Below, piece by piece: positions 1-64,000 of a DNA stretch of 64,000 bases. Location: positions 1,339,575-1,403,574 of the forward strand of contig JAMWFC010000122.1 in NCBI GenBank assembly GCA_027475525.1. Direction: 5' to 3'. The translations under genes were made by a program, and so were the position numbers. The DNA is from Macrolepiota albuminosa. Taxonomy: Eukaryota > Basidiomycota > Agaricomycetes > Agaricales > Agaricaceae. Numbering within the stretch: position 1 is the first letter of the stretch; every line of letters begins with the position of its first letter. Below the pieces are notes generated by a model. It did no database searches and was not told the origin of the DNA. It saw only the letters and a program-made list of their open reading frames with translations.

Positions 1-233
1 CGCAATCAATTGGCGTGGAGGCAGCTGTGATGCGTGATGCGTGATGGCCAGGAGCGAGCCGCGTGATCCGATTGTTGATCGGGGCTGGTGGCGGCTGATG
101 GCAGTTCTTGATGCGTGTGATGGCAGTGTCGGTAGTCGTGATGGCGGGGCGTGTCCTGTGGGGTCAGAGGGAGGGTCCCGGGTGGTGTTCCAGGGGTGTC
201 CCGGGGTGGATCCGGAGGGGAGGGGTCGTGACA
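1..233 (-). repeat. 3' LTR of A1, inner part only
   Basis: The sequence matches 13480-13706 (the 5' LTR of the same element) with scattered substitutions, and ends with the same TGACA terminus. In the element's orientation it begins TGTCACGACCCC. The rest of the LTR lies left of the window. Confidence 0.9.
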
Positions 234-247
234 TCACCCCCCCCTCA
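234..247 (-). other. Polypurine tract of A1
   Basis: On the minus strand a G-rich run (TGAGGGGGGGGTGA) directly abuts the 3' LTR start. This is the expected primer site for plus-strand DNA synthesis. The identical tract precedes the 3' LTR of copy A2. Confidence 0.8.
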
Positions 248-362
248 GCGCCGAGACCCTCCGAGGCGCACGTAGCTGGGGGTTCAGACCGGAGTCCAAT
301 CGTGGGATCTGGCACCTGACTTGCCACGTATCAAAAAAAAAATTTTACCATCAAACTCAACC

Positions 363-2008
363 ATGTCGCGTACGCCAACGCATTCTCCGACGCCCCCACA
401 CACTAACAAGGTCGCGCCCCTCATGGCTTGGAAAGCCCGGGACGTGCGATACCGAGCCTGCCTCGACCAGGAGCACGTGGCAACGTGAGTGTCTTCCCAC
501 GTCATCCGCCTATCTTACTGACCTTCCCTATTTCAGAACAACTCAACAATCCTGTCGCAGGTCCCAGCCGGCACTTGGAGCCTGCTCCCAATGCGGGTCC
601 TAGTGTCATCCCACGCCTACCTTTGCACAGATGACTGTCCACCCTCCCTGTCCTCAACCCCGTCCCTGCCCTAGGCTGCCTGCCCCTCGTTTCCGTCGTT
701 CCGGGATGGTGGTGGGGGCCGTTTCTGAAGTTCTGGAGGGTCAGCGTGTTGCGTGGGCGGACACGACGCAGGAGTTGTTTGGGGAGGCCCTGGAGAGGCC
801 CCGGGGTCTACCTGCCCACGCCTGGTGCATGAGTAACGGACCGGTGAGTGCTTTCTTACCTCGGGTCTCGTTGCTGACTTTGGCACAGTGTCTCCACTGT
901 GCTCAACGGACGGTCCCCTGCCTGTTCAAGGTCCCGGGCCCCTCGTCCCGCCAGGACACGTCTGTGTGTGAGGCGTGCCGCCTCAACCACAAGCGATGTT
1001 CCATGTCGGTGCTGTGGAGGGCGCGCTGTGTCTCCCAGGAGCAGGGGTGGCCGCTGGGGGGGGTCACCCGGAGGATGGGGGTCGAGGAGCGGGACTGGGT
1101 GGTGGAGCCGGTGGGGGAGGTGGCCGCCGCAGGTCCAGGGGGGTCGGGGAGCGGGGGTGCCATTCGGGTGGGGGGCTGGAGCCGGCCCATGGTCCTCATC
1201 ACGTGCTGAGTGACCTGGGCCGGGAGGAGCTGGGAGGGGCGCGGGGGGCACCCTGATAAGGAGAAACGGCAGGCATCGCCAAGCCCTTCCCCAGGGCCGT
1301 CGAAGAGGGCACGTCTGCCCTCCAAGACTCCACCCCTGGTTTCCCCACCACGCCTCTCCCCAGCGGTGTTCTCCCCCTTGTCCGGGGGCCCCCAAGATGT
1401 CGACGTCGGGATTCGGGCCGGGCAGGAGCAGGGGGGCCAGGGGGGGGAGGAGATGGCGGTCCTGAGGGGTCTGGAGGGGGATTAGGAGGCCGTGCTCCGG
1501 GATCTCGAGGGGGCCAGGGTCGCTCGGGGGGAGGCCGAGGCCGAGTTGGAGGCTTTGAGAGCGAGGTTGGGGCAGGGGGTGGGGTTCCTGGAGGGGCTGG
1601 TGGAGGCTGTGCATCGGGATGTGGTGGTCATCCGCATGGCCTCACTAAGTGAGTGTTCCCTTCCCTGGACTTGGTGTCCTACTGACGCCCACAGGCTGGG
1701 CCCGGGAGCACCGTTTGCTCCTGGACAGGGCAGCCACGGCACTCGCAGCGCTGCAGGAGGGGCAGCGCCCAGAGGTGACGACTCCCGGGATAGAGCGGGG
1801 CCTCGATTTGCTGGGGCGGGTGGTGTCGGCACACTGGCAGAGGAACATGCCCGCCCCCAGCTCTTGGTTCGAGAGGGTCCTGGATGAGGGTGAGCCTCTC
1901 CCATCCTGGGAGCAGTTGGCGGAGGAGGTACTGTGGAAGCATGGTCCGGCGGGGATGGGGGAGGGGTTCCAAGGCTGGCCAGGGGAGGGAGGGAGTGAGG
2001 GCTGGTAG
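363..2008 (+). pseudogene. Antisense Zn2Cys6-like gene of A1
   Basis: The gene lies on the strand opposite to gag-pol, between the chromodomain end and the 3' LTR. The ATG at 363 is about 115 nt inside the polypurine tract. I infer three introns by GT...AG borders and by comparison with A2: 485-536, 844-888 and 1649-1694. Exon 3 opens with six cysteines spaced CX2CX6C-X15-CX2CX6C, the spacing of a fungal Zn2Cys6 DNA-binding domain. A basic, Ser/Pro-rich stretch (near 1260-1320) and a Glu/Ala/Arg-rich coiled-coil-like stretch (near 1480-1600) follow. The last exon encodes a segment well conserved with A2 and stops at 2008. Compared with A2, exon 1 has lost about 14 nt before intron 1, which breaks the frame, and a TGA follows the cysteine exon near 1207. 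The function is unknown; I infer a nuclear DNA-binding or regulatory protein. Confidence 0.65.
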
Positions 2009-2283
2009 TTTTCTTTTTTCTTGTCTTTATTCACCTGTTGTTTCTTGTTCTGGCCTGATATCGTAAAATATTGTAACTGTAGAAAAAATGTATATACTTG
2101 GTCTCCCAGGGTCAACGGAAAGTGTGAGTAAGGGGGCAAAAGAAACCGGGAAGAACACCTTGCCCAGACTCCGGGACACTACTACGAAAAGGTACTAAAA
2201 AGGAGTAAGATCTAGAAAGGGAAAGCAGAAAGTATACATGGGAGTTGAATCCCTACTGAGCCCAGAGGCGGGAGTTACACCCA

Positions 2284-3862
2284 CTACTGCCATCTGTGAG
2301 TCCTGCACCCGGGAAGGTCGTTTCCCGGGTGCTGTTGTTTGAAGTCCCGGAGTTTGTCAAGGGTGCCTTCGAGGTTTCGGCGCGGTTCCCAAGTGTCGTC
2401 TTCCAGGCCGTATCCCTTCCACCATACAAGGAAGTGGGGTCGTCCACGAATATTCTGGGAGTCGAGGATGTCTTCCACCTTGTAGTGGTACTCGTCCTTG
2501 ACCTTGACCGGGGGAGGGGGCTCAGGCTGTTGTTTGGAGAAGGGATCGGGGTGGTGTCATTCCAAAAGGTGGACGTGAAATACCAGGTGCAGACCTTTTA
2601 GTCCCAGGGGAAGCTCAATCTTGTAGGCGTGGGATGAGACCTTCTTCAATATTTTGAACGGGCCAAGGCACTTGTGATCGAGTTTTGGGGAGGGCCGGCA
2701 GGTGCAGAGGTGGCGTCGGTCTAACCATACCTTTGTCCCGGGGGTCCAGTCGGGGGTGTCTTCCTGTTTCCAGTTGGCGTGTTTCGCGTAGGCCCGGTTC
2801 GCAGTGTCGATCTCTTCCCGGAGAAACTTGTGAAGGGATTGGAGATCCCGGGCGACCTCGTGGGCAGCGTGCAACGGGATGTCCTGGAGCGAGAGTGTCA
2901 GTCGAGGGTGGTATCCCTTGTTGGCAAAGAAGGGCGATACCCTGGTGGCAGAGTGCGGTGTGTTGTTGTAGGTGAACTCGGCCAGGGGGAGCTTGGCGCG
3001 CCAGTTGTCCTGCAAGTAGTTGATGTACAGTCAGAGGTACTGCTCGAGAGACTGATTGACCCTTTTGGTCTGACCGTCGGTTTTGGGGTGGTAGGCGGTA
3101 GAGAGGTTAGTCTTTACTTCAAGGGCCTTACACAGGGAAGTCCAGAACTTGGACACAAAAAGCGGGCCACGGTCGTAGAGAGGTTAGTCTTTACTTCAAG
3201 GGCCTTACACAGGGAAGTCCAGAACTTGGACACAAAAAGCGGGCCACGGTCAGAGACGATGTTGTCCGGGAGTCCATGTTTGGCAAAGACGTGCTCGAGG
3301 AACAGCCGGGCGAAGTCCGGGGCGGTGTCCGTGGTGTGGCAGGGTAGGAAGATGCCCTGTTTGGTTAGCCTGCACACAACGACAAGAATGGCATTGAACC
3401 CTTCAGATTCCGGGAGTTCAATGATGTGGTCCAGGGATATGGAGGACCAGGGGCGTCATCCGACCAGCAGGGGTTTCAGGAGTCCGTACGGTCAGTGTCG
3501 GGGGACCTTGGCCTGGAGGCAGGGTTCGCATGATCGAATGTAACGGGTCACGTCCTTCTTCAAACCTGGCCAGAAGTAAGTCCGGGAGATAAGCTGGAGG
3601 GTCTTACGTATCCCAGGGTGTTCCCGGAGCTTGTGGTCGTGGTGTTGATGGAGGACGTTGTAGCGGAGTTGGGCGTGATCCGGGACGTAGATGCGGCCGT
3701 CCCAGAGGAGGAGCTTTTTGTCGGGGGACAAGGAGAAGGCAGGGTCCCAGTCGGTGAAGTACTTGTCTCACGGGGCATGGTGGATCTGGCTCAGGGTCCC
3801 TTCGTTGTTTAAGATCAGTACGGCATTCAGATGTTCGGGAGGGATCACCACGTGATGATTGA
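2284..3862 (-). pseudogene. A1 integrase with C-terminal chromodomain
   Basis: Reading leftwards, the segment holds the zinc-binding HHCC region (HPGIRKTLQLISRTYFWPGL, CEPCLQAK), the integrase core with first Asp in LDH and second Asp in VSDRGP, a C-terminal domain, and a chromodomain ([18 protein letters not shown]) near 2310-2440 that would tether the element to histone H3 marks. The third catalytic residue, normally Glu in the QTERVNQ context, is Lys here. A TGA follows at the QYL-LYI position, and another TGA separates the integrase C-terminus from the chromodomain. Part of the breakage (3098-3251) is a 77-bp duplication that is probably an assembly artefact. Domain order and family are clear; function is lost. 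Confidence 0.85.
3098..3251. repeat. Exact 77-bp tandem duplication 1
   Basis: Bases 3098-3174 are repeated without a mismatch at 3175-3251, inside integrase. The unit length equals that of eleven other duplications in unrelated sequence, so I treat it as an untrimmed contig overlap. Confidence 0.9.
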
Positions 3863-3924
3863 ACGCATTGCGTTCCGCCTCGAACGACTTCTTGGGATAG
3901 ACGTCCAGTCAACGGGTGAGGGCA
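3863..3924. repeat. Left copy of ~62-bp target duplication of the Penelope-like element
   Basis: This stretch of gypsy pol matches 7857-7918 with four mismatches over about 62 bases. Removing 3925-7856 plus one copy would rejoin pol at the same point as in A2, so it behaves as a long target-site duplication. Confidence 0.85.
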
Positions 3925-4838
3925 GAGCCTCTTGACTTCGAGCGAAGCGAGAAGGAGAGGGCGATGGTAGGTCTGAGGGGTAGTCGCTTGCTGGCAACTG
4001 GCTGGGGAATTTCCAACTGACCAGTTTTGACTTTTATGAGTCTCATCAGGCCTATTTGCAAGTGTTTGTCTTGTTGCCTAGTTCATGCGCCTCATGGCGC
4101 CAAGCCAGGGCCTTACTGCTGACAACAATAAGAACAATAAAAACAATAGAGAACAATGGAGAACAATTGCCATCCAATGGCAATTTGTGAGCGCCTCATG
4201 TTTGCCACAAGGTTGGCCACACTCTATTGTCATTCAGAATCGTCAGGGAGACCCTATCTTTTATCAGATCAATCAGTGATGTCTGTTGATACAGGTCTCG
4301 GCGCTTATCAACTGTCAGTGATAGACGTGCATTACAATAGCCAAACCAAGGAGAACAATTGCACTGTGATCCGATCAGTTGTTTGGTGATGACCTTGCCT
4401 AGGGTTTAAGCGGGCACATAGAAGTGCTGGTGATTAGGCAGCCGCATATTGCCCCTAAGGGGCTCAGCATATCTCCCCCTGCAATAGGGGTCCTTCATCA
4501 AAGCTACTACGTTGGTTAAACCTGGTTAAGGTAAACCTAGTGTTAGGTTAGGCTGTAATGCATTCTGTTTGTCAGCTAAGAGCCCTTATTACTAAGGGGT
4601 TGACGCACGTTAAGTTAGTGTTAGGTTTGGTATGATCCCAACTACGATGAGGTTAGCATAGTCCTCACCATATCAACGTTCACGTCTACTTACCGTAAGG
4701 CGGCAAGAGGGAACTTGTTGGCTATTTCCGATGTCCTGGGCAGTCTACTCCTCCCTAGCCGGGTAAGAGTACTGTAACCCATTTCTTTCAGAATGGAGCG
4801 GCTCGCCAGGCCCCAGGTGCCAGAGGAGACCGACTACG
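3925..4838 (-). other. 3' non-coding region of the Penelope-like element
   Basis: No open frame of note is present. The stretch 4130-4165 is rich in ACAATA-like short repeats. Around 4505-4640 there are several GTTAGGTT-like words, which are not a regular telomeric array. Confidence 0.5.
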
Positions 4839-7800
4839 TCAATGTAGAAAGATTGTGATGTCATCGTCGGATTGTCTCCGACCACGCTTTTGAGTTTCCT
4901 CCTTCCTTGTCTGAGGTTGTGAAGTCTGGGCTTCCACTAACCGTTGCATGATAATCTTTTTCCATGATGAAGTTAAGTCTCTAAGGTTGATAGTACGCTT
5001 ACAAGACATAATCCATCTGTTGTCTAGTAGATCTAATTTCTGTACATCAGGGACTAGATGAACCAAATCATCAAGGGGCGGCCATGACACTGCAACTACC
5101 AGGGCCACTTCTGGATCCACTTCACGCAGAGCACCTAGATCTAACGTACGGTGAAGTTTGGACTCTTTCCAAGTCATGAGTTTGGCTTTGTTTAACCACA
5201 TTTGCCAGCTACTAGTAATTGTCTTGCCAAGTTCCTTGACATTAAAGAATTCCCAGGTTTGGTTAAACTCTGTTTTGAGTACGAACACACCGTGATTGTG
5301 CTGCTCTTTGACATTGAGTCTGTTGTTCCAACGTTCGGTGAACTGGGATTTAGCCCAGCTTTTAACCAGTTTATCTGGATAGCCATGCGCACGGTATAAC
5401 CCGATAAGGTCTCCTACCGCATCCCTGTAGACTTCTAAGTTACTACAGAGGGTGGCCATCCTGCTCATCTCGCCCGAAAAGGTGCCTTTCTTGACATCTA
5501 ATGGATGGGTGGAGTGCCAGGGGATTCTTTCGTGATGGTTACGTGCTTTCCGATATGGCATATGTTGTAGCTTATTATCATGATCACGATAAATTAACAT
5601 GTCCAGAAACGGCTGAGAGAAAACCGACGTGTTCCATTCTATTGTACAGTTATAGAATTTAACTCTGCTTATGATTGAAATAGCCTCAGCTTCACTAGAG
5701 GCATAAACAATAGCAAGGCAGTCATCTATGTAACGACCGTAGAACAGAACACGGTCGTCATTGAGAATATCAAAGTGCCTCTCAAAGCACAGTCCATAAA
5801 TATTAGCCAGATCTGGGGAGTCTGCAACACCCATTGCAAGCCCCCGGTGCTGGTGGTAGTAAGTACCCCCAAATTGTACAATAAGATTCTCATTTCCTAC
5901 ACGAAGACAGTCGAAGAATAACTTGTATTCGTCAATCAGTTTGTTGCCGAAGCTTTCACGCAGGTTTTCACCTGCAATCATCACGCGTCCAAGATAGTGT
6001 TCTGCATACGCATCCAAGGCATAAGTCTTGGCACGTGTCAGGTCTATGTGCGGATAGAATGCTACGACGTCGCCTGTAACAATGAAGTATTGGCAACCAG
6101 GCCGCAATGAGAGCCTGCTTAATTTTTGCGCTAGATCTTTTGTTCCGTGAATGATACTGGGCGCCGATTGAATAATTGGTTTAAGTCTTTTACTGACATA
6201 TTTAATGGCTGGGTTCTGGATGGCAGAGTGACACGGTATAATCGGTCTGAATTTAACCGGAGTTTTGTGTATCTTAGGAATACCATAAAACTGCGGGATT
6301 TTGAAATTCTCCACAGGGATGACTCCCTTAACACTTGATGGTATGAGATGTCAGAAAAATTTACCCAGTTGTCCGGCGGGGTCAATGTTGTCCGCCTGTA
6401 AAGCAATTGCTTGCATGTCAGTCGCTGTTTTCGTAAGTCTACTTATAGCAATGAGCGGATTGAGGATGTGATAGTCCTCAGTATTAGTAAGTAGTTCTAA
6501 CGATTTTTCTATGATCCAGTCTCGCCTACTAACAGCTATTCCAAGGTTTTTGTCGGTACCCGTGACAATGTAGTCATGGTCGATCAAAAACTTCTTCAGG
6601 TGGTACGTCTTGGGGTCTAGCGAGAAGTATGGACCTTTCGGAGATCGGTCAGGGATGCTGAGGAGCGAACGGTCAACAAAAGACCTCCCTGTGCAAATGC
6701 CACACTGAAGATATGTAGGTAATTGAGGTAGATTAACTTTACGCTCATGTGGTACCTCATAGTCAGGATCATAGTCGGACTCTTCTCCATATTGACGAAA
6801 AGCAAAGTAAAGGCGCCACGTAAGGCACGCTTTGAAGTCTTCCCAAGCTGCTTTTATTAAGTCCTTGTTCAGCTTGGTCGGAAACATGAAGTTCATGCCC
6901 ATGCTTAAATGGAGATGAATGTCGTCAGGCAACGTTACATTAGGCGACGTATGTACAAAACTACAATAACGAGCTGCTGATAATACGTTAAGTGGAACGA
7001 TTGAAAGTAGCGTTCGGATTGCTAATGGACGTGGAATCATAAAATACCAGTCAGGGTATGTAAAGGGGTCATCGTACTTACAAATGACATGCCTGAGAAT
7101 CAGGCTTTCCCCTTCCCCTTCCTTGCCTTTTGCGAAGTCAAGGACTTGACTTTCATCGACTTCTTCACTGTGCTGGGCTTCTTGGACTTGCCAGGGCCGG
7201 TCTTCAATGACAAATGACTGGGGCCACCTTGAGAAGTGGGCGTGGAGCGTTTGCCAGACTTCTTCTTCGGGCCATCCTAGGGATTGAAGAAATAAGAGAG
7301 TGTCAATCAGTAAATGGTCGGAAACTCGTCCAGAAACGGAGAACTCATGACCTAGGTGGAGAACAAACGTTCCCCGCCGTTGATCAATGGATCCCGTTAA
7401 AGTAAGAGTACTCACTTTTCTGGCAAGAGCTTTGCTGACGGCTGAGGAGACCATTTTCTGAATCGAATTGGAAGTGATCTCTCCCATCTCAACGTCGGCA
7501 TCGTTCTTGAGGACGGACTTGGTTTTCTTCTTGGAGGCAGAAGCAAGCTCCTGCGACTCCACCATGATCCAGGCACGAACGCCGATCAGAACCAAGTCTT
7601 CTCGGAGGGTGTTGTATACCTGCTGAGCAGCAGGATCCATGACCCAACCTGAGAGTTGAACCTCTCCGTTCCCATTGTCCGCAAAGATTGGCCGTTGAGC
7701 CGAACCTTTGATGGCTTCCCATCGGGTAGAGATAGTAGGATGGAGGCTGTCCCAGATATTCTGGGGACGTAGGAGGGACTGCAGGTGCGTTACGTCGCAA

Positions 7801-7856
7801 CGCTTTGCAGCGAGCGCAGCCGTAAATACAGCCTTATTGCCGTTGACAGCGGTCTT
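3925..7856 (-). mobile_element. Penelope-like retroelement in A1 pol
   Basis: An insertion of about 3.9 kb encodes a reverse transcriptase of the Penelope-like type, in the same direction as A1 gag-pol. No GIY-YIG endonuclease is visible after the RT, so it resembles the endonuclease-lacking group (Athena and Coprina are the named families; Coprina is known from basidiomycetes). The open frame begins directly at the right junction with its only ATG inside the target duplication, so the element is probably 5' truncated. The ~62-bp duplication on both sides is long for a retroelement. Confidence 0.75.
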
Positions 7857-7862
7857 ACGCAT
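4839..7862 (-). pseudogene. Penelope-like reverse transcriptase, one internal TGA
   Basis: About 1,007 codons are open except for a single TGA at 6353-6351; the frame is identical on both sides. The N-terminal ~430 residues have no motif I recognise. The RT begins with a TDKNLGIAV block, then a PKIHK block, motif A (GDVVAFYP), motif B (GLAMGVADSPDLAN), motif C (YGRYIDDCLAIV, near residue 707) and a FLDMLI block, all typical of Penelope-like RTs. The C-terminal ~150 residues are basic and end in a Lys/Arg-rich tail. No endonuclease domain follows. The TGA is one transition from the arginine codon CGA. The first two residues come from the target duplication, so the true N-terminus is missing or lies upstream in an intact copy. 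Confidence 0.8.
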
Positions 7863-7918
7863 TGCGTTCCGCCTCAAACGACTTCTTGGGATAGACGTCT
7901 GGTCGACGGGTGAGGGCA
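7857..7918. repeat. Right copy of ~62-bp target duplication
   Basis: It pairs with 3863-3924. At the mismatches near 7900 this copy agrees with the A2 sequence, so the left copy has changed since insertion. Confidence 0.85.
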
Positions 7919-8532
7919 TCGGGTTTAGCTCTGAGTCATCCTGGGCAGTACTGGATCGTGAAGTCGTATTCCGAGAGAACCTCGGACCATCAGGCCTGCC
8001 GTCGACTAAGTTGCTTGGTCGTGGTGAAGTACTGCAGGTTGTTGTGATCCGAGTAGACCTGAATCCGGTGCTGGGCTCCCTCGAGGTAGGCTCGCCATTA
8101 TTTGAAGGCTTCGACAATGGCGAGGAGCTCCTTGTCGTAGATGTCATAGTTGAGCTCGGCGTCGATCATGGACCGGGTGTAGAAGGCAACTGGCCGAGGC
8201 TCCCCGCCGTCAGGTTCCATCTGCAAGAGAATCCTGGCAATGGCGTAGTCGGAGGCGTCACATTCCAGGATAATCGGGAGGGCCAGGTCGTAGTGCCGGA
8301 GTACGGGGGTGGCCGTGAAAGCCTCCTTGAGCAGGTTAAAGACACTCTGGCACTTACTGTCCCAGTTCCAGGCGATGTCCTTGCGTGTGAGCTGGTTGAG
8401 GGGTTTCGTGATACTGGAGTAATTATCTATGAACCTCTGGTAGAAGTTAGCAAAACCCAAGAAGGATTGTACTTCCTTGACATTCCGGGGTTGCGGCCAG
8501 TTGACGATGGCCTCGACCTTGTGGGGGTCCAT
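7919..8532 (-). pseudogene. A1 RT thumb and RNase H
   Basis: The frame continues the A1 reverse transcriptase: the connection (WPQPRNVKEVQSFLGFANFY) is followed by Ty3-type RNase H motifs (LECDASDYA, the KELLAIV block, then [10 protein letters not shown]). A TAA interrupts [11 protein letters not shown]2 has CAA (Gln) at that codon, so it is a C-to-T change. The separation from the upstream RT frame at 8532/8553 is caused by the 77-bp duplication at 8483-8636 rather than by a real frameshift. Confidence 0.85.
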
Positions 8533-8636
8533 GCGAACGCCATTCGGGGATACTATGACTTCCGGGGTTGCGGCCAGTTGACGATGGCCTCGACCTTGTG
8601 GGGGTCCATGCGAACGCCATTCGGGGATACTATGAC
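8483..8636. repeat. Exact 77-bp tandem duplication 2
   Basis: Bases 8483-8559 equal 8560-8636. The duplication splits RT from RNase H by adding 77 nt (two more than a multiple of three). Confidence 0.9.
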
Positions 8637-10790
8637 GCTGAGATACTCAACCTCTTCTGTGTGGAATGAACACTTCTCGGGCTTGACGTGGAGGTTATGC
8701 TCTCGGAGGCGTTTGAGGACTTGCTGGACGTGCTTCTGGTGGTCCTCCTTTGAGTCAGAGTAGATGAGGATGTCATCCAAGTAGATGATCACGAAGACAT
8801 CACTCATGTTGTGGAAGATGTCGTTTATGAAGTATTGGAACGTGGCAGGGGAGTTAGTCATTCCGAAAGGCATCACAAGGTATTCAAACAGACCATACCG
8901 CGTGCGGAACGCGGTTTTCCACTCGTGTCCCAGGGCGATGCGGACGTTGTTGTAACCGGAGCGGAGGTCGATTTTCGTGTAGACCTTGGCACTGCGGAGT
9001 CGATCGACCAGATCGCCGATGAGCGGGAGCGGGTAGCGGTTCTTCTTGGTGATCTTATTGAGTCCCCGGTAGTTGACGCAGAGTCGGAGCGAGCCGTCCT
9101 TCTTCTTGGCAAATAGAACCGGGGCTCCAGCGGCGTAGGCAGAGGGTCGGATGAATCCCTTACCAAGCATTTCGTCAAGGTAGTCCTTGAGGGCCCGGAG
9201 TTCAACCTCCGACATGTTGTACACCTTGCCGAAAGGGGGGGCGGCTCCTTCCTCGAGGTCGATGGTGTGGTCATAGGGGCGGTGAGGGGGAATCTCCTTG
9301 GTGTCTCCTTTGGAGAATACGTCAGCGAACTCGTGATACTCTGGGGGAACTACTTCTCGGAGGATTTGTTCCTCGGTTTTCTTTTCTGGGGGAATAGCGT
9401 CTCCTTGTGGATGTTCTTTCGGGAGAGAAGGCAAGGTGTGCAGCTGAAACATGGGAGTTCCATCCTTCATGAGGCGGGCAAAGGGGGCGGCCCCAATGAT
9501 CCTAATGTCGAGTGCGTTTGGGTCGATCAGGGTTGCGGATGCATCAGCCGGAGCAGGTGTGACGCATGTCTGAGACTGGCCGGAGTAGTTCGGCCCTTTG
9601 TACTTGTTCCGAGGAATGTTTGGGGGTCGATCAGGGGCCTTGCGGTCTCGGACAGGCGTGGGTGGTGCATGCATGGGGGGCACGGCAGTCATCCCAGGGG
9701 TGTTGGGCGTCGGATTGTTTCCTAGGGCCCGGAGGTGCACGGTGGTCGAGGGGTGGTCTTTGGGTCCCGGGAAGGTCATGGTGAGCGTCCTCCAATCGAT
9801 GTCGGGGTTCGTGTCACACAGCCAGGGTAGTCCCAGCACCATCGGGGTCGATTCGTGAAGTCGCGTGACCAGGAAGTTGGAGATGAACTCGTAGTCGTTG
9901 TCCAGTGTCACGCATCCCGAGTGAGACCTCTGGATGGGGCTGGAGGAGGAGGGGGTGCCGTCGAGGCGTTGCAGGCAGAGGGGCTGGTCGAGGGATTCGT
10001 GGGGGAGGTCGAGGGCGTTGCTGATGAAAACTCCGGTGGCTCCGCTGTTGATGAGGGCCAATATTGGTCCTGGGGCGCCGTCCAGCCTGGCATTGATGAC
10101 GAAGGATTGGGACGAGCGGGACTGGAGTCCGGGGGGTGGTGGGGGGCCGTCCTTCGGGGTAGGATTCAGAGTGTGGGGGATGTCGAAGGGGAGTTGCTGG
10201 TCGTCAGACGTCGGGTCCCGGGTCAGGTGAAGGGTAAGATGTCGCCAATCGATGCGGGGGTTGGTGTCTTGGAGCCACGGGAGTCCTAGGACCAGGGGTG
10301 TGGAAGGGTGGAGTTTGGTTATCAACATCCAGAGGGTGTGAGTCTGTCCGTTGGCAAAGGTAACGCGCATACGCACAAAGTGAGTGATGTCCCTTGCCAT
10401 AGAGGCGTCTCTGTCAAAGAGGCAGAGCTGTACCGGGACCGGGAGTCGCTGAGCGGGTTCCGGGGCGAAGGTAGACCATGCTTCGTCAATGAAGTTGTCG
10501 GTGGTGCCACTGTCAACGAGGGTGTCGAGAGGGGTTCCGGAGGGGGTGAGGTGGGTTTTGAGGAGAAGAGAGTGCGAGGAGTGGGAGGGTAGGTAAGCCG
10601 TGAGGGTGTCCTGTATGAGTGTCGTGGAGCAAAGATGTGAGACCGGAGCGGAGAAGACATCGGGGTTGATTCTGCGATTTAGGGCATCTTCTGGGTCTAA
10701 ATCGCCGGGTCGTTTTCCGAATACTCGTAAGTGGCATCCTCCCCTTCGAAGGTCCAGGTGGCACGTCCCATGACCTGTTGTTGGGGGCAC
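8553..10790 (-). CDS. A1 pol: two tandem retropepsin domains and reverse transcriptase
   Basis: The open frame has 745 codons. Residues 85-190 form one aspartic-protease-like unit (VDSGTTDNFI at 92-101; LVLGLPWL...DWRHLTL). Residues 228-340 repeat the plan (INSGATGVFI at 247-256; MVLGLPWL...DWRTLTM). In A1 the second catalytic Asp is Asn; in A2 it is Asp. The RT follows: KVYNMSEVEL leader, LRLCVNYRGLNKIT, TKIDLRSGYN, VMPFGMTNSPATFQ and the catalytic YLDD (IIYLDDILIYSD). The frame overlaps the end of gag by about 90 nt in the -1 frame, which suggests expression by ribosomal frameshifting. It is truncated at 8553 only by the 77-bp duplication. Confidence 0.9.
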   Translation of the reverse strand: MPPTTGHGTCHLDLRRGGCHLRVFGKRPGDLDPEDALNRRINPDVFSAPVSHLCSTTLIQDTLTAYLPSHSSHSLLLKTHLTPSGTPLDTLVDSGTTDNFIDEAWSTFAPEPAQRLPVPVQLCLFDRDASMARDITHFVRMRVTFANGQTHTLWMLITKLHPSTPLVLGLPWLQDTNPRIDWRHLTLHLTRDPTSDDQQLPFDIPHTLNPTPKDGPPPPPGLQSRSSQSFVINARLDGAPGPILALINSGATGVFISNALDLPHESLDQPLCLQRLDGTPSSSSPIQRSHSGCVTLDNDYEFISNFLVTRLHESTPMVLGLPWLCDTNPDIDWRTLTMTFPGPKDHPSTTVHLRALGNNPTPNTPGMTAVPPMHAPPTPVRDRKAPDRPPNIPRNKYKGPNYSGQSQTCVTPAPADASATLIDPNALDIRIIGAAPFARLMKDGTPMFQLHTLPSLPKEHPQGDAIPPEKKTEEQILREVVPPEYHEFADVFSKGDTKEIPPHRPYDHTIDLEEGAAPPFGKVYNMSEVELRALKDYLDEMLGKGFIRPSAYAAGAPVLFAKKKDGSLRLCVNYRGLNKITKKNRYPLPLIGDLVDRLRSAKVYTKIDLRSGYNNVRIALGHEWKTAFRTRYGLFEYLVMPFGMTNSPATFQYFINDIFHNMSDVFVIIYLDDILIYSDSKEDHQKHVQQVLKRLREHNLHVKPEKCSFHTEEVEYLSVIVSPNGVRMDPHKVEAIVNWPQPRKS

Positions 10791-10990
10791 TCAGAGATGA
10801 AGTGGTCTTTCTCACCGCAGAGTATGCAGACACCCTCCCTTCTCCGTTGGGACCTCAATCCAGGGTCGCCCCTTTTTCAAGAGCCGGTTGGCCCGGAGGG
10901 CCTCTTCGTCCCGTTTGTTGGTGAAGTCAGGATCTTCAGAGTCTTCTGGGGGTTCCTCGGGGTTTAGCACGTCACCCGGGTCGTTGGCGG

Positions 10991-11144
10991 CCACGGCGGC
11001 GTTGAGTTGGGCCTGGGGGCGGGCGCCGCTGCCGGGGTTAGTATTGGGCGGGCCGCGACTCACCGGGCCACGGCGGCGTTGAGTTGGGCCTGGGGGCGGG
11101 CGCCGCTGCCGGGGTTAGTATTGGGCGGGCCGCGACTCACCGGG
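10991..11144. repeat. Exact 77-bp tandem duplication 3
   Basis: Bases 10991-11067 equal 11068-11144, in A1 gag upstream of the zinc knuckle. Confidence 0.9.
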
Positions 11145-12231
11145 GGTCAGCCGGAGTTTTGGATTTGGGGGTTGGGGGTTTCGCCGGAGGGCCATGGGGG
11201 TCCTCCCCTAGGGTTCCAGGGGGGTCGGGAGTTCGAGTACTTGCTGCGGTCTTTCCAGTAGCGTTGGTCAATCTGCATGACGAGGGCCTTGTATCCGTCG
11301 TAGGAGGGTTGTTTCAGGGCGAGTCGGAGGACGTCTTTGATGCGTTGTGGCAGGGCGCGGCGGAGGGCGTATCGGAGGGTGCTGTAGTTCCAACCTGTCT
11401 TGTAAGCTTCCTTCTCAAAATGTACGATGAAGGTGGTGAAACGCTCTTCAGGGCGCATCCAGAGGTTGAAGAGGTTGTCCTCGGCCTCAGCTACGGTGTC
11501 ATAGATCCCGAATTTCCTGGAGAACTCATCGACGAAGACTTGCCAGCGAGAGAGTGCCGGGTTGTTGGGGTCAAACTGGATAAGGGCCGTGTAGTGGTCG
11601 AAGGCGATCCCCTCCACGTGCAAGCTTGTCGATGTAGCACAGTGTGTCGTCCATGCTGGAGGTGTCCACCTGGGCTCTACCGGGGTTCGCCGGGGGCAGA
11701 GGTCGGGTGTTTTCCATTTGTGGGAGCGGTTCCAGGGGTCTCTGGGGCTGTCCCCAGGTCTTGAAGATACTAGGAACGGAGTTAGCCCTGCGACGAGTTG
11801 ACAAGCCTACCGTGCGGGCAGCGGGTTGATCGAAGAGGCCTCCAGTCAGATTGAGGGACCACAATATGGCTGAGGCGTTTTGTCGCTCTTCCCATTGTCG
11901 TTGTTCCAGAGTGGGGGCCGCGGGGGCTGTCGGGGCTGCTGGGGCCGGTTCCAGGGGTTCCCGTCAAATGTGAATCGAGCAACCTGGGTCCGCGGGGTCA
12001 TTGAGGGGTCGAGGGGAGGGGGATGCGTGGACTTCGTCAAGCAGCTGCTGCAATTCTTCTCGGAGGATCGTATTGCGCCTATACTTTACCATAGCTTGCT
12101 CCGGAAGTTCTCTTCATGTGAGGTGATCCCCAAATTCGACCAAGCAATGAGCCCATTCCTCCGGAGTGCCTTCAAAGTTGTCGTGCCCAAATTCCATGAG
12201 CAGCGCCCTTGCCCATTGCACAAAGTCCTCC

Positions 12232-12385
12232 GGCAAGATCCTGAGTGAGCGGAGTACTTTGTCCCATTGCCGTTCATACTCCTCGAGGCGTCGTCGTCCC
12301 ATTGGCGAGGCAAGATCCTGAGTGAGCGGAGTACTTTGTCCCATTGCCGTTCATACTCCTCGAGGCGTCGTCGTCCCATTGGCGA
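12232..12385. repeat. Exact 77-bp tandem duplication 4
   Basis: Bases 12232-12308 equal 12309-12385, in the N-terminal half of A1 gag. Confidence 0.9.
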
Positions 12386-12596
12386 GGGAGGGGTTTGAGC
12401 GGGTGGAGCGGTGGCCGGGTAGTGACGAGGGGGATAGTCAGGGTAGGGGGGTCCTCGGGGTTCTCGGGGTTGGGGGACGGGGTGCTGATAACCGTAGTAG
12501 GGGGTAGGTGCAAAGGGGCCCTCGCTGGGGGGAATCGGGCGAGGTCCACTGGGTACAGGTGGGGTCTCCGGCAGGCCCCCGGAGATGCTCCGGTAC

Positions 12597-12750
12597 GAGG
12601 GGACCTCCACGGGTCGTGCCATGGCTAAGTTGGGCGGAGGGGCCCAGCTGGCTGAGGGCCCCAGATCATAGAAGAGGGGACCTCCACGGGTCGTGCCATG
12701 GCTAAGTTGGGCGGAGGGGCCCAGCTGGCTGAGGGCCCCAGATCATAGAA
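12597..12750. repeat. Exact 77-bp tandem duplication 5
   Basis: Bases 12597-12673 equal 12674-12750, in the N-terminal part of A1 gag. Confidence 0.9.
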
Positions 12751-12932
12751 GAATGGGTCGGGGGCCTAGTGGCGGTGGAGATACGGAGGTTCATATGGGA
12801 GGGGTGGATAGACGGGGCGGGGGGTCTGTGCAGAGTAATGATCGGGTACCGGGTGCCCGTAGGGGTCGGTCTGGTAGCCCATGGGGTAGTAAGTGTGAGT
12901 ATACGTAGCCATCAAGAACGGTGTAAGGAGGG

Positions 12933-12945
12933 AGTCTTGATATTA
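12933..12945 (-). other. Self-primer binding site of A1
   Basis: Directly inside the 5' LTR the minus strand reads TAATATCAAGACT, the exact complement of AGTCTTGATATTA inside the LTR at 13340-13328. This is the arrangement of Tf1/sushi-type elements, in which the RNA 5' end folds back to prime reverse transcription. Confidence 0.85.
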
Positions 12946-13706
12946 TGTCAGGTTCCGCTGAGTCGGGGGCTTTCTGGGAAAGCAATCACCCTTACAATGC
13001 GGACTTGACCCATGGATACTCGGGTGTCTGGAACTCCAGGGCTAGGACTCCAGGGTTCAAGACGTGGACAGGGGTAATCCTGGGAGAGGAAACTTGGTCC
13101 GGGGGTTTTGGGTTGTGAGTAGCTGGGGGATTTGGGTGGGGGTCAAGTCGTGAACTGGAGGTTCTAAGACAAGACCAAGTTAGCAAATTAAAGTCGCGAA
13201 GTGCGTACCAATCTTAGAGCACGCGAGTATTCAAGTGTGCCAGTCGAAGCGTGCCAGTCAATGCGTACCAGTCAAATAGAGGGCACGCAATAATTCAAGT
13301 AACCAAGTGAAAACAGTGTAAGCAGTGTAATATCAAGACTAGCGAATACAATGGGGAGCTATGCTATAAGTACTACGGGGCCGGGTCTCGGGGTTCCGGA
13401 GTGTCTGGGATGGGTTCCGGGAGTCATTGAGTAGCGGGCGGGAACTGTATACCTGGATTGCGCGTGTTGGGTGTGCGATCAATTGGCGCAGAGGCAGCTG
13501 TGATGCATGATGCGTGATGGCTGGGAGCGAGCCACGTGATCCGATCGTTGATTGGGGCTGGTGGCAGCTGATGGTGGTCCTTGATGTGCGTGATGGCGGT
13601 GTCGGTAGTCATGATGGCGGGGCGTGTCCTGTGGGGTCGGAGGGAGGGTCCCGGGTGGTGTTCCGGGGGTGTCCCGGGGTGGATCCAGAGGGGAGGGGTC
13701 ATGACA
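12946..13706 (-). repeat. 5' LTR of A1
   Basis: About 761 bp, starting TGTCATGACCCC and ending TGACA in element orientation. It contains a TTATAG box (CTATAAG on the opposite strand, near 13363-13369) about 25 nt before AGTCTTGATATTA, the likely transcription start. The middle segment has the normal orientation, unlike the inverted one in the A2 3' LTR. Confidence 0.85.
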
Positions 13707-13993
13707 GTTTAAGTTAGTTTAGAGTCACCGTGGCCAATGGGCTATATTGCTGTTGGTCACCATTGCCTCATTATGCTGCACTACTCGTCTTTTCTTCTAT
13801 ATCTTTGTGTAAACTACGACACTTACTGTCTGCCAGGTAGCACCCGAGACGCTATCATCTAATGCATTGTTCTATCACCTCTGCTCGAGCACACCGGGAC
13901 TCTGTTGGGACTCCTTATAACTATGCACGCCAAGCGCTGGAGACAGCGTTGTACTGCATATATGTCCAGCGCACCCAACCACAGTTGGCATCA
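13707..13993 (+). repeat. 5' LTR of B, right part
   Basis: Matches the interior and end of the B LTR (46811-47371), ending GTTGGCATCA. A segment of about 270 bp present in the right LTR (46880-47150) is missing here. The left part is cut off by the A1 insertion. Confidence 0.85.
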
Positions 13994-13999
13994 TCATTT

Positions 14000-14016
14000 T
14001 GGAGCCTACCGCAAGG
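14000..14016 (+). other. tRNA primer site of B
   Basis: TGGAGCCTACCGCAAGG lies a few bases inside the LTR and starts with the TGG that pairs with a tRNA CCA end. Element C has TGGAGCCCACCGCGAGG at the same place, so the two families share a primer tRNA. I cannot assign the tRNA. Confidence 0.6.
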
Positions 14017-14324
14017 AGTTCTATTGAGACAGAATTCTACTGGAAACTTGAGCCCAGCAACAGTGCCGCCTCCTGTTGGAGAGCGCTTTTGAACCAAGCA
14101 CCACTGACTCACCACACTTACCAGGTGCGCTACCAAGACAGACTTTAGACCAAGAGCTTGAGGCCGCCCCAGACAGCCTAGCTGAAAGCTTTTTCCCTTT
14201 TTCCTGACCTTTTGAGTATTTAGCAGGTGAAAACCATATGCCACTTACTCCTCTAGAAGAGCTATCTAGGTTATTGTCACCAGAACCTAGCGACTCAGAG
14301 CTAACCTAGCCCATATCTACTACA

Positions 14325-15354
14325 TTGACACTAAGTAACACAAGCACTACCACACTTCCTACTTCAACACACACACCTGCCGGTATGGAGCAGCCAAATA
14401 ACCAGCACATGCCACCTCGAAATCACTTCTTGTCGCCAAAATGGGATGAAACAAAGCCCCATGAACTAACGCAGTATTTCAAGGAGTTGGAGTATTTGCT
14501 ACATGACTGCCACATGACAGACAATACACAGATGAAAGAATACGCTGCCAGATATGTCTCATACAATATGGTCAAATCATGGACAGGTTTAAAGGAGTTC
14601 CAAGGACTTACAAATGATGCGGTGCCAAGGCCTTTTACCTATATAATGAATGGAAGAAGGCTATTATTTATTTATATCCTGGTGCTGAAGAAGCTACACT
14701 TATACAGTAATGGAAATCCAGAAGTTAGTACAAGACACCTTTGTGGCAGGGATCTATATGCTTGGCACATTATCAACTTATTATCACAATTTTCAGCAGA
14801 TAGCAAGATGGCTTGTCCAGAATGGAAAGTTATACAGGAACAAGGAGTGCTGTTTGTTTCAACAAGGGTTCCCAACCTTGCTATAGACTAAGATTGCATG
14901 GCGCTTGGAGATTATTATGCATGACCATCACTCCAAGGAACTGTATGACATAGAAAAGGTCTTTGAGGCAGGAAAGTGGGTATTAAAGGGCACAGACACA
15001 GGTATACCTTTGCAGCAACCTGGCTTGGACCATGGAGGGATGACACCCAAACTGGAGTTGCCAGCTCCTAGCGCTGCCAATGACCACCACAGGTTTGTCA
15101 AGAAAGAAGATTTGGAAAACACCGTTAATAACACTGTTGCTAATGTCATGAATAAACTTGAAACCCTAATTTTGACTAGTCTCTCAGCGCCTAGAAATAA
15201 TGTACAGATGGGACTTTGCCATTTCTGTGGCAAGGCAGGACATACCATGACCAGGGGTCAATGTGCTATCCTTGAACAGTATCTGTGACAGGAGAAAGCC
15301 CACCATGAGATGGATGGTAAACTAGTCTTACCTTTGGGCACTAATATTCCCCTT
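14325..15354 (+). pseudogene. B gag, left part, with zinc knuckle
   Basis: Gag-like sequence: a Thr/Ser-rich start, MEQPNNQ, a matrix/capsid-like block (LTQYFKELEYLLHDCHMTDN...EYAARYVSYNMVKSW) and, after a frameshift near 14620-14900, a CX2CX4HX5C knuckle (CHFCGKAGHTMTRGQC) at about 15220. A TGA follows. The frame then runs into the A2 LTR at 15355 and resumes at 39208 (GTNIP, then YPKH). The block resembles gag of element C at 22670-24103. Confidence 0.75.
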
Positions 15355-16097
15355 TGTCACGACCCCTCCCCTCCGGACCCGCCCCGGGACACCTCCAGAA
15401 CACCATCCGGGACCCTTCCTCCAACCCCACAGGACACGCCCCGCCATCACAACTACCGACACCGCCATCACACGCATCAAGGACCGCCATCAGCTGCCAC
15501 CAGCCCCGATCAACAATTGGATCATGTGACTTGCTTCCAGCCATCACGCATCACGCATCACAGCTCCCTCCGCGCCAATTGATCGTGCGCCCCACACGCG
15601 CGATCCAAGTATACAGTCCCTACCCGCTACTCAATGACTCCTGGAACCCATCCCAGACATCCCGGAACCCAAGACCCGGTCCTGTAGTACTTATAGCGTA
15701 GTTCCCCGTTGTATTCGCTAGTCTTGATATTAACTTGGATAACTTTGATTGTTGCGTGCCCTTTGCTTGATTGGTACGCACTGACTGGCACACTTTTGAC
15801 TGGCATGCTTGAATAACTGCATGCTCTAAGTTTGGTACGTACTTCGTGACTTTAACTTGCTAACTTGGTCTCGTCTTAGAACCTCTGGTTCACGACTCGA
15901 CCCCTACCCGAATCCCCCAGCTACTCACAACCCAAAACCCCTGGACCAAGTTCCCTCTCCCAGGATTACCCCTGTCCACATCTTGAACTCTGGAGTGCTA
16001 GCCCTGGAGTTCCAGACACCCGAGTATCCATGGGTCAAGTCCACATTGTAAGGGCGATTGCTTTCCCAGAAAGCCCCCAACTCAGCGGAACCTGACA
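15355..16097 (+). repeat. 5' LTR of A2
   Basis: 743 bp, TGTCACGACC...CCTGACA. The 3' partner at 38492-39202 is 711 bp and differs by substitutions, small indels and one 83-bp internal inversion. Confidence 0.9.
15691..15732 (+). promoter_or_regulatory. LTR core promoter and self-priming RNA 5' end
   Basis: A TTATAG box at 15691-15696 lies about 25 nt before AGTCTTGATATTA (15720-15732). That 13-mer is perfectly complementary to the primer site at 16098-16110, so transcription most likely begins at or near 15720. The box reads CTATAAG on the other strand, so the promoter may fire both ways. Confidence 0.65.
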
Positions 16098-16110
16098 TAA
16101 TATCAAGACT
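16098..16110 (+). other. Self-primer binding site of A2
   Basis: TAATATCAAGACT immediately follows the LTR and is complementary over all 13 bases to 15720-15732. Confidence 0.85.
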
Positions 16111-16130
16111 CCCTCCTTACACCGTTCTTG

Positions 16131-17643
16131 ATGGCTACGTATACTCACACTTACTACCCCATGGGCTACCAGACCGACCCCTACGGGCGCCCGGTACCCG
16201 ATCATTACTCTGCACAGACCCCCCGCCCCGTCTATCCACCCCTCCCATATGAACCTCCGTATCTCCACCACCACTGGGCCCCCGACCCATTCCTCTATGA
16301 TCTGGGCCCTCAGCCAGCTGGGCCCCTCCGCCCAACTTAGCCATAGCACGACCCGTGGAGGTCCCCTCGTACCGGAGCATCCCCAGGGGCCTGCCAGAGA
16401 CCCCACCAGTACCCAGTGGACCTCGCCCAATTCCCCCCAGCGAGGGCCCCTTTGCACCCACCCCCTACCACTCCCTACTATGGTTACCAGCGCCCTGCCC
16501 CCCAATCCCGGGGACCTCTCAACTACGACTATCTCCCTTGACACTACCCAACCGCTGCCCCACCTGCTCGGACTCCTCCCTTGCCAATGGGACGACGACG
16601 TCTCGAGGACTACAAACAGCAATGGGACGAAGTGCTCCACTCGCTTAGGATCTCGCCAGAGGACTTCGTGCAATGGGCAAGGGCGCTACTCACGGAATTT
16701 GGACACAACAACTTTGCAGGCACTCTGGAGGACTGGGCCCATTGCTTGGTCGAATTCGGGAATTGCCTCATGCGAGGAGAACTCCCAGAGCAGACTATGG
16801 TAAAGTATAGGCGTAACACAATCCTCTGCAAAGAATTGCAACAACTGCTTGACGAAGTCCACGCGTCCCCCTCCTCTCGACCCCTCAACGACTCCGCAGA
16901 CCTGGGCCGCTTGATTCACATCCAGCAGGAACCCCCGGAACCAGCCCTGGCAGCCAGAGTGGTCCCCACTCCAGAGCAACGACAACGGGAAGAGCAACAA
17001 AATGCCTCGGCCATACTACGATCCCTTAAGCCGACGGGAGGGCTATTCGATCAGCCCACTGCCTGCATGGTAGGCTTGTCAACTTGCCATAGGGCTAACT
17101 CCGTTCCTAGCACCTTTGAGACCTGAGGACAGCCCCAGAGACCCCTGGAACCCCTCCCGCAAACGGACAATGCCCAACCCCTGGCCCTGGCAAACCACGG
17201 CAGACCCTGTGCGGACACCCCTAGCACGGACGACATGCTGTGCTACGTCAACGAGCTCGCACGCGGCAACAACGAACAACGTCCCACGCCCGCGCCCATC
17301 CCAGTACCGCCCCCTACGTCAGCCCAACTTCCGCCGTGACCCCCCGCCCCACTTCGATCTGTGGAACCCCCCACGGCCTCCGATGCAAGCACAACCCTCC
17401 CAGGTTGAACGTCCCCTGACCCCGCACCTGGCCCCCCTCAGATCAACCCGACACCACAGAACCCTCCCTGACCACCTCCGCCACCCCCAGCCAAACCTTG
17501 AGGACGACCCCCAGGTCCCCCACCCCCGCTACCCCCTGCGTGGAGACCCGGGCCTCCCCCCGGCAAGAACAAACCCCCCTGGGACAACGGGCCCCCCGGG
17601 TGCGGACCCCCAGGTGAGCCACCCGGAGGAGGCCCTCCAGGCC
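16131..17643 (+). pseudogene. A2 gag, left part
   Basis: The ATG at 16131 opens MATYTHTYYPMGYQTD. The product is Pro/Tyr-rich and then carries an acidic helical block (PEDFVQWARALLTEFGHNNF, EDWAHCLVEFGN) near 16660-16780 and a long Pro-rich tail. Several frameshifts and a TAG near 16340 break it. It runs into DIRS-1 at 17644 and resumes at 30386. Near 16340-16580 the reading frame changes at least twice compared with A1. Confidence 0.75.
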
Positions 17644-17647
17644 TATG

Positions 17648-17791
17648 GATAAAAGTACACTAAATAATACTGGTGTGAAAAAATGAGCAAGAGGCCAACG
17701 CGACCTTCCCATCGCGAACTTACTTTAGATATTTCGTCTTGGGATGGCGCAATGCAAAATAACCTTTTTGGTGGGGACGAAATATCTAAGG
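17648..17791 (-). repeat. DIRS-1 left terminal repeat block
   Basis: Contains a direct copy of the terminal ATGGATAAAAGTACACTAAA word found at the right end, plus a facing pair AGATATTTCGTC / GACGAAATATCT at 17731 and 17777. The block is interrupted at its inner side by element C. Confidence 0.7.
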
Positions 17792-18816
17792 TGTAGTACT
17801 TGGTAGAAGTATTACTTGATAGTTCTGGGGCTTTCTTGAAGTCTTAGAAAGTGACCTCTAATCCACACTGGTGCTTGATGATAAAAACTTGATGTATTGG
17901 GTGCTTCACAGAATATCAAATATCCTGATGGGCAGAAGAAGGTTCTCAATAAACTCCAGCCTAAGCAGTTCACTCCCTGGGAACCACCGAGCCTTTGTCT
18001 ACCAATAGACTTCCAATGAGAGGTGTTCAATAAACTCTAGCCTAAGTGATTCACTCCCTGGGAACCACCGAGCCTTTGCCTATCAATTGCCTTCCAATAA
18101 GAGGTGCTCAATAAACTCTAGCCTAAGTGATTCACTCCCTGGGAACCACCGAGCCTTTGCCTATCAATTGCCTGGTTATTCTCTACTCTACTTGGACTAT
18201 TTATACTGTTTTCCTGGTGCACAGACCACTATCTACACCTGACTCTTTGTTGTCAACTCCCCAGCCTCCAGAACATATTTGATAGTCCAATTTCCCTTTT
18301 GGGAGGCATGTTTCGGTGCCACCAGTTCCACCATTCAACTTCTTGTTCCACCATTCCTCTAGATGTCTCTGATTGCCACTTCCCCATTTGCTTCAGCTCC
18401 ATTTAGCACGATCCCATTCATAGATCCTTCTTTCCCCTTTTAGTGCTTCCCTGCATTCCATGCTTCTTTTGACATCCCTCCATGCTTCTTTTCCTTTCCC
18501 CTTTCAGTCATGTCAAATCGGGCATTGTCAGATCTGATCTTGATCTAGATCATCACAAATTGATCCCATTTCGTCACTTCTGCCAGCTCCCATGCTTCCC
18601 CTCCCCATTACAGTGGTTGGACTATTGTTGAGTGGATAGCTTGAGCTGGTCCCTGCCCTTTGTTCTGTACTGTCTGTGTATTTATTGGGGTGTTTTTGGA
18701 GATATAATTTGTTGAGACTGCTACCAGGAGGCTTACAGTTTTCAGCCCATAATTAAATGTTTATTTTGACTTCTGGTGCATGTTGTGTCCCTGACTGCTG
18801 GTACAGCGTCGTATCA
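17792..18816 (-). repeat. 3' LTR of C
   Basis: 1,025 bp; in element orientation it starts TGATACGACGCTGTACC and ends GTACTACA. Confidence 0.9.
17947..18189. repeat. 81-bp tandem repeats in LTR C
   Basis: Three units begin at CAATAAACTC near 17947, 18028 and 18109 (period 81) with several differences between units. The array is also present in the other LTR (24418-24660), so it was there before insertion and is not an assembly duplication. Confidence 0.85.
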
Positions 18817-18851
18817 TCTCCCCCCCACCAAATAAAGACTGTCCTCAGTCA
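18817..18851 (-). other. Polypurine tract and conserved hairpin of C
   Basis: The minus strand reads a hairpin word GACTGAGGACAGTC (stem GACTG/CAGTC) followed by TGGTGGGGGGGAGA directly at the LTR. Element B has the same arrangement at 46272-46307. Confidence 0.75.
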
Positions 18852-18994
18852 TTCACAGTTCCAGATTAGGTCAAGTCCCATTTCTTCACCATCATATCAA
18901 AATTTTTGTCTGGACCTCCTGTAAGGTTTGTAGGTTTCTTTTGCATGTTTTGACTGTCCCCCCTGTTGCTTCAAAGACCACTTAAACCCCTCCT

Positions 18995-19655
18995 ATGGTC
19001 CCCTACATCCCTAGTTCACCATCTCCTATGGCTCCTACTAATCCTAAAAGACCCCTTGGTCCTGACCCTTATTCTCTCCTTGAGAGTGCCATCATCCGAG
19101 ACAAGGATCAACAGATCAAGTCCCTCAAGCCCATTGCTGCTTTCCCTTCCGCCCACATCCGAGGTGGCACCCAAAGCCAAGAGGCCTCAAGTTCAACCCT
19201 CTGTTGGTGCGTTTTTCTCTCCCTATTACATAATTCCACTTTTCCATGCAGCTTCTTATCGACCTGATGGCTCCTGTCCGCAGGCTCTTCTTGATAAGAC
19301 TGACCGCATACTTGCTAAGGATGGCAAGGTTTCCTGTGCCACTCTCTGAGATTACGCACAAGTCCTCGAGCAAACCGCCTGCCAGCCACTCTTTGCACTC
19401 GACGTGGCTCCACAACTGTACAAACAGTTCACTGCACGCTGCGAGGCCGTACGTACTGTGCTTGACAACCGAGACGTATCTGATGCTGGCGTTAAGATTG
19501 GAGATCTTTACGTCGGTTCCAGCACCAATTCGGTTCGTATTTCTGGTTGCTCGCATCCATTTTTACGCTCAACACCTCTATTTCCCCAGCCAGCCATCGA
19601 AAGCCCGGATCCCAAAGCTGACGCAATAGACAGTGCTATTGAAGCTACTTTGTAG
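18995..19655 (+). pseudogene. Antisense open frame of C, unknown
   Basis: A plus-strand gene-like stretch lies opposite to gag, next to the 3' LTR. A first part (MVPYIPSSPSPMAPTNPK, then DKDQQIKSLK) and a second frame (from about 19150: KAKRPQVQPSV, DGSCPQALLDKTDRILAK, then LYKQFTARCEAVRTVLDN, ending at 19655) look like one protein broken by a frameshift, a possible 45-nt intron at about 19207-19251 (GTGCGT...CAG) and a TGA at 19347. I recognise no domain. The position resembles the antisense genes of A and B, but the six-cysteine motif is absent. Confidence 0.45.
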
Positions 19656-21319
19656 TTACAATAGTTCTGTAGCTACTTCGTAGGTCAATAAACCTGCTTG
19701 CTGCGTGCAATAAACTTGTTTTTCGACGTCTCTAACTTGCGCGACGTATCAGTGACGTCAAGCTTCTTGATCGATCATGATCAGCTTCTGCGGATCCGCT
19801 GATCCGAACTGCCCATCACTTCTTTTCGCTTCCCTCACCCGGACCGTTGTTCCCACTGCTCGGTTCCTCATTTATCCGATCGTGTGGGGTAACTCTTTGT
19901 TTTCCCCACACTGACGGTTTCTGAGTGTGTTCTTGCCCTTACTTCCTGCCTCTCTGTACTCGTCTTATCTTGCCACCGACCACCTGGCCAGGAAGACCAC
20001 CCCTCAGCACACTTCCCACTTAGTCCCACTTCAATTCTTTCGCTTGCTCCATCGTTGCCACAAGGTTCTTCCGATCATGCGGAACCACAGCAACTTTCAC
20101 CGAATTCCAGCACTCGGACACGTCTGAGACATCACGGCTGTCTCAGACTCCTTCCTGTCCCTGCACTCATTTTTATCCCCTTTCTCTCTATTACGACGTC
20201 TCACTCCTACACGCGCACACGGACGGCATTAGCAGGGTATCCTTTTCTGGATTTTCACGTCTTAGTCGTAACGTGCGTTAGTCCTCCGCCTAACCGTGCG
20301 GTTGCCTCTGTCTAGGTGCGTGTTGTAAGTCCCCTCCCAGCGCTTTTCCGTACCCACTCTGCCTCTGCTATCCCAGGCCTCCTGGCCATGTATCCCCCCT
20401 TAACACTAGACACGCTTACTGTCCTCGTCGTTCCCTAATCCCCTTTGTTCCTCGGATCACGCGGAACCACGGCAACCCTTTCTTGCCGTGCTCCTCCGAT
20501 CACGCGGAACCACCGAACTCGCTTTTCCACCTCGATACACGGTTCCCTCTTTCTGGTACACATCCCTTTCCCCTTTTGCTCGATTTCGACGCCTTACTTT
20601 CACCCGCGCAGGCGACGCCCTTTTACTCTTTTACGCCTTTCGTGCTTGGACGACAGCTTGGTCTGTCTGACCGCGCGTTCGACTCTGCCCCGGCACCCTT
20701 GTTGTGCATAAATCCCCACTCTTTGTACTACGCCGTAGCCACCGAATCCTGTCTCATAGATCGTCTAAGATATTTCTTGCCGTGTTTTCTGTATTTTTAA
20801 GAGCTCTGCGCCGGCAGACCCAGTTCACACATGCTCAATATATCCATGATAATATTCGCGTGTTGACGTGTTCAACTGTTGACGTAAGCACGTGCCCAAT
20901 TACGCGTGACGACGTTATATAAGCAGGTGCACCGACGATTGAATTATATAATCAGGTGCACCGGCTGACGTTGACGTGACCAGCACGTGGTCACGTTTCC
21001 GAGAACGCTCTTGCGCACGTTAACGTGATAACGCATGCTCGTTGTCCCAACCCTCTTCTTGTTCCCTTCTACACACCAACTTCTGTCAAAACCCATGTAG
21101 TTGGTTCATAACAACTGTACTAGTTATTGTACAATGCCAACACATGTTTTCTGCCCTTTCCCCACTCTAGTTCTGCCAGAACCCAAGGAAGACTGAACTA
21201 TTCTTCCTGTTCTTCTCCCAAGTGTACACCCCTGAGATAGAGGTCTTCCTCTACTTGTCCTTTCTGCCTTTCCTCTCTTAACTCTTGCAGTTTAGAAGGA
21301 GTAATATCAATCCATTCCT
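19656..21319. other. Non-coding filler of element C
   Basis: No convincing gene. The left part is C/T-rich and carries three copies of GATCAYGCGGAACCAC (about 20073, 20455 and 20497). The centre has a paired TATA-like motif and a palindrome (see 20915-20995). It replaces the RT, RNase H and integrase region of an autonomous element and may be captured DNA. Confidence 0.5.
20915..20995 (+). promoter_or_regulatory. Paired TATATAA-CAGGTGCACCG motif and palindrome
   Basis: TTATATAAGCAGGTGCACCG at 20915 is repeated with one change at 20944. At 20975-20995 lies a perfect inverted repeat, CGTGACCA-GCACG-TGGTCACG, with a central CACGTG E-box. This looks like promoter architecture, but no gene start fits on the plus strand downstream, so the assignment is tentative. 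Confidence 0.4.
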
Positions 21320-22658
21320 CTATACTAGTAGGCAAAGTGATTTGCTGCCTAGCTTTTCTTCCCCACTCTTGAACTCTCTAGATAGATAGCCTAGCTCTCT
21401 ATTCAGATAAGCTCCCAGCAACTGCCCTGTCCTTTCCCCTTCTCCTCCAGTGGCATAGTACACCTCTCTGAGTTCTTGCTGCTTAAAACTCTTCTCCTTG
21501 ACACCACACCCCTTGATCCAGACACCTTCCTCCTTACTCCCCTCTATCATTACAGCAGCCTCTCCTTGATCTGGAATCAACTCCTCAAGGCTGAAGCTTT
21601 TCCCAACTCCTCTTGGTTGCCACTAGAGGGTGCCTTGCCCCTCTCATAAGTCGGTAGCACAGTCCTCTTCCCAGTATTAGGATTTTGAATAGTAATAATG
21701 GCACTACCATCCTTCAAGTTCTGCACATTACTTTCAGTGGCTGTATCAAATGGCCTCCCCAGTAATACTGTATAGGCAGGTTTCTCAAATATATGCACTT
21801 GCAAGTATATTGTGAAACCCTCAGCAAACTTGAAGGGCACATTCTTGGCCATCCCCAAAGACTCATTGACTTGTTGATTAGCACTCTCCATGCGCAACCT
21901 TATGCCAGGATCCCAAGTCAATCCCAAACTTAGTGCCTTGTCCAATGCCATGCACACAATCTGGGACCCACTGTCCAATATAGCCTCTACCTTAGCTTGG
22001 TCATTCACACTAGGGTACAGAGACCTCAACACTTGTAAGTCTCTGGCCACATAGACCACTTCTGGCCTATTCCCTGGTGGAAGCTGTTCCAAGAAGGTAG
22101 CCACACAATCCTCATGAACCACTGATCCCTTTGGAATCCCCTCTTCTTCACTCTGAGAGATATGGTACCCTGGTTGAGGCAAGTCATCTATGTTGACCTG
22201 GCCCATTACAGAAGCACTTCTATCCTCTTGTGCAAAGACCTTGGCTGCTGTCCACTTGGTAGCACCTTCTCTCCTTCTCCAAGTCTTCTCCAGAGCCTCC
22301 TGTAAGGCTGGCACCTTCAACAATTCCCTTGTAGAAATTGTCACCTCATTGTCCAATATTTTGTTGACAATCTCATCCTCCCTTCTCTGCCAAACAACAA
22401 TTCCCTTGTAGAAATTGTCACCTCATTGTCCAATATTTTGTTGACAATCTCATCCTCCCTTCTCTGCCAAACTCTGGGTTGGTACAGCTCTTTCTTGTCA
22501 TTTTGAAATTTTACTATTTTCTCTCCATTGACAGCAGGCACCTGCTCAAAGGGCAGGTTCCCTTTGCCTACTTCTATAACTCCCCTTTGCCTTTTCAGAT
22601 CACTCTCAGGTGGTAGTGGTGTCCTCAATTCAGGCTGGACCCTTCCATCTGCCACCAT
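21320..22658 (-). pseudogene. C protease and post-protease remnant
   Basis: An aspartic protease domain lies near 21990-21700: LDSGSQIVCM (active-site DSG) and TVLLGRPFD (flap/psi-loop region), close to the B protease at 40090-40320. The frame ends at 21577; a -1 frame continues to 21320 (MIPDQGEAAVMIEG...) without RT motifs. At the right end the frame is broken by the 77-bp duplication at 22321-22474, so gag and protease were probably one longer frame before the join. Confidence 0.75.
22321..22474. repeat. Exact 77-bp tandem duplication 6
   Basis: Bases 22321-22397 equal 22398-22474, upstream of the protease of element C. Confidence 0.9.
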
Positions 22659-22669
22659 CCTTGAGTTCT

Positions 22670-24103
22670 CTAAAAACCCTCCTGCTTCTGCTGGGTGTTC
22701 TTCTCATAAGTCTGACTCCTAGTAGTTATCAGACTTGCCACCAAGCTCTGCAGCTCCTCTATCTTCTTCTCCAAATCCTCTTTCTCCTTGGGCACTGCCT
22801 GCACATATGTAGACACACTAGGCACCACAGTGACTGGCTCTTCTACCCAGCCATAGAAGGCAGCAGCTTTAGAGTCCATGATAGCATTGACCCTCTCCTT
22901 GGGAGACACATTAGGTGGACTCCTGGGAATAGGATCCCCAGAAGGTAGCCTAGGCCTGCCTTCAACAAGAATAAGCTTGCCTTCTTGGACTTGAGTCCTG
23001 AGGTATTCACAGTCAATGGTCCTATGTCCCAGCTCCCAACAATGATAACAGTTTATTCCTGCTGCTGAACTGTTGCCTCCTTGAAACTGAACAGTCTGCA
23101 AGGCCTGAGCAGGCATCCCCAGCCTAGTCTGCAGTCCTCCCTGCATAGGAACCTGGCTCTTGGCCTTCCACTCATTGTTCATGGTCTGCATGAACCCCCT
23201 CAGACTGCTCATCTCTTTCCCCAAAGCCATAACTCCATCCTGGAGGTTAGCTAACCTCCCCTCAGTCTCCAAATCTGGCTCTTGCTTGACCTTGATCACC
23301 CCTGGGACCTTCTCCTGTGGACTGTCATTGTCCCTGAATGAGGTTCCAGAATCAACCAAAATAGCCACCACATTGATGATTTCCTTCAGATCATATCTAT
23401 CATCCTTGTGTCTCCTCCTGGTTATGTCACTATAATGACCATATTTTTGCAAGGCCTGGGCCAGAATAAGTTCCCTGAAGGCTGGGGTGAAGCACTTAGT
23501 GAACTTCTCAACCAGTGCCCCATTCCCAAGCACCCCTTTCAACTTCTTGGCTTCAGCCCTAAACTTTCTGACCAGTGCATGGATCTCTTCTGTGTCATTC
23601 TGTCCCAACCTTGCATGCTCTCTACAGATCCTGTCAAGTACTGCCACACTCCCCTCATCAGAGATTGCCTCTGGGTAGGAATCTTGGACCTCCTTGACAA
23701 AGACCTCCCAACTTGACTCATCACTAAAACTGTCCAATCCCCTCCACTCACTGTCTGTCTCTGCATCCACATACTCTGTCACCCTCTCCTTTCTCTCCCC
23801 AGCATCATTAATCCCTGCAGCCTTGAAGAGACTCTCCATCTTTCTGAGGAAGCGCCTGACTTCAGTGGGCTGTGTGTGGGTGAACCTAGGTGCATCTCTG
23901 CTTGTAGACAGAGGCAATTTTTGTCTTGTAACTTCTGGCATTTTTGATAGATTTGTACTTGTAATTTTGATAGTTTTGGATGTTGGCTTTCTTGATCTCA
24001 AGACTTGTTCTGGGTCCCCAACACTATTGAGTGTGGTGGTCTTGCTGCTCCTGGTAGTGGGCTTGTGTGCTTGCTCCCTAGGACTGACCTTTTGCTTGGG
24101 CAC
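22670..24103 (-). CDS. Gag of element C
   Basis: An intact frame of 477 codons. Residues 1-75 are basic and Thr/Ser-rich. About 75-240 form the retroviral-type capsid region (RFTHTQPTEVRRFLRKMESLFKAAG...WRGLDSFSDESSWEVFVKEV). A CX2CX4HX4C knuckle (CYHCWELGHRTIDC) lies near residue 345, and a coiled-coil-like Lys/Glu stretch (KEKEDLEKKIEELQSLVASL) near 440-460. It binds RNA and builds the particle. The start lies about 140 nt from the primer site. The frame ends 12 nt before the next open frame. It is intact, in keeping with the near-identical LTRs. Confidence 0.85.
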   Translation of the reverse strand: MPKQKVSPREQAHKPTTRSSKTTTLNSVGDPEQVLRSRKPTSKTIKITSTNLSKMPEVTRQKLPLSTSRDAPRFTHTQPTEVRRFLRKMESLFKAAGINDAGERKERVTEYVDAETDSEWRGLDSFSDESSWEVFVKEVQDSYPEAISDEGSVAVLDRICREHARLGQNDTEEIHALVRKFRAEAKKLKGVLGNGALVEKFTKCFTPAFRELILAQALQKYGHYSDITRRRHKDDRYDLKEIINVVAILVDSGTSFRDNDSPQEKVPGVIKVKQEPDLETEGRLANLQDGVMALGKEMSSLRGFMQTMNNEWKAKSQVPMQGGLQTRLGMPAQALQTVQFQGGNSSAAGINCYHCWELGHRTIDCEYLRTQVQEGKLILVEGRPRLPSGDPIPRSPPNVSPKERVNAIMDSKAAAFYGWVEEPVTVVPSVSTYVQAVPKEKEDLEKKIEELQSLVASLITTRSQTYEKNTQQKQEGF

Positions 24104-24243
24104 TGTCCTCTTTAGCTTCTCTGGGGTAGACCCTCTTGGTGCAAATGAAATCTTGAATTAAGCTTGAGGTGAACCTGACTTGCTGGTCCACAAATGAACT
24201 TGATGACAGTGTTTCTTGTTGGTAAACTTTCTAAGCCAAAGCC

Positions 24244-24260
24244 CCTCGCGGTGGGCTCCA
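24244..24260 (-). other. tRNA primer site of C
   Basis: The minus strand reads TGGAGCCCACCGCGAGG two bases inside the 5' LTR. It differs at two positions from the B primer site at 14000-14016. Confidence 0.6.
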
Positions 24261-24262
24261 GA

Positions 24263-25287
24263 TGTAGTACTTGGTAGAAGTATTACTTGATAGTTCTGGG
24301 GCTTTCTTGAAGTCTTAGAAAGTGACCTCTAATCCACACTGGTGCTTGATGATAAAAACTTGATGTATTGGGTGCTTCACAGAATATCAAATATCCTGAT
24401 GGGCAGAAGAAGGTTCTCAATAAACTCCAGCCTAAGCAGTTCACTCCCTGGGAACCACCGAGCCTTTGTCTACCAATAGACTTCCAATGAGAGGTGTTCA
24501 ATAAACTCTAGCCTAAGTGATTCACTCCCTGGGAACCACCGAGCCTTTGCCTATCAATTGCCTTCCAATAAGAGGTGCTCAATAAACTCTAGCCTAAGTG
24601 ATTCACTCCCTGGGAACCACCGAGCCTTTGCCTATCAATTGCCTGGTTATTCTCTACTCTACTTGGACTATTTATACTGTTTTCCTGGTGCACAGACCAC
24701 TATCTACACCTGACTCTTTGTTGTCAACTCCCCAGCCTCCAGAACATATTTGATAGTCCAATTTCCCTTTTGGGAGGCATGTTTCGGTGCCACCAGTTCC
24801 ACCATTCAACTTCTTGTTCCACCATTCCTCTAGATGTCTCTGATTGCCACTTCCCCATTTGCTTCAGCTCCATTTAGCACGATCCCATTCATAGATCCTT
24901 CTTTCCCCTTTTAGTGCTTCCCTGCATTCCATGCTTCTTTTGACATCCCTCCATGCTTCTTTTCCTTTCCCCTTTCAGTCATGTCAAATCGGGCATTGTC
25001 AGATCTGATCTTGATCTAGATCATCACAAATTGATCCCATTTCGTCACTTCTGCCAGCTCCCATGCTTCCCCTCCCCATTACAGTGGTTGGACTATTGTT
25101 GAGTGGATAGCTTGAGCTGGTCCCTGCCCTTTGTTCTGTACTGTCTGTGTATTTATTGGGGTGTTTTTGGAGATATAATTTGTTGAGACTGCTACCAGGA
25201 GGCTTACAGTTTTCAGCCCATAATTAAATGTTTATTTTGACTTCTGGTGCATGTTGTGTCCCTGACTGCTGGTACAGTGTCGTATCA
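24263..25287 (-). repeat. 5' LTR of C
   Basis: 1,025 bp, matching 17792-18816 with one visible difference near the end (GTACAGTGTCG against GTACAGCGTCG). Confidence 0.9.
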
Positions 25288-25364
25288 TTTCAGCCCATAA
25301 TTAAATGTTTATTTTGACTTCTGGTGCATGTTGTGTCCCTGACTGCTGGTACAGTGTCGTATCA
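25211..25364. repeat. Exact 77-bp tandem duplication 7
   Basis: Bases 25211-25287, the last 77 bp of the LTR, equal 25288-25364. The duplication sits exactly at the edge of element C, so the junction with DIRS-1 is a contig join. Confidence 0.9.
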
Positions 25365-25990
25365 AAGGTGAGAGGTGAGCCCGGCTCACCGGGTGGCCAT
25401 GTAAGGGGGGGGGGGTCTCACCGGAGGTTTATAGAGCAGACGAACGATGAAAAGAAGGAACAATAAATAAACGAAAAACTAAGAAGAAAAGAATCGCGGT
25501 GAGAACGACTGGTAATGTGAGAGAGCACCTTGGCACTCACTTGGGCAGCTGGGGGAGGAAGGAGGCAGACGGAAAGAGGGACTGCCCAAGATGTCTGAGA
25601 CCATGTACCGTGCTGATCACACCACGGCATCTGCCAGAGCCCTGGCACCGTGCCGCAATCGGCATACGATCTGAAAGGGGGAAAGGTATGGGTGTGACCA
25701 AAGGAACTCCTGAGCACGCAGAGGCCTCTGAACACGCTCACTACCTTCGGCGCTCGCCTTTACGCCGACCTCTGCAGTTGGGAAGTTTGATAGCGCCAAA
25801 CCGGTCACGCAGAAGACTGCGTGACCACGTGAATTAACAAAGTGAGGCGAAAAGCGACCACTAGCTAGAAGAACAAAAGCTGTAGAGGAGTGAGGTGGGG
25901 TGGTGGTGGTGAAGAGATGTTGCGGGAGCTGAGCCGAAGGAAAATAAATAGTAATAGAGCAGGGAGTTTTACGTGATTTGTGATTGTGCT
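25365..25990 (-). other. DIRS-1 downstream non-coding region
   Basis: No gene seen. Contains a 12-nt G run near 25407 and GGTGAGCCCGGCTCACC, an inverted repeat near 25373-25390. It lies between the recombinase stop and the terminal repeat block. Confidence 0.5.
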
Positions 25991-27043
25991 TTACGTGTAT
26001 TGTGATCGTGAATTACTATGGCGATGATTGTCGTGAATGAATCTTGAATGGCTGCATTTGTGAAGAGAAGCGAGTTCGATTTCCGCCTGTACAGAAGGGT
26101 TGTCTCGTAAGTAGGATCTCCAGGCCTGTGAGGTCCAACGACCAATAGCCATGATTATGTCCTCAGATAGACCCAGTGATGCATAGTACGTGGCACCTCC
26201 AGCCCTTGGCGAATGTCCACCGTAAGATTTGTTAAGGAAAGAAGAAAATTTAGAATCAAACCAAGCTCGTGTGGGGATCGAACCGTCGCGACGTAGAAAA
26301 AGAGCAAATCGCGCTCCGTGTATAGCATCACGTCGATACGTGTACTCGTGGAGAAGTTTAACTGGATCGGCAATGGCATGATGGGCGAACATGACTTGTG
26401 AACCCGTGAAAAATCGATCAGTTTTATGGTAGGGAAGGTCATAAGATGCATAACCATAAGAAAAGCGAAGGGAGGAGCGCTTAACAATTTTTCTCCAATC
26501 TAAAGTGGATTTTGACTTAATAACGAGCTCTCTGGAACGGTGGCACGCGTAGAATGCGCACGACATCAACGTTGCAAACAGTAGGTCATCAAAATCAGAA
26601 GTTTTCTGAGCATGGGCGACGAATTTTTCTAAATGAGAAAGACGTAGAGGGAGTTTCCAATGGATTGGGTCTGCTCGTATCTTCTTTGCTCCTCTGATTG
26701 CTGCTCTTACCAGCGGGTGTGCTCTGTTGGTGTCGAAATCGGGATAGATGTCTCGAAGGAAGTGGCCAGCGCCTGACAGATATTTTGGTGCTGATGCGAT
26801 ATACCTAGATGTAAACGCTATATATTTAGATAAAGTTTGTGGAGTGGGGTCAATTGGAAGATTATGAGATGTACAAAAATTAACATAGTCTCGAGCCCCT
26901 GTGGCATAGCAAGAGGCAGTGGATTTTTTGATAGCTTCAGCCTGGACGTGAACAGTCCATGCATCGAGGTCAGCACTGGACATAGGTTGGCGAGCCGGCT
27001 TGCGAGACGACCCGCCAATTACTTTTAAAAGGATTTGTTCCAT
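25991..27043 (-). CDS. DIRS-1 tyrosine recombinase
   Basis: 350 codons, intact. The N-terminal core-binding half (PQTLSKYIAFTSRYI...LSGAGHFLRDIYPD) is followed by the catalytic half: first Arg in CHRSRELVIKS (near residue 175), H-x-x-R in GGHSPRAGGATYYASLG (near 280), the Trp/His-like position in GRWTSQAW and the nucleophile Tyr in RSYLRDNP (near 318). This enzyme would integrate the circular DNA copy without a DDE integrase. The start codon overlaps the end of the RT frame by 19 nt, which suggests coupled or shifted translation. Confidence 0.9.
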   Translation of the reverse strand: MEQILLKVIGGSSRKPARQPMSSADLDAWTVHVQAEAIKKSTASCYATGARDYVNFCTSHNLPIDPTPQTLSKYIAFTSRYIASAPKYLSGAGHFLRDIYPDFDTNRAHPLVRAAIRGAKKIRADPIHWKLPLRLSHLEKFVAHAQKTSDFDDLLFATLMSCAFYACHRSRELVIKSKSTLDWRKIVKRSSLRFSYGYASYDLPYHKTDRFFTGSQVMFAHHAIADPVKLLHEYTYRRDAIHGARFALFLRRDGSIPTRAWFDSKFSSFLNKSYGGHSPRAGGATYYASLGLSEDIIMAIGRWTSQAWRSYLRDNPSVQAEIELASLHKCSHSRFIHDNHRHSNSRSQYT

Positions 27044-28776
27044 CGCGCCGGGAGAGAGTCTCTAGGAGGCTCGAAGTTGTGGACGCGGTAAGCAGGAAAT
27101 CGGTGATGAAAGTCATCAAATAGAAGGCGAGATAGAAGGTCGGCTTGTGTGTTGTCTTTACCTGCTATGTGATGGACACGCAAGTCAATACCTGTCTCAA
27201 TAACTATGCCAGCCACTGCCTTGACTACAGAATTGTGCATATCTTCAGCAGCGCCGAGAGAGTTGAAGACTGATACAGAATCGAGACTGTCTGTAAAGAT
27301 AAGTAATCTCTTTGGGGGATGATCAAAGAGTGCAATGTGATGAATGCTTGAGAGGATGGCCAATAATTCAAGGAAGAAAATATCGACTTTGGGTTTTGAA
27401 GGATCTGGGTTGAGTTGGTAGACAAAACCAGATCCCGCATAGACGAAGGAAAGGGCAAGTTTTAGACTGGCATCGGTCCATATGACAAAATCAGCTGATG
27501 AGTCCTCCCAATATGTCGCGTCGAGGAATCTGATGCCTATGGCTAAAGGAAGAACTTTCAGCAACCAATTCATGTCATCTGTTACTTCCCTATTCAGAAA
27601 GACTCCAGCGTGCATCGTTGATTTAGAGGCGATTTTACGATATAGCGATGATAAAGCTGGGCGGCCCCATGGCAAAACATTGAGTAACCAATTGAGGTGG
27701 CCGGCAAGATGCATCCAAGTACAAAGAGACGGACGTCGATCTGGCGTATTGACAAAATCGGAGATTTTTGTAACTATTTCGTCGATGGATTCTCTAGTGA
27801 GCGTTATGGTGCCTCGGTTTATGTCGATCCAAAATCCAATAATTTTAAGACATTCTCCGAATTCTTGCTTTTTCTCGTCCCATGGACAGCCAATAGAGTC
27901 CCAAAGTATAAGCAGCTGGGCTTGATGTTTTGGCCTTAGTTTGCCTTTAAAGTCGACCAAATCCGATGCTCGATCCCACGAGAAAAAGTCATCCATGAAG
28001 TCATGTAGATCAGGCATATCTAATTTAGTGACTGCTATCCAACACATGAGACCTGCCAAAGCGCACCAGCAACGAGGTGAGGCTCGATTACCAAAAACCA
28101 ATCGGTGCACAATGCGCCAAACTCCATCAACTTTGACAAGTTGCCGAAGTTGCCACAGAGGGTGTGCAGGCAAGTTCAGAAAAGCGCTAGAGACATCAGA
28201 CTTCCAAGTTACTAACTTTTCGGACGGATGCCGACGTTTCGCGTTGTATAGAACCTGTCCGAATGTTTTCATATCGTCATATTTTACCTTCGCATCAATT
28301 TTCGAGATACCGTCATTTAAACCAGAAGCGGTGTGATCAGTTACCACTCTAGGTTTCCCCTTTTGCCACACTACGAATAGAGGAGAAGATCTCATTCCTG
28401 GAAGAAGTCTGTCGATATCAACTGGCTCGGACCATCTTCTAGCTTTGATTTCTTTATTCTGGAAGTCTCTGATAGCGCCAAGGTCCATTTCTTCTGTCGC
28501 GTAGTTGTCAAGCGGCTCAACACTGGATGAGTCCCAATTCCCATCATCAAATGGCCAAAAACCTTCTCTGAGACCTCTCATGACTGAAGAGACAAAAGGC
28601 TGGTTCGGATGATCCCAGAGCAAAGCTTCAAAAGAATCGACATTGAATGGTGTCTCGACTCGTATATAATCCTTCATTGCTTCAAGTGTACACTGTATTT
28701 CTGGGTCTGACGTCAAACTGACAGGAGGAGAAGGTAGAGGTGAGGCTGTAATAGTTTCTCGAGCTGAGGGTGACAT
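27025..28776 (-). CDS. DIRS-1 reverse transcriptase and RNase H
   Basis: The frame is open from 29547, but the part beyond 28904 overlaps gag in another frame. I choose the Met at 28776 as a likely start; an earlier start is possible. RT motifs are SSPLFVVWQKGKPRVVTDHT, WKSDVSSAFLNLP (motif A), FGNRASPRCWCALAG (motif B), HDFMDDFFSWD (motif C, MDD), LKIIGFWIDI and SLCTWMHLAGHLNWLL. RNase H follows with FVIWTDASL, FFLELLAILSSI, LLIFTDSLDSV and HHIAGKDNTQADLLSRL, giving all acidic positions. The frame is intact. Confidence 0.9.
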   Translation of the reverse strand: MSPSARETITASPLPSPPVSLTSDPEIQCTLEAMKDYIRVETPFNVDSFEALLWDHPNQPFVSSVMRGLREGFWPFDDGNWDSSSVEPLDNYATEEMDLGAIRDFQNKEIKARRWSEPVDIDRLLPGMRSSPLFVVWQKGKPRVVTDHTASGLNDGISKIDAKVKYDDMKTFGQVLYNAKRRHPSEKLVTWKSDVSSAFLNLPAHPLWQLRQLVKVDGVWRIVHRLVFGNRASPRCWCALAGLMCWIAVTKLDMPDLHDFMDDFFSWDRASDLVDFKGKLRPKHQAQLLILWDSIGCPWDEKKQEFGECLKIIGFWIDINRGTITLTRESIDEIVTKISDFVNTPDRRPSLCTWMHLAGHLNWLLNVLPWGRPALSSLYRKIASKSTMHAGVFLNREVTDDMNWLLKVLPLAIGIRFLDATYWEDSSADFVIWTDASLKLALSFVYAGSGFVYQLNPDPSKPKVDIFFLELLAILSSIHHIALFDHPPKRLLIFTDSLDSVSVFNSLGAAEDMHNSVVKAVAGIVIETGIDLRVHHIAGKDNTQADLLSRLLFDDFHHRFPAYRVHNFEPPRDSLPARWNKSF

Positions 28777-28903
28777 GGGAGAGACAAGCAACGAGCTATT
28801 CCAAACAAATCCTCTGCGGAAACGGGGAGAGTTTGTAACCAAAGTGTCATGAGGCCGTTTACGAGAAGAGGAGAGTGATTTCGGTCCTAGTTTGATTGCT
28901 TCG

Positions 28904-30298
28904 TCAACTCTGTGCCTCGAATCCGCTCGCTGCTCTGTGAGACTGTCGACGCGCTCTAAGTCTGGAGAGGCAATCTTCGACGTCTTTAGCTCTATGTTTC
29001 CCACCACACTCGCAGCAAATACCGTGCCGACGACTATTCGAGCACGGATCCACGTTACAGTATCCCAGATTCCAGTTTTGACATATCGTCGTAGCACGCT
29101 TTTTGTTTGGGGCAAAACGAACAAAGGAGGTCCGCTTGACCCCCACCGCTGAATGAGTGACTGCTGCCGACACACCAATAAGTTGAGAAAGAAGAGGCAC
29201 ATGTAGTTCATTGGGGTCGTTAAGCCTAAAAGGGTTACGAGCATATCTATATCGTGTATCGGAATCGAAGCGTATTGCCACCGAGGCAGCTCCAGGAGAA
29301 GAGCGAAAGAAGTCCACAATTCTACTGCGGTAAAAAGCGAGTTCAACCTTACGATGCGGGTAAAATGACACAACTCCATCCATCCAAGCATCAAAGGCTC
29401 GAGTCCAGTCGGACTCAGACAGGATAGGACGATGCGCAGTAGCGTGGTCTTTTCTGATAATGGTAAATCCCCCAGCAAATTCCTTAGGTTCGTCGTTATG
29501 ATTGTAGCCTTTATCCAATGTCGCATAGAGTTTTTCAAAATCAACATAGTGATCGAGTATGATAAGGCGCCAGATGGACCTCAAAAGAGGGTCCTTGAGT
29601 TTCTTGAGTTGAGCGAGGTTGACGAGGGAATCAATGATTCTCTCTTTACCATACTCCTGGCGAAGCTCCCACGTTTTAGCCAAATGAGGATCGACAGAGG
29701 CTTCATCTTGGAAGCAGGTGAGATGCGGCGCGATGGCGAGCAAGGATGGAGGAATGACCGTGGACTCAGAGTCTTTGGTGTCAAGGCCTGCAATTGGATT
29801 GCAAGCAACTCGAAAAGACTGATCCGTCCTTGCATCTTTTCTGGAAGAATCCACCTGGCTGAGCAGAGATGCCCAAGCTGCCGACTCAATAGCCTGGGCA
29901 TGTGAGGTTGACGGAAGCTCAGGGCTATGAGCGGGAAGAGTAGCATTTTGATCCTGTCCAGGTTGGTTAGACGATTCATGGGGTACTGGTGGAGTGCATG
30001 AATGTGAAGTGTGAGGTTCCGCTCTAGTCTTGGCTTGTCGAATCTCGAGACGACGGTTAGCGGCATCGACAAAATCTCGGGCTTTGTCTGGTCTGAATCC
30101 CAATTCCTGAAGGGAGAGCACAAGATCTGCAAGAGTGCGTATGCCTTCGACTGTTTCGTCAACCAGCTTTTGACCAGCGTCTGATTTAGCCCGGACTGAT
30201 TCGAGACTCTGCTCCTCAAGCAAAGCATGAGCTTCTGACATCTCACGGGCACGGCGGATACAAGTTTCGCAACGACAAGATACATTCTCGGAACTCAT
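28904..30298 (-). CDS. DIRS-1 gag-like protein with Cys-rich C-terminus
   Basis: 464 codons from an ATG at 30298, the first after the right terminal repeat. An N-terminal Glu/Lys-rich helical region (residues 1-90) begins with a Cys cluster (VSCRCETCIRRAREM). A central globular block (WRLIILDHYVDFEKLYATLDKG, GWTRAF-like, KVELAFYRSRIVDFF) follows, then zinc-finger-like runs near 415-455 (CQNWNLGYCNVDPCSNSRRH; CCECGGKHRAKDVEDC). This arrangement is usual for ORF1 of DIRS elements. It overlaps the RT frame downstream. Confidence 0.85.
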   Translation of the reverse strand: MSSENVSCRCETCIRRAREMSEAHALLEEQSLESVRAKSDAGQKLVDETVEGIRTLADLVLSLQELGFRPDKARDFVDAANRRLEIRQAKTRAEPHTSHSCTPPVPHESSNQPGQDQNATLPAHSPELPSTSHAQAIESAAWASLLSQVDSSRKDARTDQSFRVACNPIAGLDTKDSESTVIPPSLLAIAPHLTCFQDEASVDPHLAKTWELRQEYGKERIIDSLVNLAQLKKLKDPLLRSIWRLIILDHYVDFEKLYATLDKGYNHNDEPKEFAGGFTIIRKDHATAHRPILSESDWTRAFDAWMDGVVSFYPHRKVELAFYRSRIVDFFRSSPGAASVAIRFDSDTRYRYARNPFRLNDPNELHVPLLSQLIGVSAAVTHSAVGVKRTSFVRFAPNKKRATTICQNWNLGYCNVDPCSNSRRHGICCECGGKHRAKDVEDCLSRLRARRQSHRAASGFEAQS

Positions 30299-30345
30299 AG
30301 AAGGACAATGATGACGAGTGAAACGAGTAGATGTTGACGATTTTA

Positions 30346-30385
30346 TGGATAAAAGTACACTAAATAATATTTAGATATTTCGTCT
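30346..30385 (-). repeat. DIRS-1 right terminal repeat
   Basis: The outer AGACGAAATATCTAAA is followed directly by the word shared with the left end. Host gag resumes with CCAGGC at 30386. Confidence 0.7.
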
Positions 30386-31560
30386 CCAGGCAGGTGGGGT
30401 CCTGCCCTCGGTGCCTTTCCTCCACAAGGAGGGGGGTAACCATTATTACTACTACTACAATGCCGGCCCCCCTCCCCGCAACGCTACCGGACTGGACAAC
30501 GCTCGTGACGCCCTCACCTGTGAAGGACGTCTGGACATTCAAAAGCCTGATGCATTCACAGGCCAGGACCCCCAAAAATGGTGTACATTCCTCACTCAGT
30601 GTCTTAATATGTTTCAGGCAAAACCACTCACGTTTCAGGTTGACAGCTCCTGGGTAGCCTTTGCCGCCTCATACCTCCAGAGGATTGCCTTTGACCACTA
30701 CACGGCCCTCATCCAGTTCAACCCCAATAACCCAGCACTTGCTCACTGGCAAGCTTTCGTTGACGAGTTCTCCAGGAAATTCGGGATCTACGACACCATG
30801 GCCAAGGCCGAGGACAACCTCTTCAACCTCCGGATGCGCTCTGAAGAACGTTTCACCACCTTCATTGTACGTTCTGAGAAGGAAGCTTACGAGACAGGCT
30901 AGAATTATAGCGCCCTCCGGTACGCCCTCCGTTGTGCCCTGCCACAACGTATCAAGGACGTCCTCCAACTCGTTCCGAAACAACCCTCCTATGACGGATA
31001 CAAGGCCCTCGTCATGCAGATTGACCAACGCTACTGGAAAGACCGCAGCGAGTACTCGAATCCCCGACCCCCCTGGAACCCTAGAGGAGGACCTCCATGG
31101 CCCTCCAGCGAAACCCCCAACCCCCAAATCTGAAACCCCAGCCTCCCCGCATTCCCTGGCAGCCGACCCCCGGTGAGTCGCGGCCCGCCCAATACTAACC
31201 CCGGCAGCGGCGCCCACCCCCAGGTCCAACTCAACGCCGCTATGGCCGCCAACAACCCAGGCAACACGCCAAACCCCAAGGAACCCCCAGAAGACTCTGA
31301 AGATCCTGACTTCACCAACAAACAGGACAAAGAGGCCCTCTGGGCCAACCGGCTCTTGAAAAAGGGGTGACCCTGGGTTGAGGTCCCGAAGGATGTGCAG
31401 GAACGAGGGAGAAAGGAGGGTGTTTGCATACTCTGTGGTGAGAAAGACCATTTCATCTCCGAGTGCCCCCAATGACAGGTCATGGGACGTGCCACCTGGA
31501 CCTTCAAAGGAGAGGACGCCACCTACGAGTATTCGGAAAATGACCCGGTGATTTAGACCT
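30386..31560 (+). pseudogene. A2 gag, right part, with zinc knuckle
   Basis: The frame resumes after DIRS-1 and carries the capsid block (TFQVDSSWVAFAASYLQRIAFD, DEFSRKFGIYDTM, NLRMRSEERFTTFIVRSEKE). A TAG at 30901 replaces the Trp seen in A1, a TGA near 31130 ends the next segment, and a CX2CX4HX4C knuckle (CILCGEKDHFISEC) lies near 31427-31468. The gag stop TAG near 31556 is conserved with A1. Confidence 0.8.
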
Positions 31561-32210
31561 GGAAGACGCCCTAAATCGCAGAATCGACTCCGACGTCTTC
31601 TCTGCCCCAGTTTCCCATCTTCGTTCCACGACACTTGCACAGGACACTCTCACGACTTACCTACCCTCCCACTCCTTGCATTTCCTCCTCCTCAACACCC
31701 ACCTCACCCCCTCCGGAATCCCCCTTAACACCCTCGTCGACAGCAGCACCACCGACAACTTCATCAATGAGGCATTGTCTACCTTAGCCCCGGAACCTGC
31801 TCAACGACTCCCGGTCCCAGTACAGCTCTGCCTCTTTGATGGAGATGCCTCTATGGCAGGGGACATCACTCACTTCACGCGTATGCCAGTTACTTTTGCC
31901 AACGGACAGACTCACACTCTCCAGATGCTGATAACCAAACTCCACCCTTCCACACCCCTGGTCCTAGGGCTCCCGTGGCTCCGAGACACCAACCCCCACA
32001 TTGATTGGCAACATCTTACCCTTTGCCTGACCCGGGACCCGATGCCCAACGACCAGCAACTCCCCTTTGACATCCCCCACTCTCCGAATCCTACCCCAAA
32101 AGACAGGCCCCCACCACTCCCCGGACTCCAGTCCCGCTCGTCCCGATCCTTTGTCATCAATGCCAGGCTGGACAGCACCCCGGGACCGATATCGGCCCTC
32201 ATCGACAGTG

Positions 32211-32805
32211 TGTAAGGGCGACCTCTAGAGGCTGTGGCTCAGTCACACAGCTGGCAAAGGGAGATCCAAAGTGTATTAGAATATATACTGACAATATCAA
32301 GGTAGCTACTCACCTGGCAGAGGAAGATCCAAAGAGAACAAGTCTGGGGATTCCCTATGCCAGGTTGGACGCTTCTGGGGCCTCTGAAGCGTGGGAAACA
32401 ACTGTACAGTACAACAAAACCTTAAAAACTCAAAAATTGACTAACCAAACAAGTGTGCAAACAAGGGAGGAAAACTCCGGACTTTAGAAGTCAGAAAGGC
32501 AAACTCCGGCTTATCTAAGCAGCCTGGAGTGGTGCTGAAGGGCCCACACTTGTCTGAGTGATAGCTAAAGAACCAGAGCACCTTAAAGGTTGAGAATAGT
32601 ACTAACAGATAGTGTTGAAAAAGTAGTAACAGCAATGATAGCTAAAGAACCAGAGCACCTTAAAGGTTGAGAATAGTACTAACAGATAGTGTTGAAAAAG
32701 TAGTAACAGCAAAATGAGAGAATGATAGAAGAAATAAGGAAGTGAATGAAAGAAGAGTGAAGAAATAAAGAGTGAAAGAAGAAAGGAATGAGGAGTCCCC
32801 TGACA
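32211..32805 (+). repeat. Solo LTR D, forward
   Basis: TGTAAGGGCG...CCCCTGACA, flanked by the 5-bp duplication CAGTG (32206-32210 and 32806-32810). It is 595 bp including a 77-bp duplication, or 518 bp without it, the same length as the copy at 34448. Confidence 0.9.
32559..32712. repeat. Exact 77-bp tandem duplication 8
   Basis: Bases 32559-32635 equal 32636-32712, inside the solo LTR D. Confidence 0.9.
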
Positions 32806-34447
32806 CAGTGGAGCCACCGGAGTTTTCATCAGTGACGCCCTCGACCTCCCCCACGACTCTCTCGACCAGCCCCTCCGCCTGCAACGCCTCGACGGCACCC
32901 CCTCCTCCTCCGGCCCCATCCAGAGGTCTCACTCGAGACACGTGACCCTGGACAACAACTATGAATTCACCTCCAACTTCTTGGCTGCACGACACGAACC
33001 CCAACATCAATTGGAGGATGCTTACCATGACCTTCCCGGGACCCGAAGACCACCCTTTGACCGCCGTGCACCTCCGGGCCCTAGGGAGCAACCCAATGCC
33101 CGACACTCCTGGGACAACAACCGTGCCCTCCATGCATACGCCACCCACGCCCGTCCGAGCCCGCAAGGCCCCTGATCGACCCCCAAACATTTCTCGGAAC
33201 AAGTACAAAGGGCTGAACTACCCTGGCCGGTCTCAGACACGCGTCAAACCCGCTCCGGCTGATGCGTCCACGACTCCAATCAATCTGAATGCACTCGACA
33301 TTAGGATCATTGGAGCCGCCCCCTTTGCCCGTCTCATGAAGGATGGAACACCCACATTTCAGCTACACACCTTGCCGTCTCTCCCGGAAGAACATCTACG
33401 AGGGGATGCTATTCCCCCGGAAAAGAAAACTGAGGAGCAGATCCTCCAAGAAGTAGTTCCCCCAGAATATCACGAGTTCGCTGACGTATTCTCCAAAGGA
33501 GATGCCAAGGAGATTCCCCCTCACCGCCCCTATGACCATACTATCGACCTCAAAGAAGGAGCCGCCCCCCCTTTTGGCAAGGTGTACAACATGTCGGAAG
33601 TCGAACTCCAGGCCCTCAAGGACTACCTCGATGAAATGCTTGGTAAGGGATTCATCCGACTCTCTGCCTCCGCCGCCGGAGCCCCGGTTCTATTCGCCAA
33701 GAAGAAGGACAGTTTGCTCCGACTCTGCATCGACTACCAGGGACTCAATAGGATCACCAAGAAGAACCGCTACCCACTCCCGCTCATCGGCGATCTGGTC
33801 GATCGACTCTGCAGTGCCAAGGTTTACACGAAAATCGCCCTCCGCTCCGGCTACAACAACGTCCGCATCACCCTGGGACATGAGTGGAAAACTGTGTTCC
33901 ATACGCGGTACAGTCTGTTTGAGTACCTTGTGATGCCTTTCGGAATGACTAACTCCCCTGCCACATTCCAATACTTCATGAACGACATCTTCCACAACAT
34001 GAGTGATGTCTTCGTGATCATCTACTTGGACGACATCCTCATCTACTCTGACTCGAAGAAGGACCACCAGAAGCACGTCCAGCAAGTCCTCAAACGCCTC
34101 CGAGAGCATAACCTCCACGTCAAGCCCGAGAAGTGTTCATTCCACACAGAAGAGGTTGAGTATCTCAGCATCATCGTATCCCTGAATGGCGTTTGCATGG
34201 ACCCCTACAAGGTCGAGGCCATCGTCAACTGGCCACAACCCCGGAATGTCAAGGAAGTACAATCCTTCTTGGATTTCGCTAACTTCTACCGGAGGTTTAT
34301 AGACAACTACTCCGGTATCACGAAACCCCTCAACCGGCTCACATGCAAGGACATTGCCTGGAACTGGGACAGTAAGTGCCAAAGCGTCTTTAACCTGCTC
34401 AAGGAGGCTTTCACAGTTGCCCCCGTACTCCGGCACTACAACCCGGC

Positions 34448-34965
34448 TGTCAGGGGACTCCTCATTCCTTTCTTCTTTCACTCTTTATTTCTTCACTCTC
34501 CTTTCATTCACTTTCTTATTTCTTCTATCATTCTCTCATTTTGCTGTTACTACTTTTTCAACACTATCTGTTAGTACTATTCTCAACCTTTGAGGTGCTC
34601 TGGTTCTTTAGCTATCACTCAGACAAGTGTGGGCCCTTCAGCACCGCTCCAGGCTGCTTAGATAAGCCGGAGTTTGCCTTTCTGACTTCTAAAGTCCGGA
34701 GTTTTCCTCCCTTGTTTGCACACTTGTTTGGTTAGTCAATTTTTGAGTTTTTAAGGTTTTGTTGTACTGTACAGTTGTTTCCCATGCTTCAGAGGCCCCA
34801 GAAGCGTCCAACCTGGCATAGGGAATTCCCAGACTTGTTCTCTTTGGATCTTCCTCTGCCAGGTGAGTAGCTACCTTGATATTGTCAGTATATATTCTGA
34901 TACACTTTGGATCTCCCTCTGCCAGCTGTGTGACTGAGCCACAGCCTCTAGAGGTCGCCCTTACA
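34448..34965 (-). repeat. Solo LTR D, reverse
   Basis: 518 bp, TGTCAGGGGACTCC...CGCCCTTACA, flanked by CCGGC on both sides (34443-34447 and 34966-34970). It interrupts A2 pol between the RT thumb and RNase H. Confidence 0.9.
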
Positions 34966-36378
34966 CCGGCCCTCCCAATTATCCTAGAATGTGACGCCTC
35001 CGACTACACCATCGCTCGGATTCTCTCGCAGATGGGATCTGATGGTGGGGAGCCCTGGCCAGTCGCATTCTACACCCGGTCCATGATTGACGCCGAGCTC
35101 AACTATGACATCTACGACAAGGAGCTCCTTGCCATTGTCAAAGCCTTCAAACAATGGTGAGCGTACCTCGAGGGAGCCCGGCACCGGATCCAGGTCTACT
35201 CGGATCACAATAACCTGCAGTACTTCACCACGACCAAGCAACTTAGTCAACGGCAGGCCCGATGGTCCAAGATCCTCTCGGAGTACGACTTCACAATCCA
35301 GTACTGCCCGGGACGACTTGGAGCTAAACCCAATGCCCTCACCCGCTGACCAGACGTCTATCCCAAAAAGTCGTTCAAGGCAGAACGCAATGTGTTCAAT
35401 CATCGTGTGGTGATCCCTCCCGAACATCTGAATGCCGTACTAATCTTAAACGACGAAGGAACCCTGAGCCAGATCCGCTGCGCCCCCTGAGACAAGTACT
35501 TCACTGATCATGACCCCCACAAACCCCCCGATGGAACCGACCGGGACCCCGCTTTCTCCTTGTCCCCCGACAAAAAACTCCTCCTCCGAGATGGCCGCAT
35601 CTACATCCCAGATCACGCCCAACTCCGCTACGACGTTCTCTGCCAACACCACGACCACAAGCTCCGGGGACACCCTGGAATACGTAAGACCCTCCAGCTT
35701 ATCTCCCGGACTTACTTTTGGCCAGGGTTGAAGAAGGACGTGACCCGCTACATTTGATCATGCAAACCCTGCCTCCTGGCCAAGGTCCCCCGACACTGAC
35801 CATACGGACTCCTGAAACCCCTGCCAGTCGGACGACGCCCCTGGTCCTCCATATCCCTGGACCACATCGTCGAACTCCCGGAATCTGAAGGGTTCGATGC
35901 CATTCTCGTTGTTGTGTGTAGGCTAACCAAACAGGGCATCTTCCTACCCTGCCACACCACGGACACCACCCCGGACTTTGCCCGGCTGTTCCTTGAGCAC
36001 GTCTTTGCCAAACACGGACTCCCGGACGACATCGTCTCTGACCGTGGCCCACTCTTCGTGTCCAAGTTCTGGACTTCCCTGTGTAAGGCCCTTGAAGTAA
36101 AGACTTACCTCTCTACTAACCGATGGTCAAACCAAAAGGGTCAATCAGTCTCTCGAGCAGTACCTCTGACTATACATCAACTACTTGCAGGACAACTGGC
36201 ACACCGAGCTCCCCCTGGCCGAGTTCACCTACAACAACACGCTGCACTCTGCCACCGGGGTATCACCCTTCTTTGCCAACAAGGGATACTACCCCTGACT
36301 GACACTCTCGCTCTGGGACATTCCATCGCATGCCGCCCACAAGGTCACCCGGGATCTCCAGTCTCTTCACAAGTTCTC
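34966..36378 (+). pseudogene. A2 RNase H and truncated integrase
   Basis: RNase H: LECDASDYTIARIL, the KELLAIV block and [14 protein letters not shown] follows AFKQW. The integrase zinc region (HDHKLRGHPGIRKTLQLI, CKPCLLAK) and the core ([20 protein letters not shown]) follow, with in-frame TGA stops. Downstream of the second Asp a short deletion removes the YHPKT block; the Glu position is Lys, as in A1. Sequence homologous to A1 ends near 36378 and jumps to the part after the chromodomain, so the integrase C-terminus and chromodomain are absent. Confidence 0.85.
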
Positions 36379-36673
36379 AGTAGGGATTCAACTCCCATGT
36401 ATATTTTCTGCCCTCTCTAGATCTTACTCCCTTTTAGTACCTTTTCTCACAGTAGTGCCCTGGTGTCGGGGCAAGGTCTCTTTCCAACTGTCCCGCCACA
36501 TTACTATTCTTTTTACTTACTCCGGCAGTTCAAGTATATACAATTAATAACGGATTACATTATTATACAGGTACCGGGACCAGCGACAAAAAAAAGGAGA
36601 ACCCCTAATACTGGGGCCCCGGATCCCCCTCTCCCTCCACCTCACCTCCCTCCCCCACCCCCCCGGGCCAACC

Positions 36674-38363
36674 TCAGAACCCCTCCCCCATCCCCTCCGG
36701 ACCGTGCTTCTGCAGTGCCTCCTCCGCCAACTGCTCCCAGGACGGGAGGGGCTCGTCCTTGTCCAAAACCCTCTCGAACCATGAATCGGGAGCGGGCACG
36801 TTCCTCCGCCGGTGTGCTGATACCACTTGCCCCAGCAAGTCAAGGCCCCACTCCACCCCGGGGGTCGTCATGTCCGGGCGCTGCCCCTCCTGCAGTGATG
36901 CAAGTGCTGCGGCGGCCACGTCCAAAAGCAAACGGTGCTCCTGGGCCCAGCCTGGAAATGTCAATGGGAGACCAAGTCCGAGAAGAAGGAGACTCACTTA
37001 ACGAGGCCATGCGGGCCACCACTACATCTCGGCACAGAGCCTCCACCAACCCCTGACTCCCCGGGAGCCCCACCCCCTGCCCAAGCCTCGCCCTCAGGGC
37101 CTCTAGCTCGGCCTCCATTTCCCCCCGGGTGACCCTGGCCTCCTCCAGGTCCCGGATCATCTCCTCCCAACCCTCCTCCAGACCCCTCCTGGCCGCCGCC
37201 TCCTCCCTCATCCCCTCCTTGCGACCCCCCTGCTCCCACCCATCCTGCTCCTGCAAAATCTCAATGTTGTGAGCTAGGAGCCCCCTGGACAAGGGGGAGA
37301 ACTCTGCAGGAGATAGGCATGGGAGAGAGACCAGGGATGGGGTCCCCAGGGGCAGACGCGCCCTCTTGGAGGGCCCCGGGGAGGGACTGGGCGACGCCTG
37401 CCTCTTCCCTTTGTTGGGGCGCCCCCCACGACCCTCGTGACTGCCAGTTCCAGCCCAGGTCACCTGACAGGTGATCAGGACCACAGGCCGGCCCCAGCCC
37501 CCTACCTGGATGACCCCTCGGCCCCCTGACTCCCCACTGGGCGCCTCCGTGGGCGCTGCGGGCACCTCCCCTACCGGCTCCACCGTCCAATCCTGCTCCT
37601 CAACTCCCATCCTCCGGGTGACCCCCCCAGCGGCCACCCCTGCTCCCAGGAGACACAACGTGCCCTCCACAGCGCCGACACAGAGCACCACTCGTGGTTG
37701 AGATGGCAGGCCTCGCAGATAGACGTATCCCGGCGGGACGAGGGGCCCGGAACCTCGAACAAGCACAGGACCACTCGTTGGGCGCAGTGCAAGCACTGCA
37801 CCAAAGTCAGCAAGGAAGACCAGAGGTAGGAGACCACTCACCGGTCCATTGCTCACGCACCAGGCGTGGGCAGGTAGACTCTGGAGCCTCTCCAGGGCCT
37901 CCCCAAACAACTTCTGCGTCATGGCCGCCCACGCAACGTGTTGATCTTCTGGGACCTCTGAAACGGTCCCTATCGCCATCCCAGAACAACAGAAACGGGG
38001 GGCAGGCAGCCTAGGGCAGGGAGGGGGGTGCGGATGGGGAGGGCGGACAGTCATCTGTGCAAAGGTGGGCGCGGGACAACTCAAACAGGACTCCAGAGGG
38101 ACACTGGAACCTGCATCGGGAACAGGCTCTGGGAGCCAGCTGGGACCCGCCTCTGGGGCAGTAATATTGTGTTGTTCTGAAAAAGGAAGGTCAGTAATGA
38201 CAAGCAAGCGGCGCGAGAAGCACTCACGTTGTTGCACAAGCGCCGCCACGTGCTCCCAGTCCAGACGGGCTTGGTACCGTGTGTCCCGGGCTTCCCAGGC
38301 CATGAGGGGCGCAACCTCATTAGTTTGTGGGGGCATCAGGAAATGCGTTGGCGTACACGACAT
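36674..38363 (-). pseudogene. Antisense Zn2Cys6-like gene of A2
   Basis: The best preserved copy. ATG at 38363; introns inferred at 38227-38177, 37841-37796 and 36997-36952, all GTGAGT...CAG. Exons 1-2 encode 157 codons (MSCTPTHFLMPPQTNE start). Exon 3 begins with Cys158 and the cluster CX2CX6C-X15-CX2CX6C (Cys 158, 161, 168, 184, 187, 194). Later come KRQASPSPSPGPSKRARLP, a basic Ser/Pro segment like a nuclear signal, and a coiled-coil-like Glu/Arg/Leu stretch (EEMIRDLEEARVTRGEMEAE). Exon 4 holds the conserved HRLLLDVAAAALASLQEGQR and WFERVLDKDEPLPSWEQLAE. A run of 7 G (8 in A1) near 37620 shifts the frame inside exon 3. The gene converges on integrase; its 5' end faces the 3' LTR. The role is inferred, not shown. 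Confidence 0.7.
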
Positions 38364-38475
38364 GGTTGAGTTTGATGGTAAATTTTTTTTTCGATACGTG
38401 GCAGGTCAGGTGCCAGATCCCACGATTGGACCCCAGTCCGAACCACCGGCTGCGTGTGCCTCGGAGGGTCTTGGC

Positions 38476-38491
38476 ACTGAGGGGGGGGTGA
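38476..38491 (+). other. Polypurine tract of A2
   Basis: A CTGAGGGGGGGGTGA run directly precedes the 3' LTR at 38492, identical to A1. Confidence 0.8.
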
Positions 38492-39202
38492 TGTCAGACC
38501 CGCCCCAGGACACCCCCAAAACACCATCCAGGACCCTCCCTCCGACCCCGCCATCACGACTACCAACACCGCCATCACGCACATCAAGGACCGCCATCAG
38601 CCGCCACCAGCCCCAATCAACAATCAGATCATGCGACTTGCTTCCAGCCATCACGCATCACGCATCACAGCTCCCTCCACGCCAATTGATCGCATGCCCC
38701 ACACACGCGATTCAAGTATACAGTTTCTGCCCGCTACTACAACGGGGAACTACGCTATAAGTACTACGGGACCGGGTCTTGGGTTCTGGGGTGTCTGGGA
38801 TGGGTTCCGGGAGTCATTGATTCGCTAGTCTTGATATTAACTTGGATAACTTTGATTGTTGCATGCCCTTTGCTTGATTGGTATGCACTGACTGGCACGC
38901 TTTTGACTGGCATGCTTGAATAACCGCATGCTCTAAGTTTGGTACGTACTTCGCAACTTTAACTTGCTAACTTGGTCTCATCTTAGAACCTTCGGTTCAC
39001 GACTCGACCCCCACCCAATCCCCCAGCTACTCACAACCCAAAACCTCCAGACTGAGTCCCCTCTCCCGGGATTACCCCCGCCCACGTCTTGAACCCCGGA
39101 GTCCTAGCCCCGGAGTTCCAGACACCCGAGTATCTGTAGATCAAGTCCGCATTGTAAGGGCGTTGCTTTCCCAGAAAGCCCCCGACTCAGCGGAACCTGA
39201 CA
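38492..39202 (+). repeat. 3' LTR of A2
   Basis: 711 bp, TGTCAGACCC...CCTGACA, followed by CCCTT. It contains AGTCTTGATATTA near 38827 but with an inverted block just upstream. Confidence 0.9.
38738..38820 (-). other. 83-bp inversion inside the A2 3' LTR
   Basis: The block 38738-38820 is the reverse complement of 15631-15713 in the 5' LTR, apart from a few substitutions. The flanks on both sides (CCCGCTAC and TTCGCTAGTC) are in normal order. The A1 LTR has the same orientation as the 5' LTR, so the inversion is specific to this LTR. It carries the TATA-like box. Confidence 0.9.
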
Positions 39203-40467
39203 CCCTTTACCCCAAGCATAAGACTTTCCAGGGGTGCATTGACGAGTGGCATTGACAAAACCTGGGGAACCTAGCAACCGGTAACCTAAACAGTGTGGCA
39301 ACAACAGAAGCAGAAACGACTCCCCAACAAGCGCTAATTCATGAGGTATTCCAGCTTAACGCTGTCAGTGACCGACCTACATTGTCACGCAAAGAGAGAA
39401 TTGAGATGCTGGAAAAGGAATTGAAGTCGCTAAAGAATCAGGTCTTCAATGGGGTAGAGATCAGAAAGGGCAAGCAGCCTTTGAAGGACTATAGACCCTC
39501 AAGCGCCACAACAGACCCCACCCCAACAAAAGCTTTGACCTCTAGCGCTAACAAAGACATACCAGAAGCAACCAAGGCACCTGCCATTACGGAGCTGCCA
39601 CTACATCCTTATGCTGGCCTTGGGGGCAACTATGTCCCACCCCTTAATTGCAACTTTGGGGCATCAGAAAAACCATTGGGTGGCTATTGACCAATGGTGC
39701 CTATATACGACCTAGAAAAGTCAAAGGTAGTTTTTGATCGCATTATGCAGAGTCAGGTTATGCTATTGGTAGGAGAGTTATGCAATGTGGTGCCAGACAT
39801 CAGAAACCAGATGCGTACCACAGTTACCCCTCGACAAAACGTAGCTAACAATGTAACAACGCTGGACAAATGCAACGATGTACTACCTGGGTTTGCATAT
39901 ATCATGGAAACTGCAGCCCCAGAGACCAAAAAAGAGGCCGCACCATCTAAGGAAGCTACATCCATTGACCCAGTTGAGACCTACCTTAAGTCGCTAAGAT
40001 GTAGCGACGATCCCGCTATCCTGACTGTAGCTCAGGACTCTCACACTATTTGTTTGATCATGCTGACTGTAGATGGAAAAAGTGAAATTGAGTCTATTGT
40101 AGATAGTGGATCTCAGATCATTTCTATGGCTGCTGATGTCACTAACAAACTTGGCATCATTTACAATCTGACGATTATTCCTAATATGCAAAGCGTTAAT
40201 GGCACTATCAATCAATCTTCAGAAATGGCCTGAAACATTCCATGTGCTATTGGCAACCTTACGTTTTACTTGCAAATTCACATTCTCAGGTCACCCACAT
40301 ATGACTTATTATTAGGAAGGCCCTTTGACATGCTAGCTCAATCAGTAGTCAAGACGACATCCAAAAACAAAACGACGCTAACTATTAGCAACCCTAATTC
40401 AGGTGTCAGAAGAACGGTCCCAACATTTCCACAGGAGAAATTCCAAAAGCCTGGACCAAGAAAATGA
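39203..40467 (+). pseudogene. B gag C-terminus and protease
   Basis: One frame with TGA stops at 39688 and 40231. It holds a Lys/Glu-rich helical segment (SRKERIEMLEKELKSLKNQV), then IYDLEKSKVVFDRIM typical of the region before the protease, then the retropepsin: ESIVDSGSQIISM (DSG) and YDLLLGRPFDML. The first bases (39203-39207) are the target duplication made by A2. It ends with a TGA at 40465. Confidence 0.8.
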
Positions 40468-40619
40468 CCTTACATTAGCAACAATCCCTACGAGTGTTTT
40501 CCAGCACCATCGAGGAGATGAGTGATGAGGATCATGAAAATGAAGCGCTTATTTTGGACTATAATCATCAAACCAGATGAGTAACTCATATATCACATAC
40601 CCCTTTAGCCCCTGAAATT

Positions 40620-41640
40620 TTGGACTCTTCTTTGTCACTTACCAGCAAAGCTTTATCATACCTATACCTCACAGCTTCAGATATTGCTGAAAACCTTTCA
40701 ACAGACACTTACTTTGTTTCTACTCCTGACGTTAAAGAACCTTTGATATCTGGTTTTGCCAAAAACCAAAGTTCTACATATAATGTGTTTGCTAACAATA
40801 GTACCCCTAAGCACAAAGGGGTTCAGGTCAAAAAGAAGTACAAGCCCATAGCGCTTAAAACAAAACTGGTAGCGAGTACCATGCTCGAAGAATTTTAGAT
40901 TGAAAGAAAGATAATTGGTGATCTATTAGCAACACTTCCCAAACTTGACCTGAATCCACTGCCCTTTGAACCCACAGAACGGTTTATGGCAGAACAAAAG
41001 GTGCTATTCCTAAGCACCCATGATACAGGCTTTCTATCAAAGGTGGAACTAGATGTACTAGTCAACATTATGCGGAAGCAAAACAAAGCATTTGCTGAGG
41101 AAGACTCAGAGCACGGTAAACTTAGGACTGACTTCTTTCCACCAGTAGTTATACCGACTATTCCCCACATGCCATGGACTGAGCATAACCAACCAATCCC
41201 ACCCGGAATAGAAGCTGAAGTATGCCAGATTATTCATTCTAAGATAGCGGCAGGCATATATGAGCCTTTTAATTTGGCTTACCGCTCACGATGATTTTGC
41301 ATCCTCAAGAAAAATGGGAAGCTACGTATAGTTCACAGTTTAAAGCCATTAAACAAAGTCACGATTCGCCATTCAGGAGTACCATCTTTTCCTGATCACA
41401 TCACTGAGTCCTTTGCAGGCCGCATCTGTGGCACTACTCTGGATTTGTACGTGGGCTATGACAAGCGCTTAATTCATCCTTCCTCCAGAGACTTAACAAC
41501 GTTTCAAACACCATTTGGGGTGCTACGGCTAGTAATGCTCCCCATGGGATGGACCAACTTGGTGCCTATATTCCATAACAACATTGCATTTATTTTACAG
41601 CTGGAGATACCTCACCACGTCTTTCAATTGCTTACCCCGC
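40620..41640 (+). pseudogene. B reverse transcriptase, catalytic loop deleted
   Basis: The KKKYKPIALKTKLV leader, then DFFPPVVIPTIPHMPW, then RT fingers and palm: FCILKKNGKLRIVHSLKPLN, DLYVGYDKR (motif A) and FQTPFGVLRLVMLPMGWTN (motif B). Immediately after FHNNIAFIL the sequence jumps to the end of the RT, so the YxDD motif C is gone and the enzyme cannot be active. Stops at 40896 (TAG) and 41292 (TGA) are in frame. Confidence 0.8.
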
Positions 41641-41656
41641 TCAGGGGTACCCTTCA

Positions 41657-42399
41657 AGTTCAGACCTGATCAAATTAATGCCCAAAACGATTTAGTCAAG
41701 ATGCTACAGGAAGCGAAGCCCTTGGTGCCCATTGACTATACTACTGCCGATCCTGTCATACTTGCTGTTAACACTTCATACATTGCGGTTGGCTTCTTCC
41801 TGTGTCAGTGCAACAGTGCAAATCACAAGATTAGGTGCTACAACCGCTTTGGGTCGATTACCCTTAATGACAGAGAATCGTGCTACAGTCAGCCCAAGCT
41901 AGACTTATATGGCTTGTTTCGGGCATTTCAAGCACTATGCATGTACCTTATAGGGGTCTGGAATCTGATTTTCAAGGTTGATGCACATTACATTAAAGGA
42001 ATGTTGCAGAATCCAGACATCCAACCCTTGGCTAGCATGAATCGCTGGGTTGTAGCAATACTAATGTTCCACTTTGAGTTAGTTCATGTAAAAAGCACGT
42101 TCCACGGGCCAAATGGCTTATCTCAACCCCCACAACAGCCAGAGGATAAGGCGCTAGACAAAAGCAACAATGAAGCATTTGACGACTGGATTGATCAACT
42201 ACACAGGTTTGTCCATATCATTCAGCTACCTATACTCTTGCTTCATGAAGATCAACCAGTCTCCACCTGGTTACACCCTTTGGTGCCGTATCAACCTAAA
42301 CCATATAAGGCGCCATCAACTTTTTACATGGCCAGTATCTATAATGTTGCTAAGCCATCTAATGATCTAAAGATAGTCGAGGAACCCAGACCCTTGTGA
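41657..42399 (+). pseudogene. B RNase H and linker
   Basis: The block PLVPIDYTTADPVILAVNTS is followed by GSITLNDRESCYSQPKLDLYGLFRA and LIFKVDAHYIKGMLQ, the Ty3-type RNase H of basidiomycete elements. The linker to integrase (DDWIDQLHRFVHI) is intact to a TGA at 42397. Confidence 0.8.
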
Positions 42400-42429
42400 G
42401 AAGACAGCCAAAAGCTACCATATTCAGTG

Positions 42430-43740
42430 GTACTGCAAAGTGCTAAAGCAAAGGCAGAAGATCAATGAGTGGACCAAGTTAGAAAATGGCTAAAGGATTT
42501 GCGACAACCTCAAAACCTTACTGATGCAGAATATGCCACATTTATTTGATATGCGATGACCTTTTTCTTAACCAAAGACCGACTCTGGTGGCGAAATAGA
42601 GACAGTGTGCACAAGTTAGTAATTAAGCAGGATAGCTGTATCCAAATTCTCTGAGCAATGCATGACGATTTGAGACATTGAGGGCTCTATATGATGAGGT
42701 CTAACCTACTGGAGCGCTTCTGGTGGCCTCAAGTTAGCGCCGACATTGCAGACATTGAGGGCTCTATATGATGAGGTCTAACCTACTGGAGCGCTTCTGG
42801 TGGCCTCAAGTTAGCGCCGACATTGCATGGTATATACGTACTTGTCATCTTTGCCAGGTCCAACAGACTCGTCAAGTTCTTATTCCTCCTACAGTAGCGA
42901 CTCTGGCGCCCTTGTTCAGAAAGATATATGTCGACACTATGCATATGCCCAAGTCCAGACACTACAAGTATATTATTCAAGGCAGGTGTTCCCTAGTACA
43001 CTGGCCAGAATTTCACATGTTACAACAAGAAAACATGGATGCCATAGCTAAATGGCTGTTTGAAGATGTTATCTGTCGATGGGGGGTCCTACACAAGATT
43101 GTTACAGACAATGGGGCACCTATAGTTAAGGCGCTGGCTTATTTGGCAAAGAAGTACAATATACAGCATATAAGAGTCTCAGAGTACAACAAACAAGCAA
43201 ATGGTATCATAGAAAGGCCACATTTCAATGTTCAACAGGCATTATTCAAGGTGGTCGATGGCGATGAGAATCGCTGGAGTGAAGCAATTTACTCTGTCTT
43301 TTGGTCAGAATGGGTAACTGTACAAAAAAGGATGGGCTGCTCCCCTTACTACCCTGCGACTGGTACCCATCCACTGCTACCGGCTGACATAGTGAAAGTG
43401 ACTTATTTGCAACCCCTGCCAAACTCACTATTGGCTTCTACGGATATGATTGCTAGACAAGCAATAGATTTACAGTGCCGTATAGAGGACCTCAAATGCT
43501 TACATGAGACCATATTCCAGGCATGTCAACAAGCAGTGCTACAATTCAAAAGTGAGCATAGCACCACTATAAGGGACTATAACTTTACAACAGGAGTGCT
43601 GGTCCCTATGAGGAACTTGAAAATTGAGGTAACACACAACAAAAAATGTGACCATGGTATCTAGGACCACTCATAGTAGTTTCCCATAACAGGGAGGAGC
43701 CTACATGCTTTGTGAATTGGACGGCTCAGTTTTGCATTGA
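42430..43740 (+). pseudogene. B integrase
   Basis: Zinc region: MHDDLRH, then CHLC after YIRT. Core: first Asp in YVDTMHMP, second Asp in VTDNGAP, Glu in GIIERPHF, with FNVQQAL and NRWSEAIYSVFW after it. The DDE triad is therefore present, although upstream stops and the 77-bp duplication at 42674-42827 interrupt the N-terminus. It ends at a TAG near 43662; remnants of the C-terminal domain follow. Confidence 0.85.
42674..42827. repeat. Exact 77-bp tandem duplication 9
   Basis: Bases 42674-42750 equal 42751-42827, inside the integrase zinc region of element B. Confidence 0.9.
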
Positions 43741-43796
43741 CCAGTAGCAGTGTTCCAACTCATTCCCTACTTAGCATGTGAACACATTTCCCTACC

Positions 43797-44602
43797 TGTA
43801 AGGGCGACCTCTAGAGGCTGTGGCTCAGTCACACAGCTGGCAGAGGGAGATTCAAAGTGTATTAGAGTATGTACTGACAATATCATAATAACTACTCACC
43901 TGGCAGAGGGAGATCCAAAGAGAACAAGTCTAGGGATTCCCTATGCCAGGTTGGACGCTTCTGGGGCTTCTGAAGCATGGGAAACAACTGTACAGTACAA
44001 CAAAACCTTAAAAACTCAAAAATTGACTAACCAAACAACTGTGCAAATAAGGCAGGAAAACTCCGGACTTTAGAAGTCAGAAAGGCAAACTCCAGCTTAT
44101 ATAAGCAGTCTGGAAGCAGTGCTGAAGGGCCCACACTTGTGTTATGCCGGAAAGGATGGTCAGCTTCATAGTGGTCACATGATCATAGACTTAGTTTCAG
44201 ATTGACGCATTACACAACCTCAGTTGTTCTCCTTCATCTTGACGGACACTGAGGTTGTGAGTACTTTGTTTTCTTACTTCTTATTTCTTACTAAACTTAT
44301 TCCGTACAATGCAGTTTTGTTTCGTTAACTAGGTAAAATAATACAGTTGTTCTCCTTCATCTTGACGGACACTGAGGTTTTTTGTTTCGTTAACTAGCTG
44401 TGAGATCTGGCACAACAACTTGTCTGAATGGTAGCTAAAGAACCAGAGCACCTCAAGGGCTAAGAGTAGTACTAACAGATAGTGTTGAAAGAATAGAAAC
44501 AGTAAAATGAAATAATGTCAGAAGAAATAAGAGAATGAATGAATGAAGGGAGAGTGAAGGAATAAGGAGTGAGAAAAGAAAGAAATGAGGAGTCCCCTGA
44601 CA
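43797..44602 (+). repeat. LTR D inserted downstream of B integrase
   Basis: TGTAAGGGCG...CCCCTGACA, interrupted by a smaller LTR (44140-44417). The flanks (CTACC and AGCAG) do not match, so this copy either recombined or its edges are rearranged. On the minus strand it falls just after a GTAAGTGCC splice-donor-like site of the antisense gene. Confidence 0.8.
44140..44417. repeat. Solo LTR E, 278 bp
   Basis: TGTTATGCC...GGCACAACA, flanked by ACTTG on both sides (44135-44139 and 44418-44422). Inside, a word beginning CAGTTGTTCTCCTTCATC occurs twice 122 bp apart, as does TTTTGTTTCGTTAACTAG. The termini are Ty1/copia-like. A diverged relative lies at 58368-58667. Confidence 0.8.
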
Positions 44603-44640
44603 AGCAGGTGCTAACTCACGGCACTTACCAGGACTTTTAC

Positions 44641-45701
44641 TAGGAGAAGCAACCACAGGCTTACATTTCAACAAGGCAGGACGGCGGGGAGAATGGGCGA
44701 AGTGGGCAGCAATGGTAGTTCCGTCCTGAGTAATAGGAAGCACTAAACTGGCTTCGCTGATGACCGTGGGCTGGTGGGTGGCAGCTAGGGCACATTGTTG
44801 ATGAACAAAATCCCTCACATTACAGACCAGTACAGTGTGCTCATAGTTCTTCTGCATGCTGGCATCCTTACCACGCTCTTGAGTGCAAATGCCGTTGAAG
44901 GCGCAGCCTCATTTTAAAGCATCGCATCTGTAGCAAGAGAGGGAGGCCATAGGAAACCAACAACTCTCCGGATCATTTTCAGCCCAACATTTATCACACT
45001 AAGATCGGCGTTAGCGACATCATAATACCAGAAGCAAGCAGGAACTTACCACGCCAACCTTTGCTTGAAAGGCACGACGATCTTGGGGAGACACTGTAAT
45101 CTTCTTCTTGGCGCTAAGGACCTGAACTCCAGCAGGTAGTCTGGTATTGATGATGGTAGTATCACAACAAAGGCGCAAGAGGTCACGAAGTTCTGCATCA
45201 GTAAACATGGTTTGTTTAAATGCCTGGGGCCATCAAAGATTAGGCGCTAAGATCTAGCAATCTTGGAGTAAATGCTTATGACATATAAAGAAATGCTGCA
45301 AGCAGGAAGATTAACCTTAGGATGAGTTAACAACGTAATAAAAAGGGATAAGAAGATGGTCATATCATATGCTTGGGAGAACTGGAATGAGTAGTAGGAG
45401 TACGCTCAATAACGATGGCAAAGTTTTGTGGAGGACCATGGGGGATGGAATGGGAAGGGCCTACTCTAGGCTCAGTGGCAGGAACAGCGATCTGCTTGAT
45501 GGCCGAATAAGGGGGGCCAGGACATGTAGGTGAAGTGGTGCCACAAAAAGGACTGCCAAGCATGGGAGAGGCAGGAATGGAAGGGGTGAGCAGGGTGGAA
45601 GATGAAGGAGTGGCCTGAGTTGAAGGGGCACTAGGAAGATTGGCGAGAGTCGGCGAAGTGTGGGCCGACTGATCAAAGTCAACATTGCTAGCATAGGACA
45701 C
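44641..45701 (-). pseudogene. Antisense Cys-rich gene of B
   Basis: It lies on the strand opposite to B pol, between integrase and the 3' LTR, like the genes in A1 and A2. A Ser/Pro-rich segment (45701-45360, MSYASNVDFDQSA...) may be an upstream exon. The exon from 45208 (MFTDAELRDLLRLCCDTT) ends at 45050; the intron is 45049-44999 (GTAAGT...TTAG). The next exon starts in phase 0 with the first Cys of CX2CX8CX8CX2CX6C (CDKC, C, CYRC, C), close to a Zn2Cys6 pattern. A TGA lies inside the last spacing (DALK-GC). Further Cys residues, a basic stretch (HSPRRPALLKCK) and a GTAAGT donor follow before LTR D. The function is unknown. Confidence 0.6.
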
Positions 45702-46271
45702 AACAGGAAACCCACCTTGCTAACTTCGGTACTAGCAAGCAACACATCAATCTCATCAGATAAGAAAGAAGCCTATGTAGGCACCAAACTTTAGCGCCAC
45801 AAAAATCGAAATTAAAAACCTAACTTATGAATGATCTCATGAAAGAATGCAACTAGTCGGCACCTTCATACTCCCGGTACCAAGCCATGCACCACTCACA
45901 AACTTCGGCTTTGTGTGCCCAAGAGCTGTCAGGGCCACGCACCACCAACTATTGCTGATAAAGCCGCATTATGGCAGGAACGTTTGTGGCACATCAGCGG
46001 CACTAGTAGCCTTAGCATGGTCAAATAAATAGGAAGCTTTGGCAAGAAAGTTAGGGAGAGCAGAAGGAGCAAAACCAGACATTTTGAAAAAGGTGGGAGG
46101 AAAAACACAAGTGGAAGGTGATGTCTAGAAATGAGCTTATAAGGCACCGGCGGCATTATACAGACTGTAGTGCAGTCAAATTAATGACAGTGTTTGACTG
46201 TCTAGAAATGAGCTTATAAGGCACCGGCGGCATTATACAGACTGTAGTGCAGTCAAATTAATGACAGTGTT
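45702..46271. other. B region between antisense gene and polypurine tract
   Basis: No clear gene. A minus-strand Leu-rich open frame (46156-45929) starts inside the duplicated block and is not convincing. The stretch probably holds the antisense gene's promoter and leader. It contains 77-bp duplication 10. Confidence 0.4.
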
Positions 46272-46277
46272 TGACTG
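46124..46277. repeat. Exact 77-bp tandem duplication 10
   Basis: Bases 46124-46200 equal 46201-46277, just before the B polypurine tract. Confidence 0.9.
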
Positions 46278-46307
46278 AGGACAGTCAATTTTTCAGTTGG
46301 GGGGAGA
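46272..46307 (+). other. Polypurine tract and hairpin of B
   Basis: TGACTGAGGACAGTCA, a 6-bp stem with AGGA loop, is followed by CAGTTGGGGGGAGA at the LTR edge. The arrangement is shared with element C. Confidence 0.75.
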
Positions 46308-47371
46308 TGATAGGCTTCTACTTGGATTGAGCACATCAAGGGGCACACTACAGGCCTATGGACACAGGCCATACTCAAGACCCTAGCGATCCTCTTGGAC
46401 ACAGGACACCATGGTCCTTAGTGCTCAATTATAGGTGTTGTTTATCAGTCTAAACCACCACTACTAAGCCTTCAGCATATACCACTTATTGACCTTGGAG
46501 GATTAGGAGACCAAGGACTTAGGGTGCTAGCACAATAGTGGGGACACAACTTTGACCAAACCCCGATCAGTTCCATAAAGAGGTTAGCATTAGGTGCTGC
46601 CATTGGACGAGGCACTTCAATCAGAAGTCTAAAGAATCAGCAGCAATGGAACAGGATATATTCTAGCCTGACATTTTATCCATCAAGAATTGATACCAGG
46701 TTTAGCGCCAACAGTAGAACTCATGGCGTCTGTCGAGGATTTTCCGACCATACCCCGCAAAGGCCTGGCCAATCGGAATTACACTAAAAAGTGAGCAGAC
46801 TCATACAAAGTTTAAGTTAGTTTAGAGTCACCGTGGCCAATGGGCTATAACGCCATTGGTCGCCATTGCCCTATGTGTGCCGGTCACCGTTGACAGGTTG
46901 CTGTTACCTACAACCACGAGGAGAGGCACTAATTGGTAGTGCCATGAATGGACTTATTTTAAAAATATAGTAGCGCATAGTATAAAAGATAGCTACTCTG
47001 GATGTACATAACAACGAATCGTAACTGCTTGAGCATCCAGTTACACTTAGCATTCAAATTGTGTTAGCTTGCTCTGACTTTGTCACTAAGTCAGGTGCTA
47101 GCCTTGTTTATCTCGTCTTCGTCGTTTACAGTGCCACCTACAGGCACATTACGCTGCACTACTTGTCTTTTCTTCTATATCTTTGTGTAAACTATGACTC
47201 TTACCATCTGCCAGGTAGCACCTGAGGCGCTATTATCTAGCGCGTTGTTCTATCACCTCTGCTCAAGGACACCAGGACTCTGTCAGGACTCCTTATAACT
47301 ACGCATGCCAAGTGCTGGAGACGGCGTTGTACTGTGTATACGTCCAGCGCACCCAACCACAGTTGGCATCA
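46308..47371 (+). repeat. 3' LTR of B
   Basis: About 1,064 bp, TGATAGGCTT...GTTGGCATCA. Other copies are 13707-13993 (partial) and 61944-63088 (solo). Confidence 0.85.
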
Positions 47372-47993
47372 TTGACGACACCTGGGAAATGATGTGCTTA
47401 GTCAGTTTAGACAGTTTCTGACTAAGGCTGACAAATAGTTGTCTTTTTGGTCTTTTTTCAATAAATGTTGGTAGATAATGGTTAAAAAATTCAGATAAAA
47501 TCACTGAAAAATCAGAAAAAATTCAAGGCTTACTGATACACTGATTTTAGTTTTTCTGAGATTTATAAATGCTTAAAGAAATCTGAAAAATTCAAAAAAA
47601 TTTAGCTTACAATAATGCTCTGAGAGTTGAAGAAAACTGGGATTGAGCACTTAGTTGTGAAATACCAAGGCCTTAACCAAACAAAGTGAGGTTGAGGCTG
47701 GGATTAAGCACTAAGTTTTTTATACATACTTGGATCCCTAACTGAATAAAGTGAGGTTAGGGTGGAGGCTAAGTTGGGGGGGGGGGGAGTTTGGGGACAA
47801 AGCCTCCAACAAAGTTGCAAGGCTGGGATCAAGCATTGAGTTGTGATTACCAAGGCCTTAACTGAACAAAGTGAGGTTGAGGCTGAGATTAAGCACTGAG
47901 TTCTCTATACATACTTGGAGCCCTAACTGAATGAAGTGAGGTTAGGGTGGAGGCTTAGTTGGGGGGGTGGAGTTTGGGGGCAAAGTCCCCAAT

Positions 47994-48033
47994 GAGCTAC
48001 GAAATTTGTACTGAAGGCACAAATCATAGCTTG
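47994..48033. repeat. 40-nt imperfect palindrome, copy 1
   Basis: GAGCTACGAAATTTG...CAAATCATAGCTTG folds into a hairpin with a CTGAAG-type loop. Related copies are at 48410 and 58324. Confidence 0.7.
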
Positions 48034-48409
48034 TCTATATAGAATGCAACAACACCTGGGAAATGATGTGCTTAGTAAGTTTTGACAGTTTCTGACTAAG
48101 GCTCACACATACTGCCTTTTTTATTTGTTTTTTGGTAGATGTGTATAAAATGCTTAGAAATTTTCAAATAAAATTACCAAAAATTCAGGAAAAATTCAAA
48201 GGCTACTAATACACTGATTTTAGTTTTTTAGAGATTTATAAATGCTTATTAAAATCCAAAAAATTCAAGAAAGACTGAGGCCTTAACTGAACAAAGTGAG
48301 GTTGAGGCTTGGATTAAGCACTGAGTTGTGAAAGACCAAGGCCTTGACTGAATGAAGTGAGGTTAAGGTGGAGGCTTAGTTAGGGAGGTTTGGGGGAAAA
48401 GCCTCCAAC

Positions 48410-48448
48410 AAGCTACAAAATTTGTGCCAAAGGCATGAATTGTAGCTC
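48410..48448. repeat. 40-nt imperfect palindrome, copy 2
   Basis: AAGCTACAAAATTTGTGCC...GAATTGTAGCTC, at the end of the second repeat unit. Confidence 0.7.
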
Positions 48449-48451
48449 ATG

Positions 48452-48639
48452 GAGTGTTGAAGGGGTCACACTTGTCTGAATGATAGCTAAAGAACCAGAG
48501 CACCTCAGAGGCTGAAAGTAGTACTAATAGATAGAGTTGAAACAATAAAAGCAGTGAAGTGAATGAATGAAAGAAGAAATATGAAAATGAATGAAGGAAG
48601 AAGGAAGGAAAGAGAGAAGAAATAAGGAGTCTCCTGACA
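48452..48639 (+). repeat. LTR D fragment (3' part)
   Basis: Matches the right third of LTR D and ends CTCCTGACA. The start is missing. Confidence 0.75.
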
Positions 48640-49696
48640 GATGCACTATTGCAAACTATGATCCAAGAAATTCTGACATGAAATGTATGATACTGTGATA
48701 GTTCAGTGTGCTTACAGTGTTTTATGTGCCAGATCACCACACACCACGCGTCTGCCATTGCACCCCTGGCAGACACCGACAAAGGGATATGAGTTTTCAC
48801 TGAGAACATCCGTTCAAACCCCCAAGGTTGCAAAAATCCACCTCTCTTTCGGCACATATTCATTTCAACCACTGCCAATGATCCAATTTACCGACCCTTC
48901 CTGGCATAGGGTTCGGTCAATTTGATCTGATTCACAAACACACACCATCGACACATGTCAACACACACCAACACTGCCAGACAACCACCACATAAGCGTG
49001 AGGAACTCACACACCACGGGAGGTCACAACATCCCGTGTCCGTAGGAAAATATCATTGGCCACAAAATCCCCCCCATCTCGAACCCAGATTACATATCTT
49101 TACCTATACAAGTGCCATGTATTTGAATATTGATTTTTGAGCAATCAACACAGTTGTTTTCACTCTAATTCTCAGTTGCTTTAAGCTCTCTCAAGTCTCA
49201 AGAAACATCCTGCAAAATCATCTTATTTCATCACAAGTCTTGTCATTTAATCTTCTCTCTGACAATGACACAGAGATATTTCTAAAAAGGAAATTGCCAA
49301 TGGTGATTGTTGCTGCAACCAAGAGAATTCCAGTCCGAGTGCAATCACTGCTGGCACCAGAACCTGTTTCCATCATCTAGTGACAAGAAAATATGTTATG
49401 CCACTTTCAATGTGCATATTTTCATGGCTAAAAAGTTTGAGACAATGAAAATGCCTTTTCCTTAAGGCAAAGAGTTGCCAAAGAAATGATATGAGACATT
49501 TCTTTGTCACTCCTTCTGGTTGAAACAGGTTCTGACACCAGCAGGGAATGGGGACAAGGCATTGTAGAACATGATCAACCAATCATAAGTTAGAATTTGG
49601 TATGCAGGCAACATCCTGGAAGACAGCACAGTACAAGAATTCATGGAGAATTGTTGATTCCCAATCAAAGATCATGCATCCAATGCACCCCTACAT
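48640..49696. other. Intergenic region downstream of the membrane-protein gene
   Basis: AT-rich, no supported gene. Contains a strong inverted repeat at 49348-49544. Confidence 0.5.
49348..49544. repeat. Foldback (inverted-repeat) element
   Basis: CTGCTGGCACCAGAACCTGT at 49348 faces its near-complement ACAGGTTCTGACACCAGCAG ending at 49544. Inside, GTGACAAGAAA and TTTCTTTGTCAC extend the pairing. The folded transcript would be a hairpin of roughly 200 nt. No target duplication was identified. Confidence 0.65.
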
Positions 49697-50845
49697 CTAC
49701 GCCTGACTCTCATAATCCGGAGGCTCGCGATTGGTATCCTGGTGCCCACGCTGCTGCGCCCCAAATTCAAGCGCCCCAAATTCAAGGGCCATCAAATTTA
49801 TACGTTGGGACATACTCTGCATCATATCTATCTGGCGCTGCATGGCCAATTCGAGTGTACTCTGTCTCTGTGTCGGGCTGCCGCTAGCAGAAGGAACCTG
49901 ATGAATCACTTTTTTCGAGAGTTCTATGTCAAGAATTAGTAAGTGAAACCGATCAAATTTAATGTAATACTTACTACGTTGTGCTGCGAGCTCCGTCAGG
50001 CGAGGGTCATCAAGGAGTGGGTTAGCCGTTGGGACTGGTCCACCTTGTTTTCGCCCATGGCGGCGTTTAATTATAACGACTGCTGCGAGGACGCTCAAGG
50101 CAACGACAATTATACCGCCTATCACACCGGCGATGATAGGACCTGATGATTTTCCAGCGTTTGCTGATGACTGCGTCGGACCTTGGAAATCTGTGGTAAT
50201 CGAAATTGAAAGGGTCAAATTATTTATAGGAGATGTGGACAAGGAGGAGCTGGCAGATGCTGGCAAATGGGCGCTAGTGGTCAGTGAATTGTTGCTTGCT
50301 GTTGATGTAAGTTCTGATCGGGTTGAGATTGAGGGTTGGACTGATGTCGAGGATGCAAATGAGGCTGTGGATGCGGATGAGATTGGGGATGTGGATGTTG
50401 GGGATGCGGATGAGATTGGGGCGGATGGGTTTGCAAATGCGAGTAGGGTTGTGGAAGAGAATGAGGTTCTGGATGAGAATGGGACTGTGGATGTTCTGGA
50501 TGACGATGAGATTCTGGATGAGGACGATGTTCTGGATGAGGACGAAATTCTGGATGAGGACGAAATTCTGGATGAGGACGATGTTTTCGATGAGGACGAG
50601 GTTGTGGATGAGGATGAGGTTGTAGTAACAGGACCAGTATCGCTCGGTTTGATTGCAATAGGAGGGGTATAACGAGGATTGTCCCGTGCTTTGTGGATGG
50701 GAGAAGAAGTATCAGGTGTGCCTATAGCTGCCATCCCGGTCCTTGTAGAAAGAAAAGGCTTTAACGACAAGCGAACACGATTGAGGCTTTGAAAGTGACA
50801 GGGATGAAACAATAAGCGGGGCAACACACAGAAAGGCCCCTGCAA
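49697..50845 (-). CDS. Ser-rich single-pass membrane protein (likely host gene)
   Basis: 382 codons when read through, 365 after removing a likely intron at 49974-49924 (GTAAGT, CTTACTAAT branch site, CATAG; 51 nt, in frame). Residues 75-200 are dominated by Ser/Thr, including SSSSR repeats at about 85-118. A transmembrane helix lies at 236-259 (GVIGGIIVVALSVLAAVVII), followed by a basic stop-transfer (KRRHGRKQ) and a Gln-rich tail of about 100 residues. The plan is an O-glycosylated extracellular stalk and short cytoplasmic tail, as in Mid2/Wsc-like fungal cell-surface proteins, but there is no WSC domain. The N-terminus is uncertain: no clean signal peptide is visible at the first Met (50845), a second Met lies at residue 38, and the true 5' exon may lie upstream. 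Confidence 0.65.
   Translation of the reverse strand: MQGPFCVLPRLLFHPCHFQSLNRVRLSLKPFLSTRTGMAAIGTPDTSSPIHKARDNPRYTPPIAIKPSDTGPVTTTSSSSTTSSSSKTSSSSRISSSSRISSSSRTSSSSRISSSSRTSTVPFSSRTSFSSTTLLAFANPSAPISSASPTSTSPISSASTASFASSTSVQPSISTRSELTSTASNNSLTTSAHLPASASSSLSTSPINNLTLSISITTDFQGPTQSSANAGKSSGPIIAGVIGGIIVVALSVLAAVVIIKRRHGRKQGGPVPTANPLLDDPRLTELAAQRSKYYIKFDRFHLLILDIELSKKVIHQVPSASGSPTQRQSTLELAMQRQIDMMQSMSQRINLMALEFGALEFGAQQRGHQDTNREPPDYESQA
50490..50595. repeat. Coding minisatellite (SSSSR repeats)
   Basis: 15-bp units of the type GATGAGGACGAAATT run through this stretch. They encode the pentapeptide repeat of the membrane protein on the minus strand and are likely to vary in number. Confidence 0.75.
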
Positions 50846-50965
50846 TATAAATAAGCTACCAAAATCATAGTCGCAATATACAATTGTCTCAGGATCTTGA
50901 CGGTCGGATCGCTCTGATGACTGTTACTGTGAAAGATGGAAGGTTGAGATTGCGCTTGTAAGGGC

Positions 50966-51247
50966 TCAGATGAGTCGTAAGATGTCTTCATGTTTTTGTG
51001 AGTAGGAGAGGGAGTCAGATAGGATGTATGGATTGGACTGAGGTCGAGGATGCGAATGAAATTGGGGATGTGAATGAGAACGATCATGGGTTAATCTCTG
51101 AGCATGGATCAATGATGATGATGGCGTTAAAACACCGGGAGAGCAGTAACCGGTGCCCAGACCTGGAAACTCATCTGTAGTTCCCATGAATCCTGTCCAA
51201 ATTAGACAGGGAGGGTTGGCCTGGCCGTCACGAGGAACGAGAGACAA
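50966..51247 (-). pseudogene. Fragment upstream of the membrane-protein gene
   Basis: An open frame of 93 codons contains CLIWTGFMGTTDEFPGLGTG and then a Ser/His-rich run. Its DNA near 51020-51090 resembles part of the Ser-rich coding region at 50330-50380. It may be a 5' exon of the same gene or a partial duplicate; no splice sites clearly decide this. Confidence 0.35.
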
Positions 51248-51934
51248 CAGGGTGTGAAGTTCCGTACGCAGAAACAGCGGTGGGCGCGGCGGATGGGTGG
51301 GTCGGCCCCTGTGCTGTTTAGCGTCAAGCTACGTTGTAGCGTGAAGATATAAGTAGTATATAAATGGGTGGGTGGGTGGGTGGGTAAGAGCGAAAATGAA
51401 AGAAGTTGAAACAGTACAGGTTTTACTTCGAACACAGTAGTAAAAGCATCCAAAAAAGGAAAGAGCACGGTCCACACGAACCACCTCACGCTGGGCTAGC
51501 CGGCAAGCCCGTAGCACAGCTTCCAATAAGGCTGGGTTTGAAGGGATGTGGGAATGCGAAAAATATACAGAAGTTTGGCGGGAGGAACGGAAGTTGCGTA
51601 CGTAGAAACGGCGGTGGGCGCGGCGGATACCCCAACCAGGCGCAGCTCAACCTCGGCCGCGCCTACCCACCGGACTGTGCCTTATTGTCAATGCACGAAA
51701 AAAGAATAAAAATTCGCCATAAGTACAAATTGAGCTTGTTGTAATATGCATTATGGAGAATATATATAAAGAAAGCCGTTTGGAGCATATTTATGAGAAG
51801 AGACGTTATGGAGAACATTTGTCAGAGGAGGGTGAACGTATTGTAATGTACAGTGAATAAGTCGGGGAAGAGAAATATTAAGAGGCGTGTTGGAGAATAT
51901 TTGTGAGAAGGGGGGTGAATGTACAGTGGATAAC
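51248..51934. other. Intergenic region with direct repeats
   Basis: A 37-bp word (CGTACGYAGAAACRGCGGTG and flanks) occurs at about 51258 and 51590. A GGGT microsatellite (GTGGGTGGGTGGGTGGGT) lies near 51364. Two related ~95-bp blocks containing GAAAGAGAAATATTAAG lie at 51830-51960. No gene seen. Confidence 0.5.
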
Positions 51935-52364
51935 TCACGAAAGAGAAATATTAAGTAGATCAGAAGTCAAGACATTCAAAAGGTTGTGCTCTTGAGCAAA
52001 TTGATGGCGCGCAGACTCCCAAGCAGAAGCCACTGCATTCGGTACGATAGTGTCCAATCTTCTCCAGTAGATGAAGAAACAGAGGGAAGACCAACCACCG
52101 TGCTTCATAACTATGTGTGGGGGCACGCCGTCGGAGAGAAGTTTTACGGAACCACCGATACAGAAACTGTGTCCGTGGACGATGTCAAGGTTTTGGGCAG
52201 ACAAAATTTCTGAGAAAGAAGAATTAGACACAGGAAACAAGATAATGACTTATAGTTACTGTTGGTCATTGAAATAAACATGTCTTTGGTGAGGAATGAA
52301 AGTGAAGAATTGCCAGACGATAGATCTTGGAAAGCAAATAAAGGAGAACCATTGGAAGGATGGT
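51935..52364 (-). pseudogene. DIRS-2 recombinase, C-terminal half
   Basis: GHSFCIGGSVKLL corresponds to the H-x-x-R box with Arg replaced by Cys (CGT to TGT is a single transition). It is followed by GVPPHIVMKHGGWSSL and the Tyr box (FFIYWRRLD). The first ~40 residues are in another frame (PLFAFQDLSSGNSSLSFLTK). Confidence 0.7.
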
Positions 52365-52720
52365 TGTCGAGGAAATTGACTGACAACTTCGGTTATACGG
52401 CGATTTATTCTAACGTCATATGTTATTGTCATAAATTCGTATGTTTCATTTTATTTATGTCTTTTTCAAATATTTTCTATATGACTTACTCATACTATTT
52501 AAAAAGCCCTCGACCCTACTCCACATGTCTTACCTTCATGCCTAGTTAAAAGCGCGTCGCCACCTGGGGTCAAAATCGTCTTCGATTATTGACTCCCAGG
52601 TGAGCCTCTATCATTTACTTCTTATCTTACTTGTACTTATAAAAATCATCTTCGATTATTGACTCCCAGATTATATTGTATTATACAATCGAATATACAT
52701 TATTGCGATATGCTGTGACA
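52365..52720 (+). repeat. 5' LTR of F
   Basis: TGTCGAGGAAATTGACTG...GATATGCTGTGACA. It contains two GATTATTGACTCCCAG words near 52575 and 52650. Confidence 0.9.
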
Positions 52721-52732
52721 GGTTATGGGCCC
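52721..52732 (+). other. Half-tRNA primer site of F
   Basis: GGTTATGGGCCC is complementary to the anticodon arm of initiator tRNA-Met (GGGCCCATAACC), the primer used by Drosophila copia. The ATG inside it is also the gag-pol start codon (52725). Confidence 0.75.
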
Positions 52733-55700
52733 CGCTGCCGCGAACGATAATACTTCCGAGACTTTACAGTTTCCGAAGTTCAACGGTACGAACTACCATA
52801 TGTGGGCAGATAATATGAAGTCTGCTCTACTGGCAAAGGGATTATGGGGAGTAGTCTCTGGACGCGAAACTCGCCTGCCTAAACCACCTGCTGAATACTC
52901 CAAATTGTTGGCTCCATCCTGTCTTAAGAGTGACAAGAAGCCTGACTCTCCTTATAAGGAGGGAGACGACTTGATGAAGGCCATGCAGACAAAGGAGTTT
53001 TCAACCTGGGAGCACACACAGGAAAAGTACCTACGCTGGGTCACTAGAGATGATTCAGCTATTGGTCTGATTCGTGCTGCGATGGAGTATACTCAATGTG
53101 AAGCCATCACCGATTACACGAGTTCAAAGAACGTTTGGGACCAGTTACAAAAGAACTACCAGCATAGTGGGATGAATGTCCACTATTATTATCAGCAGAT
53201 GTATGCAAAGCAATGGGACGGAAAATCACCCTTGACCGATCATCTCGGGTTCTATATGGTTATTCGTCCCCGCTTCATTGATGCTGGACATAAAGTTGAC
53301 GACTTTACTATCTTGAATGCTATTCTTCTTTCGCTGCCCAAGACTCCGACATGGGATGTAGTCAAGCAAAGCTTGTTGCTTCGGAGCACTTCTTTGACTA
53401 TTGACATAATCTCAACAGAGTTATTGTCTGTTTATGATAGGCTTACGCTTGAAGATTCCGCCACGACCAAAACCTTGGCTTTCATATCGAAAAAGGAACG
53501 TAATTCGAGTGGGAGTAAAAATGACCACAAATTTGTGAAGAAAAGTTCCAAGCCCAAACGTGAGCCGAAACCTGATGACGTTTGCCACAACTGTGGCAAA
53601 AAAGGTCACTGGCGTCCGAAATGCCCAAAACTAATCAAATCCCGACCTGTCGGTAACGCCAACTTGTCAGTTTTGACACACAATAATGATTCGTGAGAAG
53701 TGGGCAAACTATTGATGGCTACCAACAAAGGTATGCCATCTGGTTTACTTCTCGACAGCACAACATCCAGTCATATGATTGCCGACCGATCATTATTCAC
53801 GAGTTATCACCCTGTCGAAAATCAGCACATTTCAGTCGGTGGAATGAACACATTGACCGTAGTTGGCGAAGGTACCATCTCATTCAGGACTTGTTTACCA
53901 GACGGTGTTATGGATGTTCAACTGCAGAATGTTCTTCACATTCCTGGCTTGGGTGCTAATTTGATCAGTCTCGGTTCATTGCAACGAGCTGGAGCCACTA
54001 TTAATGGCTTAGCCTATGGCATGGGCCTAGCTTGGAATGGAAAGGAATTCCTGCACACTAATCTAATTGGGACAAATGGCACACTTTATCGTATCGCCAC
54101 AATGACCTTAGGAATCGAAGATAATAATGTTGCCTACATTGCGAGTCGACCCACCATGCGATTATGGCATCAACGGCTAGGCCACATCAGTCCACAAACT
54201 ATTAAGGCGATGATAGACTGAGATCTTGTAATGGGAGTTAATCTAAAGTTACCTCGTGAATTCGATCGTCTCTGCAGTGGATGTGCTGAAGGCAAGGCCA
54301 TTAGACCACCCCTTCTTGATCAAAGTCAGACTCAGTATGACAAAAACAAACTGCTCGTCATGGATCTCACTGGACCCATGAGTGTACCCACTTGGGATGG
54401 AAAACGTTACGCTTTAGCTGTAGTTGAAGCTAGCAAGCGCTTTCCAGCTGGGACCCTTCTTGAAAATAAAGAAGAAGCATATTCGGCAGTTCATGATAAT
54501 GTCGCGCGATACGAACGTGAAGGTGGGAAGCTGGTCAAAATCATCCGGACTGACAACGGTACTGAATTCATAAATTCTGTTATGCGAGATTTCTGTAGGC
54601 AAAACAGAATTTTACACCAAACTACGAACCTTTACCATCCTCAGCAAAATGGAATTGCTGAACGCACGATTGCCATCTTAATGGAAATGGTCAGGAGCAT
54701 GTTGCACGCCTCTAAAATGGACTTACGCTACTGGGGTGAAGCGTTTTTATACGCTATCCACATTCGATCCATTACGCCCACTTCCACTCTACAAGGAAAG
54801 ATCCCTTATACAGAGTGGTATGGTCAGAAGCCTGACCTATCCCATATGAGGATTTTTGGTTTCTTGGGATGGGCCCACGTCCCTAAAGAGGTTTGACACA
54901 GAAAATTAGAGTCACGCGCAGTACAAGTAAGAATGCTGGGTTGGTGGAATGATGAGACCAAGGGATACAAACTTGAAGACTTGGAGAATGGAAAACTCAT
55001 TGCGTCAAGAGATGTCGAGTTCTATGAGGATGATACACCTAGTGAGCTTGCACGATTGGATCCGGGACTTACTTCTTCTACCGCAGACGAAATCAATAAT
55101 TTCATTGACACCGCCATTTATCCCGAGTCTAGTCAACCCCTGAGTGTATCTATTCCAAAACCCACCTCCGAATCTGAGGTGGAAACACAGTTGATAGGAG
55201 ATAATTCACAGGTCGACATGTCTGATGACAACTTACCTATCGAGGACTTACAATATCCATCTCCTATACCAGTTTCACCACCAGCATCCCGTGCATCGAC
55301 GCCCTCTGTACCACCAGCTCCCCGGAAAAAGGCTAAATGGTCAAATTTATCTAAACAAGAACCCTCGACTCGAACAAAACGTTTACCTATTAGGTATCAA
55401 CAAAGTGAAGATGAGGACGAACCTGCGAATACTATGGCTTTTATAGCGGTCTTGGGTCCAGGCATTGAAGAAGCATTGAAGTCCCCACAAGCTGAAGGAT
55501 GGCGAAGAGCCATTGAAAACGAATACGATCAGTTATTGCGAAAGAAAGTTTTTGAGGAAGTCGAAGACTTACCCCCTGGTAAGAAGGCCATGGGAAGCAA
55601 GGTCGTTTTAAAAGAGAAGCTTGATGAAAAGGGGAATCATGCTAAGTTTAAAGCTTGCATTGTCGCTCAAGGTTTTTCTCAGATTCCGGGAATCGATTAT

Positions 55701-57059
55701 AACGACACATTCTCTTCAGTCGCGAAATTCACGACCTTACAAATCTTTCTTACCCTTGCTGCTATGCTCGATCTCGAAGTGCATCAAATTGATGTCATTG
55801 GTGCTTATTTAGAGGGAAATTTGGAAGAAGAAATCTATATGAGGGCACCAACCGAAATAGGAAAAACCAAGTATTGGAGGTTACTCAAGGCAATTTATGG
55901 TCTTAAACAGGCTGGCCGTATGTGGAAGGAGAGGCTACACAACATACTAATGTGTCTAGGTTTCAAGCCTTCTCACGCTGACGATTGCCTCTACATTTTA
56001 TGTTCAGGAGGAAAAATCGTGTTGATCATCCTGGTCTACATTGACGACATGGCAATAGCCGGTAAAGACCTCTGCAAAATCTTTTCCTTCAAACGTAGCA
56101 TGAGCAAGGAGTTCGACATCACCGACTTAGGCGAAATTCATTATTTGCTAGGTCTTCAAATCAAAAGGGATCGAGTTAACCACACCATTTACTTGAACCA
56201 GTCCCTTTATGTCGACTCCATACTCGATCGATTTGGCATGTCGTCTTGCCATCCCGTCGCTACGCCTCTCCCTACCAATCATAATCTATCTCTATTGCAA
56301 TCACCTCATTCTGATGATGAGCAGGAAAATTATAAAAAGTACGCTAATGGATTACATTATCTATCCCTAATTGGTTCTCTCCTTTATGCCATGCAAACTC
56401 GTCCGGACATCCAATTTTTGGTCAGTCTACTCGTCCAATTTTCCGAAAATCCGGGTATTCCTCACCTTGCCGGATGCAAACGAGTTCTACGCTATTTAAA
56501 GGGAACCAAGTTGTACTGTTTAAAACTTGGAGGTTTAGAAAGGGGAAGCATTACGCTCGTCGGTTGGAGCGACGCTAACTGGGCCCAAGATCAGTATGAT
56601 CGACGATCCATCAGTGGCTGGTGTTTCGACCTCAATGGAAGTCTTATTTCTTGGTCCTCTTGAAAGCAGCTTGTTATGGCGACCTCCACCGTTGAAGCCG
56701 AATACATTGCTTTGGCTAACTCTACTCGTGAGGCTATATGGCTTCATAATCTCCTGAAGGATCTAGACTTTGAGCAAGTGGGAGCTATGATTATACACAC
56801 TGACAATACCGGAAGTATTGCGTTATCAAAAAACCCCATCGATCATTCACGTGCCAAACATATCGATATTTGATTCCATTTTATCCGTGAACATATCAAA
56901 CAAAACAATATCAAGCTTCAATATATCTCCACTCGTGACATGATAGCCGACGCTCTTACAAAAGCCTTACCAAAGGAAGTCTTCGAAAAACATCGTGCTA
57001 GATTGGGGGTAATGTTACCTATGTTGCCGTCAAGTGGGAGTGTCAAGGAAATTGACTGA
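52725..57059 (+). pseudogene. F gag-pol polyprotein with five internal TGA codons
   Basis: A single frame of about 1,445 codons. Gag (residues 1-323) ends with a CX2CX4HX4C knuckle (CHNCGKKGHWRPKC). Protease: LLLDSTTSSHM, where the usual DSG is DST. Integrase: RLWHQRLGHIS and CSGCAEGK, then DLTGPM, RTDNGTEF and QQNGIAERTI (DDE present). RT: SKVVLKEKLDEKGNHAKFKA, DVIGAYLEG, IYGLKQAGRMW and VYIDDMAIAG (YIDD near 56040). RNase H: WSDANWAQD, then EAEYIAL, then ADALTKALP. In-frame stops at 53694, 54219, 54894, 56661 and 56871 are all TGA; none is TAA or TAG. The final TGA (57057) lies inside the 3' LTR. At least two stops (DI-FHFIREH, WSS-KQ) sit where this family usually has Arg or Lys, consistent with CGA to TGA. 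Confidence 0.9.
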
Positions 57060-57396
57060 CAACTTCGGTTATACGGCGATTTATTCTAACATCATATGTT
57101 ATTGTCATAAATTCGTATGTTTCATTTTATTTATGTCTTTTTCAAATATTTTCTATACGACTTACTCATACTATTTAAAAAGCCCTTGACCCTACTCCAC
57201 ATGTCTTACCTTCATGACTAGTTAAAAGCGTGTCGCCACCTGTGGTCAAAATTGTCTTTGATTATTGACTCCCAGGTGAGCCTCTATCATTTACTTCTTA
57301 TCTTACTTGTACTTATAAAAATCGTCTTTGATTATTGACTCCCAGATTATATTGTATTATACAATCGAATATACATTATTGCGATATGCTGCGACA
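57041..57396 (+). repeat. 3' LTR of F
   Basis: TGTCAAGGAAATTGACTG...GATATGCTGCGACA, 356 bp, followed by ATGGT. Confidence 0.9.
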
Positions 57397-57594
57397 ATGG
57401 TTGATAGCCAGGTGATTCGAGAGTGCACAAACTGGACAAAAGATATCTTCTATCTGAATTAATGAACAGTCAGCTCCGGCAAAACAAGTCATTCTAGTCC
57501 AAGGGATGTGAATAGTAATGACACAACAATCACAAATAGGTGCCAAATGGATGTTACAATTTTTTGTAATATTTTGAGCGGGATCAAAATTTTT

Positions 57595-57939
57595 TTAAGA
57601 TAAAGGTGAAAGTTCACTGAGATGCTGGCAACCCCAGAAAGCAGTGAGAGTGGCCGCCCACATGGTGTAGCTTTGGGATGTTGTAAAATCAAGAGAATCG
57701 TGAAGAAGACGAAGGTGATTGAGTGAAATAGGGTGATGTGGAGGCCACTTGAAAGCTATACCTTGAGAAGCTGCAGAGGTTTGAAGCAATTTTGCCCAAG
57801 GGTCATCACCCATCCATTCAACATGATTGAATAAATGCCAAAGACATAGGCCATTGATCCAAAGTTTGATAGATTGAGCTGAACAAGTGGCTATGTAACT
57901 GGCAACAAAACCTGCAATCAGAATAGGGTCCACAAGCAT
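57595..57939 (-). pseudogene. DIRS-2 recombinase, N-terminal half
   Basis: SAQSIKLWINGLCLWHLFNHVEW is a helical core-binding domain, followed by HHPISLNHLRLLHDSLDF and TLTAFWGCQHLSELSPL, which leads into the first catalytic Arg region. The frame stops at 57595 and then continues decayed toward 57397. Confidence 0.7.
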
Positions 57940-58323
57940 GCATAAGTTTTCAGGAACATGCTCAGAATCACAGAACTGAGTAAATCAAAGGATACCTGCA
58001 CCGTAACATTGGCAAGTCTTTTCTTCAACAGAATATTGAGCCAGACTCCAGAACCCACAATACGACAGAAAAATACTAAATAGACTAAGAAACAGTCAAG
58101 AGAATCCTCAGTGTAATGTCATGATGACAGAGAACAACTATATTTTCATACCTAAGAAACAGTCAAGAGACTATTGACTATTAGAAACAACCTGATACAT
58201 AGTGAGAGAAACACTCACATCCTCAGTGTAACATTGTGATGACAGAGAACAACTGAGGATGATGTGTCGTTTGAGCATGTCTCTAAGTTCTAATCATGTG
58301 ACCACATAGCATAACTGTTAGAC

Positions 58324-58363
58324 AAGCTACAAAATTTGTGCTGAAGGCACGAATCGTAGCTCG
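58324..58363. repeat. 40-nt palindrome, copy 3, between 12-bp direct repeats
   Basis: AAGCTACAAAATTTGTGCTG...CGTAGCTCG is flanked by TAACTGTTAGAC at 58312-58323 and 58364-58375, as if it had inserted and duplicated its target. Confidence 0.6.
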
Positions 58364-58367
58364 TAAC

Positions 58368-58667
58368 TGTTAGACGGACATATTATATTAGGTCAGTGAG
58401 ACTACATGGTCACATGATTTGGGGTTTAAAGACATAATTGTGTGACTTTACATCCTCAGTTGTTATTGTCATTGGGACAATTCACTGAGGATGTAAGTCT
58501 CTAGTTGTATTATTTGGAATCTTCTTCTAATTGTACATTATTGGACAGTACTTCAACTGTCTTGTTGGTATGATTAACACAGTTGTTATTGACATTGGGA
58601 CAATTCACTGAGGATTACTTTGACTGTCTTATAGACTGTCTCGTGGGTTCTTGGAACTGGTCTCACA
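58368..58667. repeat. Putative solo LTR, relative of E
   Basis: TGTTAGACGG...GGTCTCACA, 300 bp, flanked by GTAAC/ATAAC (4 of 5). It shares the E layout of two CAGTTGTT...CACTGAGG blocks and a GGTCACATGAT word. Confidence 0.5.
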
Positions 58668-58864
58668 ATAACTGACCCAAAGAGAATAGCATCCGTAACA
58701 CAGAAGATAGAAGTTCTATAAAGATTTTAGTGTACACAGGAGGGAAAGCTTTTGAGATATGGTATTATCTGTGAGGAGACTGTGTGGAGTCCTCCACAGA
58801 ATAAAATGCTGGTCAGCTGGTACAAGAGGTTGGAGGTGCAATGGTTCATATGAGTTGTTGAAAT

Positions 58865-59991
58865 TCAGGGCTTGGAAGAAATCTTGTGTAGCAAAGAAAC
58901 CACTAGAAATTGTGGATCATCAGATGGGATAGAAGAATTGCCTGGCAAGTATTGAGAATGCTGTGAATGAGATGAAAGGAAGCACTGTGGTTCTTGAGGA
59001 GTGTAGATGTCCTGGGGTTCTTGGTGAGTCAAATTATAAGATTGTTCACGTGGAGTGTAAATGCTTGATAAGTTGGATGTTATGCTTATAGTGGATTTTG
59101 GTTTGTAAATATCACAGGACTTGATTGTTTTGGTAGGAGTGAAAGACAAAGGAAGTTTAAATATATTATTGGTAGAAGTAGAAGATTGATGGCAGTGAGA
59201 TGTTCAGTCAAAAGAAAACTGAAGATTTAGTTGACCGGAAGTGTAGATGTCTTGTTTTTTTTTGTTTTTGAGGTGTTTTTGTAATGTAAGGTCTGTAATA
59301 GGGCACATAAATGTTTGGAGAAGTGGAGGAAGGCTGATAGCTTTGAAAAGGTTGAGATTTTTGATGGGGTTTGAAGTACATGGACATTGAAACACATGGA
59401 GAGACAATGCTGTAGGTGTGCTCTTGCACCTAGGAGGTACTGTCAGACATTAATAAAAGAATTAGCAATATCATTGGGCAGTTCAAATCCCTGATTTAGA
59501 TGAGTAGAGTTTGGCAGAGTGCACTCCCCATATGAAAGCACATCTACTGGGTTCAAATCTGAAGGAATAGAACAGAAAGAATGCATGATCATACATTTGT
59601 TAAGCCCTGAGTAGAAATGTCAAATGCAGAGGTTAAGATAGATAGATCAACTGCGACCCTTTTGGTGAGCACCGATGGCCTCAGAGTTATCAGAGTAAAG
59701 AAGGATTCTCCTGGAGAATGAGAGGTATGTCAGAAAGGAATGGAACAAGAAATTAGATGATTGCCTATTGCAAAATCTGAGTTGATGCAGGAAATAGAAT
59801 AAAATTTTGATTGCTATGAATTTTAGCCAACAAATGTCTTGCCTGGGATGTTTCCAATCAGATTTAGAATTTAAAGTGTAATGGGAATGACCAAGCATTA
59901 TACCAATGCCCCAGAATGTGGTGGCATTGATGTATATACTGAGATCTTCAAAAGGTTGGATCAGAAGGAGTTGATGGAAAGCAGATGTATC
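58865..59991 (-). pseudogene. DIRS-2 central region with RNase H-like remnant
   Basis: At 59898-59647 the minus strand ends with ILLYSDNSEAIGAHQKGRS, an RNase H-type SDN block. At 59149-58865 there is a Ser/Thr/Gln-rich frame with repeated YTPQEPQ-like words, a likely linker. Stops and frameshifts separate them. Confidence 0.45.
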
Positions 59992-60782
59992 TTAAAGCCA
60001 GGCTTGCCACCATTTCAAGGAGTGGACAAAAGAATTAGTAAGGTGATGGTAAGAGGACATGAAGTTTGAAAAGATGGGCAAACAAGAAGAACCCTCAGGA
60101 AACACAAAGGAAACGTAAATTAGAGTGCCATGTAATGCCTGAATATCTCTGAGTATGAAGTTGGCATAATTATTCTTGTGGGATTCCAACATTGAAGTTA
60201 TGCACAACAAATATTTCAAACATTTTTATCTGCCAAGGAAACATGTTTGCAGGGTAAGTCTTAGGCATAATCAATGAATTAAAAGGAATCTGTAAACTCT
60301 GTGCCCAATTTTTTGGCATGCCAAGGAACATTAAGACAAGATACAAGGTCAAGAACTGAATCCCTGTCATGGGCATAGAGGAAATTGTTATGGTGAAAAG
60401 GACCAGATGTATTGGGGAATTGGAAGCAATTGATGTTGTCTTCAAACTTGAACAACAAACTGTTGTCTCCTAACTGTATAGTCCAGATATCAACCAGGGC
60501 ATTAGCAATCTGACCAGCATTGCTACTGGCAGGTCTTGCACCAAAAGGGTGGTTGTGATCAATGTAGAATTTCCCTTCAAAACTGACCACTGGAAAAGGC
60601 TTGTGGTCCAGGAGCACAGGGCATGTTCTGTGGAAGGACTTGATGTTGAAACAACATGCTTGTGTCCTGGGAGGTAAAACAGCAACCTGGGTTGAAGCAG
60701 CATAAGCATTGAAAGATATAGCAGACTTTAGGATATAAAGAAATGTAAGAAGGAAGATGATGTAGGATAGGACAGATATCAA
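59992..60782 (-). pseudogene. DIRS-2 reverse transcriptase-like domain
   Basis: The minus strand reads HPFGARPASSNAGQIANALV, like RT motif B, followed by ALVDIWTIQLG and LFKFEDNINCFQFP, then FLYAHDRDSVLDLVSCLNVP in the place of the catalytic loop, and finally, after frameshifts, RDIQALHGTLIYVSFVF. No YxDD is visible; DRD stands near that position. I call it RT-like from motif order and the linked recombinase; a different polymerase-like fold is possible. Confidence 0.5.
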
Positions 60783-61007
60783 GAAATATCACCAAGAAAA
60801 CTGAAACAACAAATAGGACAGACAACACCAAAGCAGCATGCACAAAAGAACATATGGGCAAGAGAAATAAGAAAGCAGCAAAAGATGTGAGGAAAGGACA
60901 TAGGAAGCACCAAAAGGTGTAAGGAAAGGACAGAGAAAGACTGAAAAATAGAATCACACATATTTTATAGGCAAATCAAATCCTGAGTTATTATATCTTT
61001 AGACTAT

Positions 61008-61943
61008 AGGCTGAACAAAGACCAGCTGAGAGTGTTCTGCATCATGGCTAATCACACAACATCATATATGCCTGAGCAACTTAAATTGTATATGGGAGGA
61101 ATGGTGGGCACTGGGAAAACCCAGGTGCTCCAAGCCCTCATCAAATATTTTGAAGCTAGAGGAGAGGCATATCGTCTGGCTGTGATTGCATCTACCAGCA
61201 CTGCTGCATCACTTATAGATGGCTCAACATATCATTTGATGTTTGGCATTAATGACATGGTTGATGTATTGAAAAAACAACTTGTTTAAATTAAAATTCA
61301 TCTACTAGGTGTCAATTACATGTTTTTCAACAAAGTATCTATGTTATTGTGTCGAGACTTGTACAAGATATCTACAAGACTGGCTCAGCTGTCTGGTAGA
61401 CTAGATATCCCTTTTGGGAGTATGAACATGGTATTCACAGGTGATTTCCGCTCAGTTACCCCCTGTTGCTGAGCACAAAGGATTGGTGTTATATAGTAGA
61501 ACTGTAGGTTTAAATACCAAAACATTGAAGGATCAGGAGTCAGCCATAGGCAAGGCTGTATGGCATCAGATAACAACCATCATCATATTGCATAAAAACA
61601 TGAGGCAGAAAACTTAGTCCACAAAGGACGCAGCTTTGCATATTGTGCTCGAAAACATGAGGTATAGAGCATGCACTAAAGAAGATGTGAAGTTTCTCAG
61701 GAGCAGATCATTGGCTGTCTCTAATAGCTGTCTATCTATATCTGACAAACAATTCAGAAACATTTTTATAATCACTGCATAAAATGTGGACAAAGACACT
61801 ATTAACATTATAGGAAGTACTCAATTTGCAAGTGAGAGTCATCAGGAACTAGTGCATTTCTACAGCAAGAATAGTCTGTCATACAGAGATGGCAATGAAA
61901 CAAAAACCCATTCATCTAACTACACATGTTCTAAAGAAACCAT
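61008..61943 (+). pseudogene. Helitron helicase, left part
   Basis: LNKDQLRVFCIMANHTT is followed by EQLKLYMGGMVGTGKTQVLQ (Walker A, GTGKT), LAVIASTSTAASLIDGSTYH, then in other frames the SMLLCRDLYKIS block, FGSMNMVFTGDFRSV (Walker B-like) and DKDTINIIGSTQFA. This is the Pif1-like helicase of Helitron rolling-circle transposons. Several stops and frameshifts show it is dead. No Rep domain lies upstream, because DIRS-2 abuts at about 60960. Confidence 0.8.
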
Positions 61944-62094
61944 TGATAGGCTTCTACTCGGACTGAGCGCATCAAGGGACATTATAGGCCAACCAACACT
62001 TGACATACTGAAGACTCCATTGATAGGCTTCTACTCGGACTGAGCGCATCAAGGGACATTATAGGCCAACCAACACTTGACATACTGAAGACTC
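61941..62094. repeat. Exact 77-bp tandem duplication 11
   Basis: The start of LTR B (with CCAT before it) is repeated with a 77-bp offset (61941 and 62018). The copies sit exactly at the Helitron/LTR junction. Confidence 0.85.
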
Positions 62095-63088
62095 TAGCGA
62101 CCAGTTGGGAACATAGAGCAGCCCTAACTCTGGCAATCTACTACAGGATTTAGCCATTTACCCTAACCGCTAGCTACCAGGCCTTCAGCACACTCCATTC
62201 ACCTATCCCAAAAGACGGAGGCTCAGAACGTATAGTGCTAACACAATGGCGGGAGAGGACTCTAACTAAACCCCAATCACTTCCAGAAGGAGCCAGCAAC
62301 AGGCACTGCCATTTGACAAGGCACTTCAATCAGAAGTCTAAAAGGATCAATGATGGTGGCACTGGATATACTTAAATCTGACATCTGGACCTGTCAGGAA
62401 CTGGTACAATGAGTAGCGCTGACATTAGCGCTCACAGCGTCTGTCGAGGATTTTCCGACCATACTCTGGAACAGCCTGGCCAATCGGAGTTATAGTAAAA
62501 GTGAGCAGACTCATATAATTCTAAGTCAATATAGAGTCGCTGCTGGTCACCGTGGGTCATAACGCCATTGGTCACCATCATTCATGTGCAAAAGGTTGCC
62601 GTTGACAGGTCACTGTTAGAGGAAACCACAAAGAGAGGCGCTAGGAGGTAGCACTGCAGATGGACTTTTATCTTGGCAAACACGGTAGCGTATAGTATAT
62701 AAAATAGCTACTTTACATGTATATAAAAAACGAATTGTAACCCCTTGAGCACACGGTTACACTTAGCATTCAAATTGTGCTAGCTTTCTTTGACTTCGTC
62801 ATTAAGTCAGGCACTAGCCTCGTCTATCTCGTCTTCATCATTTACGGTGCCACCTACAGGCACAATATGCTGTGCTACTCGTCTTTTTCTTCAATATCTT
62901 TGTTTAAACTACAATGCTTACCATCTGCCAGGTAGCCTCTAAAGCGCTATAATTTAGCGCATCGTTTTATCACCTCCGCTTGAGCACACCGGGACCCTGT
63001 CAGGACTCCTCACAACTATGCACGCCAAGTGCTGGAGACGGTGTTGTACTGCGTATATGTCCAGCGCACCCAACTACAGTTGGCGTCA
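61944..63088 (+). repeat. Solo LTR B in the Helitron
   Basis: TGATAGGCTT...TTGGCGTCA. CCAT precedes the left edge and CCAT recurs 3-4 nt after the right edge, so a target duplication is plausible but not exact. Helitron coding sequence continues to the right, which supports insertion into it. Confidence 0.8.
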
Positions 63089-63476
63089 TCACCATGAGAT
63101 TTTCTTCAACTATACAGTGTGTGTTGTGAGACCAACCTCTGTTATCTTGCAGTATTCAAGTCACAGGAAAGCTGTTTTTGTGTGTAGGCTTGCCTGTTAT
63201 AATTAAGAATAATGTGGCTACAGAATTATGTATCACCAACAGACAAGAAGATTTTGTATATAGTTGAAAAAGTTGCATCAGATTGGCCAGACAAATTATT
63301 CTGAATATGTTATTTGTACTACTCAACAATCCTCTGCAAAGAGTAAAAATCAATGGACTTTCCAATAATGTAGTTCCAATTGTATGTATAAGCATGCATC
63401 TTAAATGTAGACTTCTTAGCAATAACAATGTGTCTCTGTCTCAATCACAGATAGAGGTATTGGTAAACTACACCAT
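63089..63476 (+). pseudogene. Helitron helicase, right part
   Basis: GLPVIIKNNVATELCITNRQ is followed, in a shifted frame, by VLFVLLNNPLQRVKINGLS and NVVPIVCISMHLKCRLLS, the C-terminal helicase blocks. It is interrupted by the LTR at 63477. Confidence 0.75.
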
Positions 63477-64000
63477 TGTTATGACCCCTCTCATCCAGAA
63501 TCACTCCAGGACACTCCCAGAACCCCATCCAGGACTCCTCTGCCAACCCTGCAACATGACCCCTGCCATCAGGACCACCCCCCCAGGACACTCCCAGAAC
63601 CCCATCCAGGACTCCTCTGCCAACCCTGCAACATGACCCCTGCCATCAGGACCACCCCCACCACCATCACACACATCAAACCCTGCCATCACAACTGCAC
63701 CTTCTGACAGCCCTGCATCATGGACCCTGGGGCCATCCGCTTCAATTGCTGGATCACATCAATTACCCCAGCTATCACATGTCACACATTAAGGCCACTC
63801 CTCTGCGCTAATTGATCATGCACCCTGCATGCATGATCCCCAGTATACAATTTCCTCCTCCCTCTGCCGCTGCCCATTAAATCCCAGAATTGCCCCAGAC
63901 ATCTGGGAACTCCTCAGGAACCTAGGGCAGCCCCCACCAGTACTTAAAGAGTAGACATTTACTTGTCATACTTTAGTCTTGATATTACATTGATTGTTTG
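63477..64000 (+). repeat. LTR related to A (A3), left part
   Basis: TGTTATGACCCCTCTCATCC at the start, a TACTTAAAGA box near 63941 and AGTCTTGATATTA at 63975-63987 match the A LTR plan with considerable divergence. The LTR continues beyond the window, so I cannot tell whether it is solo or the start of an element. Confidence 0.75.
63506..63659. repeat. Exact 77-bp tandem duplication 12
   Basis: Bases 63506-63582 equal 63583-63659, within LTR A3. Confidence 0.85.

Follow-up and report, generated by a model that had tools for sequence, protein, structure and literature searches.

Introduction

Antisense genes of retroelements are already known from plants and from some retroviruses. HBZ of HTLV-1, a bZIP protein of an animal retrovirus, is the product of a spliced transcript that starts from the 3′ LTR. 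In the passages of PMC11963269 dealing with such genes, HBZ is given as an additional nuclear protein of a retroelement, and antisense open reading frames (ORFs) are placed between pol and the 3′ LTR in the plant elements Retand, Grande and RIRE2; TRP28, which is thought to bind DNA, is encoded by 97% of Retand clusters, and some other antisense ORFs at that site encode Smc domains. For fungi, the clade descriptions in PMC2864245 list MarY1, Laccy1, Laccy2, Tcn2, Puccy1/2 and Tcn1 as basidiomycete chromodomain gypsy clades, and the same source describes, for gypsy elements, self-priming of the kind reported below.

Here we examined an antisense gene in a retrotransposon family of Macrolepiota albuminosa, starting from a window, the whole stretch of 64,000 nucleotides analysed (C95:1339575-1403574 of the 100-Mb host genome). 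The layout is already known from plant elements, and what we describe is a fungal variant of it. As in the Retand lineage of flowering plants, to judge from the portions of PMC11963269 on that lineage, an extra antisense gene occupies the interval between pol and the 3′ LTR and is a constant feature of the family. Retand is, however, a plant non-chromovirus with TRP28 (PF04195), whereas the present element has a chromodomain and the product of its antisense gene gave no match to PF04195; the gene has three conserved introns, and the word "intron" is absent from the main text of PMC11963269 on Retand-type elements. The likeness to HBZ lies in the extra antisense gene of a retroelement and in a nuclear product, nuclear entry being predicted in our case; a relationship in sequence would not be expected. 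The MarY1, Laccy1, Laccy2, Tcn2, Puccy1/2 and Tcn1 elements are likewise fungal chromodomain gypsy elements, but the main text of the clade survey (PMC2864245) never uses the word "antisense". Among the literature matches listed, with subscription journals mostly outside their scope, no fungal element with such an arrangement was found, nor do the relevant parts of PMC5408684, PMC12477816, PMC5542705, PMC2864245 and PMC11963269 describe one.

We favour, with a probability of roughly 55%, the reading that this is an accessory gene of the element whose product would enter the nucleus as a dimer, bind nucleic acid and regulate the element. A first-pass annotation had proposed that the element possesses its own DNA-binding regulator, captured or evolved, with possible effects on LTRs, silencing or host genes; the part of that proposal that stood is an antisense gene that is stable, selected and, by comparison among copies, spliced, and the part that did not is its assignment to the Zn(II)2Cys6 class. 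A selected, spliced antisense gene that is constant in a fungal chromovirus family suggests independent origins of such genes and service to the elements. With so many, and such divergent, copies, function and coevolution with the LTR sequence can be tested directly, and in a protein without any Pfam family above the cut-off both the cysteine cluster and the C-terminal domain offer new targets.

The antisense gene in the window copies

The window holds two copies of the gene-bearing element, A1 and A2, in both of which the gene lies opposite gag-pol, in the interval from the end of pol to the 3′ LTR. The multi-exon structure first described for them was confirmed, with four exons in each copy, at the following positions.

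36674..38363, − strand: antisense gene, copy A2, four exons; reading frame disrupted within exon 3
38228..38363, − strand: A2 exon 1, N-terminal part (MSCTPTH...)
38177..38227, − strand: A2 intron 1, 51 nt, GTGAGT...CTGAC...CAG
37842..38176, − strand: A2 exon 2
37796..37841, − strand: A2 intron 2, 46 nt
36998..37795, − strand: A2 exon 3, with six-cysteine cluster, NLS-like Ser/Pro stretch and coiled-coil-like region
37655..37795, − strand: A2 cysteine cluster, C-x2-C-x6-C-x15-C-x2-C-x6-C and one further C, 47 aa
36952..36997, − strand: A2 intron 3, 46 nt
36674..36951, − strand: A2 exon 4, conserved C-terminal domain; no Pfam match; low-to-moderate-confidence helical model
38364..38491, − strand: A2 leader, from the 3′ LTR edge to the ATG of the antisense gene, 128 nt
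38492..39202, + strand: A2 3′ LTR, TGTCAG...CTGACA, preceded by a G-rich polypurine tract
32961..34571, + strand: A2 pol, open piece with reverse transcriptase (PF00078)
363..2008, + strand: antisense gene, copy A1, four exons; disrupted by a frameshift and stops
363-484, 537-843, 889-1648 and 1695-2008, + strand: A1 exons
1..233, − strand: A1 3′ LTR, partial (cut by the window edge)
12946..13706, − strand: A1 5′ LTR, followed on the − strand by the self-priming primer-binding site (PBS) TAATATCAAGACT

The introns of A1 measure 52, 45 and 46 nt. The spacing of the six cysteines claimed for both copies is exact in A1 as in A2, the leader is indeed of nearly constant length (129 nt from LTR edge to ATG in A1, 128 nt in A2), and the basic Ser/Pro stretch and coiled-coil-like region said to follow the cluster are present in A2 exon 3. 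Neither window copy is intact; after homology-based splicing their earliest stops are at codons 62 (A1) and 231 (A2).

The gene is a regular part of an abundant chromovirus family

The gene-bearing element belongs to an abundant Ty3/gypsy chromovirus family. In a better copy used for domain assignment (L040 with L063 and L064, on C107), the open pieces of L040 matched protease, reverse transcriptase, RNase H, integrase H2C2, SH3_Tf2-1 and chromodomain profiles above the Pfam cut-off, in the order PR-RT-RNaseH-IN with a C-terminal chromodomain. Gag (23.6 bits against a cut-off of 24.1) and a CCHC zinc knuckle (20.3 against 27) scored below it, and the integrase core PF00665 was absent from the Pfam matches of these open pieces, which are interrupted by a 77-bp duplication. 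Paired LTRs with a 5-bp target duplication were found in two copies. The LTRs of the C107 copy start with TGTCAC and end with CTGACA, their pieces are 97.2 and 99.4% alike, and the copy, flanked by AAAAC, is by our reading nested within other reverse-transcriptase-like sequence. The LTRs of the C77 copy are identical across 787 bp, and its target duplication, CAGGG, was read past a 77-bp near-copy of the LTR end (75/77 identical). These recent insertions carry the antisense gene. One base past the 5′ LTR lies a 12-nt PBS, AATATCAAGACT, complementary to a stretch inside the element's own LTR (at position 408 in an LTR of 857, counted with a 77-bp duplication), and an identical PBS adjoins the LTRs of A1 and A3; we take this self-priming to be of the Tf1 type. 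The closest relatives of pol in the protein database were proteins of Termitomyces sp. T112, with 76 and 75% identity.

Searches of the host genome indicated that the gene is a constant feature of the family. The cysteine-bearing (Zn) exon, as a 66-aa query, gave 747 first-look candidates, the best 150 of which were scored, all with E ≤ 3.3e-26; exon 4 gave 770 candidates and the chromodomain end of pol 1762, with 150 scored in each case. Among the matches listed, at least 91 of the 150 scored chromodomain matches had a Zn or exon 4 match within 4 kb downstream, on the opposite strand in 91/91. The downstream DNA of 18 chromodomain matches sampled from the other 59 contained the antisense gene or its remains in all 18, and the cysteine exon was found at 16 of these 18 loci. 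The view that the antisense gene characterises one gypsy family was thereby borne out, with the antisense ORF in the interval between pol and the 3′ LTR as in the Retand-type layout. The collection of further copies, which the first-pass annotation had set as a test of its proposal, showed that the six cysteines are kept and the splice signals mostly so.

Three short introns conserved among copies

By comparison among copies, splicing of the antisense gene appears to remove three short introns. In a 30-row alignment (made without L016), most rows agree in the positions of the donor, branch-like and acceptor signals. Unique introns were counted from 50 aligned rows, those with lengths outside 38-60 nt or containing N being omitted; for introns 1, 2 and 3, respectively, the donor GTGAGT was present in 25/36, 19/30 and 30/35 and the acceptor CAG in 33/36, 24/30 and 33/35, with lengths of 49-52, 43-48 and 45-49 nt and mean differences of the intron interiors of 0.31, 0.26 and 0.37. 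Splice borders conserved despite many substitutions had been reported from the two window copies, and the larger set agrees, the signals being retained in most introns and their interiors and lengths being variable.

The introns of some copies are in frame and free of stops, and L021 has an unspliced frame of 574 aa. An unspliced reading as the norm was rejected, since intron lengths are not divisible by three in 12/36, 12/30 and 23/35 unique introns, the third intron being 46 nt long and out of frame in 22/35.

We suppose that transcription of the gene would start at a promoter within or next to the 3′ LTR and head for pol, whose chromodomain end marks the other side of the gene, and that the transcript would be spliced at the three introns. 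By their geometry these introns are preserved in retrotransposition, since they are encoded opposite to the genomic RNA, which is not spliced at them. The gene is thus a natural example of introns outlasting retrotransposition through their opposite-strand location.

Predicted protein and proposed function

The predicted product has 539 aa and is identical in eight loci (L022-L028 and L030). Of 30 aligned rows, 8 have it as an open frame, and in 9 at least 500 aa precede a stop. The identity of the 539-aa copies could stem in part from assembly collapse. The six cysteines are kept in all unique sequences holding the exon, whether picked by the gene (41/41) or by the chromodomain (16/16), and a seventh in 39/41 and 14/16, respectively. 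Downstream of the cluster, which starts at residue 156, a stretch such as KGKRRASPSPSPGPSKRAR, which we take to resemble the bipartite nuclear localization signal (NLS) pattern, has matches in 38 of 50 rows; these come in 20 versions, some of them incomplete. From the RARLP motif to the end of exon 3 the sequence is rich in Leu, Glu and Arg and coiled-coil-like (19 unique stop-free versions of 115-130 aa, from 27 of 50 rows), and its sole Pfam match was Cep57_CLD_2, at 18.9 bits against a cut-off of 27.1. L021 and L022 differ by one residue before residue 315 and diverge strongly after it, in the coiled-coil-like region, a pattern that suggests exchange (recombination) between subfamilies. The C-terminal domain encoded by exon 4 had no Pfam match and gave, from two rows, an AlphaFold2 model with four helices and a mean pLDDT of 61; for the cysteine cluster, likewise from two rows, AlphaFold2 gave no usable model (pLDDT 36). 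No Pfam family scored above its cut-off against the whole protein.

The product would accordingly be a protein of about 540 aa whose six-cysteine cluster probably binds zinc and is accompanied by a bipartite-NLS-like stretch, a region resembling a coiled coil and a C-terminal domain that is conserved. By analogy, it most likely enters the nucleus as a dimer and binds nucleic acid, and it would regulate the element's own transcription, silencing or integration. In a bolder form, which we hold tentatively and at slightly less than even odds, a fungal retrotransposon lineage would have evolved its own spliced antisense nuclear regulator with a new type of cysteine cluster, acting in trans on LTRs or chromatin, convergent with Retand and HBZ and kept in well over a hundred copies as it promotes spread.

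The strongest competing explanation, which we nonetheless consider rather unlikely, accepts a true, selected accessory gene and assigns it a role other than in transcription: the protein might, for instance, assist Gag structurally or by binding RNA, target integration or chromatin, or suppress RNA-based silencing. DNA binding is not implied by selection, by the cysteine cluster or by the C-terminal domain, RNA and protein are also possible ligands of cysteine clusters, and the element also has a chromodomain, all of which would suit such a role, but the NLS-like stretch and the weak resemblance to Zn_clus seen in 16/16 copies point to the nucleus and to nucleic acid.

The cysteine cluster and the Zn(II)2Cys6 class

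Zn(II)2Cys6 clusters hold two zinc ions, bind CGG/CCG sites and are usually N-terminal. Like the fungal Gal4-type proteins of this class (PF00172), the antisense product has two CX2CX6C half-motifs, comes from a fungal host and has a coiled-coil-like region downstream; it differs in a 15-residue linker, a sub-cut-off score and the position of the cluster away from the N terminus. The six conserved cysteines of the class are present. It had been claimed that their spacing defines the Zn(II)2Cys6 domain, which does not hold, because the spacing rule as worded in the relevant part of PMC5542705, CX2CX6CX5-12CX2CX6-8C, allows a linker of 5-12 residues and that of A1, A2 and each of 16 aligned copies has 15. 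The PF00172 profile check that the first-pass annotation had called for likewise went against the assignment, since the 47-aa motif of the first copy scored 18.2 bits, the exon piece from A1 11.9 and the whole protein 8.9, all below the gathering cut-off of 21. The cluster therefore resembles Zn(II)2Cys6, yet falls outside the spacing rule and below the Pfam cut-off; it may bind zinc and nucleic acid.

These data bear on whether the element captured a genuine Zn(II)2Cys6 transcription factor from its host, an origin that would be compatible with the explanation we prefer. The six cysteines with the half-site spacing CX2CX6C twice would fit such a capture, as would the PF00172 matches in 16/16 copies at E ≤ 1 (best 0.0011), the alignment of the cysteines with those of five host Zn_clus domains in a profile comparison (E 0.00099 as a single comparison) and the 21 PF00172 matches in the host genome. 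Against it, the probability in that same comparison was 21.7, linker and bit scores depart from the class as described, the cluster begins far from the N terminus, at residue 156, and no host paralogue was seen among the best 150 of 747 candidates. We regard capture from the host as improbable.

Purifying selection on the antisense reading frame

Selection was estimated as dN/dS by the approximate method of Nei and Gojobori (NG86) from unique, stop-free, ungapped segments, using pairs 5-35% different; the five segment sets comprised 32, 32, 38, 18 and 31 unique stop-free sequences, from 50, 46, 51, 42 and 46 found in 51 rows. The measurement, proposed at the outset as a check on the gene, gave medians of 0.13-0.17 in four segments (exon 1, 0.155; end of exon 2, 0.171; Zn exon, 0.173; exon 4, 0.134) and of 0.47 in the fifth, the less constrained NLS segment (0.465), dN in this gene-picked set being lowered both by the selection of loci for their likeness to the A2 Zn exon and by the removal of stop-bearing or low-similarity segments. 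The gene frame had the lowest value of the six frames in all five segments. Medians below 0.7 were confined to it and to one opposite frame (0.29-0.65), which we read as a shadow since it shares third positions with the gene frame; the other four frames gave 0.97-2.5. An overlapping sense-strand gene was considered and rejected, the sense frame exceeding the gene frame in dN/dS in all five segments.

A second set was formed from 18 loci chosen by the chromodomain alone, 16 of which gave each segment (14 unique). In it, pN/pS was 0.21 in exon 1, 0.27 in the Zn exon and 0.45 in exon 4, the segment at which several of these copies have frame breaks. Synonymous differences amounted to 0.40-0.50 and non-synonymous ones to 0.08-0.13 in both sets, except in exon 4 of the chromodomain-picked set (pN 0.22) and in the NLS segment (pS 0.21, pN 0.11), and the divergence of the intron interiors was intermediate between the two kinds of difference. 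The comparison of copies thus supports the conclusion that the antisense gene has been under purifying selection, and selection among dispersed copies would fit a benefit to the element better than one to the host.

That antisense transcription matters as RNA alone, through double-stranded RNA or copy-number control, with the frame a by-product of GC-rich sequence, is hardly credible, for although the mRNA of the gene would be complementary to gag-pol RNA and long open frames occur in other frames of this region too, the dN/dS of 0.13-0.47 in the gene frame, lowest in five of five segments and set against 0.97-2.5 in four other frames and 0.29-0.65 in the shadow frame, and the retention of splice signals and cysteines all speak against it.

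Searches for relatives

A search of the protein database with the 539-aa product returned nothing at E ≤ 1e-3 among 7981 candidates, defined as the proteins sharing most short words and probably swamped by Pro/Arg-rich ones, and residues 112-228 gave none at E ≤ 1 among 163 candidates. With pol as a control query, 7972 proteins reached E ≤ 1e-30, those of Termitomyces sp. T112 on top, so the database does include agaric proteins; relatives in other genomes could be hidden by repeat-masked annotation. In viral contigs, 36 pattern matches to the gene and 2 to pol were obtained, of which 0 were confirmed in either case, and the best PDB matches had E values of 0.24 (profile) and 0.26 (single protein).

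Other repeats in the window

Tandem duplications with a 77-base offset (≥70 identical) occur 12 times in the window, at 3098, 8483, 10989, 12232, 12597, 22318, 25211, 32559, 42673, 46122, 61940 and 63506, with others in L039 and L040. Their appearance suggests assembly-graph joins; as they shift reading frames, the copies may be less damaged than they look.

Copy A1 is interrupted at 3924-7857 by an element with two long ORFs on the − strand (491 and 598 aa, no Pfam matches); the 491-aa ORF has the reverse-transcriptase-like motifs PKIHK...RPI and YIDD, by which we presume it to be Penelope-like. Within A2 pol, a repeat some 600 bases long has inserted twice, in opposite orientations (32210-32805 and 34448-34966), with arms 98-99% alike, and related copies lie near 43797-44602 and 48454-48640. 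A copia-type element, its gag and RVT_2 reverse transcriptase encoded by long open frames, occupies 52725-56663.
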